48,515 nucleotides of DNA from a virus, in IMG/VR virus record IMGVR_UViG_3300029265_000290, positions 1 through 48,515 of that record; one strand, 5' to 3'. Positions within the stretch are counted from its first letter, which is position 1. Every line of letters starts with the position of its first letter. Shown piece after piece: positions 1 through 48,515 of this stretch. The position numbers were made by a program, and so were the translations under genes. The notes under the pieces were generated by a model. The model saw only the letters and a program-made list of their open reading frames with translations, did no database searches and was not told the origin of the DNA.

Positions 1-35
1 ATACTTTAAATAATTATGCATTCAATTAAATTTTG

Positions 36-43
36 TAACTTTG
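36..43 (+). promoter_or_regulatory. Bacteroidota-type -7 promoter element (TAACTTTG)
   Basis: TAACTTTG lies 19 bases before the first start codon and matches the Bacteroidota sigma consensus TAnnTTTG. It belongs to a set of eight intergenic copies of TAnCTTTG in this window, all on the plus strand. No clear -33 TTG/TTTG box is seen at the usual spacing. It probably starts the transcript of the small basic gene cluster. Confidence 0.6.
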
Positions 44-62
44 CTACAAAGATATATTATTT

Positions 63-371
63 ATGCCAACAGACGCAGAAAAAAAGAAAGCAGCCGAAGC
101 AGCCGCAGCAAAGAAAAGAAAAATAGCAGCAGATAAAGCAGCCTTAGAAAAAAAGGCAGCAGCTAAAAAAGCACTATTAGAAAAGCTTAAGAAAAGTAAT
201 GTAGATTTAAACGACCCTAAGTTTGTAGCTAAGAAAGTAACAAAAAATAAACCAAAAGACAAAGGACCACGAAAGGTTTCAAGTTCAACGCAATTAAACT
301 TTGGAGGTACAAGACTTGGTTCGGTAACAAAACTGAATAGAAAAAAAGGTCGTAAATCATATAGAGCATAA
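63..371 (+). CDS. Lys/Ala-rich basic protein, histone-H1-like composition
   Basis: A 102-residue protein of unknown function. Residues 1-45 are almost entirely Lys, Ala, Glu and Leu in short blocks (AEKKKAAEAAAAKKRK, ALEKKAAAKKALLEKLKK) and look like one long charged helix, similar in composition to histone H1 tails or AlgP-like proteins. The second half is basic and ends in KKGRKSYRA. No enzyme motif is visible. It opens the small-gene cluster behind a Bacteroidota-type promoter, and its stop codon overlaps the next start by one base (TAATG), so the two are probably translationally coupled. Binding to DNA or RNA, or packaging in the virion, is inference from composition only. Confidence 0.7.
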   Translation: MPTDAEKKKAAEAAAAKKRKIAADKAALEKKAAAKKALLEKLKKSNVDLNDPKFVAKKVTKNKPKDKGPRKVSSSTQLNFGGTRLGSVTKLNRKKGRKSYRA

Positions 372-496
372 TGGCAAAGACAGTAAGTTGGATGTACGGA
401 GGCAAGAGGTATAGTGGAACTTTTATAAGGGAGACTAAGACTCACACATATGCTAGAACAACAAATGGTAAAATTAAAACTATAAAGAAAAAATAA
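371..496 (+). CDS. Small basic hypothetical protein (41 aa)
   Basis: A 41-residue ORF starting in the TAATG overlap with the preceding gene. The sequence begins MAKTVSWMYGGKRYSGTFIR and ends in a Lys-rich tail (KIKTIKKK). It has no membrane segment or recognisable motif, and function is unknown. The one-base coupling to its neighbour, the absence of other ORFs here and the same basic character as the surrounding genes support it as real. Confidence 0.55.
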   Translation: MAKTVSWMYGGKRYSGTFIRETKTHTYARTTNGKIKTIKKK

Positions 497-497
497 T

Positions 498-623
498 ATG
501 CAATCAAAACCAAAACCGTATTTCACGGCAGCAAGTAAAGTAATGAAAGGGAAGCCTGAGAAGTATGGACTTCCATCTAATAAACAAATAGCAAATAGCG
601 TTTACGCTAAGTGTGGTAAATAA
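498..623 (+). CDS. Small basic hypothetical protein (41 aa)
   Basis: A 41-residue ORF starting one base after the previous stop. It begins MQSKPKPYFTAASKVMKG and contains YGLPSNKQIANSVYAKCGK. This pattern (basic, with a 'xxPxxxxIAxxVYAK' tail) feels like the short conserved proteins in virion operons of environmental phages, but no function can be given. Start and stop pack exactly between its neighbours, which supports the call. Confidence 0.5.
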   Translation: MQSKPKPYFTAASKVMKGKPEKYGLPSNKQIANSVYAKCGK

Positions 624-629
624 ATAGAT

Positions 630-941
630 ATGGCAGATTGTTCAAAATTAAAAGGTGACGCAAAGAAAGCTTGTATTACGCTACAAGCTGACAAACTTGC
701 AAAGAAGTTGAAGGCTGCTAAGTATGCAAAGATTAAGGCTGACGCAGCATCTAAACTTGAGGCGGCAAAGATTGAAGCTAAGAAAGCAGGGAAATTTGTT
801 GGAACAGAAGTTAAGCAGGCAGTAGGTTTTGTTAAAGGTATTTTTAAAAAGAAAAAACAAGACCCTAATAAAGAAACTCCTAGTCAAAGAAGAAAGAGAC
901 GAAGAACAAATAAAAGGAATAAACGAAAAATAGGAATGTAA
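630..941 (+). CDS. Lys-rich basic protein with arginine-rich tail
   Basis: A 103-residue unknown protein. Residues 1-60 form a Lys/Ala-rich helix-prone region with two cysteines near the N-terminus (MADCSKLKGDAKKAC). A short hydrophobic patch around residues 65-73 (QAVGFVKGIF) follows. The last 30 residues are extremely basic (QRRKRRRTNKRNKRK). Composition suggests nucleic-acid binding or an unstructured basic tail; no catalytic motif is seen. It sits in the same direction and spacing as the other small genes and resembles the first gene of the cluster in its K/A-rich first half. Confidence 0.65.
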   Translation: MADCSKLKGDAKKACITLQADKLAKKLKAAKYAKIKADAASKLEAAKIEAKKAGKFVGTEVKQAVGFVKGIFKKKKQDPNKETPSQRRKRRRTNKRNKRKIGM

Positions 942-942
942 T

Positions 943-1011
943 ATGAAGCTAAAGAAAAAAAAGGTTTTAAGAAAACCAAAACCAAAACCCAAACCAAAAC
1001 GAACATACTAA
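943..1011 (+). CDS. Very short Lys/Pro peptide (22 aa)
   Basis: A 22-residue ORF, MKLKKKKVLRKPKPKPKPKR plus TY. It contains four KP dipeptide repeats and no acidic residue. It starts one base after the previous stop and its own stop overlaps the next ATG by one base (TAATG). It is too short to judge by length alone. The unbroken stop/start packing is the only support, so it could instead be spacer with incidental coding potential. Confidence 0.35.
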   Translation: MKLKKKKVLRKPKPKPKPKRTY

Positions 1012-1139
1012 TGGCAAAATTTAAAGTACATAATATGTACAGTAAAACGGGATTAAAGAAAGTAGCTAAAACTATGAAGGACCATTTAAGCTTAAAGGCT
1101 AAAGGTTTTTCACATACAATGCCTAAGAAGAAAAAGTAA
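1011..1139 (+). CDS. Small basic hypothetical protein (42 aa)
   Basis: A 42-residue ORF beginning MAKFKVHNMYSKTGLKKVAK and ending HTMPKKKK. Both ends use the one-base TAATG overlap, coupling it to the 22-residue ORF upstream and the 84-residue gene downstream. It is strongly basic with no membrane segment. Function is unknown. Confidence 0.5.
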   Translation: MAKFKVHNMYSKTGLKKVAKTMKDHLSLKAKGFSHTMPKKKK

Positions 1140-1393
1140 TGGCAAAACCACGCAAGGGCAAAGCTAAGGTTAAAGTCACCTCAACAGGTAAAAGAGTTAG
1201 CTACGGTCAAGCAGGTAAGGCTAAGAAAGGTGGACCTAGAGTAAAGCCGGGTACATCTAAGGGAGATAGTTACTGTGCTAGAAGCTTAGGTATTAAGAAA
1301 AGACTATCTAAGAAAAAACAGAACGACCCAAACACCCCTAACAACTTATCTCGTAAGAGATGGAAATGTTCAGGAGCCAAGTCAAAAAAATAA
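1139..1393 (+). CDS. Conserved-looking small basic phage protein (84 aa)
   Basis: An 84-residue basic protein. The first 50 residues are Lys/Gly-rich. The second half carries a distinctive motif, GDSYCARSLGIKK, then DPNTPNNLSRKRWKC, with two cysteines. I recognise this combination (SYCARS... NxLSRKxWKC) as recurrent in small proteins of environmental phage genomes, though without an assigned function. The paired Cys and basic residues could support nucleic-acid or metal binding, but that is inference. It is the last gene of the first small-gene transcript; a new promoter element follows. Confidence 0.7.
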   Translation: MAKPRKGKAKVKVTSTGKRVSYGQAGKAKKGGPRVKPGTSKGDSYCARSLGIKKRLSKKKQNDPNTPNNLSRKRWKCSGAKSKK

Positions 1394-1407
1394 ATTAAAA
1401 ATTTTAC

Positions 1408-1415
1408 TATCTTTG
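1408..1415 (+). promoter_or_regulatory. Bacteroidota-type -7 promoter element (TATCTTTG)
   Basis: TATCTTTG followed by TAGAACA lies in the 44-base gap before the gene at 1438. The same 15-base string TATCTTTGTAGAACA recurs at 3695-3709, which marks this as a phage-conserved promoter core. No convincing -33 box is visible upstream. Confidence 0.6.
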
Positions 1416-1437
1416 TAGAACAATAAAAAAATATATT

Positions 1438-1626
1438 ATGGCACACCAAGGATACAACTCTAGATTAAATGAATCTCTAGGAGCAAGAAACGGAAAAACA
1501 GGACAATCATTAAAGTCTCGTAGAAACGAGTCAGAAGGAATGTCTAAGTCAATGGGTAAAAGAAAGTACTCAGCAGATAAGTCAATGCCTTATCACCACA
1601 ACAACTTAAAGGTTCACAAACATTAG
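1438..1626 (+). CDS. Small basic hypothetical protein (62 aa)
   Basis: A 62-residue protein, MAHQGYNSRLNESLGARNGK at the start and HHNNLKVHKH at the end. It is hydrophilic and rich in Ser, Arg, Lys and His. The N-terminal pattern 'GxNxRLxExLGxRxG' and the repeated 'RRNES.GMSKS' resemble short conserved proteins found near phage structural genes, with no known role. It is the first gene after the promoter at 1408, and the next start follows its stop directly. Confidence 0.6.
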   Translation: MAHQGYNSRLNESLGARNGKTGQSLKSRRNESEGMSKSMGKRKYSADKSMPYHHNNLKVHKH

Positions 1627-1776
1627 ATGAGTAAGTTCAAAAGATTAGTTAGTAAGCTTATGGCTGATGGTAAGTCTGAGACGGCTGCTAAAAAGATTGC
1701 TTACACTATTGGTGCAAATAAATATGGTAAAAGAGGTATGGCAGCTAAAGCTGCAGCCGGAAGAAGAAACGCATAA
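1627..1776 (+). CDS. Small basic protein (49 aa)
   Basis: A 49-residue ORF starting on the base after the previous stop. It begins MSKFKRLVSKLMADGKSE, continues AAKKIAYTIGANKYGKRG and ends in an Ala/Arg tail (AAKAAAGRRNA). The pattern 'L...GKS...A.KIA' is reminiscent of very short helical phage proteins. No function can be assigned. It overlaps the next start by one base (TAATG). Confidence 0.5.
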   Translation: MSKFKRLVSKLMADGKSETAAKKIAYTIGANKYGKRGMAAKAAAGRRNA

Positions 1777-1928
1777 TGGGAAAAGGATTTGTTTGGTTAG
1801 GAAATAAAATAATAGCACTTAACTGTGTTGTGGTATGTAAATGGAATAAATTAATGTTAGCTTTGATGTTAGCTTTAACTATTACCACTAAAGAATGCCC
1901 AAGTAAAATATGTACTTGTAAAAAATAA
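1776..1928 (+). CDS. Small putative membrane protein with C-terminal cysteines (50 aa)
   Basis: A 50-residue ORF, coupled by TAATG to the gene before. It has a hydrophobic stretch IIALNCVVV followed after CKWNK by LMLALMLALTI, consistent with one or two short membrane helices, and a Cys-rich end (CPSKICTC). It differs from its basic, soluble neighbours. It lies about 800 bases before the lysis block, so a role at the membrane during lysis is possible but unsupported. Confidence 0.45.
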   Translation: MGKGFVWLGNKIIALNCVVVCKWNKLMLALMLALTITTKECPSKICTCKK

Positions 1929-1931
1929 ATA

Positions 1932-2087
1932 ATGGAATCAACAGGACTCGGAGACACAATTGAAAAAATTACAACTGCTACAGGAATTAAAAGAGTTGTT
2001 GAAGCAGTAGCGTCCGTTACAGGAAAACCCTGTGGTTGTTCAAAGCGAAAAGAAAAATTAAACGAGGTATTCCCTTATACAAAATAA
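1932..2087 (+). CDS. Conserved-looking small protein with CxC motif (51 aa)
   Basis: A 51-residue protein beginning MESTGLGDTIEKITTATGIK and carrying KPCGCSKRKEKLNEVFPY. The pattern 'GLGDTIEK.T.ATGIK ... CGC.KRKEKLN..FPY' is one I recognise as recurring in marine phage genomes, with unknown function. The CGC with flanking basic residues suggests metal or nucleic-acid contact (inference). It is the last of the small genes before the first larger structural protein. Confidence 0.6.
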   Translation: MESTGLGDTIEKITTATGIKRVVEAVASVTGKPCGCSKRKEKLNEVFPYTK

Positions 2088-2093
2088 AAAATT

Positions 2094-2588
2094 ATGAGTT
2101 ATATTAAAACACAAGGAATGTTAGCACAGGAGATTTATACCTCCGATGATAGCAATATTCCATATCCTGTAATCACGGCTTCAGGAACTGCTGACGCACA
2201 AGTAAATAATGAACTTCTAGATTCTACTGCAGATTTTAAAGCAGAAGCAACTATAGTATATGCAGGAGATATTGTATATAACACTACTAACGGAACAAGT
2301 GCAACAGTACTATCTGTAAGTAGCGGTCAGGTTTTATTATTGAATGCTAATATATTTCCTGTAGGAAGCGAAAACTATGTAATATATTCTGCTTCATCTG
2401 TATTAAACTTACAAGATGCAAACAATGGTTGTGTCTTATATATAGGAGCAACAGGAGATTTAAAAGTAGATACCATTGGAGGAAGTACAGTTACATTCGA
2501 TTCAGTACCTATAGGATTCTTTCCGGTACAAGTTAAGAAGGTATACAAAACGCTCACTACTGCAGCAAACATTATAGCAATTTGGTAA
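2094..2588 (+). CDS. Putative tail/spike-base structural protein
   Basis: A 164-residue beta-rich protein of two parts. Residues 30-100 hold a small beta domain ending in GDIVYNTTNGTSATVLSV and NYVIYSAS. The same type of domain recurs in the connector at 19788 and loosely in the major capsid protein. Residues 105-164 (GCVLYIGATGDLKVDTIGG, then a tail ending NIIAIW) resemble the fold of spike-base proteins such as RCAP_rcc01079, which place small trimeric bases for receptor spikes. The lysis block follows directly. Virion location is inferred from composition; family assignment is from memory of the C-terminal pattern. Confidence 0.55.
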   Translation: MSYIKTQGMLAQEIYTSDDSNIPYPVITASGTADAQVNNELLDSTADFKAEATIVYAGDIVYNTTNGTSATVLSVSSGQVLLLNANIFPVGSENYVIYSASSVLNLQDANNGCVLYIGATGDLKVDTIGGSTVTFDSVPIGFFPVQVKKVYKTLTTAANIIAIW

Positions 2589-2630
2589 TATGAAAAAACA
2601 TACATTAACTATTGGAATAACAATACGAAT

Positions 2631-2708
2631 ATGAAAGAGTATTATACACAGACTAACACATCGGGGACAGACCTAGGAATAGTTTATCACTTAAACCCTA
2701 ATGCGTAA
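2631..2708 (+). CDS. Possible very short ORF (25 aa)
   Basis: A 25-residue ORF, MKEYYTQTNTSGTDLGIVYH with a short tail LNPNA. It starts in an ATGA overlap with an even shorter reading frame (2590-2634, 14 codons) and overlaps the next membrane-protein start by eight bases. The region 2589-2700 has no other candidate gene. It could be real because phage DNA is rarely left empty, but only packing supports it. Confidence 0.3.
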   Translation: MKEYYTQTNTSGTDLGIVYHLNPNA

Positions 2709-2874
2709 TTGGATGACAGATTTAAAATTGTACTTGCTTAACGTGAGTACGCTAGCGATTTCCTTTACGCAGGTAGATATGATTCTAAAGGTTATACTTT
2801 TATTGGTCAGTATTGGATACACCATTCATAAATGGATACTACTTCGTAAGAAATCAAATGAAAAAAATAAATAA
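2701..2874 (+). CDS. Putative small holin / lysis membrane protein
   Basis: A 57-residue membrane protein starting MRNWMTDLKLYLLNVSTLAI. It has two hydrophobic stretches (about residues 9-23 and 28-41, VDMILKVILLLVSIGY) and a strongly charged C-terminus (RKKSNEKNK). Small size, two likely membrane helices, a charged tail and the amidase start inside its last 17 bases fit a class II holin, which would make pores in the inner membrane to release or trigger the endolysin. A second holin-type gene follows the amidase, so which of the two sets lysis timing is unclear. Confidence 0.55.
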   Translation: MRNWMTDLKLYLLNVSTLAISFTQVDMILKVILLLVSIGYTIHKWILLRKKSNEKNK

Positions 2875-3298
2875 ATTTATTGTTCATTCATCAGCTACTA
2901 GAGAGAATCAACCTATTTCTTTTGAAACAATAAAAAGTTGGCACGTTGATGAACGTGGTTGGAAAGATATTGGATACCATTATATAGTACACTTAGACGG
3001 AAGAATAAGTAAAGGCAGAAAAGATTCTGCACAAGGTGCTCATACTTCAGGGCACAATCACGATAGTTTAGGCATTTGTTATGTAGGTGGTGTTGAGTCT
3101 GACGGCAAAACTCCTAAAGACACAAGGACTTGTGCACAAATTGAAACCCTAGAATGCTTACTTCATACTTTAAAACAAATACATACTGACGCAGTAGTGC
3201 ATAGTCATAATGATTTTTCAGAAAAAGCTTGTCCTAGTTTTGATGCGACAGGTGAATATAAACATATAAGCGAACATAACTATGAAGAAAATTGTTGA
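2858..3298 (+). CDS. N-acetylmuramoyl-L-alanine amidase (T7-lysozyme-like endolysin)
   Basis: A 146-residue protein that cuts the amide bond between MurNAc and L-Ala in peptidoglycan at lysis. It is close in size to T7 lysozyme (151 residues). Visible signature: H10 in FIVHSS, catalytic Tyr40 in GWKDIGYHYIVHLDG, H117 in HSHNDF and K123-A-C125 in EKACPSF. These match T7 zinc ligands His17, His122 and Cys130 plus Tyr46 and Lys128, with the same H-to-C spacing of eight. I chose the start at 2858 because an upstream in-frame start at 2813 adds residues lying wholly inside the holin gene and outside the amidase fold. No signal peptide is present, so export depends on a holin. T7 lysozyme also inhibits T7 RNA polymerase; nothing here shows that function. 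Confidence 0.88.
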   Translation: MKKINKFIVHSSATRENQPISFETIKSWHVDERGWKDIGYHYIVHLDGRISKGRKDSAQGAHTSGHNHDSLGICYVGGVESDGKTPKDTRTCAQIETLECLLHTLKQIHTDAVVHSHNDFSEKACPSFDATGEYKHISEHNYEENC

Positions 3299-3677
3299 TT
3301 GGTTTGGAGGAAGTGTAGTAAAAGAATTACTAGAAGGATTAGATAATCTATTTACTTCCAAAGAAGAGAAGATACACGCACAGAATGTAATCAAACAAAT
3401 TCTAATTCAGAAACAATTAGAGTTACAAAAGATGCAAACTGATATTATTATAACAGAAGCAAAGGGAAATTGGTTGCAAAGAAGTTGGAGACCAATACTT
3501 ATGATGGCTTTTGGGTTTATTGTAATTTATGTAAAATTTATAGCACCTGTATTTACTTTACCTATCCCTGATTTAGAACTTGAGTTTTGGGAATTACTAA
3601 AAATAGGTATTGGAGGTTATGTAGTTGGTAGAAGTGCAGAGAAAATAGCAAAGAACATTACTATTAACAAAAAATAA
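3282..3677 (+). CDS. Holin of the 3TM / gene-transfer-agent type
   Basis: A 131-residue protein. Residues 1-60 are a charged, coiled-coil-prone region (LFTSKEEKIHAQNVIKQI). Then comes the motif EAKGNWLQRSWRPILMM, a hydrophobic helix (MAFGFIVIYVKFIAPVF), and a second one around FWELLKIGIGGYVVGRSAEK. The 'WLQRSWRP..M' plus 'GGYVVGRSAEK' combination is typical of the three-TM holins of the GTA_holin_3TM type (PF11351), which let endolysin cross the inner membrane. Its start overlaps the amidase end by 17 bases. It ends the lysis transcript; a promoter follows. Confidence 0.72.
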   Translation: MKKIVDWFGGSVVKELLEGLDNLFTSKEEKIHAQNVIKQILIQKQLELQKMQTDIIITEAKGNWLQRSWRPILMMAFGFIVIYVKFIAPVFTLPIPDLELEFWELLKIGIGGYVVGRSAEKIAKNITINKK

Positions 3678-3694
3678 TCGTCATTTTTTTTATC

Positions 3695-3702
3695 TATCTT
3701 TG
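3695..3702 (+). promoter_or_regulatory. Bacteroidota-type -7 promoter element (TATCTTTG)
   Basis: TATCTTTGTAGAACA here is identical over 15 bases to 1408-1422. It sits in the 50-base gap between the holin and the first fibre gene and probably drives the tail-fibre block. A run of eight T lies just upstream at 3684-3691 without a clear stem, so no terminator is called. Confidence 0.6.
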
Positions 3703-3727
3703 TAGAACAGAAAAACGTAGATTATAA

Positions 3728-4468
3728 ATGGCAAGAATAAGTACATACCCAATAGATACTAATCTAAGCGGTGGGGATAAATGGATAGGAACTGATGTAG
3801 CTAATCAAAATGCGACAAAAAACTTTTCATTAGAATCGGTTGCTGAATGGATTAATGTAAATGCGACAATTGACGCACAAACCTTACGATATGTCTATCA
3901 ATCAGAAGCAACAGACGCAAACAGACTAAAAGGTTCTATATCTCTTCCTACTAATGTAGCCGGAGATGTTTCTTTTAGTACGATAACTAATTTTATTATT
4001 AGTTCGTACTCTTTAAAGTACACAAGTCAACCACCACCTACTGATATATCAGGATTTTTTACAACTCCTCTAATAAGTTCTTTTGTATTGATTACCAATA
4101 CTAAGGATATAAGCAATTATGGAATTTTTAAGTGGGATTCTGCAGCTACTAACCCCAATAAGGCTGACTTTTGGGATATAGGACTAACATTACAGGCATC
4201 ATCCGGAGACTTTAAAAGTAGTAAAGATTATTTATTATCTTTGCTAACATATGACCCATCAGCAGGTGGAGGAGATAAGAACTTTGTTTTTACTCAAGCA
4301 GCACCTTCTGCAACGTGGACTATAACTCACAACTTAGATAAATTTCCATCGGTTAGTGTAGTTAATTCAGCGTTGGAAGTTGTATACGGAAATATAGAGT
4401 ATAATAATATTAATCAATTAACAATAACATTTAGTGCTCCCTTTGCAGGTCAAGCATTTCTAAATTAA
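3728..4468 (+). CDS. Tail fibre protein with 'MARISTY' adaptor N-terminus
   Basis: A 246-residue beta-rich protein. Residues 1-40 (MARISTYPIDTNLSGGDKWI, then GTD and a TKNF stretch) match the N-terminus of the protein at 9622, suggesting a shared virion-attachment module. The C-terminal 60 residues carry WTITHNLDKFPSVSVV and FSAPFAGQAFLN. This domain type is common at the ends of T4-like and marine phage fibres ('W.I.HNL...P.V.V'), and a similar WTITHN unit ends the next gene. It probably takes part in host recognition or fibre assembly. It is the first gene of the block; receptor specificity cannot be inferred. Confidence 0.65.
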   Translation: MARISTYPIDTNLSGGDKWIGTDVANQNATKNFSLESVAEWINVNATIDAQTLRYVYQSEATDANRLKGSISLPTNVAGDVSFSTITNFIISSYSLKYTSQPPPTDISGFFTTPLISSFVLITNTKDISNYGIFKWDSAATNPNKADFWDIGLTLQASSGDFKSSKDYLLSLLTYDPSAGGGDKNFVFTQAAPSATWTITHNLDKFPSVSVVNSALEVVYGNIEYNNINQLTITFSAPFAGQAFLN

Positions 4469-4486
4469 AACTAAAACAAAAAAACT

Positions 4487-6739
4487 ATGGCAATTAAGTA
4501 TTTAGATTCGTTAGACATATCGGGAACTGAGATTCAGAATGTACGAGCACAGAGTATTACGAGTAATCCAACTCCATTAGGAGAAGGACAATTTTTCTTT
4601 GACTCAACGTTAAAGGTAATTAAGTACTATGATGGTACAAATTGGATAACACTAGACGGAAGTGGGGATATCTCAAAAGTTACTGCAGGTAGCGGTCTTT
4701 CAGGTGGAGGAACATCAGGTGATGTTACAGTTTCTGTAGATTATGCAGGAGCAGATAACATTATTCTTGAAGCACAAGACTTATCAGCCTCAGCAATTGG
4801 ACTAACTAATAAAATTATGTTTTCTGACGGAAGCAATGATGTTAGTTTTGCAAATGTTAGTGATTTACCTTTTAGTAATAAGTTAGGTACAGTAACTTCA
4901 GTAAGTCAAACTCACGGAGGTAATGCATTTACAGTAGGAGGCTCACCTGTAACAAGTTCAGGAACTCTTGCTATTACAATGGCAGGTACTGCAGCACAAT
5001 ATATAAATGGATTAGGTAATTTAATTACTTTCCCGGCTGATGCAGGTGGAACAGTAACATCTGTTGCTACAACTAATGGAACATTTGTAAATGTAACCGG
5101 TGGAACAATAACATCTTCAGGTACAATTACAGGAGATTTATCAGCAACAGGAACTCCAAGTAGTTCTACATATTTAAGAGGTGATAATACTTGGGCAACA
5201 GTTCCGGGCGGTTATACTTCTTTCTCATTAAAGGCAGACACAGGAACCGCTAATGATATCTTAGATGGAGACACAGTTGATATTAGTGGTGGAACAGGAA
5301 TATCTACAGTAATTGCAAGTGCAGGTGCTACTTCTACAGTAGAGGTAAAACTAGATAACACAAGTGTTACTGCAGCAGCATACACAAGTGCTAACATTAC
5401 AGTAGATGCACAAGGACGTATTACTGCAGCATCATCCGGTGGTTCAGGAACAATGACGAGTTTTGAGGTAGCAGGGGAATCAGGTCCGACACAAACTATA
5501 ACAAACGGAAATACTTTAAGTATCAAAGGTGGTACTGCATTAACTTCTGTAGCAAGTGCTACGGATATTATAACAGTTAATCACGATAACTTTGGAACGG
5601 CAGCTACATCAGCTTACCCATCTTCAATTACAACAAATGCTCAAGGTCACGTTACTGCAGTAACTGCAGGTAGTGCACCGGGAACAATGAGTAACTTCTC
5701 AGTATCAGGAGATGGTGGTACAACACAATCTATTACACAAGGTGATACTCTTTCATTTTCAGGTGGTGTAGGTATTGTAACTACGGCAACTGCTACGGAT
5801 AATGTAACTATTAGAACTGACTTAAACGAATTACCATCGTTAGCAGCAATAGGATTTGATAATGATATTGTATTCTTACAAGACCAATCTGACCAAGGTA
5901 AGGTTGCAATGAGTAGTGTGCCTTTAACTTTATGGGGTGCACCTCAAGCAAGTTTAAGTATTGGTACACAAAAACTTATTAATGTAGTTGACCCAACGGC
6001 AGCACAAGATGGAGCAACTAAAAATTATGTAGATACAACATTCGCAGGTTCAGGAGCATTAATCTTTCAAGGAGGATATGCAGCAAATACTGCAGCACCA
6101 TCAGGAGCAGGAGTATTAAAAGGATTTACTTATGTAGTAACAGTAGCAGGTACAGGAGTTCCTGCAAATTATTGGTCTCCAACACTAGAGGTTGGTGATT
6201 TAATTATCGCTAATCAAAACGCTCCAACTAATGCATCACAATGGACAGAGGTTAACAAGAACATTGACGTTGCAACTGCAACAGTACAAGGTATTGCTAA
6301 TTTCCCAACGGCAGGTGGACTATCAGTAGCGGCAGGAGCCGTAAGTATGGCAACTACAGGACCCGGAGCAGGTAGTGTAGGTTCAGCATCTCAATCTTTA
6401 TCTATCACAACTGATGTTAAAGGTAGAGTTACTGCAAGAACTGCACAATCTATTGCAATCGCAGCAAGTCAAGTAACTAATTTCTGTGCAGAAGTTGAGT
6501 CTTGTGTTGCAGGAGCATCTAGAGAAAAAACAGGAACAATAGGAAGTGCAACGTCTTGGACAATAACACACAATATGGGAACTAGAAACGTTACTGTTGA
6601 TGTATATTCTAATTCAGGTACTTATGCAGATTTAAGAGTTACAGTTACTAGACCAAGTATTAACACTATAACAATTAGTGTTTTTGCTAATCCGGGTGCA
6701 AATGCTCTAAACTATATGATTCAAAAAATTGGAGCATAA
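4487..6739 (+). CDS. Large repeat-rich tail fibre
   Basis: A 750-residue, Gly/Thr/Ser-rich beta protein with several repeat types. GDISKVTAGSGLSGGGTSG near residue 65 matches repeats in the next fibre. TVTSV units occur around residues 135 and 190. Two copies of a 'GTM.SF.V.G..G.TQ.I..G.TLS..GG' module lie around residues 323 and 403. A linker QDGATKNYVDTTF at about 505 is a typical fibre trimerisation/linker motif. The C-terminus has WTITHNMGTRNVTVDVY, like the end of the previous gene. This architecture fits a trimeric receptor-binding fibre. The central repeats could vary by recombination. No chaperone domain or tail-spike enzyme motif is seen. Confidence 0.75.
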   Translation: MAIKYLDSLDISGTEIQNVRAQSITSNPTPLGEGQFFFDSTLKVIKYYDGTNWITLDGSGDISKVTAGSGLSGGGTSGDVTVSVDYAGADNIILEAQDLSASAIGLTNKIMFSDGSNDVSFANVSDLPFSNKLGTVTSVSQTHGGNAFTVGGSPVTSSGTLAITMAGTAAQYINGLGNLITFPADAGGTVTSVATTNGTFVNVTGGTITSSGTITGDLSATGTPSSSTYLRGDNTWATVPGGYTSFSLKADTGTANDILDGDTVDISGGTGISTVIASAGATSTVEVKLDNTSVTAAAYTSANITVDAQGRITAASSGGSGTMTSFEVAGESGPTQTITNGNTLSIKGGTALTSVASATDIITVNHDNFGTAATSAYPSSITTNAQGHVTAVTAGSAPGTMSNFSVSGDGGTTQSITQGDTLSFSGGVGIVTTATATDNVTIRTDLNELPSLAAIGFDNDIVFLQDQSDQGKVAMSSVPLTLWGAPQASLSIGTQKLINVVDPTAAQDGATKNYVDTTFAGSGALIFQGGYAANTAAPSGAGVLKGFTYVVTVAGTGVPANYWSPTLEVGDLIIANQNAPTNASQWTEVNKNIDVATATVQGIANFPTAGGLSVAAGAVSMATTGPGAGSVGSASQSLSITTDVKGRVTARTAQSIAIAASQVTNFCAEVESCVAGASREKTGTIGSATSWTITHNMGTRNVTVDVYSNSGTYADLRVTVTRPSINTITISVFANPGANALNYMIQKIGA

Positions 6740-6768
6740 TTAAAATTGGACAATAATTAAAATAAAAA

Positions 6769-9288
6769 ATGGCTGATAACATAGAATTTCTATCCCCGGT
6801 AAGTATTGCAAAAACATTATTTGTAAACGAACGGGAGGTAGGGAGTAATGCTTTCACAAGTACGCTAATACCAACTAACAATTCACAACTAATTAACGGT
6901 GCAGGATATATAACTGCTGCATCGTTACCTGAAGGAGATATCACATCGGTAACTGCAGAGGGTGGATTGACAGGTGGTGGTTCAAGTGGTGGTGTTACAG
7001 TAGGAGTACAATACCTAGGAGAAAAAAATATAATTAATGCAGCAATTCAAAACAATACTCAAATTGACTTAAAGGATTTAATTTTATATAAGGACAATAC
7101 TACAGATACTGTTTTTAGTTGTAGAGTTACTGACCTTTTATCACAGGGTGGATATATAACAAGTGTAGTTGCAGGAACAGGAATGACCGGTGGTGGTACA
7201 AGTGGAGCAGTTACATTAAATGTTATTGGTGGTTCAGGAATTGATGTGTTTGCAGACGAGATTAGGGTAGATTCCACAGTAGTAAGAACATCAGGTCAAC
7301 AAACTCTTGGTGGTGCAAAAACATTCAGTTCAGTTCCTGTAGTGGGAACGATAGCAACTGCAAATGATTCAACCTCAGCAGCTTCAACTGCTTGGGTAAA
7401 AAATCAAGGGTATATAACATCAACACCGGGTGGAGACATCACGGGAGTAACGGCAGGAAGTGGATTAGGTGGAGGTGGAACTTCAGGAACAGTTACATTA
7501 ACAAATACTGATAAGGGTTCTACGCAAAATATGTTTAAAAACATTAAAGCGTCAGGAAATAAAGAGCAGGTTGTAGCAAGTGTTAACGATGATACAGTAA
7601 CTTTTAGTGGACTAGGTTCAATAGTTGTAACAACAATACCTGACTCGAAAACAATAAGTATTAGCAGTAGGTTTCAAGACTTAGTATTATCAGGTACACA
7701 ATTAACTCTTACTGATGGTAACACAATTACGTTACCAACATCAACAGGTCCAAAAGGTGACCAAGGTATACAGGGTATACAAGGTATCCAAGGAGATACA
7801 GGTACTACCGGAGCAAGGGGAGCAACAGGTTCTAAAGGAGACCAAGGTCTTCAGGGAATTCAAGGTGTCATAGGAGATACAGGATTAACGGGAGCAAAAG
7901 GTAATCCGGGTATTCAAGGAACAACAGGTGCTAAAGGAAACACAGGTATCCAAGGTATAAGAGGTGTTACGGGTACTGCAGGAACCAATGGAGCAAAGGG
8001 TGATACCGGAGCACAAGGGGGGACAGGAGCAAAGGGTGACCAAGGTCTTAAAGGAGTACAAGGAATACAAGGAGACATCGGTTTAACGGGTTCTAAGGGG
8101 TCTACAGGAAATGCCGGTACAAATGGTACAAATGGAGCAAGGGGTTTAACAGGAGCCAAGGGAGACCAAGGTGGAACAGGAGCAACAGGTGGACAGGGTA
8201 TCCAAGGTATAAGAGGTATAACAGGAAATACAGGAGGAACAGGTGGAACCGGTGCTAAGGGAGACCAAGGTCTTAAAGGTATACAGGGTATCCAAGGAGA
8301 CACAGGAAATACAGGAGCCAAAGGTAGTACGGGTAACGCAGGAACTAATGGTGCTAAGGGAGACCAAGGAATTCAAGGTATCCAAGGTGGAACCGGTGCT
8401 AAGGGTAATGCCGGAACCAACGGAACCAACGGTGCTAAAGGTGATAAAGGATTAACCGGAAATACAGGTGCAGCCGGAGGAACGGGTGGACAAGGTATTC
8501 AAGGTATAAGAGGATTAACCGGTCTTACAGGTGGAACAGGAGCAAAAGGTGTCCAAGGAATTCAAGGACTTACAGGAACCGCAGGTTCTAATGGAGCAAA
8601 GGGAGATACCGGAGCACAGGGAGGAAAAGGAGACCAAGGAGGACAAGGAATCAGAGGAGCAACAGGAACTACAGGTGGAACAGGAGCGACAGGAGGACAA
8701 GGAATACAAGGTATAAGAGGTCTTACAGGAACTGCAGGAACTAATGGTTCTAATGGTGCTAAAGGTGATAAAGGTGCAACAGGTATACAAGGTATACAAG
8801 GTGGAACAGGAGCAACCGGTGGTCAAGGAATACAAGGACTTACAGGAAAAGCCGGAATTAACGGTGCAGCAGGTGCTCGTGGAGCAACAGGTTCACAAGG
8901 TGGACAAGGTATTCAAGGTACGACAGGAGCGAAAGGAAACCCCGGAACAAATGGAACTAACGGTGCTAAAGGTGCAACAGGTAACACAGGTAATGCAGGG
9001 TCTAATGGTGCTCAAGGTATACAAGGGATAAAAGGAAACACAGGAACTGCAGGAAGTAATGGAAGTCCGGGAGCGACAGGTTCTAGAGGTGCTACAGGTA
9101 GTCAAGGTAATCCGGGAACAAACGGAACAAATGCAACTGCTTTCCCTGTAAGTATTGATGGAGGAAAAGAAAGTACAATTACATCGATGTCTGTAAATAC
9201 TAAATCGAGGAATCCTTTTGCTACAGTAACCCTAGCAAACGGACAATCATTTATGTTAGAAGTATTAACTCTTTTTGAAGGTAAGTAA
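6769..9288 (+). CDS. Collagen-like tail fibre
   Basis: An 839-residue fibre. Residues 1-325 are beta-rich and contain three copies of the 'GDIT.VTAG.GL.GGGTSG.VTL' module shared with the 750-residue fibre. Residues 327-787 are about 153 uninterrupted G-X-Y triplets, which in phage fibres form a collagen triple helix as a long rigid stalk. The last about 50 residues (NATAFPVSIDGG, then a tail ending LTLFEGK) are a small C-terminal cap that may nucleate trimerisation. Proline is rare in the triplets; Thr, Gln, Ile, Lys and Ala fill X and Y. Strong repetition in the DNA would allow length change. The role is probably adhesion to host or particles. Confidence 0.82.
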   Translation: MADNIEFLSPVSIAKTLFVNEREVGSNAFTSTLIPTNNSQLINGAGYITAASLPEGDITSVTAEGGLTGGGSSGGVTVGVQYLGEKNIINAAIQNNTQIDLKDLILYKDNTTDTVFSCRVTDLLSQGGYITSVVAGTGMTGGGTSGAVTLNVIGGSGIDVFADEIRVDSTVVRTSGQQTLGGAKTFSSVPVVGTIATANDSTSAASTAWVKNQGYITSTPGGDITGVTAGSGLGGGGTSGTVTLTNTDKGSTQNMFKNIKASGNKEQVVASVNDDTVTFSGLGSIVVTTIPDSKTISISSRFQDLVLSGTQLTLTDGNTITLPTSTGPKGDQGIQGIQGIQGDTGTTGARGATGSKGDQGLQGIQGVIGDTGLTGAKGNPGIQGTTGAKGNTGIQGIRGVTGTAGTNGAKGDTGAQGGTGAKGDQGLKGVQGIQGDIGLTGSKGSTGNAGTNGTNGARGLTGAKGDQGGTGATGGQGIQGIRGITGNTGGTGGTGAKGDQGLKGIQGIQGDTGNTGAKGSTGNAGTNGAKGDQGIQGIQGGTGAKGNAGTNGTNGAKGDKGLTGNTGAAGGTGGQGIQGIRGLTGLTGGTGAKGVQGIQGLTGTAGSNGAKGDTGAQGGKGDQGGQGIRGATGTTGGTGATGGQGIQGIRGLTGTAGTNGSNGAKGDKGATGIQGIQGGTGATGGQGIQGLTGKAGINGAAGARGATGSQGGQGIQGTTGAKGNPGTNGTNGAKGATGNTGNAGSNGAQGIQGIKGNTGTAGSNGSPGATGSRGATGSQGNPGTNGTNATAFPVSIDGGKESTITSMSVNTKSRNPFATVTLANGQSFMLEVLTLFEGK
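7747..9133 (+). repeat. Collagen-like GGN-NNN-NNN repeat tract
   Basis: About 1.39 kb of nine-base periodic sequence coding the G-X-Y triplets of the fibre. Larger units recur, such as the coding for GIQGIQG, GAKGDQG, GTNGAKG and GGQGIQGIRG, often with near-identical DNA (for example GGTATCCAAGG and GGTATACAAGG). Such tracts are prone to slippage and unequal recombination. The periodicity also creates long open frames on the opposite strand and in other frames, which I regard as artefacts. Confidence 0.85.
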
Positions 9289-9304
9289 TAATTAACTACC
9301 TTTG
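9274..9304 (+). promoter_or_regulatory. Bacteroidota promoter (TTTG -19 bp- TACCTTTG)
   Basis: TTTG at 9274-9277, a 19-base spacer and TACCTTTG at 9297-9304 make a full match to the -33/-7 Bacteroidota promoter. The -33 box lies inside the end of the collagen-fibre gene and the -7 box in the short gap before the gene at 9338. Of the eight family members this has one of the best two-part matches. Confidence 0.65.
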
Positions 9305-9337
9305 TTATATATAAATTAAATTAAATAAAATATCAAA

Positions 9338-9622
9338 ATGAAGAAAGCAATTAAAAAAGAAGTAAAGAAAGTAACACTTACCAAAATTGAATTGACAAAA
9401 GTTCAGTCAATGCTAAATGCATTCAATCAATTGAAAATGCAATTAGGAGATATTGAGTTATCAAAAAGTGTTGTAATCGAAAACATTAATAAATTGAAAT
9501 CAGATTATGCTGAAGTTGAAAAAGATTTAGCTAAGGTATATGGTGCAGATGCTCAAATTGATGTTAAGACAGGAGACGTTATTCAGGTTCCTAAAGAAGC
9601 AAAACTAGAAAAAATAAAGTAA
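9338..9622 (+). CDS. Small coiled-coil protein
   Basis: A 94-residue, Lys/Glu-rich protein. Residues 12-70 have heptad-like leucine/isoleucine spacing (LTKIELTKVQSMLNAFNQLK, LGDIELSKS) consistent with a coiled coil. The end is AQIDVKTGDVIQVPKEAK. Short coiled-coil proteins ending in a 'YG....IDV.TGE.I' strand are common near tail genes of marine phages, with no defined function. Its stop overlaps the next start (TAATG), linking it to the second MARISTY protein. It could be a structural or assembly cofactor; that is inference. Confidence 0.65.
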   Translation: MKKAIKKEVKKVTLTKIELTKVQSMLNAFNQLKMQLGDIELSKSVVIENINKLKSDYAEVEKDLAKVYGADAQIDVKTGDVIQVPKEAKLEKIK

Positions 9623-10080
9623 TGGCAAGAATAAGTACATATCAAATAGATAGTGCACCAACAATAGCTGACAAGTTAATTGGTACAGAAGTAGATTCAG
9701 ATGGTTTGGATATTACTAAAAATTATACTATTGGAGATATACTTAATTTAAAGTCATTTGCTACAGGAGCACCTGTAGTTGTCGCTGCTAAATCCGGTGG
9801 GAATCAAGATGTTGTTCAATACGGAAATATATATACTATAAGTTGGACAGGTGGAGCAGGTTTTTCTAAACTTAATTTACCAAAAGCAGGTTCTATTCCT
9901 TATAGAAAAATTATATTTAGTGCAGACGGAACTATAAGTGCTACTCAAACAATATCCTTAAGGGCAAACGGTACTGAAACTATAAACGGTGCTGCTACCA
10001 AGACTATAAATTCTGCGTATGCTAGCTTATCTGTTTGGTCTGACGGAACAAATTGGAGAATCATACAGGAAATATCTTAA
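9622..10080 (+). CDS. Second 'MARISTY' fibre-adaptor protein
   Basis: A 152-residue protein whose first about 40 residues (MARISTYQIDSAPTIADKLI, GTEV and TKNY) closely parallel the first 40 of the 246-residue fibre at 3728. The two are paralogues or share a swapped module. The rest is a compact beta domain (GGNQDVVQYGNIYTISWTGG, ending NWRIIQEIS) unlike the end of its relative. The pair flank the two large fibres, so they may bind the same site on the tail or baseplate and present alternative tips. It is translationally coupled to the coiled-coil gene upstream. Confidence 0.6.
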   Translation: MARISTYQIDSAPTIADKLIGTEVDSDGLDITKNYTIGDILNLKSFATGAPVVVAAKSGGNQDVVQYGNIYTISWTGGAGFSKLNLPKAGSIPYRKIIFSADGTISATQTISLRANGTETINGAATKTINSAYASLSVWSDGTNWRIIQEIS

Positions 10081-10084
10081 TAAA

Positions 10085-10303
10085 ATGGACATAAGAAAAA
10101 TTTCAGTAGGTCCGGATTATAAGTCAGGTGCGATGCACTATCTTGTAGGACAGGACATACTGAATGGAAACTTTCACATTCATTTAATACGAAAAGAAGA
10201 ATCTTCGATTTGTATTTATATTCAACAAAAGGATGAAATATTATTGTGGAAAGAATTCAACTCTACTATGCCTATATCAATTGAATATAACATAAATTTT
10301 TAG
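10085..10303 (+). CDS. Conserved-looking hypothetical protein (72 aa)
   Basis: A 72-residue protein beginning MDIRKISVGPDYKSGAMHYL and ending in LLWKEFNSTMPISIEYNINF. I chose the ATG at 10085, four bases after the previous stop. An in-frame upstream start at 10019 lies wholly inside the preceding gene. The 'ISVGPDYK.AMHY..GQ' and 'LWKEF...MP...EYNI' patterns look familiar from environmental phage genomes next to terminase genes, but have no assigned function. The protein is probably a single small beta domain. Confidence 0.65.
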   Translation: MDIRKISVGPDYKSGAMHYLVGQDILNGNFHIHLIRKEESSICIYIQQKDEILLWKEFNSTMPISIEYNINF

Positions 10304-10320
10304 CAGTCATAAACTAAGTT

Positions 10321-10884
10321 ATGAAATCACCATTTGCGTTTATTGTTAAACCTGTAAAAGGTAAGAGATATAATAACACGAAAGAAATAGGAGGTATTGA
10401 ATTCATTATCAGTACTTCACAGGAAGACCACAAATTTTCAAACAGAGAAGCTGAAGTAATAGAACTACCATTAGGATATAAAGGTCCTATAGAAGTAGGG
10501 AATACTCTCTTGGTACATCACAATGTTTTCAAGTATTATAATAATATGAAAGGAAAACAAGTAAGTGGTAGAAGCTTTTTTAAAGACAACTTATTTTTTG
10601 TAGAGGACGAACAGTTTTATATGTATAAAAACATAGACGGTTGGAATGCACACGATAAAAATTGTTTTATTAAACCTGTTGATGTTGAAGAGTCCTATAT
10701 TTTTAAACCAATCTCTAACGAACCTTTAGTAGGAGAGATGGTATATCCAAATAAGTATTTGTCTAGCTATGGAATTAGCAAAGGCGATAGGGTTTCTTTT
10801 CAACCTGAAAGCGAGTACGAGTTTAACGTAGACGGTGAAGTTCTATATCGAATCTTTGACCATCAGATTACCTTAGCGTTATGA
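10321..10884 (+). CDS. Possible GroES-like (co-chaperonin fold) protein
   Basis: A 187-residue beta-rich protein that looks like two related halves. The first has EAEVIELPLGYKGPIEVGNT then LLVHHNVFKYY. The second has ISKGDRVSFQPESEYEFNVD and GEVLYRIFDHQITL. The 'GD.V.F.P.SEYEF..DGE.LYR' and 'VGNTLLVHH' patterns recall GroES/Hsp10 chains and phage-coded versions such as T4 gp31, which adapt host GroEL for folding capsid protein. Placement just before terminase and capsid genes fits. The duplication is longer than a normal 95-residue GroES, and the mobile loop is not obvious, so function is uncertain. Confidence 0.5.
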   Translation: MKSPFAFIVKPVKGKRYNNTKEIGGIEFIISTSQEDHKFSNREAEVIELPLGYKGPIEVGNTLLVHHNVFKYYNNMKGKQVSGRSFFKDNLFFVEDEQFYMYKNIDGWNAHDKNCFIKPVDVEESYIFKPISNEPLVGEMVYPNKYLSSYGISKGDRVSFQPESEYEFNVDGEVLYRIFDHQITLAL

Positions 10885-11048
10885 GTCGAGAATGGGATTG
10901 GATGGAGGACGAAGACCATAAAGATATTCCATTAAAAAAAATGAAACGATTTAAAAATGAACTCAAAAGAAATAAAATTAAAAATAATAGAAGCAGGTTA
11001 CAAGGCGGTGGAACAACTAATAAAGGTTTCGAAGGAAGCGATTATTAA
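10881..11048 (+). CDS. Small charged protein overlapping the terminase small subunit
   Basis: A 55-residue ORF starting in an ATGA overlap with the gene before. It begins MSREWDWMEDEDHKDIPLKK and continues into a basic stretch (KRFKNELKRNKIKNNRSRL). The last 92 bases overlap the next gene in another frame. The coupled start and the acidic-then-basic composition argue that at least the first half is real. Function is unknown. Confidence 0.5.
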   Translation: MSREWDWMEDEDHKDIPLKKMKRFKNELKRNKIKNNRSRLQGGGTTNKGFEGSDY

Positions 11049-11238
11049 ACACGACCCTGAAGATGCTTTATCTGCAGATAGATTAAAGAATGCAGCAGCT
11101 ACTAAAAAGTTAGCAATCTTTGATGCGTTTGAAATTTTAAACAGAATAGAAACCGAGAAAGAAGCACTAGACGCTATAGATAACGGACCAAATAGAACTG
11201 ATACCAAACAAGGATTTGCAGAAAGAAACTCAAAATAA
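10957..11238 (+). CDS. Putative terminase small subunit
   Basis: A 93-residue helical protein (IEAGYKAVEQLIKVSKEAII, then ALSADRLKNAAATKKLAIFD, AFEILNRIETEK). It lies directly before and overlaps the large terminase by 23 bases, the usual place for the DNA-recognition subunit. The pattern 'EDAL.ADRLK.AA..KKLAIFDAF.IL.RIE' is one I associate with small proteins preceding TerL in similar phages. It is shorter than most small terminases and no clear helix-turn-helix is visible, so the call rests mainly on position. Confidence 0.45.
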   Translation: MNSKEIKLKIIEAGYKAVEQLIKVSKEAIIKHDPEDALSADRLKNAAATKKLAIFDAFEILNRIETEKEALDAIDNGPNRTDTKQGFAERNSK

Positions 11239-13444
11239 TCTATATACATTACTTAGTGATGTTGTACCGAAGAATGTTCTGACAACTAAGAACAAAGCTA
11301 GGTCTTGGGAGTACGGAGTTAACGAAAAATATAACATTATTGTTATATCTAAAGACGGTACGATTGGCGATGTTGTTTCAATACAAGGACTTAGAATTGC
11401 ATTACCTGCAACTCCTAAAGATTGTTTTAAAAGAGATGAGTCTAAGCCTAATCAGTATTGGGAAAGAAAAGATATACCAAAACCTTTATCGAAAATTCAA
11501 TCTATATTTCAATGGAATGATATGGCTACTGAATTTAAAAATCAATGGGTAGATTATGTTGAAAATGAATTTGTAAAAAGAGAAAGAGGAACGTGGTTTT
11601 ATTCTAATGGAATTAAAACTTATATTACAGGTTCTCATTTTATGTATCTTCAATGGACTAAAATAGATATTGGTTATCCTGATTTTAGAGAAGCAAATAG
11701 AATACTATATATTTTTTGGGAAGCTTGTAAAGCTGATAAGAGGAGTTTTGGAATGGACTATTTAAAAATTAGACGTTCAGGATTTTCTTATATGGGTAGT
11801 GAGGAATGTGCCAATACAGGTACAATATCTAAAGATGCAAGAATAGGTATATTATCTAAGACAGGGGGTGATGCAAAGAAAATGTTTACAGACAAAGTTG
11901 TTCCTATTGCAAATAATTATCCTTTCTTTTTTAAACCTATTCAGGATGGTATGGATAAACCAAAAACTGAATTAGCTTTTAGAATTCCTGCATCTAAGAT
12001 TACTAAAAAAAATATGTTTGATTCTACAGACGATGAGTTGTATGGATTAGATACTACAATTGATTGGAAAAATACAGATGATAACAGTTATGATGGTGAG
12101 AAATTACTATTATTAATTCACGATGAGAGTGGTAAATGGATTAAGCCAAATAATATATTAAATAATTGGAGAGTTACTAAGACTTGTTTAAGATTAGGTT
12201 CAAAAATTATAGGTAAATGTATGATGGGTTCTACTTCAAATGCCTTGTCTAAGGGTGGAGATAACTTTAAAAAATTATACGAAGACTCTAATGTGTTTGA
12301 TAGAAATGCAAACGGTCAAACTAAAAGTGGTTTGTATAGTTTGTTTATTCCTATGGAATGGAATATGGAAGGATTTATTGATAGGTTCGGTATGCCTGTT
12401 TTTCATACACCAAGTAAACCTGTATTAGGAATTGATGATGAGATGATACATAAAGGTGCTATTAACTATTGGCAGGATGAGGTTGATTCTTTAAAGAATG
12501 ACCCTGATGCATTAAACGAATTCTATAGACAGTTTCCTAGAACAGAGTCTCACGCATTTAGAGATGAAAGTAAACAATCAATATTTAATTTAACAAAAAT
12601 ATATCAGCAAATAGATTATAACGATTCAATTATATTAGACCATCACGTTACTCGTGGTAGTTTTAGTTGGAAGAATGGTATAAAAGATAGTGAGGTTTTA
12701 TTTAGTCCTGATACTAGAGGTAGATTTTATGTATCTTGGACTCCTGAGAAAGGAATGCAAAATAGAATTGAAACTAGGAATGGAATTAAACATCCGGGTA
12801 ATAAACATTTAGGTGCTTTTGGTTGTGATAGTTATGATATATCAGGAGTTGTTGGCGGTGGTGGTTCCAATGGAGCACTTCACGGTAAGACAATGTTTCA
12901 TATGGATAACGCTCCGACTAATGAATTCTTTTTAGAATACATCGCAAGACCACAGACTGCTGAAATATTTTTTGAAGATGTTTTAAAAGCTTGTGTGTTT
13001 TTTGGAATGCCTATATTAATAGAGAATAACAAACCTAGACTACTTTATCATTTTAAGAATAGAGGGTATAGAGGATTCTGTATGAATAGACCTGATAAAC
13101 ATTATACAAAACTTTCTAAGACTGAAAGAGAATTAGGAGGAATGCCAAATTCAAGTGAAGATGTTAAGCAAGCACACGCTTCTGCAATTGAATCTTATAT
13201 CGATGAGCATATAGGTTTTAAAACTGAAGAAGAGATGGGAGATTGTGTCTTTACTAGAACATTAGAAGATTGGGCAAAATTTGATATTAACAATAGAACC
13301 AAGTTTGATGCAAGTATATCATCAGGGTTAGCTATAATGGCAACACAAAAACATCTCTATACACCTGTGAAAAAAGTTTCAAAAATAAAGGTTAACTTTG
13401 CAAGGTATAGTAACAAGGGTACACAAAGCGAAATTATTAGATGA
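11216..13444 (+). CDS. terL: Terminase large subunit (packaging ATPase-nuclease)
   Basis: A 742-residue protein that pumps DNA into the procapsid and cuts it. The ATPase half has a degenerate Walker A at residues 186-191 (RRSGFS, within LKIRRSGFSYMGSEE) and a Walker B LLLLIHDESG with D303-E304. The nuclease half contains GAFGCDSYD with D538 and LIENN with E603, fitting an RNase H-like metal site. The sequence character recalls crAss-like and related Bacteroidota phage TerL. No ATG exists in frame near the start. The best start is TTG at 11216, 23 bases inside the preceding gene with AAGGA just before it; this start is unusual. The stop overlaps the portal start as ATGA. Confidence 0.87.
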   Translation: MQKETQNNLYTLLSDVVPKNVLTTKNKARSWEYGVNEKYNIIVISKDGTIGDVVSIQGLRIALPATPKDCFKRDESKPNQYWERKDIPKPLSKIQSIFQWNDMATEFKNQWVDYVENEFVKRERGTWFYSNGIKTYITGSHFMYLQWTKIDIGYPDFREANRILYIFWEACKADKRSFGMDYLKIRRSGFSYMGSEECANTGTISKDARIGILSKTGGDAKKMFTDKVVPIANNYPFFFKPIQDGMDKPKTELAFRIPASKITKKNMFDSTDDELYGLDTTIDWKNTDDNSYDGEKLLLLIHDESGKWIKPNNILNNWRVTKTCLRLGSKIIGKCMMGSTSNALSKGGDNFKKLYEDSNVFDRNANGQTKSGLYSLFIPMEWNMEGFIDRFGMPVFHTPSKPVLGIDDEMIHKGAINYWQDEVDSLKNDPDALNEFYRQFPRTESHAFRDESKQSIFNLTKIYQQIDYNDSIILDHHVTRGSFSWKNGIKDSEVLFSPDTRGRFYVSWTPEKGMQNRIETRNGIKHPGNKHLGAFGCDSYDISGVVGGGGSNGALHGKTMFHMDNAPTNEFFLEYIARPQTAEIFFEDVLKACVFFGMPILIENNKPRLLYHFKNRGYRGFCMNRPDKHYTKLSKTERELGGMPNSSEDVKQAHASAIESYIDEHIGFKTEEEMGDCVFTRTLEDWAKFDINNRTKFDASISSGLAIMATQKHLYTPVKKVSKIKVNFARYSNKGTQSEIIR

Positions 13445-15876
13445 AGAAAGTAGACATAAACATACAATCTGCAGGATTCCCTAGTCAATTTGTTTCAGAT
13501 GCAGAAAAAGCTACTGAAGAGTTCGGTTTACAAATCGGGCAAGCCATTCAATATGAGTGGTTCAAAAAGGATAGTGGGAGTTGTAGATTTTACAATCAAT
13601 CGGCAGACTTCCATAGGTTGCGTTTGTACGCAAGAGGAGAACAATCTGTAGGAAAATACAAAAATGAATTAGCAGTAGACGGAGATTTATCTTATCTAAA
13701 TTTAGATTGGACCCCTGTTCCTGTACTTCCTAAATTCGTGGATATCGTAGTTAACGGTATGCAAGGAAGGGAGTTTGTTCCAAAAGCTTATGCACAAGAT
13801 GCTATGTCTCAGTCTAAGAGAAGTAAGTATCAGCAAATGGTGGAAGGACAAATGGTAGCTAAACCTTTACTAAACGTTATACAAGAAAAAACAGGAGTCA
13901 ATCCTTTTACAGTTGCCGCTGAAGAGTTACCTAATACAGACGAAGAACTTAAGTTGTATATGCAGCTTAACTACAAACCTGCAATAGAAATTGCAGAAGA
14001 AGAAGCTATTAGTACTCTGTTTGAAGCTAACAAATATGATGACATTCGTAAACGATTAGATTATGATATGACTGTCTTAGGTGTTGCAATGGCAAAGCAC
14101 GAATTTTTAATGGGAGACGGTGTAAAAATTAATTATGTAGACCCTGCAAATGTGGTGTACAGTTATACTGAAGACCCAAACTTTAAAGATTGTTTTTATT
14201 GGGGAGAAATTAAAACACTTCCAATTACAGAATTATTAAAGATTGACCAATCATTAACTAAAGAAGACCTAGAAGAAATATCTCAATCATCTCAGAGTTG
14301 GTATGATTATTTTAATACTGCACAGATGCAGCAGAATGATATATTTTATAGAGATACTGCAACCTTACTGTATTTTAATTATAAGACAACTAAGAAAGTT
14401 GTTTACAAAAGAAAAGTTCAGGACAATGGTAATGTAAAAATGGTGGAGAAAGATGATTCTTTTAACCCACCTGCAGAAATGCAAGAAGAAGGAAACTTTG
14501 AAAAGGTTTCTAAAACTATTGATGTATGGTATGAGGGAGTAATGGTTATGGGAACTAACATTATGCTTCAATGGAAGTTGATGGAAAATATGGTTAGACC
14601 ACAATCAGCTAGTCAGTATGCAATACCAAACTATGTAGCAGCAGCACCAAGAATGTATAAAGGTGCTATTGAATCTTTGGTTAGACGTATGATACCATTT
14701 GCTGATTTGATTCAGATTACACACTTAAAGTTACAACAAGTAATTGCTAGAGTTGTTCCGGATGGTGTGTTTATAGATGCTGATGGTCTTAATGAAGTAG
14801 ACTTAGGTACGGGTAATGCTTACAATCCTGAAGATGCATTAAGAATGTATTTCCAAACAGGTAGTGTTATTGGTAGAAGTTATACTCAAGATGGAGATTT
14901 TAATCAGGCTAAGGTTCCAATTAAAGAACTTCAGTCTTCATCAGGTGCTTCTAAAACTCAAATGCTATTAACAAATTATAACCATTATCTTAATCAGATA
15001 AGAACGGTTACAGGACTAAACGAAGCAAGAGATGGAAGTATGCCTGACCCTAATGGTTTAGTAGGCTTACAAAAAATGGCAGCATTAAATTCAAACGTAG
15101 CAACAAGACATATTCTTGACGCAAGTTTATATATCTATAGAACTTTAGCTGAAGCTATTACTTATAGAGTTGCTGATATTTTACAATACTCTGATTTTAA
15201 AGAAGAGTTTATAAATCAAATTGGTAAATACAATGTATCTATCCTTGGCGATATTAATGAACTATATATTTACGACTTCGGAATATTTATTGAACTATCA
15301 CCTGACGAAGAACAAAGAGCACAACTTGAGCAGAATATTCAGATGGCTTTATCTAAAGGAGATATTAATCTAGAAGACGCAATAGATATTAGAGAACTTA
15401 AAAATCTAAAACTAGCCAATCAACTTCTTAAGATGAAGAGAGTTGGTAAGCAAGATAGAGAAGAAAAGATGGCTGCTCAACAACAACAAGCACAAGCACA
15501 ACAACAACAAGCTGCCATTCAAGCACAAGCACAAGCTGCACAACAACAACTTCAAATGGAAACCCAAGCTAAATTACAATATAGACAGGGTGATGTTTCT
15601 TTTGAAATTGAAAAAATGAAACAAGAAGCGATGTTGAAATCTCAACTAATGCAAGAGGAGTTTAATTTGAATATGCAACTGCGTCAAATGGATGCACAAC
15701 AATTGCAAGGTAGAGAGGACCAAAGAGAAGATGCAAAGTCAGGAAGAATATCTCAACAAAATACCGAGCAAAGTAGATTAATAAATCAACGTAAAAATAA
15801 TTTACCTCCACAGAGATTTGAATCTAACGAGGATAGTTTAGATGGGTTTGACCTAGCGGAATTCAATCCAAGATAA
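13441..15876 (+). CDS. Portal protein
   Basis: An 811-residue protein located directly after TerL and before scaffold and capsid genes, with the length and charge pattern of large podovirus portals (the dodecameric DNA gate at one capsid vertex). Visible features include YARGEQSVGKYKNELAVDGD near residue 65, FVDIVVNGMQGREF, a middle section with MYKGAIESLVRRMIPFADLI, and a helical region TKEDLEEI. Residues 680-710 are Gln/Ala-rich (QQQQAQAQQQQAAIQAQAQA), then come charged helices. This long helical C-terminus fits a barrel extending into the capsid. Assignment rests on synteny and overall pattern. Confidence 0.8.
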   Translation: MKKVDINIQSAGFPSQFVSDAEKATEEFGLQIGQAIQYEWFKKDSGSCRFYNQSADFHRLRLYARGEQSVGKYKNELAVDGDLSYLNLDWTPVPVLPKFVDIVVNGMQGREFVPKAYAQDAMSQSKRSKYQQMVEGQMVAKPLLNVIQEKTGVNPFTVAAEELPNTDEELKLYMQLNYKPAIEIAEEEAISTLFEANKYDDIRKRLDYDMTVLGVAMAKHEFLMGDGVKINYVDPANVVYSYTEDPNFKDCFYWGEIKTLPITELLKIDQSLTKEDLEEISQSSQSWYDYFNTAQMQQNDIFYRDTATLLYFNYKTTKKVVYKRKVQDNGNVKMVEKDDSFNPPAEMQEEGNFEKVSKTIDVWYEGVMVMGTNIMLQWKLMENMVRPQSASQYAIPNYVAAAPRMYKGAIESLVRRMIPFADLIQITHLKLQQVIARVVPDGVFIDADGLNEVDLGTGNAYNPEDALRMYFQTGSVIGRSYTQDGDFNQAKVPIKELQSSSGASKTQMLLTNYNHYLNQIRTVTGLNEARDGSMPDPNGLVGLQKMAALNSNVATRHILDASLYIYRTLAEAITYRVADILQYSDFKEEFINQIGKYNVSILGDINELYIYDFGIFIELSPDEEQRAQLEQNIQMALSKGDINLEDAIDIRELKNLKLANQLLKMKRVGKQDREEKMAAQQQQAQAQQQQAAIQAQAQAAQQQLQMETQAKLQYRQGDVSFEIEKMKQEAMLKSQLMQEEFNLNMQLRQMDAQQLQGREDQREDAKSGRISQQNTEQSRLINQRKNNLPPQRFESNEDSLDGFDLAEFNPR

Positions 15877-15903
15877 CTGTCTAAATTATTATTAATTTTT
15901 GTT

Positions 15904-15911
15904 TAACTTTG
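15904..15911 (+). promoter_or_regulatory. Bacteroidota-type -7 promoter element (TAACTTTG)
   Basis: TAACTTTG followed by TATAAAAT lies in the 64-base gap between portal and scaffold genes. It gives the scaffold and capsid genes their own start site, in line with their need for high expression. No clear -33 box is present. Confidence 0.6.
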
Positions 15912-15940
15912 TATAAAATATAATCTAATCTAAATATAAT

Positions 15941-17065
15941 ATGGAATTTAAAGTAAAAGCAGTTGAAGCGGTTGAGGAAAAGTCTTCTCAACAGATAGAA
16001 CAAGAACTACTTAACAAACACGAAGAGAAATTTTCAGATGCTAGTGAGACAGATAATACTGTAACACTTACGGATGAAAGTAATACAACTACTGATGAGG
16101 CAACTCCGGTAGCTGAACAAAATACAGAAACTACATCTTCAGAAGTAACTGAGGATGACGTTCTTAAATTTATTGGTAAAAGATATGGGAAAGAGATAAA
16201 TTCATTAGATGAGTTTAATCAAACTAGGGAAGAGAATGAACCCCTCCCCGAAGATGTATCCAAATATCTAAAATATAAAAAAGACACAGGTCGTGGAATC
16301 AATGACTTCTATGAATTACAGAAGGATTATGATGAAGTAGCACCTGATAAATTGTTAGCTGATTATTTATCTGCAACCGAAAAAGGGTTGGATGCTGATG
16401 ACATAAAAGACTTAATGGAAGAGTATTCTTTCGATGAGGACTTAGATGACGAAAAGCAAATCAGAAAAATTAAGCTATCAAAGAAAAAGATTATTGCGAA
16501 AGCCAAAGATTATTTTGCAGACCAACAAGAAATGTACAAAGTTCCTCTAGAGTCTAGGGGTACTGACATTGAACTGCCTGCAGAAGAAGAAGAGGAGTAT
16601 AAACAATATGTAGCTAATGCAAAGACGGTACAAGAGAGAACCAAACGGAATAGGGAGGTTTATCTGCAAAAAACAAGCGATGTGTTTGACGAGTTCAAAG
16701 GTTTTGAGTTCGAATTAGACGGCAACAAAGTTTTGTTTTCACCCGGTGATGCTGCTGAACTGAAGAAGATGCATTCTAATCCTGTAGATTTTAGTAAAAA
16801 ATATCAAGCAGAAGATGGAACGTTAACTAATGCGGCAGGATATCACAAGTCTTTAGCAATGGCAATGCAACCTGATAGGTTTGCGAAGTTTTTTTACGAG
16901 CAAGGTAAGTCTGCTGCAGCGGATGAATCAATGAGAAAAATGAAAAATGTTAATATGACAACACGCTCTGCTCCTGAAACTTCGTCTACTAAAAGTGGTA
17001 TGCAAATTAAATCTGTAACTCCCGACCACGGTAGAGGGTTAAAGATTAGAAGTAGAAAAAAATAA
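15941..17065 (+). CDS. Scaffolding protein
   Basis: A 374-residue, highly charged protein. The first 70 residues are Glu/Thr/Ser-rich and probably disordered. The middle is acidic and helical (DADDIKDLMEEYSFDEDLDD, ELPAEEEEEYKQY). The C-terminal 40 residues turn basic (KSVTPDHGRGLKIRSRKK). An acidic, coiled core with a short basic C-terminus, immediately upstream of the capsid gene, is the usual design of phage scaffolds, which template procapsid assembly and are then released or cut. No protease motif is seen in it, and no separate prohead protease is seen nearby. Confidence 0.72.
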   Translation: MEFKVKAVEAVEEKSSQQIEQELLNKHEEKFSDASETDNTVTLTDESNTTTDEATPVAEQNTETTSSEVTEDDVLKFIGKRYGKEINSLDEFNQTREENEPLPEDVSKYLKYKKDTGRGINDFYELQKDYDEVAPDKLLADYLSATEKGLDADDIKDLMEEYSFDEDLDDEKQIRKIKLSKKKIIAKAKDYFADQQEMYKVPLESRGTDIELPAEEEEEYKQYVANAKTVQERTKRNREVYLQKTSDVFDEFKGFEFELDGNKVLFSPGDAAELKKMHSNPVDFSKKYQAEDGTLTNAAGYHKSLAMAMQPDRFAKFFYEQGKSAAADESMRKMKNVNMTTRSAPETSSTKSGMQIKSVTPDHGRGLKIRSRKK

Positions 17066-17089
17066 TAATAATTTTAAAAAAAAACAAAA

Positions 17090-18520
17090 ATGAGTGTATC
17101 AAATATACCCGGTTTTGACTTACAACCAAGTGCTCAAAGAGTACCTGTAAGGTCTAACTACATTACAAACTTCGATTTCTTAAATCAGTATCTTCCTGAT
17201 ACTTACGAAAAAGAATTCGAAAGATATGGTAACAGAACTATCTCTTCTTTCTTAAGAATGGTTGGTGCTGAAATGCCATCTAACTCTGACCTTATCAAAT
17301 GGGCAGAACAAGGACGTTTACATACTAAGTATACAAACTGTACAACTGCAGTAGCAGCAGGAGTAGATGTTGCTGATTTTGCTATCGCTGATGTTTTAAA
17401 CCCGGCTTTCGTAAATGAAGCTTCAGGTTCTATTGCTATTCGTGTTGGTCAAACAATTATGATTACTAAGAACAATGGTGGAGGTAGTGTTAAAGCTATC
17501 GTAACTTCAGTAGACTATGCTACAAGAGTTGTATCAGTTGCATTTTACAATGCAGGTGGATTAACAACTGTTGCAGGAGATGTTTATTCTATGTTTATAT
17601 ATGGTTCTGAATTCAGAAAAGGTACAGACGGAATGGCAGGTTCTTTAGAAGCTGATGATTTCATCTTCGAAAATTCTCCTATCATCATCAAAGATAAGTA
17701 TGCAGTATCAGGTTCTGATATGGCACAAATCGGATGGGTAGAAGTAACTACTGAAAATGGAGCAAACGGATACCTATGGTACTTGAAGTCTGAGCACGAA
17801 ACAAGATTACGTTTTGATGACTATTTAGAGACTGCAATGATTGAAGCAGTACCTGCAGCAGTAGGTTCAGGAGCAATCGCTACTACAGGTGATGTAGGTA
17901 ACAAAGGTTCTGAAGGTATTTTCTACGTTGTAGAGAACAGAGGAAACGTATGGGGAGCAGGTAATCCAACAACTCTTGCAGAGTGGGATTCAATTATCTC
18001 TAGACTTGATAAGCAAGGTGCTATTGAAGAGAACGTAGTATTTGTTGATAGAGATTTCTCTTTTGACATTGACGATATGTTATCTCAACAATCATCTAAT
18101 GCAGCAGGTGGAGTTTCTTATGGTCTTTTTGACAATGAGAAAGATATGGCTTTGAACTTAGGTTTCACAGGATTCCGTAGAGGTTATGACTTTTACAAGT
18201 CTGATTGGAAATACTTAAATGACCCAACAATGCGTGGTGGTTTACCAACTGCAGCAGGTTCAGGTAGAGTTAATGGACTTTTAGTTCCTGCAGGTTCTAC
18301 TTCTGTATATGACCAAATCTTAGGGAAGAACGCTAAGAGACCATTCTTGCACGTTAGATATAGAGCTTCAGAAACTGAAGACAGACGTTACAAGACTTGG
18401 ATTACAGGTTCAGCAGGTGGAGCAGAGACTTCTAGCTTAGATGCTATGGAGGTTCATTTCTTATCGGAAAGAGCAGTATGTACTTTAGGTGCTAACAACT
18501 TCTTCTTATTCAACCAATAA
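17090..18520 (+). CDS. Major capsid protein
   Basis: A 476-residue protein, placed between scaffold and connectors and followed by the strongest terminator in the window. N-terminal NYITNFDFLNQYLPDTYEKE and FLRMVGAEMPSNSDLIKWAE, then a beta-rich insert (about residues 105-185), an internal region HETRLRFDDYLETAMIE, and C-terminal ENVVFVDRDFSFDIDD. The arrangement fits an HK97-fold capsid protein of crAss-like type. Codon use differs visibly from neighbours: many C-ending codons (AAC, TTC, ATC, TAC) as expected for a very highly expressed gene. The leader is the A-rich string AAAAAAAACAAAAATG. Confidence 0.8.
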   Translation: MSVSNIPGFDLQPSAQRVPVRSNYITNFDFLNQYLPDTYEKEFERYGNRTISSFLRMVGAEMPSNSDLIKWAEQGRLHTKYTNCTTAVAAGVDVADFAIADVLNPAFVNEASGSIAIRVGQTIMITKNNGGGSVKAIVTSVDYATRVVSVAFYNAGGLTTVAGDVYSMFIYGSEFRKGTDGMAGSLEADDFIFENSPIIIKDKYAVSGSDMAQIGWVEVTTENGANGYLWYLKSEHETRLRFDDYLETAMIEAVPAAVGSGAIATTGDVGNKGSEGIFYVVENRGNVWGAGNPTTLAEWDSIISRLDKQGAIEENVVFVDRDFSFDIDDMLSQQSSNAAGGVSYGLFDNEKDMALNLGFTGFRRGYDFYKSDWKYLNDPTMRGGLPTAAGSGRVNGLLVPAGSTSVYDQILGKNAKRPFLHVRYRASETEDRRYKTWITGSAGGAETSSLDAMEVHFLSERAVCTLGANNFFLFNQ

Positions 18521-18533
18521 GAAGTAAATAATT

Positions 18534-18577
18534 AAAGGGAGGCAATATATATTCTGATGAGCCTCCCTTTTTTTTTT
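18534..18577 (+). terminator. Rho-independent terminator after the capsid gene
   Basis: AAAGGGAGGC (18534-18543) pairs with GCCTCCCTTT (18561-18570) around a 17-base loop, and a run of ten T covers 18568-18577. It lies 13 bases after the capsid stop and should end or reduce transcription before the connector genes. Confidence 0.9.
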
Positions 18578-18606
18578 AATATAAATTTTAATCTAATTCT
18601 ATTATA

Positions 18607-19353
18607 ATGAAAACAAAAAAGAAAGTTTACACGGACAAACAATATCGTTTGACACAGGCAGTAGCACCATTAGCCTTTATGCTACCAACAAGAAACAGTA
18701 AGAGATTTCCTTTAATGCACTTCGATGAAGAGACCGGTATCAACCGTTCTTTGAGATATGCAAGTAACCAAAAAAGTCCTTTCGAAGATGAACAAGATGG
18801 CAATGCTTTATTGACACCTATTATTTTTGAAGATGGATTTTTGCACGTTGCAAAAGAAAATCAAATACTTCAAGAATTTTTACACTATCATCCTTTACTC
18901 GGAATGAAGTTTGCAGAAGTTAACGCAGCTAAAGACGCAGCAGCAGAGGTAGAAGATTTAATGATAGAAGCTGATGCTTTGATAGAAGCTAAGTCATTAA
19001 GCTTAGACCAATTAGAAACTGTGTGTAGAGTTTTATTTAATAAAGACACTACTAAAGTTTCAACTGCTGAATTAAAAAGAGATATTTTAGTGTATGCTAA
19101 AAACTATCCTTCAGATTTTATGGAAGTTATTAGCGACCCTGAATTAAAAATGCAAGGAACTGTTCAACAGTTTTTTGATAGAGGATTTTTAACTTTCAGA
19201 AAAAGTAATAAAGAAGTTTGGTTTGCTACATCAACAAATAAAACAAAACTACTTAACGTTCCTTACGGACAAAATGGTATGGACTTAGTTGTCTCACATT
19301 TAAAGTCTGACGATGGATTAGAGGTATTAAAGTACCTTGAAAGCTTATTATAA
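18607..19353 (+). CDS. Conserved-looking virion/assembly protein of unknown role (248 aa)
   Basis: A 248-residue soluble protein. N-terminus has KVYTDKQYRLTQAVAPLAFM, then PLMHFDEETGINRSLRYASN and SPFEDEQDGNALLTPIIFED. Later it has QEFLHYHPL and a helical central part. C-terminus is FDRGFLTFRKSNKEVWFATS and SDDGLEVLKYLESLL. I recognise the 'HFDEE.G.NR.LRYA.NQK.PFEDEQDGNA' block as recurrent next to capsid genes in marine Bacteroidota-type phages; no function is known to me. It sits between two terminator-like structures, so its expression may come from readthrough or an undetected promoter in 18578-18606. Confidence 0.68.
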   Translation: MKTKKKVYTDKQYRLTQAVAPLAFMLPTRNSKRFPLMHFDEETGINRSLRYASNQKSPFEDEQDGNALLTPIIFEDGFLHVAKENQILQEFLHYHPLLGMKFAEVNAAKDAAAEVEDLMIEADALIEAKSLSLDQLETVCRVLFNKDTTKVSTAELKRDILVYAKNYPSDFMEVISDPELKMQGTVQQFFDRGFLTFRKSNKEVWFATSTNKTKLLNVPYGQNGMDLVVSHLKSDDGLEVLKYLESLL

Positions 19354-19367
19354 TATTGTTATCTTTG
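19337..19367 (+). promoter_or_regulatory. Bacteroidota promoter (TTG -20 bp- TATCTTTG)
   Basis: TTG at 19337-19339, a 20-base spacer and TATCTTTG at 19360-19367. The -33 box lies in the end of the previous gene. Transcription should begin near 19372-19375, immediately before the hairpin at 19377-19401. Confidence 0.65.
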
Positions 19368-19376
19368 TAACTTAGT

Positions 19377-19401
19377 CATCATCAGAGAGGTGGTGTTTTT
19401 T
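19377..19401 (+). terminator. Possible terminator or attenuator hairpin just after a promoter
   Basis: CATCATC (19377-19383) can pair with GGTGGTG (19389-19395) using two G-U pairs around the loop AGAGA, followed by six T (19396-19401). It could end the transcript from 18607, attenuate the new transcript that starts a few bases upstream, or act as a 5' stabilising hairpin. The stem is short, so confidence is limited. Confidence 0.45.
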
Positions 19402-19422
19402 ACTAAATTAAAATAATTTATT

Positions 19423-19701
19423 ATGAACAAGTATTTATCATTTGCAGTAACAGACTTTGAGCCTGTACAAATTGCAATTAACGGAGGATTAACAGTTGGT
19501 GCAGTAACTGCAACTAACATTGCATTACATTCAGCAGATAGTGCGGTTGTATACACGCTAGTAGGAACAGGTTTTACTGTTGCTATGGCTGATTCAATCA
19601 ACTACGCTTTAGTAGCTGCAGCACAAACTAATTGGATGAAAGCAGTTTCAAAAGTTTCTATTCCAAATGGACAGTTAGTTACTGATGTAACTATCGCTTA
19701 A
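19423..19701 (+). CDS. Small structural protein, possible capsid decoration
   Basis: A 92-residue protein with almost no charge and many Ala, Val, Thr and Asn. It begins MNKYLSFAVTDFEPVQIAIN and has VYTLVGTGFTVAMADSINYA. This composition fits a small beta or mixed virion protein such as a decoration or head-fibre protein. It stands alone between its own promoter (19360) and terminator (19728-19756), an arrangement that suggests separate, perhaps high, expression. No specific family is recognised. Confidence 0.6.
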   Translation: MNKYLSFAVTDFEPVQIAINGGLTVGAVTATNIALHSADSAVVYTLVGTGFTVAMADSINYALVAAAQTNWMKAVSKVSIPNGQLVTDVTIA

Positions 19702-19727
19702 TTAACTAATCTTTTTAGATTTATAAG

Positions 19728-19756
19728 AGACCTCTTCATTTTGAAGAGGTCTTTTT
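19728..19756 (+). terminator. Rho-independent terminator
   Basis: AGACCTCTTCA (19728-19738) and TGAAGAGGTCT (19742-19752) form an 11-base-pair perfect stem with a three-base loop, followed by T's to 19756. It ends the 92-residue gene transcript. The next promoter's -33 TTG (19741-19743) lies inside the hairpin. Confidence 0.9.
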
Positions 19757-19772
19757 ATTTTGTTTATCTTTG
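19741..19772 (+). promoter_or_regulatory. Bacteroidota promoter (TTG -21 bp- TATCTTTG) nested in a terminator
   Basis: TTG at 19741-19743 in the apex of the terminator hairpin, a 21-base spacer and TATCTTTG at 19765-19772. It is placed to drive the connector-nozzle genes starting at 19788. Terminator and promoter share bases, which makes a compact punctuation element. Confidence 0.65.
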
Positions 19773-19787
19773 TACAAAAGAATACAG

Positions 19788-20774
19788 ATGATAAACTCAG
19801 TTAGACAAACGGTAATGTCAGTTCTGAATAAAAATAACTACGGCTATATCTCACCCTCTGACTTTAATTTGTTTGCAAAGCAGGCACAGTTAGATTTATT
19901 TGAGAATTATTTTTACTCATACAACTATCAAATATCAAAAGAAAATGCAAGGCAATCAGGAACAGGATATGCTGATATAACAAAAGGACTAGAAGAAGTT
20001 ATTGATACGTTTTCCGTACAACTTCCTTTACTAAGAAATGGTGGGACAACTTTCCCTGAATCTTTATACTTCCTTCCTTCATTAACAACTACTAATAATG
20101 ATTATTATATTATTAATAAAAATTTAGTATATAACAAAGTATTGATTTCTAATGCTACTACTACTGCAACAAATGGTGGTGGTACTAGAGTAGAAGATTC
20201 ATCACAAAATTTTATAGCTTCAGGAGTACAAGTAGGAGATATAGTTTCTACTGTTACAGGAGGTGTTACATACAATACAATCGTTAGTAGCATTATAAAT
20301 GCTACATCATTATTGGTTAGACCAACTACAGATGCAATCGTTTGGAATGCAGTAGGTAAAAATTATTATATCTACTCAAGTAAAAATATTAAAGAAGCAG
20401 AAAAAGTAACTCATAGTAAAATAACTATGTTAAACAATTCATTACTTACTGCACCAAATTTAACCTATCCTGCATATACACAAAACGGAGATTTCGCAGA
20501 AACATATCCTGATACCATTAATGGTATTGGACAGTTGGTATCTCAATATATTAGATTTCCTTTTATTCCTAAATGGACGTTTGTTGATTTAGTTAATGGT
20601 GAACCTGCATTTAATGAAGGAGCAGCGGATTATCAAGATTTTGAGTTACCAAATGATGACGAGGTTAATTTAGTTATGAAAATACTTCAGTACGCAGGTA
20701 TGAGTATTAGAGAAGTACAAGCAGTTCAGTTTGCCGCAACATCAGAACAACAATCAGAACAAGAAGAAAAATAG
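19788..20774 (+). CDS. Head-tail connector-region structural protein
   Basis: A 328-residue protein. I chose ATG at 19788. An upstream TTG in frame at 19770 lies within the promoter core. N-terminus is helical (INSVRQTVMSVLNKNNYGYI, SPSDFNLFAKQAQLDLFENY). Residues about 120-205 are a beta domain with VQVGDIVSTVTGG and KNYYIYSS that resembles the first half of the protein at 2094. C-terminal part has YIRFPFIPKWTFVD and a Gln/Glu-rich tail. Position after the capsid genes and directly before a tail-tubular-A-like gene suggests a ring or adaptor protein below the portal. Exact identity is not established. Confidence 0.6.
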   Translation: MINSVRQTVMSVLNKNNYGYISPSDFNLFAKQAQLDLFENYFYSYNYQISKENARQSGTGYADITKGLEEVIDTFSVQLPLLRNGGTTFPESLYFLPSLTTTNNDYYIINKNLVYNKVLISNATTTATNGGGTRVEDSSQNFIASGVQVGDIVSTVTGGVTYNTIVSSIINATSLLVRPTTDAIVWNAVGKNYYIYSSKNIKEAEKVTHSKITMLNNSLLTAPNLTYPAYTQNGDFAETYPDTINGIGQLVSQYIRFPFIPKWTFVDLVNGEPAFNEGAADYQDFELPNDDEVNLVMKILQYAGMSIREVQAVQFAATSEQQSEQEEK

Positions 20775-20777
20775 ATT

Positions 20778-21701
20778 ATGGCATATATAACACAGTATCA
20801 GTATTACGAAAATTCAGGAGCAACTCCGGAGGATGCTAATTGGGGTTCATATCAGTATGTATCCTTAGAAGACATTGTTAACAATTTTATGTTAATGTAT
20901 GCAGGGAATCATAGTCTTGTAAATAATGAAGAGAGATTTAAAATATTGTTTCACGCAAAAAGAGCAATTCAAGAATTAAATTACGATGCATTTAAAGAAG
21001 TTAAGATTTTAGAATTAGATGTGTGTGATACATTACGATTTGTATTACCATCTGATTATGTTAATTGGGTAAGAATATCTCAATATAAAGATGGTTTACT
21101 ATATCCTCTTTCGGAAAATATTCAGACTAATTGGAGTGGTGCTTACTTACAAGATAACGATTGTAGAATATTGTTTGACCAAGATGGTGCAGCTTTAAAG
21201 CCTGAGTTTAGTACTATAGATTCTGAAAGAATTTTTGGAGGAAAACAATCTATTTATCTTAACTCAAACTCTGCAATGAATGGTAGAGAAGGATGGAACG
21301 TAGATGGGAATTGGTATTTTGAATATGGCATAGGTGCAAGATTTGGTTTAAACACAGAAACGGCTAATGTAAATCCTACCTTTAAGATTAATTCTAAGGG
21401 TGGTGTTATTAATTTTAGTTCAGGAATGTCAGGAAGTATTTGCATTTTAGAATATGTTTCTGATGGAATGGAAAATGGAGATGACAGTTTAGTTACTGTA
21501 AACAAAATGTTTGAGGATTTTATATACGCATATATTGAGTACGCAGTACTTGGTTCTAAGGTAGGGGTTCAAGAATATATTGTTGCTAGAGTTAAGAAAA
21601 AGAAAACTGCTCTTTTAAGAAACGCTAAAATTAGAATTAGTAATATACATCCCGGAAGATTATTACAAAATCTTAGAGGTAGAGATAAGTGGATAAAATA
21701 A
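20778..21701 (+). CDS. Head-tail adaptor / tail tubular A-like protein
   Basis: A 307-residue protein. The first half is helical with VNNEERFKILFHAKRAIQEL followed by NYDAFKEVKILELDVCDTLR and LPSDYVNWVRIS. The middle is beta-rich, and the last 60 residues are helical and basic (VARVKKKKTALLRNAKIRIS). This helical-plus-beta layout and its place between a connector protein and the large nozzle protein match the tail tubular A / ring proteins that join portal and tail in T7-like and crAss-like phages. The next gene begins one base after its stop, in keeping with tail tubular A and B being neighbours. Confidence 0.6.
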   Translation: MAYITQYQYYENSGATPEDANWGSYQYVSLEDIVNNFMLMYAGNHSLVNNEERFKILFHAKRAIQELNYDAFKEVKILELDVCDTLRFVLPSDYVNWVRISQYKDGLLYPLSENIQTNWSGAYLQDNDCRILFDQDGAALKPEFSTIDSERIFGGKQSIYLNSNSAMNGREGWNVDGNWYFEYGIGARFGLNTETANVNPTFKINSKGGVINFSSGMSGSICILEYVSDGMENGDDSLVTVNKMFEDFIYAYIEYAVLGSKVGVQEYIVARVKKKKTALLRNAKIRISNIHPGRLLQNLRGRDKWIK

Positions 21702-21702
21702 T

Positions 21703-24700
21703 ATGGCAAATATAACTAGAAACTTTACTTCAGGTAAAATGAACAAGATGGTTGATGAGAGACTCGTTCCAAACGGGGAATACATTGACGCATTAAATGT
21801 TAGAATGGGTTCGTCAGAAGGCTCAGAAATAGGTGCAATAGAGAACTCAAAAGGTAATACAATAATAACAAACGTTCAGTTTGAAGGTCAAGCATTAAGT
21901 TCAAGTGCTAGATGTATAGGAGCGTATGAAGATGGTGCTGAGGAAACGTTGTATTGGTTTGTTAATGACCCGGAATTTGTTGGGACAGGAGCACCTGCAG
22001 GAGTTGTAGATTTAATATTATCATATAATACCAATTTAGATGTACTTACTTATCACGTTATTAGTGTAGGTGACCCACTAGATGCTACAAAAACTGTATT
22101 AAATTTTAACGCAGAGTTTTTAATTACAGGAGTTAGTAAAGTAGAAGACTTACTTTTTTGGACAGACAACTATAATCAACCACGACAGATAAATGTAGAT
22201 AAAAATTATCCAAATCCAATAAGTGGAGTTGATGTTTTAAGTGCTGAGTCTTTACTTGTTATAAAAAAACCACCTATAACTTCACCAAGAATTAAACCTA
22301 TTTCAACTTCTAGTCAAGATAATTTTTTAGAAGATAGATTTGTTTCTTTTGCATATAGGTATCGATATGAAGACGGACAATATTCAGCTACCTCTCAATT
22401 TTCAGGACCATCGTTCATACCTAAAACATTTAAGTATGACCCGACTACTGCTTTAAATGGAGGTATGTTGAATAGCACAAACCTTTGTGACATTACATAT
22501 AATACAGGAGGACCTCTTGTTATAGGTGTTGATTTATTATTTAAAGATATGAACTCTTCTATAATTAAAATTATAGAAAAATTAGATAAAGAGGAATTAG
22601 GGTTAGCAGATAGTACTGATTACTTATATACTTTTAGTAATAGTAAAATATTTACAATATTAGCTGACTCTGAAATATTAAGATTAAACGATAACGTACC
22701 GTTACTTGCTCAGTCTCAAACGATGATGGGTAATAGATTAATGTATGGTAACTACTTAGAGGGATACGACTTAGTTCGTAATAAAGTTAAAACTAAATTA
22801 GAATATGATGTAACTGTTACCAATAAAATAATTGGTCGTGAGCAAATTGCTTCAACACTAACAACGGGTACTTACACAATAGATGGGAATGTAACTATTG
22901 TTGGCTCTGTTATAAATATTGATTTAGCAGGACAAACACTAATACAAGGAGCGACCTTAAGTCTTTTTATAAGATTTCAACATTCACAATTTAGCAATAC
23001 ACCTCCAACACCTGCGGATACAACTCAAGAAGTAACAATACAATTTATATACACACTTCCGCAAGACTTTGCTAGTGTCTATGACCTAGCTATATCAACT
23101 GATTTTTCAGAAAAGATAGGAGTTGCTTCACAAATACTTGCACCTCAAGCTTCTTGTAATGGCGAAAGTCTTACTGATGTATTTAACTGTAGTCTTCCTA
23201 ATGAACTAAGTGGATTCTTTAAATATGAAAGTGGTATAAGTGCAGCAGCACAACCAATTGCAATTGGTGCTAGTCCATCTTCAGATGTTATTACACTACA
23301 GATACCTGCAGTAAGATATGTTGATAATCTTGTCACGATTACTGATAGTGTCTATGAGTATTATATAATAAATATTATAGATATTATTTTTCAAGATATA
23401 GGAAATCCTTCTAGCTTGCATAGTAATAGAGGGTATGAGATTGGTATAATTTATATGGATGAATTTCTTCGTTCAACAACTGCGTTAGTTAGTAGAAATA
23501 ACTCTGCTCATATTGGTTGTGAAAATTCAGACACACAGAATAAAATTAATGTAACAATACCAACAACACAGATTGCACCGGAATGGGCATCTAGATTTAA
23601 GTTTTGTATAAAACCTGATAAAGCAGATTACAATACTATATTTAGTCAATTCTTTTTTAGAGACAATACTTCAGGAGCCGATTACTTTTTGCTTGATGGA
23701 CAGAACGCTCAAAAAATAGAAGAGGGTGACGAGATGATTGTAAAAGCTGATACCAATGGTCCTAGACCAAACTGTACTTTTACTACAGTACTAGAAAAAA
23801 AAGCACAACTAAAAAACTTTCTTGGTGATGACAAACCTTTAGACCAAGGAGGAAATGAAATAGAGATTCCTTCAGGAGTTTATATGAAACTACAAGCAAA
23901 TAATTTTAGCACAGTAGTTGGAGAAAATCCTGTAGTTGACCCCGGAGAATTAACTTCTCAAGGTGGTGGTTGTAGAATTGTTAAATATCCTGTGGATGTT
24001 GAAGACCCTCAACAACCGGGAACGTTTATTGATTATGATATACCTTCAGGCTCAAGAATTTCATTCAGAATAAGTAATATTAGAAAAGGTAATACATCAG
24101 GTGGTTTGGGTTTAGGTAATGTTGCTAAAAAGTTTTGGGTAGTAGATGAAAACTTTGTCGCACCTCAAGATTATACCAATTTTAAAGCTTGGTTTGATGG
24201 GAATAATATTCAGCAAGTTTTACAAGTACAGGCAGAAGATGAAGGTACAGGTGTACAAGGACCTAACTATTCGCCAACAATTCAAAGCATTTCAGGAAGA
24301 CCTTGTAATACTACAAATATCTATACTAACTTTGAAACAACAGGTGCAGGTAATACACTAAGAAGCTTTTTTGGTGTAAAAAGTAGTGAAGGATATAGCG
24401 GTGGTAAAAAAAATACTAGACTAGAAGTTGAAATTGTAGTTGTTCGTGCAAACGGATTATTAGTTTTTGAATCTAAACCTGCAGATACAGTACCTGATTT
24501 ATGGTATGAATCATCTGAGTCATATGGAATTGACAAAACTAATGGAGAGCACAGAGGTAATATTCAAAATCAAAATTTTGCAAGTAACACACCTGCTATT
24601 ATTCAAACTGCTTTTGAGAATTGTTTTACTTTTGGTAACGGAGTTGAAAGTTTTAAAATTCAAGATTCAGTTATAGGTAAGCCTATGGTAATGGGTAACA

Positions 24701-26553
24701 GAGCACTTACAACTAATGAAGTAGATTACGCAGCAATAATTAGATTCTCAGACATTACTTATAGTGGTGTGTATAACGAAGAGTCTAACATAAACAAGCT
24801 AAACGAATTTAACGCAGGTCTGTTGAACTTTAAGGCTTGCGAGCAATCGTTTGGTCCTATTATGAAAATGCAGGCTAGAGAGACAGATATATTAGTTTTA
24901 CAAGAAGACAAGATATCTTATGTTTTATCAGGAAAGAATTTACTTTCAGATGCAGGAGGTGGAAGTTCTTTAACGTCTGTTCCACAAGTATTAGGAACTC
25001 AGATTGCAAGAATAGAAGAGTATGGTATTAGTCAAAACCCTGAGAGTTTTTCTATATACGGAGCAGAGAAATTTTTTACAGATGCTAAGAGAGGTGTAGT
25101 TGTAAAGTTGTTAGGTGCAGGAGGTCAATCAGACCAATTAACAATAATTTCAAACGAAGGTATGAGACCTTGGTTTAGAGATTTATTTCAAGTTAATTTT
25201 ACTACTCAGAAACTAGGAGGGTATGACCCTTATATGAATGAGTATGTTTTATCTAACAATACAATTCAACTACCGGCTCCTAAGATTTGTATCAACTGTG
25301 GTATTTCAAAAACATTAAATATTAAATCCACTAAAGCATTTACTCAATGTTATGATGTTGGAAGTTTAGTTGGTGATGTTAAGATTAACTATATTCTTAA
25401 TTCAATTGTTGCAGGTAGTACTTTTACTGTTTCTGCAACATACAATGCAACTACTGTTACATCGGGAGCCGTAACGGCAAGTGGAAGTATAACTATATCT
25501 AAAAATTTAGTTTTAGACTCCGAAGTAGATTTAACAATTACCACTACAGGTGAAGTTAATGTAACTGCTACGGTAGAATGTCCTGATGCTGATGACATTA
25601 GTATAAAATTAATTCACTTGTCAAGTAACAATGAGGCAGCCTTACAAATACACGATGAGTATAGATGGGTTGATGGTTCATTTGTTTCACCTTTACATTC
25701 AGAACAAGTTATTTTTGGAACAGGAACGTTCCCTATTGTTTCTTTATTTCAAACTATAACAGGTGAACAGGGAGCAGGAGTTATACCTACCAACGGTGCG
25801 GTTGTACAAATGTTATCAAACAAAATAAATAACGACACCTTTAACTTTAATATTTTAGAAGATACTTTTCAGTACTTAAGAAGTAATACTCTATATGGAA
25901 ATAATCCTACAGACATAGCTTTATTATTAGCTGCGGTAACAACTGCTACACCAAACGTTGCTCCTACAAATGGGAACACGGCATTTAGTGCAGACTTTGT
26001 TATGCCTAGTACAGGACAGTATTTATACTTAGTATGGGATACTAGAAACTCTACTGCATTAGATTTATGTTTTGGAGCAACTGCAGTAGCAGCTTGTTGT
26101 AGTTGTACAGGGTCAACACCTAATACTAATTTTACATTAGAAGATTGTTCAACAGGAATAAATTTCACAGTTGAAGATACTTATGGAGTGTTTTCAATTG
26201 GTGATGTGGTTCAATATAAAACAGGACTTGTTCCAAATCTAGGTTCTATCGTTGAGTGTGGAGAAATAATAAGCGTAGGAACAACTCCAAATGCTACATT
26301 ATATTCTGCAGTCGCTAGATTCTGTGGTGATACAGTTAATTGTGGAGACCAACAACCAAGTAATTGTAAGCAATATCAAACATCAACAACAAGTGGTTCA
26401 GGTATAACATATACATATACAGATTGTAATGGTGTAGCAAGAACAGACTCTGTTGGTGGAGCAAGTGGTTATGATTCAAACAGTTTCTGTGCTATAGATG
26501 GTACAGTAGTAGGAGCACCTAACTTATTAGACGAAGGGGATTGCTTGTTTTAA
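21703..26553 (+). CDS. Giant tail nozzle/tube (muzzle, tubular B-like) protein
   Basis: A 1616-residue protein. The N-terminus has FTSGKMNKMVDERLVPNGEY and IDALNVRMGSSEGSEIGAIE. This start ('F..GKMNKD.DERL.PNGEYIDA.N...') is typical of nozzle proteins that form the hexameric tail muzzle, related to T7 gp12 and P22 gp10. The central part is beta-propeller-like (LLFWTDNYNQPRQINVD) with large insertions. Around residues 1040-1180 are the conserved segments QARETDILVLQEDKISYVLS and EKFFTDAKRGVVVKLLG. The last 450 residues are cysteine-rich (for example AACCSCTG). At twice the length of T7 gp12, it probably also carries surface domains. DNA passes through it at ejection. Confidence 0.72.
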   Translation: MANITRNFTSGKMNKMVDERLVPNGEYIDALNVRMGSSEGSEIGAIENSKGNTIITNVQFEGQALSSSARCIGAYEDGAEETLYWFVNDPEFVGTGAPAGVVDLILSYNTNLDVLTYHVISVGDPLDATKTVLNFNAEFLITGVSKVEDLLFWTDNYNQPRQINVDKNYPNPISGVDVLSAESLLVIKKPPITSPRIKPISTSSQDNFLEDRFVSFAYRYRYEDGQYSATSQFSGPSFIPKTFKYDPTTALNGGMLNSTNLCDITYNTGGPLVIGVDLLFKDMNSSIIKIIEKLDKEELGLADSTDYLYTFSNSKIFTILADSEILRLNDNVPLLAQSQTMMGNRLMYGNYLEGYDLVRNKVKTKLEYDVTVTNKIIGREQIASTLTTGTYTIDGNVTIVGSVINIDLAGQTLIQGATLSLFIRFQHSQFSNTPPTPADTTQEVTIQFIYTLPQDFASVYDLAISTDFSEKIGVASQILAPQASCNGESLTDVFNCSLPNELSGFFKYESGISAAAQPIAIGASPSSDVITLQIPAVRYVDNLVTITDSVYEYYIINIIDIIFQDIGNPSSLHSNRGYEIGIIYMDEFLRSTTALVSRNNSAHIGCENSDTQNKINVTIPTTQIAPEWASRFKFCIKPDKADYNTIFSQFFFRDNTSGADYFLLDGQNAQKIEEGDEMIVKADTNGPRPNCTFTTVLEKKAQLKNFLGDDKPLDQGGNEIEIPSGVYMKLQANNFSTVVGENPVVDPGELTSQGGGCRIVKYPVDVEDPQQPGTFIDYDIPSGSRISFRISNIRKGNTSGGLGLGNVAKKFWVVDENFVAPQDYTNFKAWFDGNNIQQVLQVQAEDEGTGVQGPNYSPTIQSISGRPCNTTNIYTNFETTGAGNTLRSFFGVKSSEGYSGGKKNTRLEVEIVVVRANGLLVFESKPADTVPDLWYESSESYGIDKTNGEHRGNIQNQNFASNTPAIIQTAFENCFTFGNGVESFKIQDSVIGKPMVMGNRALTTNEVDYAAIIRFSDITYSGVYNEESNINKLNEFNAGLLNFKACEQSFGPIMKMQARETDILVLQEDKISYVLSGKNLLSDAGGGSSLTSVPQVLGTQIARIEEYGISQNPESFSIYGAEKFFTDAKRGVVVKLLGAGGQSDQLTIISNEGMRPWFRDLFQVNFTTQKLGGYDPYMNEYVLSNNTIQLPAPKICINCGISKTLNIKSTKAFTQCYDVGSLVGDVKINYILNSIVAGSTFTVSATYNATTVTSGAVTASGSITISKNLVLDSEVDLTITTTGEVNVTATVECPDADDISIKLIHLSSNNEAALQIHDEYRWVDGSFVSPLHSEQVIFGTGTFPIVSLFQTITGEQGAGVIPTNGAVVQMLSNKINNDTFNFNILEDTFQYLRSNTLYGNNPTDIALLLAAVTTATPNVAPTNGNTAFSADFVMPSTGQYLYLVWDTRNSTALDLCFGATAVAACCSCTGSTPNTNFTLEDCSTGINFTVEDTYGVFSIGDVVQYKTGLVPNLGSIVECGEIISVGTTPNATLYSAVARFCGDTVNCGDQQPSNCKQYQTSTTSGSGITYTYTDCNGVARTDSVGGASGYDSNSFCAIDGTVVGAPNLLDEGDCLF

Positions 26554-26575
26554 ACAATTATAAATAAAAAAGAAG

Positions 26576-27763
26576 ATGGCAATATATTATTTAGATGGAA
26601 CAACATTATTAAACTCACAAGCAGTTTTTTCAGACCAAGCATTATCGACTTGTGCACCTGATGGGTTCTACTCTGATGGTACAATATCAAGAGAGCAGAT
26701 TAGTTGTGTGTTACAAGCAGCACAGAATTGTGGGAGTTGTGGTGTTGCCTGTGGAGGTACAATTGCAGGAAGTGGTAATCAAGGTATTTACTTACTTGAT
26801 TTAGATGCAGGTGGAACAAATACAGACACCGGTGCAATTGTTATAACATATAATCCTTTTGGAATACCTGATGGATTTAAAGCTATTTACAATGGGGTTA
26901 CTTACAATAAGTTAAGTTCACCTGTTGATGGATACCACGCTTCTACAGTAGCTACAAACTTTACATTTATTGGAAACACTAATGATGACTGTGGGATATC
27001 AGGTTCAACATACACACTTAATGAATTTTCATATAATTCAGGAAGTAATGCTTTTGTAGCATCAGGAAGTACTCAAAGTGTTTCAGTAGCTGCAGGAGAT
27101 GTGTCATTATCTGCTTCAGACCCCGGTCTTTGTGTAGCGGTTATACCAAAACCAAATGCGAATCCTTCAACTGTAAATTTTAGTTTTGTTGGACCGTGTT
27201 CAAACACGGCTTTTAATATTGCAGTTGCTTGTCCTATTAAGTTATCAAGCTTTCAAACAAACACTACTACCCGTTCTACATCGGCACTAGCTTGTGCCCT
27301 TGCTATTAACGGAGCATTCTTTAATGTTCCTGTAACAGGAACTGCAGGTAATCCTGCATTACACGATTGGATTTTTAGTGATAATAACGGACAGTTTGCA
27401 GCAGCAAATGGATTCTATAAAAAAGGAACTAACAATTACATAGAAGTATTAAATGGAGTTGTTGTAAGCACAGGAACTTGTGCAGTTAATTCATTTTTCA
27501 TAAGCACAGTAAGAACAACTTGTACTGATTTCTGTACAACTAATTACGCTATAACTACATCTAAAACTGTTAACAGTAATAACAGTTATGCTAACCTAGC
27601 AATAGGTGATGAAATACCACCTTCTGTTTTAATAGATGGTTTTTACGCATATGCAGCAACAGTTACGGATACGGCTACAGGTATATTTAGAATAATGACA
27701 TTGTCAAACAATGTAATAACATCACTAGCAGAATGTAGTGGTTCAAACTGTGTAATTTTATAA
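26576..27763 (+). CDS. Cysteine-rich tail-associated protein
   Basis: A 395-residue beta-rich protein with about 15 cysteines (NCGSCGVACGG near residue 55; TTCTDFC; ECSGSNC at the end). It contains repeated modules of the type 'C..... G.FY..G......L.G.V.....C', for example ANGFYKKGTNNYIEVLNGVV and IDGFYAYAATVTDTATG. The cysteines resemble the Cys-rich C-terminus of the nozzle protein just upstream, so the two may share a domain type. Location suggests a tail-surface or fibre protein. No known family is recognised. Disulfides would only form after release from the cell. Confidence 0.55.
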   Translation: MAIYYLDGTTLLNSQAVFSDQALSTCAPDGFYSDGTISREQISCVLQAAQNCGSCGVACGGTIAGSGNQGIYLLDLDAGGTNTDTGAIVITYNPFGIPDGFKAIYNGVTYNKLSSPVDGYHASTVATNFTFIGNTNDDCGISGSTYTLNEFSYNSGSNAFVASGSTQSVSVAAGDVSLSASDPGLCVAVIPKPNANPSTVNFSFVGPCSNTAFNIAVACPIKLSSFQTNTTTRSTSALACALAINGAFFNVPVTGTAGNPALHDWIFSDNNGQFAAANGFYKKGTNNYIEVLNGVVVSTGTCAVNSFFISTVRTTCTDFCTTNYAITTSKTVNSNNSYANLAIGDEIPPSVLIDGFYAYAATVTDTATGIFRIMTLSNNVITSLAECSGSNCVIL

Positions 27764-27772
27764 ATAAAAACA

Positions 27773-28612
27773 ATGGCAAATTCAAACGTACCAACAAAAG
27801 AAAACTATACCATCTCACACGACTCTCTTACAAAAGGGTTCCCTTCTTTCTATTCTTACTTTCCTGATTGGATGATAGGAATGAATAATTTTTTTTATAC
27901 GTTTAATGGCGGTAACCTTTACCGTCATAACACAAACGAGAGTAGAAATAATTATTATGGTGTTAATTATCCATCTACTTTACAGTCAGTATTTAATGAC
28001 CAACCTTTACAGAATAAGTTATTTAAAACAATGAATCTAGAAGGAGATGATAGTTGGGGTGCAACAATGACAAGTGACCAACAAGTGACAGGATTTATTT
28101 CTCAAAGTTTCTTTGAAGAAAAAGAAGGTGCGTACTATGCGTTTATAAGAAACTCAGGAACTGTTCCTGCGTCTTTATCTGAATATGCATTACGTTCATT
28201 AAATGGTTTAGCTACAAGTTCTAATGTTTCTGTAGCAGGTTCATTAACAACAATAAGTTTTGCTACATCAATTAATATTGGAAACATTATAAGTATTGGT
28301 GATATGGTATATTTTGGAAATCCAACTCCACAATTAGCAGGTCAGGTTACTGCGGTAAATCAAAACTTACCTGCAGGATTAAACGACATAGTAATAAACA
28401 ATAACGGAAACACATTTATTCCTGTTGTAGTACCGACTCCAACTACAGTTACACTACCAAGTATAACAGAGTATATCTTATATATAAAAAACTCAATAGC
28501 CGAATCTCACGGTATACTAGGACACTATGGTGTGTTCACTTTAACCAATAGCAATACCTCAGCAATAGAACTGTTTGCAGTTGAAAGCGAAGTAATGAAA
28601 TCTTTCCCTTAA
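27773..28612 (+). CDS. Tail structural protein
   Basis: A 279-residue protein. N-terminus has SHDSLTKGFPSFYSYFPDWM, IGMNNFFYTFNGGNLYRHNT and NYYGVNYPSTLQSVFNDQPL. This block ('GFPSFYSY.PDWM.GMNN.FYTF.GG.LYRHN') is a familiar segment in nozzle/muzzle proteins of crAss-like and marine phages, where it belongs to a propeller. Here it is a separate chain, so it may complete the nozzle made by the 1616-residue protein. A small beta domain (residues 150-235) with SIGDMVYFG is inserted. It ends the connector-nozzle transcript; a promoter element follows at 28619. Confidence 0.6.
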   Translation: MANSNVPTKENYTISHDSLTKGFPSFYSYFPDWMIGMNNFFYTFNGGNLYRHNTNESRNNYYGVNYPSTLQSVFNDQPLQNKLFKTMNLEGDDSWGATMTSDQQVTGFISQSFFEEKEGAYYAFIRNSGTVPASLSEYALRSLNGLATSSNVSVAGSLTTISFATSINIGNIISIGDMVYFGNPTPQLAGQVTAVNQNLPAGLNDIVINNNGNTFIPVVVPTPTTVTLPSITEYILYIKNSIAESHGILGHYGVFTLTNSNTSAIELFAVESEVMKSFP

Positions 28613-28618
28613 AATTAG

Positions 28619-28626
28619 TATCTTTG
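28619..28626 (+). promoter_or_regulatory. Bacteroidota-type -7 promoter element (TATCTTTG)
   Basis: TATCTTTGTAAG lies in the 22-base gap before the gene at 28635. It would leave a leader of only a few bases. No -33 box is clear. It probably drives the internal virion protein block. Confidence 0.55.
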
Positions 28627-28634
28627 TAAGTAAT

Positions 28635-29150
28635 ATGGATAATGTTGATGCAAAGCTTAGTAATCCGGAGTATGTCCTAGAGTATATAAACCAAAACAGA
28701 GGTTTATTATGGGACAAAATAAAAGATTTTAAATCTATTATTACTTCTACCGAGGGTGTTGTACTTAACCATACGGAAGAGATGGATAATATGTGTCCTT
28801 TAAAGCATCATATAGAAGATGGTATTTATACAAGAGAACTATTTATGCCTAAAGGATTTTTAGGTGTGAGTTATATACACAAAACTAATCATCCTTCTTT
28901 TTTTATGAGTGGCGAAATGTCTATGGTTACAGACACAGGTAGCGTTGAAAGAGTAAAAGCACCTATGGTTGTGCAAACAAAAATAGGAACTCAAAGAGTT
29001 GTTTATGTACACGAAGATACCGTATGGGTATGTACTTATAGAACCGATGCCACTACCGTAGAAGAAGCAGAAAAACAAATATACACGGAGGACTATAGAG
29101 AACTTCCTGAGTATATAATTGAAAAACAAAATAGATTATGTCAGGATTAA
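28635..29150 (+). CDS. Cupin-like beta-barrel protein
   Basis: A 171-residue protein. Central segment KHHIEDGIYTRELFMPKGFL, GVSYIHKTNHPSFFMSGEMS and TKIGTQRVVYVHEDTVWVCT has the spacing of a cupin barrel ('H..G.Y.R....PKG....IHK..HP...SGE....' and 'G..RV.Y.HEDT.W'). Such proteins recur in phage virion operons with unknown role. The conserved His residues could bind a metal, but enzymatic activity is not shown. It overlaps the next gene by 13 bases and starts the internal-protein block. Confidence 0.6.
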   Translation: MDNVDAKLSNPEYVLEYINQNRGLLWDKIKDFKSIITSTEGVVLNHTEEMDNMCPLKHHIEDGIYTRELFMPKGFLGVSYIHKTNHPSFFMSGEMSMVTDTGSVERVKAPMVVQTKIGTQRVVYVHEDTVWVCTYRTDATTVEEAEKQIYTEDYRELPEYIIEKQNRLCQD

Positions 29151-30013
29151 TAGCAGGAATAGGAGTTGGTGTATCAGCCATAGGAACCGGATTAAGTTTT
29201 GGGCAAGCAGCATCTCAAAGAAAATTGTCTGAAGAGGCACAGAGACAAGCTGATGCAGCAATGGAGAAAGCTAGAGATAGATTGGATGTAAATTTTGCAG
29301 AAGGTCAATCAATAAAAAAAGAAGGTTACGAATTAGAAAGAGAAGCCAACTTAGCAGCAGGTGCACAGGCAATGATTGCTAGTGTTGAAGGAGACGCTAG
29401 GGGTGGAGCCGCAACTGCAGGTAGAGTTTTAGCACAACAAAATGCAGCACAAGCACAAACTCGTGTTGCTATGGGTGATGAACTTACCAATATTGAAACG
29501 TCAATAATGGAAGAAGAGTCTAGACTTAGAGACTTAAACGTATCATTAGATTTAGAAGAGGTTGCAGGTAACCAACAAAAAGCATCAGATGCAGCACGAA
29601 AAGCTTCAGCAGCAACTTCACAAGGGATTCAGCAAGGTATACAAACTGCAGGTGCAGCAGCCGCAGCATTCATTCCTTTATACCAAGAAAAAGTACAGAA
29701 CCAAATTGATGCTACAGGAGCAATGAGTTTAACTCCGGAACAATACGCAAAATTTGGGAATGTGAAAGGTGGTAGTATGGGTAAAGAGGGAACAGGTAAA
29801 TTTACTAATCTTGACTTTGATAAGATAAAAAACTTTAGCCGTAGAGAATTTAAAAACTTTAAAAAAGATTTAACTGTTGACCAATCAGCAGCACTTTTTA
29901 AAAGTAACCAATATTTAAAAAACTACAATAGTTATCCTACCTTAAGTCTTGATGATGATGAGGGGAACGGAGTACTAATAAACCCTATAACAGGTAGACC
30001 TTGGGGAGAATAA
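29138..30013 (+). CDS. Internal virion protein (T7 gp14-like position and composition)
   Basis: A 291-residue protein. N-terminus MSGLIAGIGVGVSAIGTGLS is a hydrophobic Gly-rich segment, then long Ala/Gln/Glu-rich helices with RKLSEEAQRQADAAMEKARD. A second Ala-rich hydrophobic stretch (AGAAAAAFIPLY) follows near residue 180. A short hydrophobic start followed by helices fits the smallest of the three T7-type ejected core proteins (gp14-like), which insert in the outer membrane during DNA entry. It is followed by two longer proteins with little space, mirroring T7 gp14-gp15-gp16. Family membership is inferred from order and composition. Confidence 0.6.
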   Translation: MSGLIAGIGVGVSAIGTGLSFGQAASQRKLSEEAQRQADAAMEKARDRLDVNFAEGQSIKKEGYELEREANLAAGAQAMIASVEGDARGGAATAGRVLAQQNAAQAQTRVAMGDELTNIETSIMEEESRLRDLNVSLDLEEVAGNQQKASDAARKASAATSQGIQQGIQTAGAAAAAFIPLYQEKVQNQIDATGAMSLTPEQYAKFGNVKGGSMGKEGTGKFTNLDFDKIKNFSRREFKNFKKDLTVDQSAALFKSNQYLKNYNSYPTLSLDDDEGNGVLINPITGRPWGE

Positions 30014-30030
30014 TAAACGAATAGATAACT

Positions 30031-32040
30031 ATGGCAACAGCATATAAGTACGTTGAATCGCAAGTAGATGACCAAGTAAATTGGGCAGAAGTAACGAGCA
30101 ATGTAACAAATACATTAAAAGAAGAAGTTCGTGTACGAACAGAAAAGAAGGCTGCTATAGATGCTGCTTCTCGTGAGTATTCTAAAGTACTTAACAATGT
30201 TCCTATTGGTGAGAATACAGAATTAAATAAGTTTGCGTTAAATGCTGCTGCTGATTTGCAGCAACAAATGCTAATGCAAAATACTTTATTAAAGTCAGGT
30301 CAATTAGACCCAAGACAATATACCATTATGAGACAGAACTTAACGGATGGTACTGACCAAGCGTTTAGTTTATTTCAAAATTATAATGCAGAGTATGAAA
30401 GAAAAATGGCTATGATGGACCCTAACCTTCCTGCTGCAGAGCGAGCATCTAAAATGCAGACTTGGCAAATGGAACAACTAGAAGGATTTGGTAATTTCAA
30501 AAATAGTAAATTAGTTATTAATCCTAATTCAGGTTTAATGACTATGGCTAAGATGATTCCTGACCCTAATTTTAAAGGGGACGCTAAAAACGCTCCAATG
30601 ATTCCTGATATGAATAACTTACAAAGTGTTCAGACTTTAGAGAACAGACTTAAATCTACCACTACTCAGTACGATGTAATAGGTGCAGCAGATACTTATT
30701 TAGATTCTTTAGGTGCAGATAAAAGAGCAGTTATAACAGGACTAGGTCAGAAGTATACATCAGCAGTAATCAAAACAATTTCAGATGCTACCGCAAAACA
30801 AAAGGGTTCTTGGAAGAATATGAACCTAGCTGACTTAACTGTAGAAGCTAAAAGATTAGGTGTTAAAGTTGAAGATTTAAAAGAGATTACTTTATTTAGT
30901 GAGGCTCAAGACAATTGGGTTAAAGGTCAACTTGATATAGGTGGTACTGCAGCAGCTTCAGTACTCTTAGATTTTAAAAGCGTTAATCAAGAAACAGGAA
31001 AGCCATATACTCAGCTTGCATACTCAGTAGAGAATCAAGCTAAGGCAAATGCAGATTCTAATATCATTATAATGGAGCAGGTTGATGGAAGAATGGTTCC
31101 TAAATTAAGTGCTAAACAACAAGCACAAGCTGAGAGAATTATGAAGACTCAGATAAATATTGGTGTCGATTATGAAGAGACCTTAACTACTCAGAAGACA
31201 GGCTTTGAGAAAAGTTCTGTACAGGAGAAAGAGTCAGGAAAGAAAAAAGATAACCAAGCAGTTGTAAGTAACATTGCTAAGTTATGGTATGGAGATGATG
31301 CAGAGGTTAAGACTGCAGAAGACTATCTTAAAGGAACTAACCCTGACATAGCAGCTATCACAAGAACAGGTGATGGTATTGTTATTGAATATACCGCTAA
31401 ATCAGGACTACCTAAGCAAGAGATTCCGTTTGCAACTACGGCAGGTACAATTACACAGGAACAATTTGTTGAGGGTAATGCAAACTATTTCTTTAATAAA
31501 GAAAATAAAATTAAAAACATTCCTGACTTAATGTCTAACTCAAGTCTTGATAAAAACAAGAAATTTAATAAGACATCTAAAGCGTTTACGTTTAATGAGG
31601 TTATAAATAAAGAATCAGTAGGAGATGCTTACGATAGAATAACTTTAGCTGAAGCAACTAAGGCAGGATTTTTACCTAAATTATTTGTAGCTGATGATGA
31701 AGACCAAACACTTACTAATGTAGCAGGATTTATAACAGGTTTACCGGGTATGGAAAACTACAAAGTAATAGATGCAGGAGGTACAGATGATGAACTTCAC
31801 GTTTTAGATGAGGACGACAACATAGTAGAGAAATTTGAGTTAGATGCTGCTGATAACTATAATCAAGCTAAAGATGCTCCAATATATATTAAGCGTTTAC
31901 TACAGAGGTCTAGGAACTTACAGGCAGCAGCAGATAAAAAAGGTGACTTCTTGTATGACAAGACTCAAGGTAAAAGAAATAGCACATCACAGAAATTTAA
32001 TCCATCTTTTGTTAAGGGTGGAAAAGCAGCACAATTTTAA
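30031..32040 (+). CDS. Internal virion protein (T7 gp15-like position)
   Basis: A 669-residue, mostly helical soluble protein without membrane segments. N-terminus has TSNVTNTLKEEVRVRTEKKA and AAIDAASREY-type helices; the middle holds MAMMDPNLPAAERASKMQTW and Gln-rich stretches. The last 60 residues are basic. In order and character it fits the second ejected protein (gp15-like), which builds the periplasmic tube with the third. No enzyme motif is visible. It lies 17 bases before the giant gene. Confidence 0.55.
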   Translation: MATAYKYVESQVDDQVNWAEVTSNVTNTLKEEVRVRTEKKAAIDAASREYSKVLNNVPIGENTELNKFALNAAADLQQQMLMQNTLLKSGQLDPRQYTIMRQNLTDGTDQAFSLFQNYNAEYERKMAMMDPNLPAAERASKMQTWQMEQLEGFGNFKNSKLVINPNSGLMTMAKMIPDPNFKGDAKNAPMIPDMNNLQSVQTLENRLKSTTTQYDVIGAADTYLDSLGADKRAVITGLGQKYTSAVIKTISDATAKQKGSWKNMNLADLTVEAKRLGVKVEDLKEITLFSEAQDNWVKGQLDIGGTAAASVLLDFKSVNQETGKPYTQLAYSVENQAKANADSNIIIMEQVDGRMVPKLSAKQQAQAERIMKTQINIGVDYEETLTTQKTGFEKSSVQEKESGKKKDNQAVVSNIAKLWYGDDAEVKTAEDYLKGTNPDIAAITRTGDGIVIEYTAKSGLPKQEIPFATTAGTITQEQFVEGNANYFFNKENKIKNIPDLMSNSSLDKNKKFNKTSKAFTFNEVINKESVGDAYDRITLAEATKAGFLPKLFVADDEDQTLTNVAGFITGLPGMENYKVIDAGGTDDELHVLDEDDNIVEKFELDAADNYNQAKDAPIYIKRLLQRSRNLQAAADKKGDFLYDKTQGKRNSTSQKFNPSFVKGGKAAQF

Positions 32041-32056
32041 TTAGACATAAAGCAAA

Positions 32057-35000
32057 ATGAACGAAGAGGCAATTCAAGTAGCATACGATTTATTTGTACA
32101 AGACGGATACACAAAGACAATTGAAGATTTCAAAATGTTGATGGCAAACAATCCGGAAGGACAACAAGTTGCGTTTGATTTATTCAAATCTGATGGGTAT
32201 ACAAAAGAGATGGCAGACTTTCAAATCTTAATGGGAGCAGCAGAACCTGAAGAGGAAGTTGTTGTGGAGGAACCATTAAAAAAAAAAGATATTTTGGAAT
32301 CTCCATTGGCAGGTGGTGGTTCGGAGCAGTCCGTTATTAACACACCTACTCGTGATGAACTTCAAGATATGCTTGATGCTCCAAGGAATACTGCAGGGCA
32401 AAATAAGAATGAAGATAGATATGTAGACCCTATTAAAAAATTAGGGATGTATCCTGACGGTGGAGTAGAAGCAGTTGACAATGCTTTTGCACAACAACTT
32501 AAAGATATTAAAGTAACTGCACAAAGCGACAAGGAGCAACTACCTTTTGAAGAAGAAAGAAAAGCAAAAGAAGCGGAGACTCAGATAGCAGTTCAACTAA
32601 AATACGAGAAGGAAAGGCAAGCAATATTAAAATCACCTGAGTTTGAAGTTGCTCTTACACAAACTAATGCTGATGCAATCAATCAAGGGGAAGACGATGC
32701 AGTAGGATACTTCACAAAGCTATATGCACCTTATGGATTTTCATTTAGAACAACAGGAATAGGTGATGCAATGGTGGTTTATCCACCTAACAGTAACGAC
32801 CCTTTAGAAGTAGATTTAGATACATTTTTTTCTGACGATAAGGAAGCTTCAGCTTTAAGAGAATATGTTAAAGCTAATGCAGTAACACCTGATGAATCAG
32901 CTACAACTGCAAAAGAACAAGACGATATAACTCGTGCTCAAAGAGTAAGAGGTATGCGTAACACAGGTCGTATAAATAGTGATGGTACTGAGTCAACTGT
33001 ATTGATGGCTTCAGGAATAGTAGACGGTAAGTTTGTAGCTTATCCAACATTATTTCCTGATACTGAAGGAGACAATGGTCAATATGGAAGCGACCCTATG
33101 TGGTGGAAAGAAGAGAAAGGAATTGATGCTTTTAATGAAGCTAAAAAAAGAGGTGAGGTATTTGAGTTTGACACAGAAGATGAGGCTCAAGATTTTGCTG
33201 AAGGTTCTTGGAAGGATATAAACACAGTAGATTCAGAAGCTAATGATTTCTTTACTAAAAGAGGTTATGACTATAGTAGTTACAAGAAGAATTACGACAG
33301 GTATGAAGAGATAAGAGATGAACTTTATTTCTTAGAGGAAGCAAATTTTTATGAAAAAGATTTAACTGATGATGAGAGAAAAGAATTCTCTAACTTATAT
33401 GTTAATGGTAAAAGAAGAAACGGAGCAGTTGCAGAGAGAATAGCTGAGTTAAAATTAGAACAAGATAAATTATACTCTGTAGTTAACGACACAGAATTAA
33501 TGACAGTTCAGGAAGACTTTGATTTACATATAGATAAGAGACTTAATGAAAGAACAGGTGAAGCAGTCAATCAAAATAGAGTAGCTTTAGAATATGCTGA
33601 GGCACTTACGCTAGATAGTCAACAAAGATTTCAAGTTAATCCTGATAAGTTATATACAATAATTCCACAGAATGAGCAGGAACGTATAGTATTAGACCAA
33701 TTAAACACAGACTATGTTGAAGCTAAAGCTATACAACAACGTGCTGCTGATAAATATATGGTAGCTAGTACATTTCTTGATGCTAAGATTGATGAAAATG
33801 TTAGAGAAGAGTTTGTATCTAATTGGGCAGCGGTAACAAATGCTTCTATTAAAGGAACATCTCAAGGTAATGTTGGTAATGAGATTTTAAGAATGTCATT
33901 AGGTTTACAAGACCTTGATAACGATGCAAGTTCATTGGAAGCTGCAGACCGACTTATCCAATATATGCAAGACGGTGATACAGGAAAGACAGGTCGTGCA
34001 GAATACAGATGGCATTCAGCAAGAGGGTTCAAAGAAACTTGGGATGCTTTTAAAAATGACCCGGCAGAATTAGCAGTAGGTTTTGCAGCTAACTCAATAA
34101 GTCAAATGCTTCCATATGGTTGGAAAATTATAGGTACTTCAACTGCTGCAGGAGCAACTGCCGGTGGATTAATTGGTGCTTCAGGATTTGTTACAGGTCC
34201 CGGTGGTGTTTTAACAACAGGTGGTGGTCTAGTAGCAGGAGCAGGTTATGGTTTTAAATCAGGTATGGTGGCAACATCATTTGCTTTAGAGTATACCAAT
34301 GCAGTTATGGATGCAGTAAGGAATCAAGGATTTAATCCTATGGACCCGAACTCTTTAAAGGATGCTTTACAAAGTGAGAGTGTTTGGTCAGAAGGATTGG
34401 AGATAGGACTAAAGCGTGGTATCCCAATCGCTATTGCAGATATGCTTTCAGCAGGTCTTGCAGGTAGAGTATTTAAAGCAGGAGCACTTGCTTCAAGAGG
34501 AACACGAATTGGATTAGGTTTAACAGAACGTATAGTGTTTGACCCGATTATGGAAGGTCTAGGAGAAACTGCGGCTCAAGTTGTTGTTGGTGGTGAACTT
34601 GACTTTAAAGAAATTGCAGCAGAATCAATAGGTGGTCTTGGTAATCAAGGTCCTAATGCAGCGGTAAACATCTTTCTTGATGGTAGAGCGAGGAGTAATA
34701 TTGCTATTGCCAATAAGTTTACTGACTTAAAATTCTTAGCTAATGAGAAATATAGCGATACAAGAATATCAACTTGGGCAAATGGTATGGCTAAGGTAGG
34801 TCAGATAAGTGTAGAACAGAACCAAAGAATACAGGAGAACCTTGGGTTAAGAAGAGAGGCTCGTAATCTAATGAGCGTTGGACTTGATGGAGGAGTTAAT
34901 ACTTCAAACAATGTACAGGTAGACCCTACTGTAGAAGGAAGGTTAATGGAATTGATGGCGGCTAGAAAAGAACTATCGTCAACACCTAACAGAAAATCAG

Positions 35001-38000
35001 CATTCGCTGATAAGATATCACAAATTAATAAAGAGATTGCAGGTATCGTTGAAACCAAAGAACTTGTAGATAAAAATCAACAAACAATTCTTGTTGGTAC
35101 AGGAGTGTTAGACAGAACAGAGCAGGAAGGTTCAACCGATATTCGTAAAGGAATAAAACGTTACGCTATTAATGGAAAGGAATTTACTAAGAAAGAATTT
35201 CTTCAGAAGTTTAGTAAGCTTACAGATAAACAATTAAATAAAATTTCTATTACAGTAAATAACGATTCAGAAGTTGGTTCAGTAGTAGATGAGAAATATG
35301 AAGGGATTAAAAACCCAACTAAAAAAACTAAAGCAAACTCAGCTAGATTAAAAAATCTAATTGATAATGCAGAAAATATTGATGATGCTAACGCTTCATT
35401 AATTGAAGACAAGCCGTTAGATATTGACGGTGATATTAAAACAGAAGGAAAACGAAAAGCAAAAGAGGATGAATCTGAAGTACAGGTTGTCTCTGAAGTA
35501 GAGGTTGCTCCTGAAGTAGAGGTTGCTCCTGAAGTGGAGATTGAATCTGAAGTAGAGGTAGATTCTGAAACTGATTCTCAAGAAGTTCAAGACCTTAGAG
35601 ATTTAATAAACGGTACAGAGTCTGCACCTGTTGCTGAAGTAGAAGTTGCTCCTGAAGTAGCAGTTGAATCTGAAGTAGAAGTTGAATCTGAAGTAGAAGA
35701 TACATCAGTACCAACACCTACACCTACACCTACACCTACTCCTACTCCTAAATCAAGTAGGAAAAAAGTGAGAGCAGTATTCGCACCTTTTGAAAAGGGA
35801 AAGTTTAATGCAGATGAGGAAGCTGAAGGAGGTTTATTTATGACAACAGAAGGTGGTGAAATAGTAGTAAACCCGGATTATTCTAAAGGTTCGTTGACAA
35901 GAGTGATGAATAGTCCTGATTTGTTTGGTGTTAAAGACCCTGCAACAGGTGGTGTATGGGAGAATATGAATGAATTTACTAATGATAAAACAGGAATTAA
36001 AGTTCTTAAACCTGCTAAATATAAAACTGTTCAGAATGCAAATGGTACTAGCGATTTTGTTGTAGTAGAAAAAGGACAAATAGAATTTACTAATGACGGA
36101 GTAGTCTCAATGGATGAGACTGCACAGTTACAACTTGATGGCAGAGCAGATGAATCCACAGTAAAGAATTCAGAAAAAAGAAAGAAGGCTCTTGTAAAGA
36201 GAGCCACTAAGGTGATGGAAGAGATTCAGCCTGAACTTAGTGAGAACAACGTAGAGGTTGAAGATACCAATGCCAAAACAACTACAGTTGTAGTTACAGA
36301 AAACTCAGCACTTGCTGCTAAGGTAACTAAGATGGGTCTAAAAGAATTGATAGGTAAAAGAATTAATCTTGTTATGGCTGACCAATTAAAGGTAGACGAA
36401 AACAGAATGGGTGGTCCATTCTTTCCTTTGATGGATAAGTTATTTGGTAAGGTAGCTTGGGCATCTATCGGAAGAACTGATGCAAAGAAAATAGTTCTTG
36501 GTTCTATTGGTGCTGACTATAGTGTGGTGTATAATATGTCACCATCAGCAGTAGATTCTAATCTTGCTACGCTTGATACTCTTATTGATAAAATTAAAGC
36601 ATCGCCTAACTCAGAATTAATCTTTCAAGAAATGATGAAGGATATTCAGAGCAAGACATTTAAAGCAGGTAAGACAGAGTTGGTACATAAGATTGCTAGA
36701 GAGGCTAATACTCTTGAAGATTTTGTAGTAGAATTTGCAAAGTTAGATGTAGATAGTAAGGCTCAAATTTTTACTACCGTACTTCCATCATCTAGTGTTG
36801 AGGCTTCAACAACTGTGGGTAAATTATTTGCAGCAGAAGGAATAAGTCAGGAGTCGATTAGAGCAGAGAACACAGAACAGTTTGTATCAGAACTACCAAT
36901 GGGTGCTATAACAATGGTGTTAAAAGTAACCGACAAACAAGGTAACCCTGTTACTAAAGCTACAGTTGATGAGGCTCTTATTAGTCCTGAAGAACAAGAA
37001 TCAGAAGGACTACCTAAGCACAGAAATTATCCTTGGTATGTTAGAGGTAAGGCAGTTGGTATAATGGAGGAGACAGTTCCTTTTTGGAACTTGAGTAAGA
37101 AGTTTATGAGTACTATCAACGCTAAGATTGATGGTGTTATAAGAATGAAAGTTGGTGAGTTAACAGACAAGGTAACAGGTAAGGTTAAAAGAAAAGCCGG
37201 AACAAAAAGAACTTCGGCTGCTCAAGCTAGAGGTGCTGAAATGAAAAGAGCAATGGGTTCTTCTTCAGTTAACTTTGAAGTTCAGGAAGCTACCAACACA
37301 ACATACCAACAGTTTATAAAAAAATTAAGTAGAGCGTTTCCTAATACAGAAGTTGTTGCTACACAAGAAGAGTTTGATAGTTTAGTACAAGAGTTAAATG
37401 CTCAACAGTTAACTACAAAATCTCAGAAAGTTTATGGAGCCGTGTATCAAGGTAAGCTTTATTTAAACCCTGCTGCACAAAACTACAACACACCTATACA
37501 CGAGTTTGGTCACCTATGGTCTAACACGGCTAAGGCTATGAACCCTGAGTTATACAACAAAGGTATTGACCTTGTTAAGGATACTGCCTATGTTGATGAT
37601 GTAAAAAACAGTAAGGCATACAAAAAAATTGTTAAGCAGATGATTGCTGATGGAGCAACTGAAGCAGAGATTGAGCAATACGTTCTTGAGGAAGCACTTG
37701 CTACTGCAATTGGAGACCAAGGAGCCGCATTTGCTGAGGCAGCACAAAAGAAAAACTTTAAAGCTTGGCTTAGTGAGTTGTTTGATTTAGTTAAGAAGTT
37801 AACAGGGATATCAAATGTTACAAGTCTGCAGTTAGAGAATATGACTCTTGAAGATTTTACTCAAGCAGTTGTTGTAGACCTGCTATCAGAAAATGAATTG
37901 TTTGTTGGAGCAGAAGTGGCGGCACAGTCTCAGCAGTTGCAACTAATGACAGAGCCTAATACATCCAAGCAAAGCATTATAAATATAGGTAGAGAAAACG

Positions 38001-41000
38001 CAATGAGCGATGCTTCTATTCTTGTGGTATTAAAAGAGAATGGATTTAAAGATGTTAAAGCAAACAAGCAAGCACTTGAAGTTCAATTAAACTTACTTGA
38101 TACAATGCCAAGAGAGTTTGGTAATGTAGAAGGAGGAGCACTTGTAGGTACTGAATTGTTTAACGAAACGAAACAACAGTTAAACAAATATGGAACTCAA
38201 GGAAGAGGAAATAATAGGACTAAATCGTTTGCAGAAATAAGAGCAGAAGGTCAGAGATTAATAAAAGCTAATCCTATATTTGAAGCACAACCTGAACAAA
38301 CAAAGCTTGAGTTATTAAGTGCGTTTGATAGAGCACTTGGAATAAGAACTAACCCAACTGTTACTAGAGATATTGCTAGTGTAAGAAGTAAGCTTAAAGA
38401 ACAATACCTAGGAGAAAGAACTCTTGCTGCTGCACAACGTAAGTTGAGAATGCTTATAAGAAAAACAATGCCTAAGTCTAAGAACTATTCTAAAGGTCGT
38501 ATGGACAGGTTGATTAAAGCCGTTAACGAAACAACTGCTAAGAACTTTGATGGTCAAGTAACTAAAGTATTAAAGGAACTTGAAGGTCAGAGAAGTCAAA
38601 TGAAAAACGAAGTGCTTAGAAAAATGATAGCACTTGTAAAGAAGAAATCTAAAGCTGCAATTACTGCGTCTAAAAAAAGAAGGTCAGGTGGTTTAGATGC
38701 AATAGGTCAGGCATATTTTGCAGAAGTAAATAAGGTTTTAAAATTAGTTATCAATAATGATGTAGAAGGACTTAGGGCAGCAGCATTAGAGATAGACCAA
38801 GATGAACTTACAAGAGCGTTAGATAAGCTTGAGACAGGAGTGGATTTAACTAGAGATGAGAGAGGATTAATTGACCGTCAGTTAGCTATTGATACGTTTG
38901 GTGAGACAATGGGTATGGAGTTAGAGGAAGTGAATGCTTTGTATGATGAGGTTTTATTAACAAGAGCAGAGTCTATTGCACGATTAAACAATAGGAAAGA
39001 TGCAAGACGAATTGCAATCAATGAAATCAAAGAAGACTTTGATGCTGAGATTGAAATGAATTACAACGAACTGTATGATGAGAATGGAAACAGAAAAAGT
39101 TCTCAGCAATTAAAAAGAGAGAGCGAATCTATATATGAATCCTTTAAAAACAAAGGAATATTTGAAGGGATTAAAACTCTTCTAACTAAGTTTGTAAAAA
39201 ATCAGAAGTACACCACCAATGGTATAGGGGACTTTATGAGGAAGAACCTTTTACATCTTGGTACTATTTCTAACGTTTTAGATAGAGGTCAGAACGGTAT
39301 GTTTACTAAAACATTCTTCAACAGGCTTAATGAAATGGATGAGAATGGATTACAGGGTATGTTCAGAACCGAGGAGGTCTTTGATGAGATGGCTAATTCA
39401 TTAAAAGATTCTAAGAAAACTTGGAGAGATTGGAAAAATAACTTAGGTACACAGAAATTAAGTATTGATAAAATTACAAGTAACGTTAAGCAAAAGGACA
39501 ACACGGTTAAGAAGATGACTTACACAGGAGTATTTAATCCTGACCAAGCTTTAAGAATATATGCTCTATCTCTGAACCCTATTCAAAGACAGAAACTACT
39601 TGAGCAAGGTATAACACCGGCAGCTTTAGAAAGAATAAAAACTTTCATTGGAGTTGATGGTGTGCGAATGGCTGATATGACTGTAGACTTTTTTAGTAAT
39701 GACTATTACAATCAGGTAAACGATATTTATACTCAGGCAAACGATGTTAACTTAGGTTTTGTAGAGAATTATTTTCCTACTAGAACTGTAGGGTCAGAGC
39801 AAACTGCTGCTGATATGGTAGGTGGAGACTTTAGTAAAGTATTTACTGCTGAAAACTCTCCTGCATTACAAGAAAGAACAGATACCACGCAAGATTTAGA
39901 TATCAATTTAGGTTTTACAGAGGTAGTTGAGCAACACATTAAAGAGATGGAGCGATACAAAGCTTATGCTCTTGGTGTTAAACAAATGAATGAAGTTCTG
40001 AAATCACCTGCAATACAATTAGTATTAGAAAAGACAGGACTAACAACGTTGTTTAATCAAATGTTAAACTATGCAATTAACCCTGACGCAGGACCTGAAG
40101 TTTTATCTTCCGGAGTTATTAGTTGGGTGCAAAATAAGTTTTCAGGATTTGCATTAGCCTTTAAAGCAATACAAGTATTGAAGCAGGCAACATCTTTTAT
40201 TCAAGCGTTTGAAGACTACTCTTATAAAGGTGAGGATTCTAATATTCTTAGTAGAGTAATGATTGATGCACCAATGTTTATGGTAGATTATGCTAAGGTT
40301 ATTCTTACTCTTCCAAAACAAATTAGAGAGTCACAGGAAATATCAGCAACGTTTAAAAATAGACTGAGACAAGGTGTTGAAGGAGATGTATATGGATTAG
40401 AGTCAGGTGGTCGTACTTATAAAAAGTTAAGCAAATCGCCAAACAAGTATGGTAGAGCAAGCAGGAACTTTAAGACTGCAGCAGGTGCAGCAACAGTAGC
40501 AGGAGATATCTTAGGTGTTCTTGGATACAAAGCAGTATACAACAGAAACATTAGGAATGGAATGCCAAAGGCTGAAGCACTTGCATTGTTTAATAACTTT
40601 AATTCTACTCAGCAAACAAGAAGGTCTACTGAGAAGGTTGGTATTCAACGTGACACGAGTTGGATGGCAAGGTTCTTTACTATGTTTGGAAGTACGTTAT
40701 ACTTACAGATGAATAAGGTAGGTATGAGTATGAATAGTATGGTTAGAGATGCAGGTAGAGGTAAGCCACCTAAAGCAAAAGACGTTAGAGCATTTGCTTT
40801 AAACTTTGCAGTAGCCAATGTATTATTTACTGCCGCTGCTTACTCAGGAGCGTTACTAAAAGGAGATGATAAGGATAAAGAAGAGGCTTGGAAAGCAATA
40901 CGAAATGCTGCAACAGGACTTAATCTAATATATCAAATTCCTTTGATAGGAACAGGAATAGAAGTTGCACTAAACAAAGCTACAGGAAATAGAAAGCCTG

Positions 41001-41452
41001 TAAGCGAGGGAGTAAATCCTTTCACAAGTGTATACAGAAAGATGACTAAGGTATATAAAGCTGCTGATGATGGAGAGATTATTAAAGCATCAATTCCTAT
41101 AGTGGAAATATTAATTGGTGCTCAGTTAGACGCTCCATTTGCTTTAGGTAAATTATTTACAGGAGATGTAACTGATGATAACATCTTTGACTTAATTGGT
41201 ATATCACCGTCTTATAGACCGGGGTATGGTGTAAAGAAAAAGTCTAAACCTAAAACCAAAACGAGTTCGGGAATGTCTGCTTCAGATAAGAGAGCAATGA
41301 AAAAGTATGACCCTGCAGGATATGAGGAGAGATATGGTGAGAGAGATAGACGAGATGCAGAAAGAAAAAGAGAAAGAGGAAATCCTGAAAGAGATGCTGA
41401 AACAAAATCAAGAAATGAAGAGAGACAAAGACAAAGATTTTCAAGAGAATGA
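32057..41452 (+). CDS. Giant ejected polyvalent protein with HEFGH metallopeptidase motif
   Basis: A 3131-residue protein, likely carried in the head and ejected with DNA. Parts visible: residues 1-60, two copies of 'A.(Y/F)DLF..DGY.K...DF..LM'; residues about 295-390, a conserved domain with STVLMASGIVDGKFVAYPTL and DTEDEAQDFAEGSW; residues about 675-750, a Gly-rich hydrophobic segment (GATAGGLIGASGFVTGPGG); residues about 1139-1231, acidic EV repeats and PT repeats; H1815-E-F-G-H1819 in NYNTPIHEFGHLW with E1878 or E1879 downstream, a zincin-type site. After that, long charged helices, then a C-terminal region WMARFFTMFGSTLYLQMNKV with hydrophobic helices, and a very basic Arg/Glu tail. This matches the polyvalent proteins of phages, fused helper domains delivered at infection. 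Peptidase activity is inferred. Confidence 0.75.
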   Translation: MNEEAIQVAYDLFVQDGYTKTIEDFKMLMANNPEGQQVAFDLFKSDGYTKEMADFQILMGAAEPEEEVVVEEPLKKKDILESPLAGGGSEQSVINTPTRDELQDMLDAPRNTAGQNKNEDRYVDPIKKLGMYPDGGVEAVDNAFAQQLKDIKVTAQSDKEQLPFEEERKAKEAETQIAVQLKYEKERQAILKSPEFEVALTQTNADAINQGEDDAVGYFTKLYAPYGFSFRTTGIGDAMVVYPPNSNDPLEVDLDTFFSDDKEASALREYVKANAVTPDESATTAKEQDDITRAQRVRGMRNTGRINSDGTESTVLMASGIVDGKFVAYPTLFPDTEGDNGQYGSDPMWWKEEKGIDAFNEAKKRGEVFEFDTEDEAQDFAEGSWKDINTVDSEANDFFTKRGYDYSSYKKNYDRYEEIRDELYFLEEANFYEKDLTDDERKEFSNLYVNGKRRNGAVAERIAELKLEQDKLYSVVNDTELMTVQEDFDLHIDKRLNERTGEAVNQNRVALEYAEALTLDSQQRFQVNPDKLYTIIPQNEQERIVLDQLNTDYVEAKAIQQRAADKYMVASTFLDAKIDENVREEFVSNWAAVTNASIKGTSQGNVGNEILRMSLGLQDLDNDASSLEAADRLIQYMQDGDTGKTGRAEYRWHSARGFKETWDAFKNDPAELAVGFAANSISQMLPYGWKIIGTSTAAGATAGGLIGASGFVTGPGGVLTTGGGLVAGAGYGFKSGMVATSFALEYTNAVMDAVRNQGFNPMDPNSLKDALQSESVWSEGLEIGLKRGIPIAIADMLSAGLAGRVFKAGALASRGTRIGLGLTERIVFDPIMEGLGETAAQVVVGGELDFKEIAAESIGGLGNQGPNAAVNIFLDGRARSNIAIANKFTDLKFLANEKYSDTRISTWANGMAKVGQISVEQNQRIQENLGLRREARNLMSVGLDGGVNTSNNVQVDPTVEGRLMELMAARKELSSTPNRKSAFADKISQINKEIAGIVETKELVDKNQQTILVGTGVLDRTEQEGSTDIRKGIKRYAINGKEFTKKEFLQKFSKLTDKQLNKISITVNNDSEVGSVVDEKYEGIKNPTKKTKANSARLKNLIDNAENIDDANASLIEDKPLDIDGDIKTEGKRKAKEDESEVQVVSEVEVAPEVEVAPEVEIESEVEVDSETDSQEVQDLRDLINGTESAPVAEVEVAPEVAVESEVEVESEVEDTSVPTPTPTPTPTPTPKSSRKKVRAVFAPFEKGKFNADEEAEGGLFMTTEGGEIVVNPDYSKGSLTRVMNSPDLFGVKDPATGGVWENMNEFTNDKTGIKVLKPAKYKTVQNANGTSDFVVVEKGQIEFTNDGVVSMDETAQLQLDGRADESTVKNSEKRKKALVKRATKVMEEIQPELSENNVEVEDTNAKTTTVVVTENSALAAKVTKMGLKELIGKRINLVMADQLKVDENRMGGPFFPLMDKLFGKVAWASIGRTDAKKIVLGSIGADYSVVYNMSPSAVDSNLATLDTLIDKIKASPNSELIFQEMMKDIQSKTFKAGKTELVHKIAREANTLEDFVVEFAKLDVDSKAQIFTTVLPSSSVEASTTVGKLFAAEGISQESIRAENTEQFVSELPMGAITMVLKVTDKQGNPVTKATVDEALISPEEQESEGLPKHRNYPWYVRGKAVGIMEETVPFWNLSKKFMSTINAKIDGVIRMKVGELTDKVTGKVKRKAGTKRTSAAQARGAEMKRAMGSSSVNFEVQEATNTTYQQFIKKLSRAFPNTEVVATQEEFDSLVQELNAQQLTTKSQKVYGAVYQGKLYLNPAAQNYNTPIHEFGHLWSNTAKAMNPELYNKGIDLVKDTAYVDDVKNSKAYKKIVKQMIADGATEAEIEQYVLEEALATAIGDQGAAFAEAAQKKNFKAWLSELFDLVKKLTGISNVTSLQLENMTLEDFTQAVVVDLLSENELFVGAEVAAQSQQLQLMTEPNTSKQSIINIGRENAMSDASILVVLKENGFKDVKANKQALEVQLNLLDTMPREFGNVEGGALVGTELFNETKQQLNKYGTQGRGNNRTKSFAEIRAEGQRLIKANPIFEAQPEQTKLELLSAFDRALGIRTNPTVTRDIASVRSKLKEQYLGERTLAAAQRKLRMLIRKTMPKSKNYSKGRMDRLIKAVNETTAKNFDGQVTKVLKELEGQRSQMKNEVLRKMIALVKKKSKAAITASKKRRSGGLDAIGQAYFAEVNKVLKLVINNDVEGLRAAALEIDQDELTRALDKLETGVDLTRDERGLIDRQLAIDTFGETMGMELEEVNALYDEVLLTRAESIARLNNRKDARRIAINEIKEDFDAEIEMNYNELYDENGNRKSSQQLKRESESIYESFKNKGIFEGIKTLLTKFVKNQKYTTNGIGDFMRKNLLHLGTISNVLDRGQNGMFTKTFFNRLNEMDENGLQGMFRTEEVFDEMANSLKDSKKTWRDWKNNLGTQKLSIDKITSNVKQKDNTVKKMTYTGVFNPDQALRIYALSLNPIQRQKLLEQGITPAALERIKTFIGVDGVRMADMTVDFFSNDYYNQVNDIYTQANDVNLGFVENYFPTRTVGSEQTAADMVGGDFSKVFTAENSPALQERTDTTQDLDINLGFTEVVEQHIKEMERYKAYALGVKQMNEVLKSPAIQLVLEKTGLTTLFNQMLNYAINPDAGPEVLSSGVISWVQNKFSGFALAFKAIQVLKQATSFIQAFEDYSYKGEDSNILSRVMIDAPMFMVDYAKVILTLPKQIRESQEISATFKNRLRQGVEGDVYGLESGGRTYKKLSKSPNKYGRASRNFKTAAGAATVAGDILGVLGYKAVYNRNIRNGMPKAEALALFNNFNSTQQTRRSTEKVGIQRDTSWMARFFTMFGSTLYLQMNKVGMSMNSMVRDAGRGKPPKAKDVRAFALNFAVANVLFTAAAYSGALLKGDDKDKEEAWKAIRNAATGLNLIYQIPLIGTGIEVALNKATGNRKPVSEGVNPFTSVYRKMTKVYKAADDGEIIKASIPIVEILIGAQLDAPFALGKLFTGDVTDDNIFDLIGISPSYRPGYGVKKKSKPKTKTSSGMSASDKRAMKKYDPAGYEERYGERDRRDAERKRERGNPERDAETKSRNEERQRQRFSRE
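35473..35750 (+). repeat. In-frame EV-rich and PT-rich low-complexity repeats
   Basis: Two blocks with units such as GAAGTAGAGGTTGCTCCT and GAAGTAGAAGTTGAATCT code for VEVAPE/VEVESE repeats. A tail of CCTACA/CCTACT units at 35711-35749 codes for a Pro-Thr run. This is a likely flexible linker between the membrane-active half and the peptidase half of the giant protein, and a likely site for slippage. Confidence 0.8.
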
Positions 41453-41553
41453 GAAAACTAATCACTATAATTATATGTCTATTGGTATTGAGCAGTTGCT
41501 CTACCTTTAAGAAGATACCTAAAAAACTACCAAGCTATGCCGTTCAAAAGTAA
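41449..41553 (+). CDS. Tiny lipoprotein, candidate outer-membrane spanin or superinfection factor
   Basis: A 34-residue ORF starting in the ATGA overlap with the giant gene: MRKLITIIICLLVLSSCSTF followed by KKIPKKLPSYAVQK. It has a positively charged start, a hydrophobic core and a lipobox LSSC with Cys17, so a mature lipopeptide of 18 residues is expected in the outer membrane (Ser at +2). Such short lipoproteins act as Rz1-type outer-membrane spanins, or block superinfection. No inner-membrane partner (Rz) is seen next to it, and the lysis genes are 38 kb away. Its end overlaps the next start by 17 bases. The ORF is clear; the role is inference. Confidence 0.6.
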   Translation: MRKLITIIICLLVLSSCSTFKKIPKKLPSYAVQK

Positions 41554-41680
41554 AGCACAAAAAGCGTGGATGTATGCCAACAAACCTGAGTTAGCAAAGG
41601 AATGGAGTAAAGCGTATGATAAGAATTACTTACCTGATAGGTTGCATCCAAAAAGAGTTAGAAAAAAAGGTAAGGTATAA
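41537..41680 (+). CDS. Small basic phage protein (47 aa)
   Basis: A 47-residue basic protein, MPFKSKAQKAWMYANKPELA continuing KEWSKAYDKN and ending VRKKGKV. The start 'MPFKSKAQ..WM.ANKP..A..W' is a very common small phage protein of unknown role, often near structural genes. It is the last gene of the rightward unit; its stop codon touches the stop of the oppositely oriented gene with no base between. Confidence 0.65.
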   Translation: MPFKSKAQKAWMYANKPELAKEWSKAYDKNYLPDRLHPKRVRKKGKV

Positions 41681-42091
41681 CTACAACTTAGTTAGGTCTA
41701 TGCCTTCGCTTATAGAAAAGTAACTTACTTCTTTAGGAACGTGAAACTTCTTACCAAACTCTGTTGTTATCGGTAGTGATTTTGTTTGCCAATGCATCTC
41801 AAACTGTGTAAGATAAAACGCATACACACCTTTGGGTGTAGAGTTAATGTATAGAGGTATGGTATCAAAGTCTGCACATCTTTTCATTAATGCTTCGTAC
41901 TTTATTTTTTCAACAAGAAGTTCATCGTAGTGTGTACGTCTACATTTTAATTCAATATCTAAGTTATACTTGTTAGAGAAGCAGTCGTACCTAGACATAG
42001 GTCTAGTCGTTCTCTCTAAGTCCGGCATAAAATTTTCTTTTAAATAGCTGAAGAGTTGTTTCTCACTTTTAATGGAGCCATTATATATCAT
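41681..42091 (-). CDS. PD-(D/E)XK nuclease-like protein (136 aa)
   Basis: A 136-residue protein. Central segment MSRYDCFSNKYNLDIELKCR has D36 and E47-L-K49 at the spacing of a PD-(D/E)XK core (an Asp, then ExK at the end of the next strand), followed by a helix with DELLVEKIKYEALM. No further domain is seen. It may cut or process DNA during replication, recombination or host DNA breakdown. It is the last gene of the leftward operon and overlaps the preceding gene by 11 bases. The fold is inferred from motif spacing only. Confidence 0.55.
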   Translation of the reverse strand: MIYNGSIKSEKQLFSYLKENFMPDLERTTRPMSRYDCFSNKYNLDIELKCRRTHYDELLVEKIKYEALMKRCADFDTIPLYINSTPKGVYAFYLTQFEMHWQTKSLPITTEFGKKFHVPKEVSYFSISEGIDLTKL

Positions 42092-42272
42092 CTTCTACCG
42101 AGGATGAAATATCTTTTAAGATAGATATTAGTTTATCACATTCAATTTTTAATACACTAAATTCTCTGTCAACTAATGATTCATAGATTTGCGAAGTGGA
42201 GTCGTGTATGTTTTCCATCAAGTGATTGATGTGTGTGATACGTTCTTTGTCATACGATGACGGCTCCTGCAT
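42081..42272 (-). CDS. Small hypothetical protein (63 aa)
   Basis: A 63-residue acidic helical protein, MQEPSSYDKERITHINHLME at the start, with SVLKIECDKLISILKDISSS near the end. Leucine/isoleucine spacing suggests a short coiled coil. Function is unknown. It sits between two leftward genes with a three-base gap upstream and an 11-base overlap downstream, in line with an operon. Confidence 0.55.
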   Translation of the reverse strand: MQEPSSYDKERITHINHLMENIHDSTSQIYESLVDREFSVLKIECDKLISILKDISSSVEDDI

Positions 42273-42275
42273 TTT

Positions 42276-42518
42276 CTATCTTTGTTTTAGGTCCATACTT
42301 TTTAAAAAGGTTTCTCCAACGATAGGATTAAATGTTTTAATAGCGGTATAAATTTTTCGAGACATACTTCTAACGTAATCTTTTTCTTTTTTAGTAGAGT
42401 CAATACCCATATTACAGTACTGATTACAATCAATCTCTAGTAGAGTATTGTATTTCTTATCATCGCTCCACGACTTGAATCCAATTATTTTATCTATGTC
42501 TTTGTTAGTATAATCCAT
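42276..42518 (-). CDS. Small hypothetical protein (80 aa)
   Basis: An 80-residue protein, MDYTNKDIDKIIGFKSWSDD at the start, with two cysteines in DCNQYCNMG and a C-terminal helix (AIKTFNPIVGETFLKSM). No motif is recognised. It starts 14 bases inside the preceding gene. The two helical ends with a Cys pair might contact another replication protein, but there is no direct evidence. Confidence 0.55.
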   Translation of the reverse strand: MDYTNKDIDKIIGFKSWSDDKKYNTLLEIDCNQYCNMGIDSTKKEKDYVRSMSRKIYTAIKTFNPIVGETFLKSMDLKQR

Positions 42519-43071
42519 TATAAAATATATTTAATTTTTTTAGAACGGCATCTTCACCCCCTACTCTAGTACGCTGACGCACTACCTTAAAAATATCTGT
42601 CATCCTATCATTACCAAACTCATCTTGATTTTTAAGTATACCTAAATCTCTTTGAAGTTTGGAGACACTCGAATGTAATCTTTTATTTTCAATCCTCAAT
42701 AGAATAAGTTCTTTTTTTATTTCTTGCAATGTTAGTAATGATGTTGTTGTATAGTCAGAACTATACTCTTCTTGAATTAAATTATGATTATATCTAAGAC
42801 TTGAATCAGTTTTAATGTAGAACTTAAAGTTCTTATTGTAATGAAGTATTGTTGCGTGATTACAACCTATAGTTTTACTTATAGTACTGCATCCATAACC
42901 TCTGTCCTGTAGTAGAGAAGCATATATCATCTTGGCATTTACGACCTCCCTAATTCTGCTCTTATTATTTTCAACATCTATTCCAAGTATGTCTTTAATT
43001 ATTCCCTTTAAGAAATTAAATTCTTGATGATTCTTTATCATCAATTTTGTGTGCTCGCTCTTCTCTTCCAT
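42505..43071 (-). CDS. DnaA domain-IV-like DNA-binding protein
   Basis: A 188-residue protein. Residues 36-80 carry a clear DnaA C-terminal DNA-binding pattern: REVVNAKMIYASLLQDRGYG, STISKTIGCNHATILHYNKN. In DnaA the equivalent helix-turn-helix and the 'DHTTVLH' signature (here NHATILHY, residues 71-78) read DnaA boxes. No AAA+ ATPase domain is present. Residues 110-150 form a coiled coil (ILLRIENKRLHSSVSKLQRD). It may mark the phage replication origin, load the phage helicase or sequester host DnaA sites. It overlaps the preceding gene by 56 bases, so a start at a later Met (residue 11) is possible. Confidence 0.7.
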   Translation of the reverse strand: MEEKSEHTKLMIKNHQEFNFLKGIIKDILGIDVENNKSRIREVVNAKMIYASLLQDRGYGCSTISKTIGCNHATILHYNKNFKFYIKTDSSLRYNHNLIQEEYSSDYTTTSLLTLQEIKKELILLRIENKRLHSSVSKLQRDLGILKNQDEFGNDRMTDIFKVVRQRTRVGGEDAVLKKLNIFYNGLY

Positions 43072-43393
43072 CGTAATATGATTTGATTGATTTTTTATTT
43101 GATATAAATTCTAAGTACTCATCCACCTCTAACTCGTGTAGGTCTACTAATACAATAGGTTCGTTCTCTTCTTTTAAATATTCTATTGCAAAAAACAAAG
43201 GCTCTTTCTGTATAACAACACCGGCAGTTTCTTGAGTCCATTCGTTACCTAACGGTAATGATTTCATAACCTCAAGGAACTGTCCAATAATATTTGTCTG
43301 TTCGTCTCTGTTGTAATTACTTAATTGTGAGTAGAACCAATCTTCTATTTCGTATGTTGACTTAACCTCTGTAAACTTCTGTTCTGAATCCAT
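43016..43393 (-). CDS. Hypothetical acidic protein (125 aa)
   Basis: A 125-residue protein, rich in Glu and Asp. MDSEQKFTEVKSTYEIEDWF, then NIIGQFLEVMKSLPLGNEWT and EPIVLVDLHELEVDEYLEFI. No catalytic motif is recognised; a mixed alpha/beta fold is likely. It overlaps both neighbours (32 bases upstream, 56 downstream), typical of this operon. Confidence 0.55.
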   Translation of the reverse strand: MDSEQKFTEVKSTYEIEDWFYSQLSNYNRDEQTNIIGQFLEVMKSLPLGNEWTQETAGVVIQKEPLFFAIEYLKEENEPIVLVDLHELEVDEYLEFISNKKSIKSYYDGREERAHKIDDKESSRI

Positions 43394-43601
43394 AACCTTT
43401 TAATTCCTTTAGTCTGTATTCCTGTAGCTTAGATACCTTACCTGTTGGTGTCTTGACCTCACTAAATATTACATCTGTGTCAGGAGGAATCGCAAGTATA
43501 TCAGGGATACCATTCTTATTTGTCTTCACTAATTTTAAAACATAATAACCTTCAGCCTCTAACTGTTTAATTCTTTTGCTTTGTATCTGTTGTTCTGTCA
43601 T
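43362..43601 (-). CDS. VRR-NUC domain nuclease
   Basis: A 79-residue single-domain protein that fits the VRR-NUC type of PD-(D/E)XK nuclease. Visible core: GIPDILAIPP with P33-D34, FSEVKTPTGK with E48-V-K50, then LSKLQEYRL-type helix with Q60, and FRTEVYRG at the end. Short stand-alone VRR-NUC proteins are frequent in phages and can cut branched DNA such as Holliday junctions, or flaps, during recombination and before packaging. The order upstream is another nuclease-like gene and the SNF2 helicase, which fits DNA processing. Activity is family-level knowledge, not shown here. Confidence 0.8.
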   Translation of the reverse strand: MTEQQIQSKRIKQLEAEGYYVLKLVKTNKNGIPDILAIPPDTDVIFSEVKTPTGKVSKLQEYRLKELKGYGFRTEVYRG

Positions 43602-43617
43602 CCGTCTGCTAAGATAA

Positions 43618-44025
43618 TTAATCTTTCTTTATGATAAACAAACCGTCCTGCTCTATAAAGTATAACATATACTCTATATCGTTAGATGAACCCTCTCTTG
43701 GTTTTCTTCCTCCTATCTTTCCTGAAGAGTATATATGTTTAGTGTTACCATATATCAGACCATCTAAACAATCCCATATAACAATTGACTCTTCACCCTT
43801 GTCAACAAGCTTAACCATTTTTCTAGCAGCTAACGGTAGTGGATATGCATCTTCAATGTTTCTATTCCTTCCCTTTACTTCAACGTAGCAAACTCGTTCA
43901 CCTCTTGTTACTTTAAAATCTACATCATTCTTATCTAGCTTTTTCCATTTAGCTAAAAACTTTTCACAGAACAATGCTATTGCTTTATTTTCTCTTACGA
44001 TATCTTTTCGGCTTTCAAATCTCAT
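43618..44025 (-). CDS. PD-(D/E)XK nuclease-like protein (135 aa)
   Basis: A 135-residue protein. The segment KNDVDFKVTRGERVCYVEVK shows D36, then E49-V-K51 with strand spacing of a PD-(D/E)XK fold, followed by GRNRNIEDAYPLPLAARKMV, a basic helix. C-terminal part is a beta region (YMLYFIEQDGLFIIKK). Likely a small nuclease or DNA-end-binding protein. It shares four bases with the SNF2 helicase gene (ATGA), so the two are probably made together. It is distinct in sequence from the VRR-NUC protein next to it. Confidence 0.6.
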   Translation of the reverse strand: MRFESRKDIVRENKAIALFCEKFLAKWKKLDKNDVDFKVTRGERVCYVEVKGRNRNIEDAYPLPLAARKMVKLVDKGEESIVIWDCLDGLIYGNTKHIYSSGKIGGRKPREGSSNDIEYMLYFIEQDGLFIIKKD

Positions 44026-45491
44026 ATGGTTTTATTAAAGTGTTTAAGTGTGTAATCTTTTTTATTAGTTACTGCCTTGTATATGTCCTGTTCTATTCCA
44101 CCTTCAGAAAATATCCAATACACATCAGACTCTAACCTTTCTTTGGTTGTCATCCTATCTCTTGATTGCCAATAACTTGTGGCACTAAAGTCTATATTAT
44201 AATACACTAATGCTTCAGCTTTCTGTAAGCTGATACCTTCTCTGCCTGATACAATTTGTAAGGCTATAGTCTTATCTGTTTCCTCAAAGTCTTTTAACTC
44301 AGTACAAAGACTGTCTCCATACACTTGCTTCAAAGCATTTAATTCCTCCTTGAACTTATAAAATATTCCAACCTTTGCATCTCCAAAGTTATCGTGGATA
44401 TATTCTGCCTTAGATAAATCTAATATGGTAGACTTACCGGATTCAAACTTAACAGTTCCGGAAAACATTTGATGAAGTTTCATCATTAACTTTACAGGGG
44501 TGTCACCTAATATGGTTTCCTCCTTACCTTCTATAACTAAATCTCTTTTCAATCTAGCAGTTAGCTTGTATGTTATATCTTTCATTGGCACAAACAATGT
44601 ATGTTCACGAGTATCTACCTTAAAACCTGCTTGCTTCTGAGTATATGATATGGTATACTTATTCATCTCTGAAAGTATCTCAATTAAACCATCCTTGTAA
44701 TCATTCATTAGCAATCCGTTTATCTTTAATTGCTTTACGTTCACAAACTTCTTAGAGAACTTATAGAAATTAGAGAACTCACTAAAAGGATTGTTCTTTA
44801 TTCCCCACACTTGATGATACATCTGACTGTATGATTCGGGTGTCGGTGTTCCGGATAATAATATAACGTATGGGTTATGCTTAGTCATATCTCTGACTTG
44901 CTTGGCTCTTTTACTTGGCTTTGGAAAAGCACCCATTGAATGTGCCTCATCTAGTATTAACATATCGTATGAAGGAATATCTTCTACCTTGTGTAGCGAC
45001 TCATAATTTATTACAGTCAATTCAAAGTCGGGATATAGTAATTCATAATCACTTTCGATACTGCTAATAGCTTTCTTCTTTGTAACAAACAAAACTTTTT
45101 TACAATTCATTAGCTGAGAGATACCCATACTTGTTAAGGTCTTACCTGTTCTAACCTCCATTGCTAGGTAAAGGAATCGATTTAAGATTAACACCTCTGC
45201 TCCTTCCACTATTATTTTTTTCTGATATTCTCTGTATTTTATTTTAGATTCACGTTTCATTCTTTCTTTATAATAGTTTAAACTCTGAATTGATTTAGTC
45301 TCTACGTCCTCTGTAAACTTATAGACTCTACGTTGAACAACTTTTTTATTACGACCTCTGCCTACCGTTACATCATATGTTTTAAAAATTATATTATGTG
45401 TAGTAAGGCAGGCTTGGTACATCATCTCATCAGAATATCCCGATGTTCTTTCTATGATTTTTTTGTTATGTAATTGTGTATCGCTTGACAT
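44022..45491 (-). CDS. SNF2-type superfamily 2 DNA helicase/translocase
   Basis: A 489-residue ATP-driven DNA translocase. Motifs: Walker A EVRTGKT (residues 112-118), motif II DEAH (181-184, LILDEAHSMG), motif III LSGTP (212-216), and motif VI QSRDR (442-446). The order and 'VRTGKT...LDEAH...SGTP' style match the SNF2-like helicases of phages. It probably remodels or unwinds replication or recombination intermediates, together with the two small nuclease-like genes downstream. N-terminal about 80 residues are basic. The start at 45491 overlaps the previous gene by 40 bases; a later start at Met23 or Met24 is possible. Confidence 0.83.
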   Translation of the reverse strand: MSSDTQLHNKKIIERTSGYSDEMMYQACLTTHNIIFKTYDVTVGRGRNKKVVQRRVYKFTEDVETKSIQSLNYYKERMKRESKIKYREYQKKIIVEGAEVLILNRFLYLAMEVRTGKTLTSMGISQLMNCKKVLFVTKKKAISSIESDYELLYPDFELTVINYESLHKVEDIPSYDMLILDEAHSMGAFPKPSKRAKQVRDMTKHNPYVILLSGTPTPESYSQMYHQVWGIKNNPFSEFSNFYKFSKKFVNVKQLKINGLLMNDYKDGLIEILSEMNKYTISYTQKQAGFKVDTREHTLFVPMKDITYKLTARLKRDLVIEGKEETILGDTPVKLMMKLHQMFSGTVKFESGKSTILDLSKAEYIHDNFGDAKVGIFYKFKEELNALKQVYGDSLCTELKDFEETDKTIALQIVSGREGISLQKAEALVYYNIDFSATSYWQSRDRMTTKERLESDVYWIFSEGGIEQDIYKAVTNKKDYTLKHFNKTI

Positions 45492-45682
45492 TTTATGTAG
45501 TCTTCTTTAAATTCGTAGTAAATTAGTAATGCCTCTAGTCTATCTTTATGAGGCACAAGTCTTGCCGGATTATGAATGAAGTAAGGGTCTTCCTCGTCCA
45601 TTATTTTCTCCCAATCATAGTTTAATATTATGACTTTGTACGAATTCTCATAAGCAATTTCTAAAATCTCTTCTTGAGTCAT
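45452..45682 (-). CDS. Small hypothetical protein (76 aa)
   Basis: A 76-residue protein, MTQEEILEIAYENSYKVIIL, then EKIMDEEDPYFIHNPARLVP and a helix ALLIYYEFKEDYIKCQAI. No known motif. Its start shares one base with the stop of the primase-helicase (TAATG on the minus strand), so it is translationally coupled; its end overlaps the SNF2 gene by 40 bases. Confidence 0.6.
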   Translation of the reverse strand: MTQEEILEIAYENSYKVIILNYDWEKIMDEEDPYFIHNPARLVPHKDRLEALLIYYEFKEDYIKCQAIHNYITKKS

Positions 45683-48087
45683 TAGTCCTTGGTTTTTACA
45701 TCCTTATTTTCTTTCATTCTAAACCATCGTCCTGTCATATCTCTACCTTCTTCAGGCATCTGACCTGTAGAGAAGTTTGCATAAGCTACTAACCATTTAT
45801 AGAATCGTGTTCTACTGATAGTCATCTTAGCTTTGGGAGCGTAATCGGGATACTCATTTATGAAATCATAGTACAGGTCTTGCATCACTAACTTATATCC
45901 GAAGTCTAACTTACTATTTTTCTGATGACCTTGAACTAATCCACACCACTCAATAAATTCGTGAGATGTTTCAGCAGATAGCTGACGAATCTTAACGTTA
46001 ACAAACTTACTCTTAACTAATCCTGTATCTAAAAAGTCTTGAAGACAGGCAGTCATATAGTTATCAAACACACACCACTCACCTTCATTCCAATCAGCAA
46101 AGAAATGTTTTCCAAACTCATCAAGAGGTGTAAAGTTTTTACTGTATGCAGGATGTAGTTCTACCTCCCACTTTCTTCTAGCGAATGAGTTACCTGTTCC
46201 TTTAATAGCATAGTTAGTTGTGATGGCAATCTTCGGTGACTTTGAGAATGGTATCTTAATTGCGTCCTTGTTTTTCTTTTCTAACTGAAGACCCTCTGTT
46301 ACCACACTAAACAATCTCTCGAAGTCAAAGTGTTTCTTAACATCATCGAAGCAAAGTATCTGTGTATCTGCTGATACTAACTGATATGGAAATGATTTCT
46401 CAAAAGCAAACTGCTTACCATCTATAACGATTAGCTTTTTCATTTGAGTTAAAGCGTTCATAAACAATCCCTTTCCTGTTCCTCCTTCCGGATTGTCTGA
46501 GATTACTTCATCGTTTAGTATAACTGCCGGACAATAACTTAAACTCTTATGACCGTGCATCATAAATCCAATTGTAGATTCCATTGTCTTTATTCTCTGC
46601 TCATCATTAGCACAAATGTTTGCTATGAAAGTTTTATAATCACAACTCACATCGTCACATTCTTTAAAGTTTCTAGTAATGATATGGTCTTTCCAAACAT
46701 ATCCACCTAAGTCTATGTAATCGATTGCTTCAATCTTATCTTTAGTAATCTTAACTGCACAGTTCTGATAGTATAAATACGCTGACTCTTTACTGTCCTC
46801 AATAAAATAAATATCTATTGTAGACAGGAGGCATAAGAAATCCTCTCTAAAAAATCTAACATTATCAGCAAAGTAATTGTATATGCTGAGGTCATCCAAT
46901 TCTATTAGGTGATTCAGAATAAAATCTTTTATTTCTTTCTCAGATGTATGGTCTATTAAGTTGTTAGTTACTTTAACAAACACATAATGCTTACCACCTT
47001 CGGGACAATACTTATAGAATCCATTGTCTTCCAAGAACTTCTTAAAACTATAGTGAACAATTTTTATTGTACCCTTCTCGTTCTTTTCCCAAAACGTTTG
47101 CTTGGAATTCTCTTCTTCAATTCTACTAATAACTTGTTCGGCTACATCGCCATCAACTCCCGAATCATCTAATTGCTGACGAATTTCTTTTTTTGACACA
47201 CCTCTTCTTAACTTGGTCTTGATTGTTGTAAGCTTCTCTTCATCCTCGTAGTACTTTGTACCGTGATTAGATGTGTGTGCGTATGCTGAACTAATTGTCC
47301 TGTTAATCTCTGATAACGTAAAGTCTTTAGTAGCGTATTGGTTTAATACATAACCTGCTAATGATACGTTAACTCCATAGTCATTGAATGCCATAGCTAA
47401 AACAAATACATTTTGGTTTCTCTGTCCCGAATTCATAGGAAACTTTTTAACCCACCACTTAACTAATATTTCTACCACCTTGTTCTCATCTGTAATAGGA
47501 ATGGTAGGTGCGTCACGATGCTTCACTACCTCGGTGTACTCAGTCTCAGCTATTGTATCCCAAAGAACTGAGTTCTCATTGATATGTATCAATGGGTCGT
47601 ATGACTCGTAACATACCCTAGAGACGTTCTTACACATCTTATCGAAGTAAGTTGAGTCAAAGTACTTCTGAAGTGAATTGAAGTAGTTAACGTGGTTCTC
47701 TGTGATTGGAGGTATCCTAACCAATGCTTTCAATCCATTGCCCGAAGGTGAAATGAATACCGAATACACATAGTTATCTTTTGTAAGCTTCTCTTTATGT
47801 TCTAATAATATCTTTTTCTTTTCGTATCCATCGAAGTCCAAACATATTAAACCCGAATGCTCCTGTATTGCAGAGTCCATACGCTTAGTAAATATACCGG
47901 AGAAACAAACTGATGGAAGTTTTTTCTTTAGTTCGTTACGTTCTGATTTGTCTTTTGAAGTTCTAATTGTTTTAACTAGGTGTTTAGATGCACCATTTTT
48001 AATTCTCTGTAGGACAACGTCAACGTCTCTGTAAAATGGAGCCTCTGTTTCCTTGATGTTCTTGAATAATGTTACTCTTGATGTCAT
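45682..48087 (-). CDS. Primase-helicase with VirE/BT4734-like N-terminus
   Basis: An 801-residue replication protein. Residues about 55-130 hold SGLICLDFDGY (D84, D86) and FISPSGNGLKALVRI, the pattern of the VirE-N/BT4734-like prim-pol-type domain common in Bacteroidota. A middle linker follows. The C-terminal half is an SF3/D5-like helicase: Walker A GGTGKG near residue 533 (within NPEGGTGKGLFMNA), Walker B TQILCFDDVKK, and an arginine-finger segment KGTGNSFARRKWEVEL. It should prime and unwind DNA at the fork. It is the first gene after the regulatory gap and heads the leftward operon. A tandem 11-base repeat lies directly before its ATG. Confidence 0.8.
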   Translation of the reverse strand: MTSRVTLFKNIKETEAPFYRDVDVVLQRIKNGASKHLVKTIRTSKDKSERNELKKKLPSVCFSGIFTKRMDSAIQEHSGLICLDFDGYEKKKILLEHKEKLTKDNYVYSVFISPSGNGLKALVRIPPITENHVNYFNSLQKYFDSTYFDKMCKNVSRVCYESYDPLIHINENSVLWDTIAETEYTEVVKHRDAPTIPITDENKVVEILVKWWVKKFPMNSGQRNQNVFVLAMAFNDYGVNVSLAGYVLNQYATKDFTLSEINRTISSAYAHTSNHGTKYYEDEEKLTTIKTKLRRGVSKKEIRQQLDDSGVDGDVAEQVISRIEEENSKQTFWEKNEKGTIKIVHYSFKKFLEDNGFYKYCPEGGKHYVFVKVTNNLIDHTSEKEIKDFILNHLIELDDLSIYNYFADNVRFFREDFLCLLSTIDIYFIEDSKESAYLYYQNCAVKITKDKIEAIDYIDLGGYVWKDHIITRNFKECDDVSCDYKTFIANICANDEQRIKTMESTIGFMMHGHKSLSYCPAVILNDEVISDNPEGGTGKGLFMNALTQMKKLIVIDGKQFAFEKSFPYQLVSADTQILCFDDVKKHFDFERLFSVVTEGLQLEKKNKDAIKIPFSKSPKIAITTNYAIKGTGNSFARRKWEVELHPAYSKNFTPLDEFGKHFFADWNEGEWCVFDNYMTACLQDFLDTGLVKSKFVNVKIRQLSAETSHEFIEWCGLVQGHQKNSKLDFGYKLVMQDLYYDFINEYPDYAPKAKMTISRTRFYKWLVAYANFSTGQMPEEGRDMTGRWFRMKENKDVKTKD

Positions 48088-48248
48088 AAATATGTTGATT
48101 TAATGTTGATTTAATTTTCCTAACTGATTGATAGTCAGCACTAATGTTGGTTATGTTAATTTTCTCTTTAGTATATGTAAAGAAAAGAAATATATATTAA
48201 ATATAGTAGTAGTAAAAGGAGAAAAATATTTAACAGTTGACAGGAGCC
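48088..48248 (-). promoter_or_regulatory. AT-rich control region before the primase-helicase
   Basis: A 161-base non-coding gap, the longest in the window. On the minus strand it contains TTAATATATATTTCTTTTC and TACATATAC, AT-rich strings that could hold a -7 box, but no exact TAnnTTTG. It follows a terminator for the upstream SSB-like gene, so a promoter for the leftward operon is expected here. An origin of replication is also possible. Confidence 0.45.
48093..48114. repeat. Tandem 11-base direct repeat
   Basis: Plus strand reads TGTTGATTTAA twice in succession (48093-48103 and 48104-48114). On the minus strand this is TTAAATCAACA twice, ending 5 bases before the primase-helicase ATG. This is where a ribosome-binding region or an operator would lie. 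Confidence 0.75.
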
Positions 48249-48275
48249 AAAAAAAGGGTGAGTATAAACCCACCC
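48249..48275 (-). terminator. Rho-independent terminator (minus strand)
   Basis: On the minus strand GGGTGGGT pairs with ACTCACCC (one G-U pair) around the loop TTAT, followed by seven T. It lies 22 bases after the SSB-like stop and separates that transcript from the primase-helicase operon. Confidence 0.85.
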
Positions 48276-48297
48276 TGTTTCATTGGTTTCCTTAGTA

Positions 48298-48515
48298 TTA
48301 GAAAGGTAAATCGGGAGTTCCTTCTTCTTCGAAATCATTTCGAGCAGGAGCAGGAGCAGGAGCCGTTGCTTGTCCCTGTGGTTTAGCTTCCCAAGTATCT
48401 AACTCACAATAGTAAGTTCCCTTTTTAGATTGCTTGATGTCGATGTTTACCCAACCATTCTTTTGATGTTGTTGTAAAAAAGTTACTGCCTCATCTACTT
48501 TTACTGACTGTCTTC
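48298..48515 (-). CDS. SSB-like protein, C-terminal 71 residues (runs off the window)
   Basis: Only the C-terminal 71 residues are present, entering from the right edge. They read RQSVKVDEAVTFLQQHQKNG, then WVNIDIKQSKKGTYYCELDT, a linker APAPAPAR, and the end FEEEGTPDLPF. An acidic tail finishing in DLPF after a Pro/Ala linker is the hallmark of single-stranded-DNA-binding proteins, whose tip recruits other replication proteins. The OB-fold core is only partly visible, so another protein with an SSB-like tail is possible. It has its own terminator and would be read before the primase-helicase. Confidence 0.6.
   Translation of the reverse strand, partial: RQSVKVDEAVTFLQQHQKNGWVNIDIKQSKKGTYYCELDTWEAKPQGQATAPAPAPARNDFEEEGTPDLPF

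Follow-up and report, generated by a model that had tools for sequence, protein, structure and literature searches.

A predicted third ejection protein with a conserved zincin domain in a Bacteroidota podovirus-like genome

Described ejection systems and the layout of the locus

Ejection proteins of T7-like phages are encoded in a small-medium-giant order (PMC8954989), and this order recurs in DEV, in which the three ejection genes form one transcript (PMC10925440). In N4, the virion RNA polymerase (vRNAP) gp50 is laid out as a membrane N-terminus, an HExxH subdomain and a large C-terminus that is helical and has a new fold (PMC12633501). Giant cargo proteins are also held in the virions of crassviruses (PMC10172136), and a zincin-like metallopeptidase (MPTase) inside a giant phage protein is a known feature of the polyvalent proteins (Iyer et al. 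2017).

The DNA analysed here (the window) covers an IMG/VR virus record from end to end (48,515 bp). No end repeats were found on it, and the record may be incomplete, since several records of relatives reach 57-62 kb. As the original prediction had stated, one large gene takes up about a fifth of it (19.4%), and its single ORF of 3131 codons runs uninterrupted from ATG to TGA (Table 1). The product has a mass of 347 kDa and a calculated pI of 5.2, and gave no usable match in Pfam or PHROGs, a T4SS_pilin match at residues 2917-2965 falling under the cut-off. The gene starts 16 bases behind the preceding one and is the last and largest of a three-gene ejection-type operon (291, 669 and 3131 aa). 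The same order of a small (150-360 aa), a medium (430-800 aa) and a giant protein was found in 72 of 80 non-redundant related loci.

Like N4 gp50 of the Schitoviridae, the giant is encoded third, after the small and medium ejection proteins (gp52-51-50 in N4), falls in the range of about 3,100-3,500 aa, and has a layout of a Gly-rich, presumably membrane-active N-terminus and an HExxH domain followed by some 1,100 residues predicted as helices. No direct HMM match to gp50 was significant, and neither Pfam nor PHROGs gave a match to a T7-like single-subunit RNA polymerase domain; a search of the record with PF00940 was empty, as was its control search, which likewise returned no match at all. 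We liken the giant to N4 gp50 in position and layout and do not claim vRNAP identity. With T7 gp16 and the third ejection proteins of other podoviruses it has in common the place in the operon (gp14-15-16 in T7) and a presumed role at the inner membrane. Unlike T7 gp16, it is more than twice as long and has a zincin instead, no transglycosylase being recognised. By position it can also be likened to gp47, gp49 and gp50 of crAss001, giant cargo proteins of the virion whose genes follow the muzzle gene in a crassvirus tail cluster; unlike the window giant, these are RNA-polymerase-associated.

Table 1. Positions of the operon genes, tail genes and segments of the giant protein in the window
Feature	Coordinates	Strand	Basis or remark
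Tail protein, 1616 aa, muzzle-like by position	21703..26553	+	30% identity, E 1e-137, to phi18:3 gp114
279-aa protein, crassvirus muzzle C-terminal domain PF25729	27773..28612	+	E 1.2e-16, above Pfam cut-off
Small ejection protein (gp14 position), 291 aa, Gly-rich N-terminus	29138..30013	+	phrog_13764 virion structural protein; conserved order
Medium ejection protein (gp15 position), 669 aa	30031..32040	+	conserved order
Giant third ejection protein (predicted), 3131 aa	32057..41452	+	single ORF; homologues of 2400-4700 aa in >100 loci
N-terminal tandem motif, 2 copies of ~30 residues (1-60)	32057..32236	+	both copies recognisable; at extreme N-terminus in most homologues
N1 module (1-290)	32057..32926	+	profile module
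YPTLFPD (YPT) domain, optional (296-392)	32942..33232	+	in 25 ORFs; absent from L002
R2 module (394-1004)	33236..35068	+	conserved module; membrane activity presumed
Gly-rich uncharged run, 43 residues (691-733)	34127..34255	+	reached in 0/500 shuffles of protein
Variable bay	35069..36169	+	length in relatives 164-2464 residues
R3 domain (1372-1701)	36170..37159	+	high-confidence AlphaFold model
Zincin domain (1752-1948)	37310..37900	+	profile, conservation, AlphaFold model
HEFGH, putative zinc site (1815-1819)	37499..37513	+	HExxH in 62/64 (first set, partly motif-fetched) and 41/41 non-redundant homologues
Glu1879, presumed third zinc ligand	37691..37693	+	64/64 (first set, as above) and 41/41 non-redundant homologues
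Helical C-terminal region (1970-3055)	37964..41221	+	AF2 model nearly all helix, pLDDT 75.7 (moderate)
Conserved C module, within helical region	39557..41221	+	profile module
TM-like segment (2909-2936)	40781..40864	+	hydropathy up to 1.53 over 19 residues
Basic tail (3056-3131)	41222..41449	+	25 K/R vs 15 D/E

For Cellulophaga phage phi18:3, the annotation of gp114, gp120, gp121 and gp123 as virion proteins derives from experimental MS/MS, and the last three occupy positions equivalent to those of the three operon proteins of the window. A link between the two giants is provided by gp74 of the Tenacibaculum phage Gundel_1 (Pachyviridae; Gundel was shown by TEM to have podovirus morphology, PMC8776804), which is preceded by 511-aa and 225-aa genes. 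It has 37% identity to the window giant over the zincin and carries the same C module; its N-terminal half differs from that of the window giant and is instead shared with Cellulophaga phages, including phi18:3 gp123. Presence in the virion is very likely because of the tail-protein homology, the MS/MS of the phi18:3 proteins and the regions of both giants joined in Gundel_1. From position and this two-step homology we infer that the giant is very probably packaged and enters the host cell before the DNA. The earlier claim of an ejected virion protein thereby gains indirect support, as the genes are ordered as in T7 and N4, the tail protein has its homologue in phi18:3, and the MS/MS data concern the positional equivalents in that phage.

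Several neighbouring genes were also noted. The stop codon of the giant gene overlaps the start (ATGA) of a 34-residue lipoprotein-like ORF (41449-41553; MRKLITIIICLLVLSSCSTF...), which suggests that the two are translationally coupled; this ORF could encode a spanin or an exclusion lipoprotein. Its end is overlapped by a 47-residue basic ORF (41537-41680; MPFKSKAQKAWMYANKPELAKEW...). A probable fibre protein of 839 aa, encoded at 6769-9288, contains long stretches of collagen-like GXX repeats together with a BppL_N-like match, and a 161-aa ORF (2813-3298) was judged by eye to be similar to an N-acetylmuramoyl-L-alanine amidase endolysin. On the minus strand lie a BT4734-like/PriCT primase-helicase (45682-48087) and an SNF2-type helicase (44022-45491).

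Modules of the giant protein

The division of the giant into modules was obtained from iterated profile searches, which showed that N1, an optional YPT domain, R2, the bay, R3, the zincin and the helical C-terminus are gained and lost independently; by this sequence measure the giant is a mosaic protein. All of the smaller elements described previously, namely the tandem N-terminal motif, the YPTLFPD-type domain, the Gly-rich segment, the acidic/PT linker and the basic tail, could be located in it.

In four loci (L037:1807-3768, L069:836-2647, L074:705-2591 and L085:295-2115) part of the N1 module is found again close to the C-terminal end of the medium protein encoded upstream, and from this matching domain it appears that the giant and the medium protein may bind a common partner. 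The tandem motif was also seen as a separate 139-aa ORF directly upstream of a giant (L055:4533-4952). A stand-alone YPTLFPD-type domain is found in Pseudomonas phage Littlefix (Schitoviridae), where the 147-aa gp26 (L202:8800-9243) sits among N4 gp67-69-like genes.

The candidates for membrane insertion, picked from sequence features only, are the 43-residue uncharged Gly-rich run, which has counterparts of like kind in the homologues, and the TM-like segment. Membrane segments had been predicted for the protein, and these two bear that out in part, strong transmembrane segments being few and mainly those two. In the bay of the window giant, acidic EVEVAPEVE repeats are followed by (PT)n (residues ~1143-1231; ~35483-35752), and no domain was recognisable beyond this linker. 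The bays of relatives contain a GNAT domain (L069), a DUF3293 (L083) or extra zincins (L002 and L079).

The AlphaFold model of R3 together with the zincin has a mean pLDDT of 90.8. A Foldseek search with this two-domain model gave no significant match in the PDB, and matched predicted structures of viral proteins, including Gundel_1 and elemo structural proteins. Regions 1900-2400 and 2400-3100, to which no role could previously be assigned, now resolve into a conserved helical module, yet one without a known fold, as the model of residues 1970-3055 had no significant Foldseek match in the PDB either.

The zincin domain and its relatives

The first set of homologues (64 non-redundant members, counts in Table 1) is biased for conservation, as the HEFGH motif served in part to fetch it. 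Two giants, those of L060 and L073, have EEAGH, with Glu in place of the first zinc-binding His, and these variants are expected to lack activity. HExxH is also absent from the positional equivalents phi18:3 gp123, phi38:1 gp101 and phi13:2 gp127. The EEAGH homologues and the phi18:3-type equivalents suggest that the role in ejection is independent of the peptidase.

The motif bias was removed in a second set, fetched with the C module alone, which comprised 80 loci, partly on the same contigs as the first. Four of its giants were truncated before the zinc site, leaving 76 that were informative. The orthologous zincin was present in 63 of these (HEFGH, HEMGH, HEVGH and one HEMSH), a different HExxH domain, mostly HE[IV]FH, in 11, and neither in two, proportions that are indicative since the loci are not all independent. 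Among the 41 non-redundant zincin domains of this set the H, E, H and the downstream Glu are invariant. The HE[IV]FH type, also seen in elemo phages, is joined to the same C module in L163, L165, L171, L173, L176, L178, L179, L180, L187 and L189, and in those giants the HE.GH peptidase has apparently been replaced by an HE[IV]FH peptidase.

In the AlphaFold model strands precede the HExxH helix, and the Glu lies on a later helix. The zincins of Schitoviridae vRNAPs similarly have a strand followed by T-x-x-HExxH and a downstream Glu, and a profile-profile comparison with N4-type zincins gave a weak match (probability 34%, E 4e-4). When the profiles of the zincin and of the C-terminus were searched against PDB sequences, no match was significant; one weak match, centred on the motif, was to a bacterial toxin zincin. 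The conservation of HEFGH among homologues, on which the earlier claim depended, was found in a looser form, as the zinc-site residues are kept within HE[F/M/Y/V]GH; the motif stands at residues 1815-1819 and is not strict. What had been called a metallopeptidase is a well-conserved putative zinc peptidase. Its zinc-site residues are conserved as would be expected of one; zinc binding and cleavage are what we infer from them, and peptidase activity is a prediction from sequence.

The nearest named relative, MW202828, is about 30% identical, and its annotation as a 'reticulocyte binding/rhoptry protein' is misleading, while a closer pair of IMG/VR contigs has 43-53% identity along most of the giant. 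A search with the zincin retrieved 80 viral loci and 22 loci in genomes, most of these 22 from Bacteroidota MAGs and isolates. Among cultured relatives, Gundel_1 and the elemo phages of Flavobacterium carry zincins within the same protein. Domains in the relatives include ART-PolyVal, LPD23, LPD1, LPD5, InPase, Kinase-PolyVal and PBECR1. Polyvalent proteins are defined by at least two domains of disparate activity; this holds for relatives, whereas the window giant shows the zincin as its one recognisable enzymatic domain and has no LPD match. The giant is of a known kind, that of polyvalent and ejection proteins, and is a variant with a peptidase where N4 carries an RNA polymerase.

Possible roles of the peptidase

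Taken together, the giant is likely to be the third ejection protein, largest of the three, in a Bacteroidota podovirus, the positional equivalent of T7 gp16 and N4 gp50, equipped with a zincin peptidase. Its best reading is one of a crassvirus-like tail combined with a peptidase in place of the N4 RNA polymerase. The 291-aa, 669-aa and giant proteins would be packed in the virion and expelled through this tail ahead of the DNA, the small protein forming an outer-membrane pore and the medium one a periplasmic tunnel. By analogy with N4, T7 and the crassviruses, the giant would be ejected last and thread the channel, its destination being the inner membrane or the cytoplasm; it would insert by its Gly-rich module while its C-terminal half is brought to or across the inner membrane. 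The peptidase would act on arrival, most likely on the ejected chain or its partners, and cleavage could release the helical C-terminal part or the bay cargo, or remodel the channel.

For the MPTases of polyvalent proteins the explanations listed are that they process their own protein, either in the capsid or after injection, or that they act on host targets (PMC5512222). We tentatively favour processing of the giant itself or of the ejectosome, including before packaging, as the main role of the peptidase, since no other part of the mosaic is as constant as the zincin and the rest of its cargo varies. It is possible, though doubtful, that the ejected zincin instead cuts a host protein involved in defence, transcription or the envelope. 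The bays of relatives do carry modifying enzymes such as the GNAT, the ART-PolyVal, kinase and PBECR domains found among 15 giants belong to a cargo type thought to act on the host (PMC5512222), and the recurrence of a second HExxH type suggests a selected enzymatic activity; yet in both presence and conservation the zincin is far more uniform than the bay cargo, which varies, and such uniformity is unusual for an arms-race effector. The original prediction had named host defence or transcription proteins as targets, and nothing was found that favours a host target over self-processing, a defence target being speculation.

The zincin fold might also be kept for encapsidation or folding, with catalysis dispensable. 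In N4 the MPTase-bearing region is required for encapsidation and the protein is packaged uncut (PMC5512222), and homologues with EEAGH occur. Such a structural or packaging domain is nonetheless unlikely, as four zinc and catalytic residues invariant in all 41 non-redundant domains go beyond the needs of a scaffold, and in some giants the zincin is replaced by a different HExxH domain. Quite unlikely, too, is a maturation protease acting before or in the capsid, with part of the cut giant ejected. This reading follows a suggestion made for P1 DdrB, which has an MPTase domain and is processed prior to packaging; N4 gp50, alike in layout to the giant, is packaged whole (PMC5512222). A chance HExxH within an ordinary large structural protein, an idea to which the phi18:3-type equivalents lacking the motif lend something, can safely be dismissed, as any HExxH arose in just 1 of 500 shuffles of the giant and the motif is invariant across the family.

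Still open is the question of how the giant proteins and DNA of podoviruses get across the envelope, and of how the channel is closed afterwards (PMC12633501). A conserved peptidase in the third ejection protein, together with natural variants lacking HExxH and a second peptidase type, offers a direct genetic handle on it, and since zincins occur in cultured relatives, one catalytic mutant phage could separate self-processing from host targeting. It is conceivable, if uncertain, that in Bacteroidota podoviruses the inner-membrane end of the ejectosome bears a peptidase that sits in the slot of the N4 RNA polymerase or the T7 transglycosylase and that has, on at least one occasion, been exchanged for another HExxH domain. 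Acting moments after entry, such a peptidase would dismantle or gate the channel and release cargo, or would disarm a host protein.
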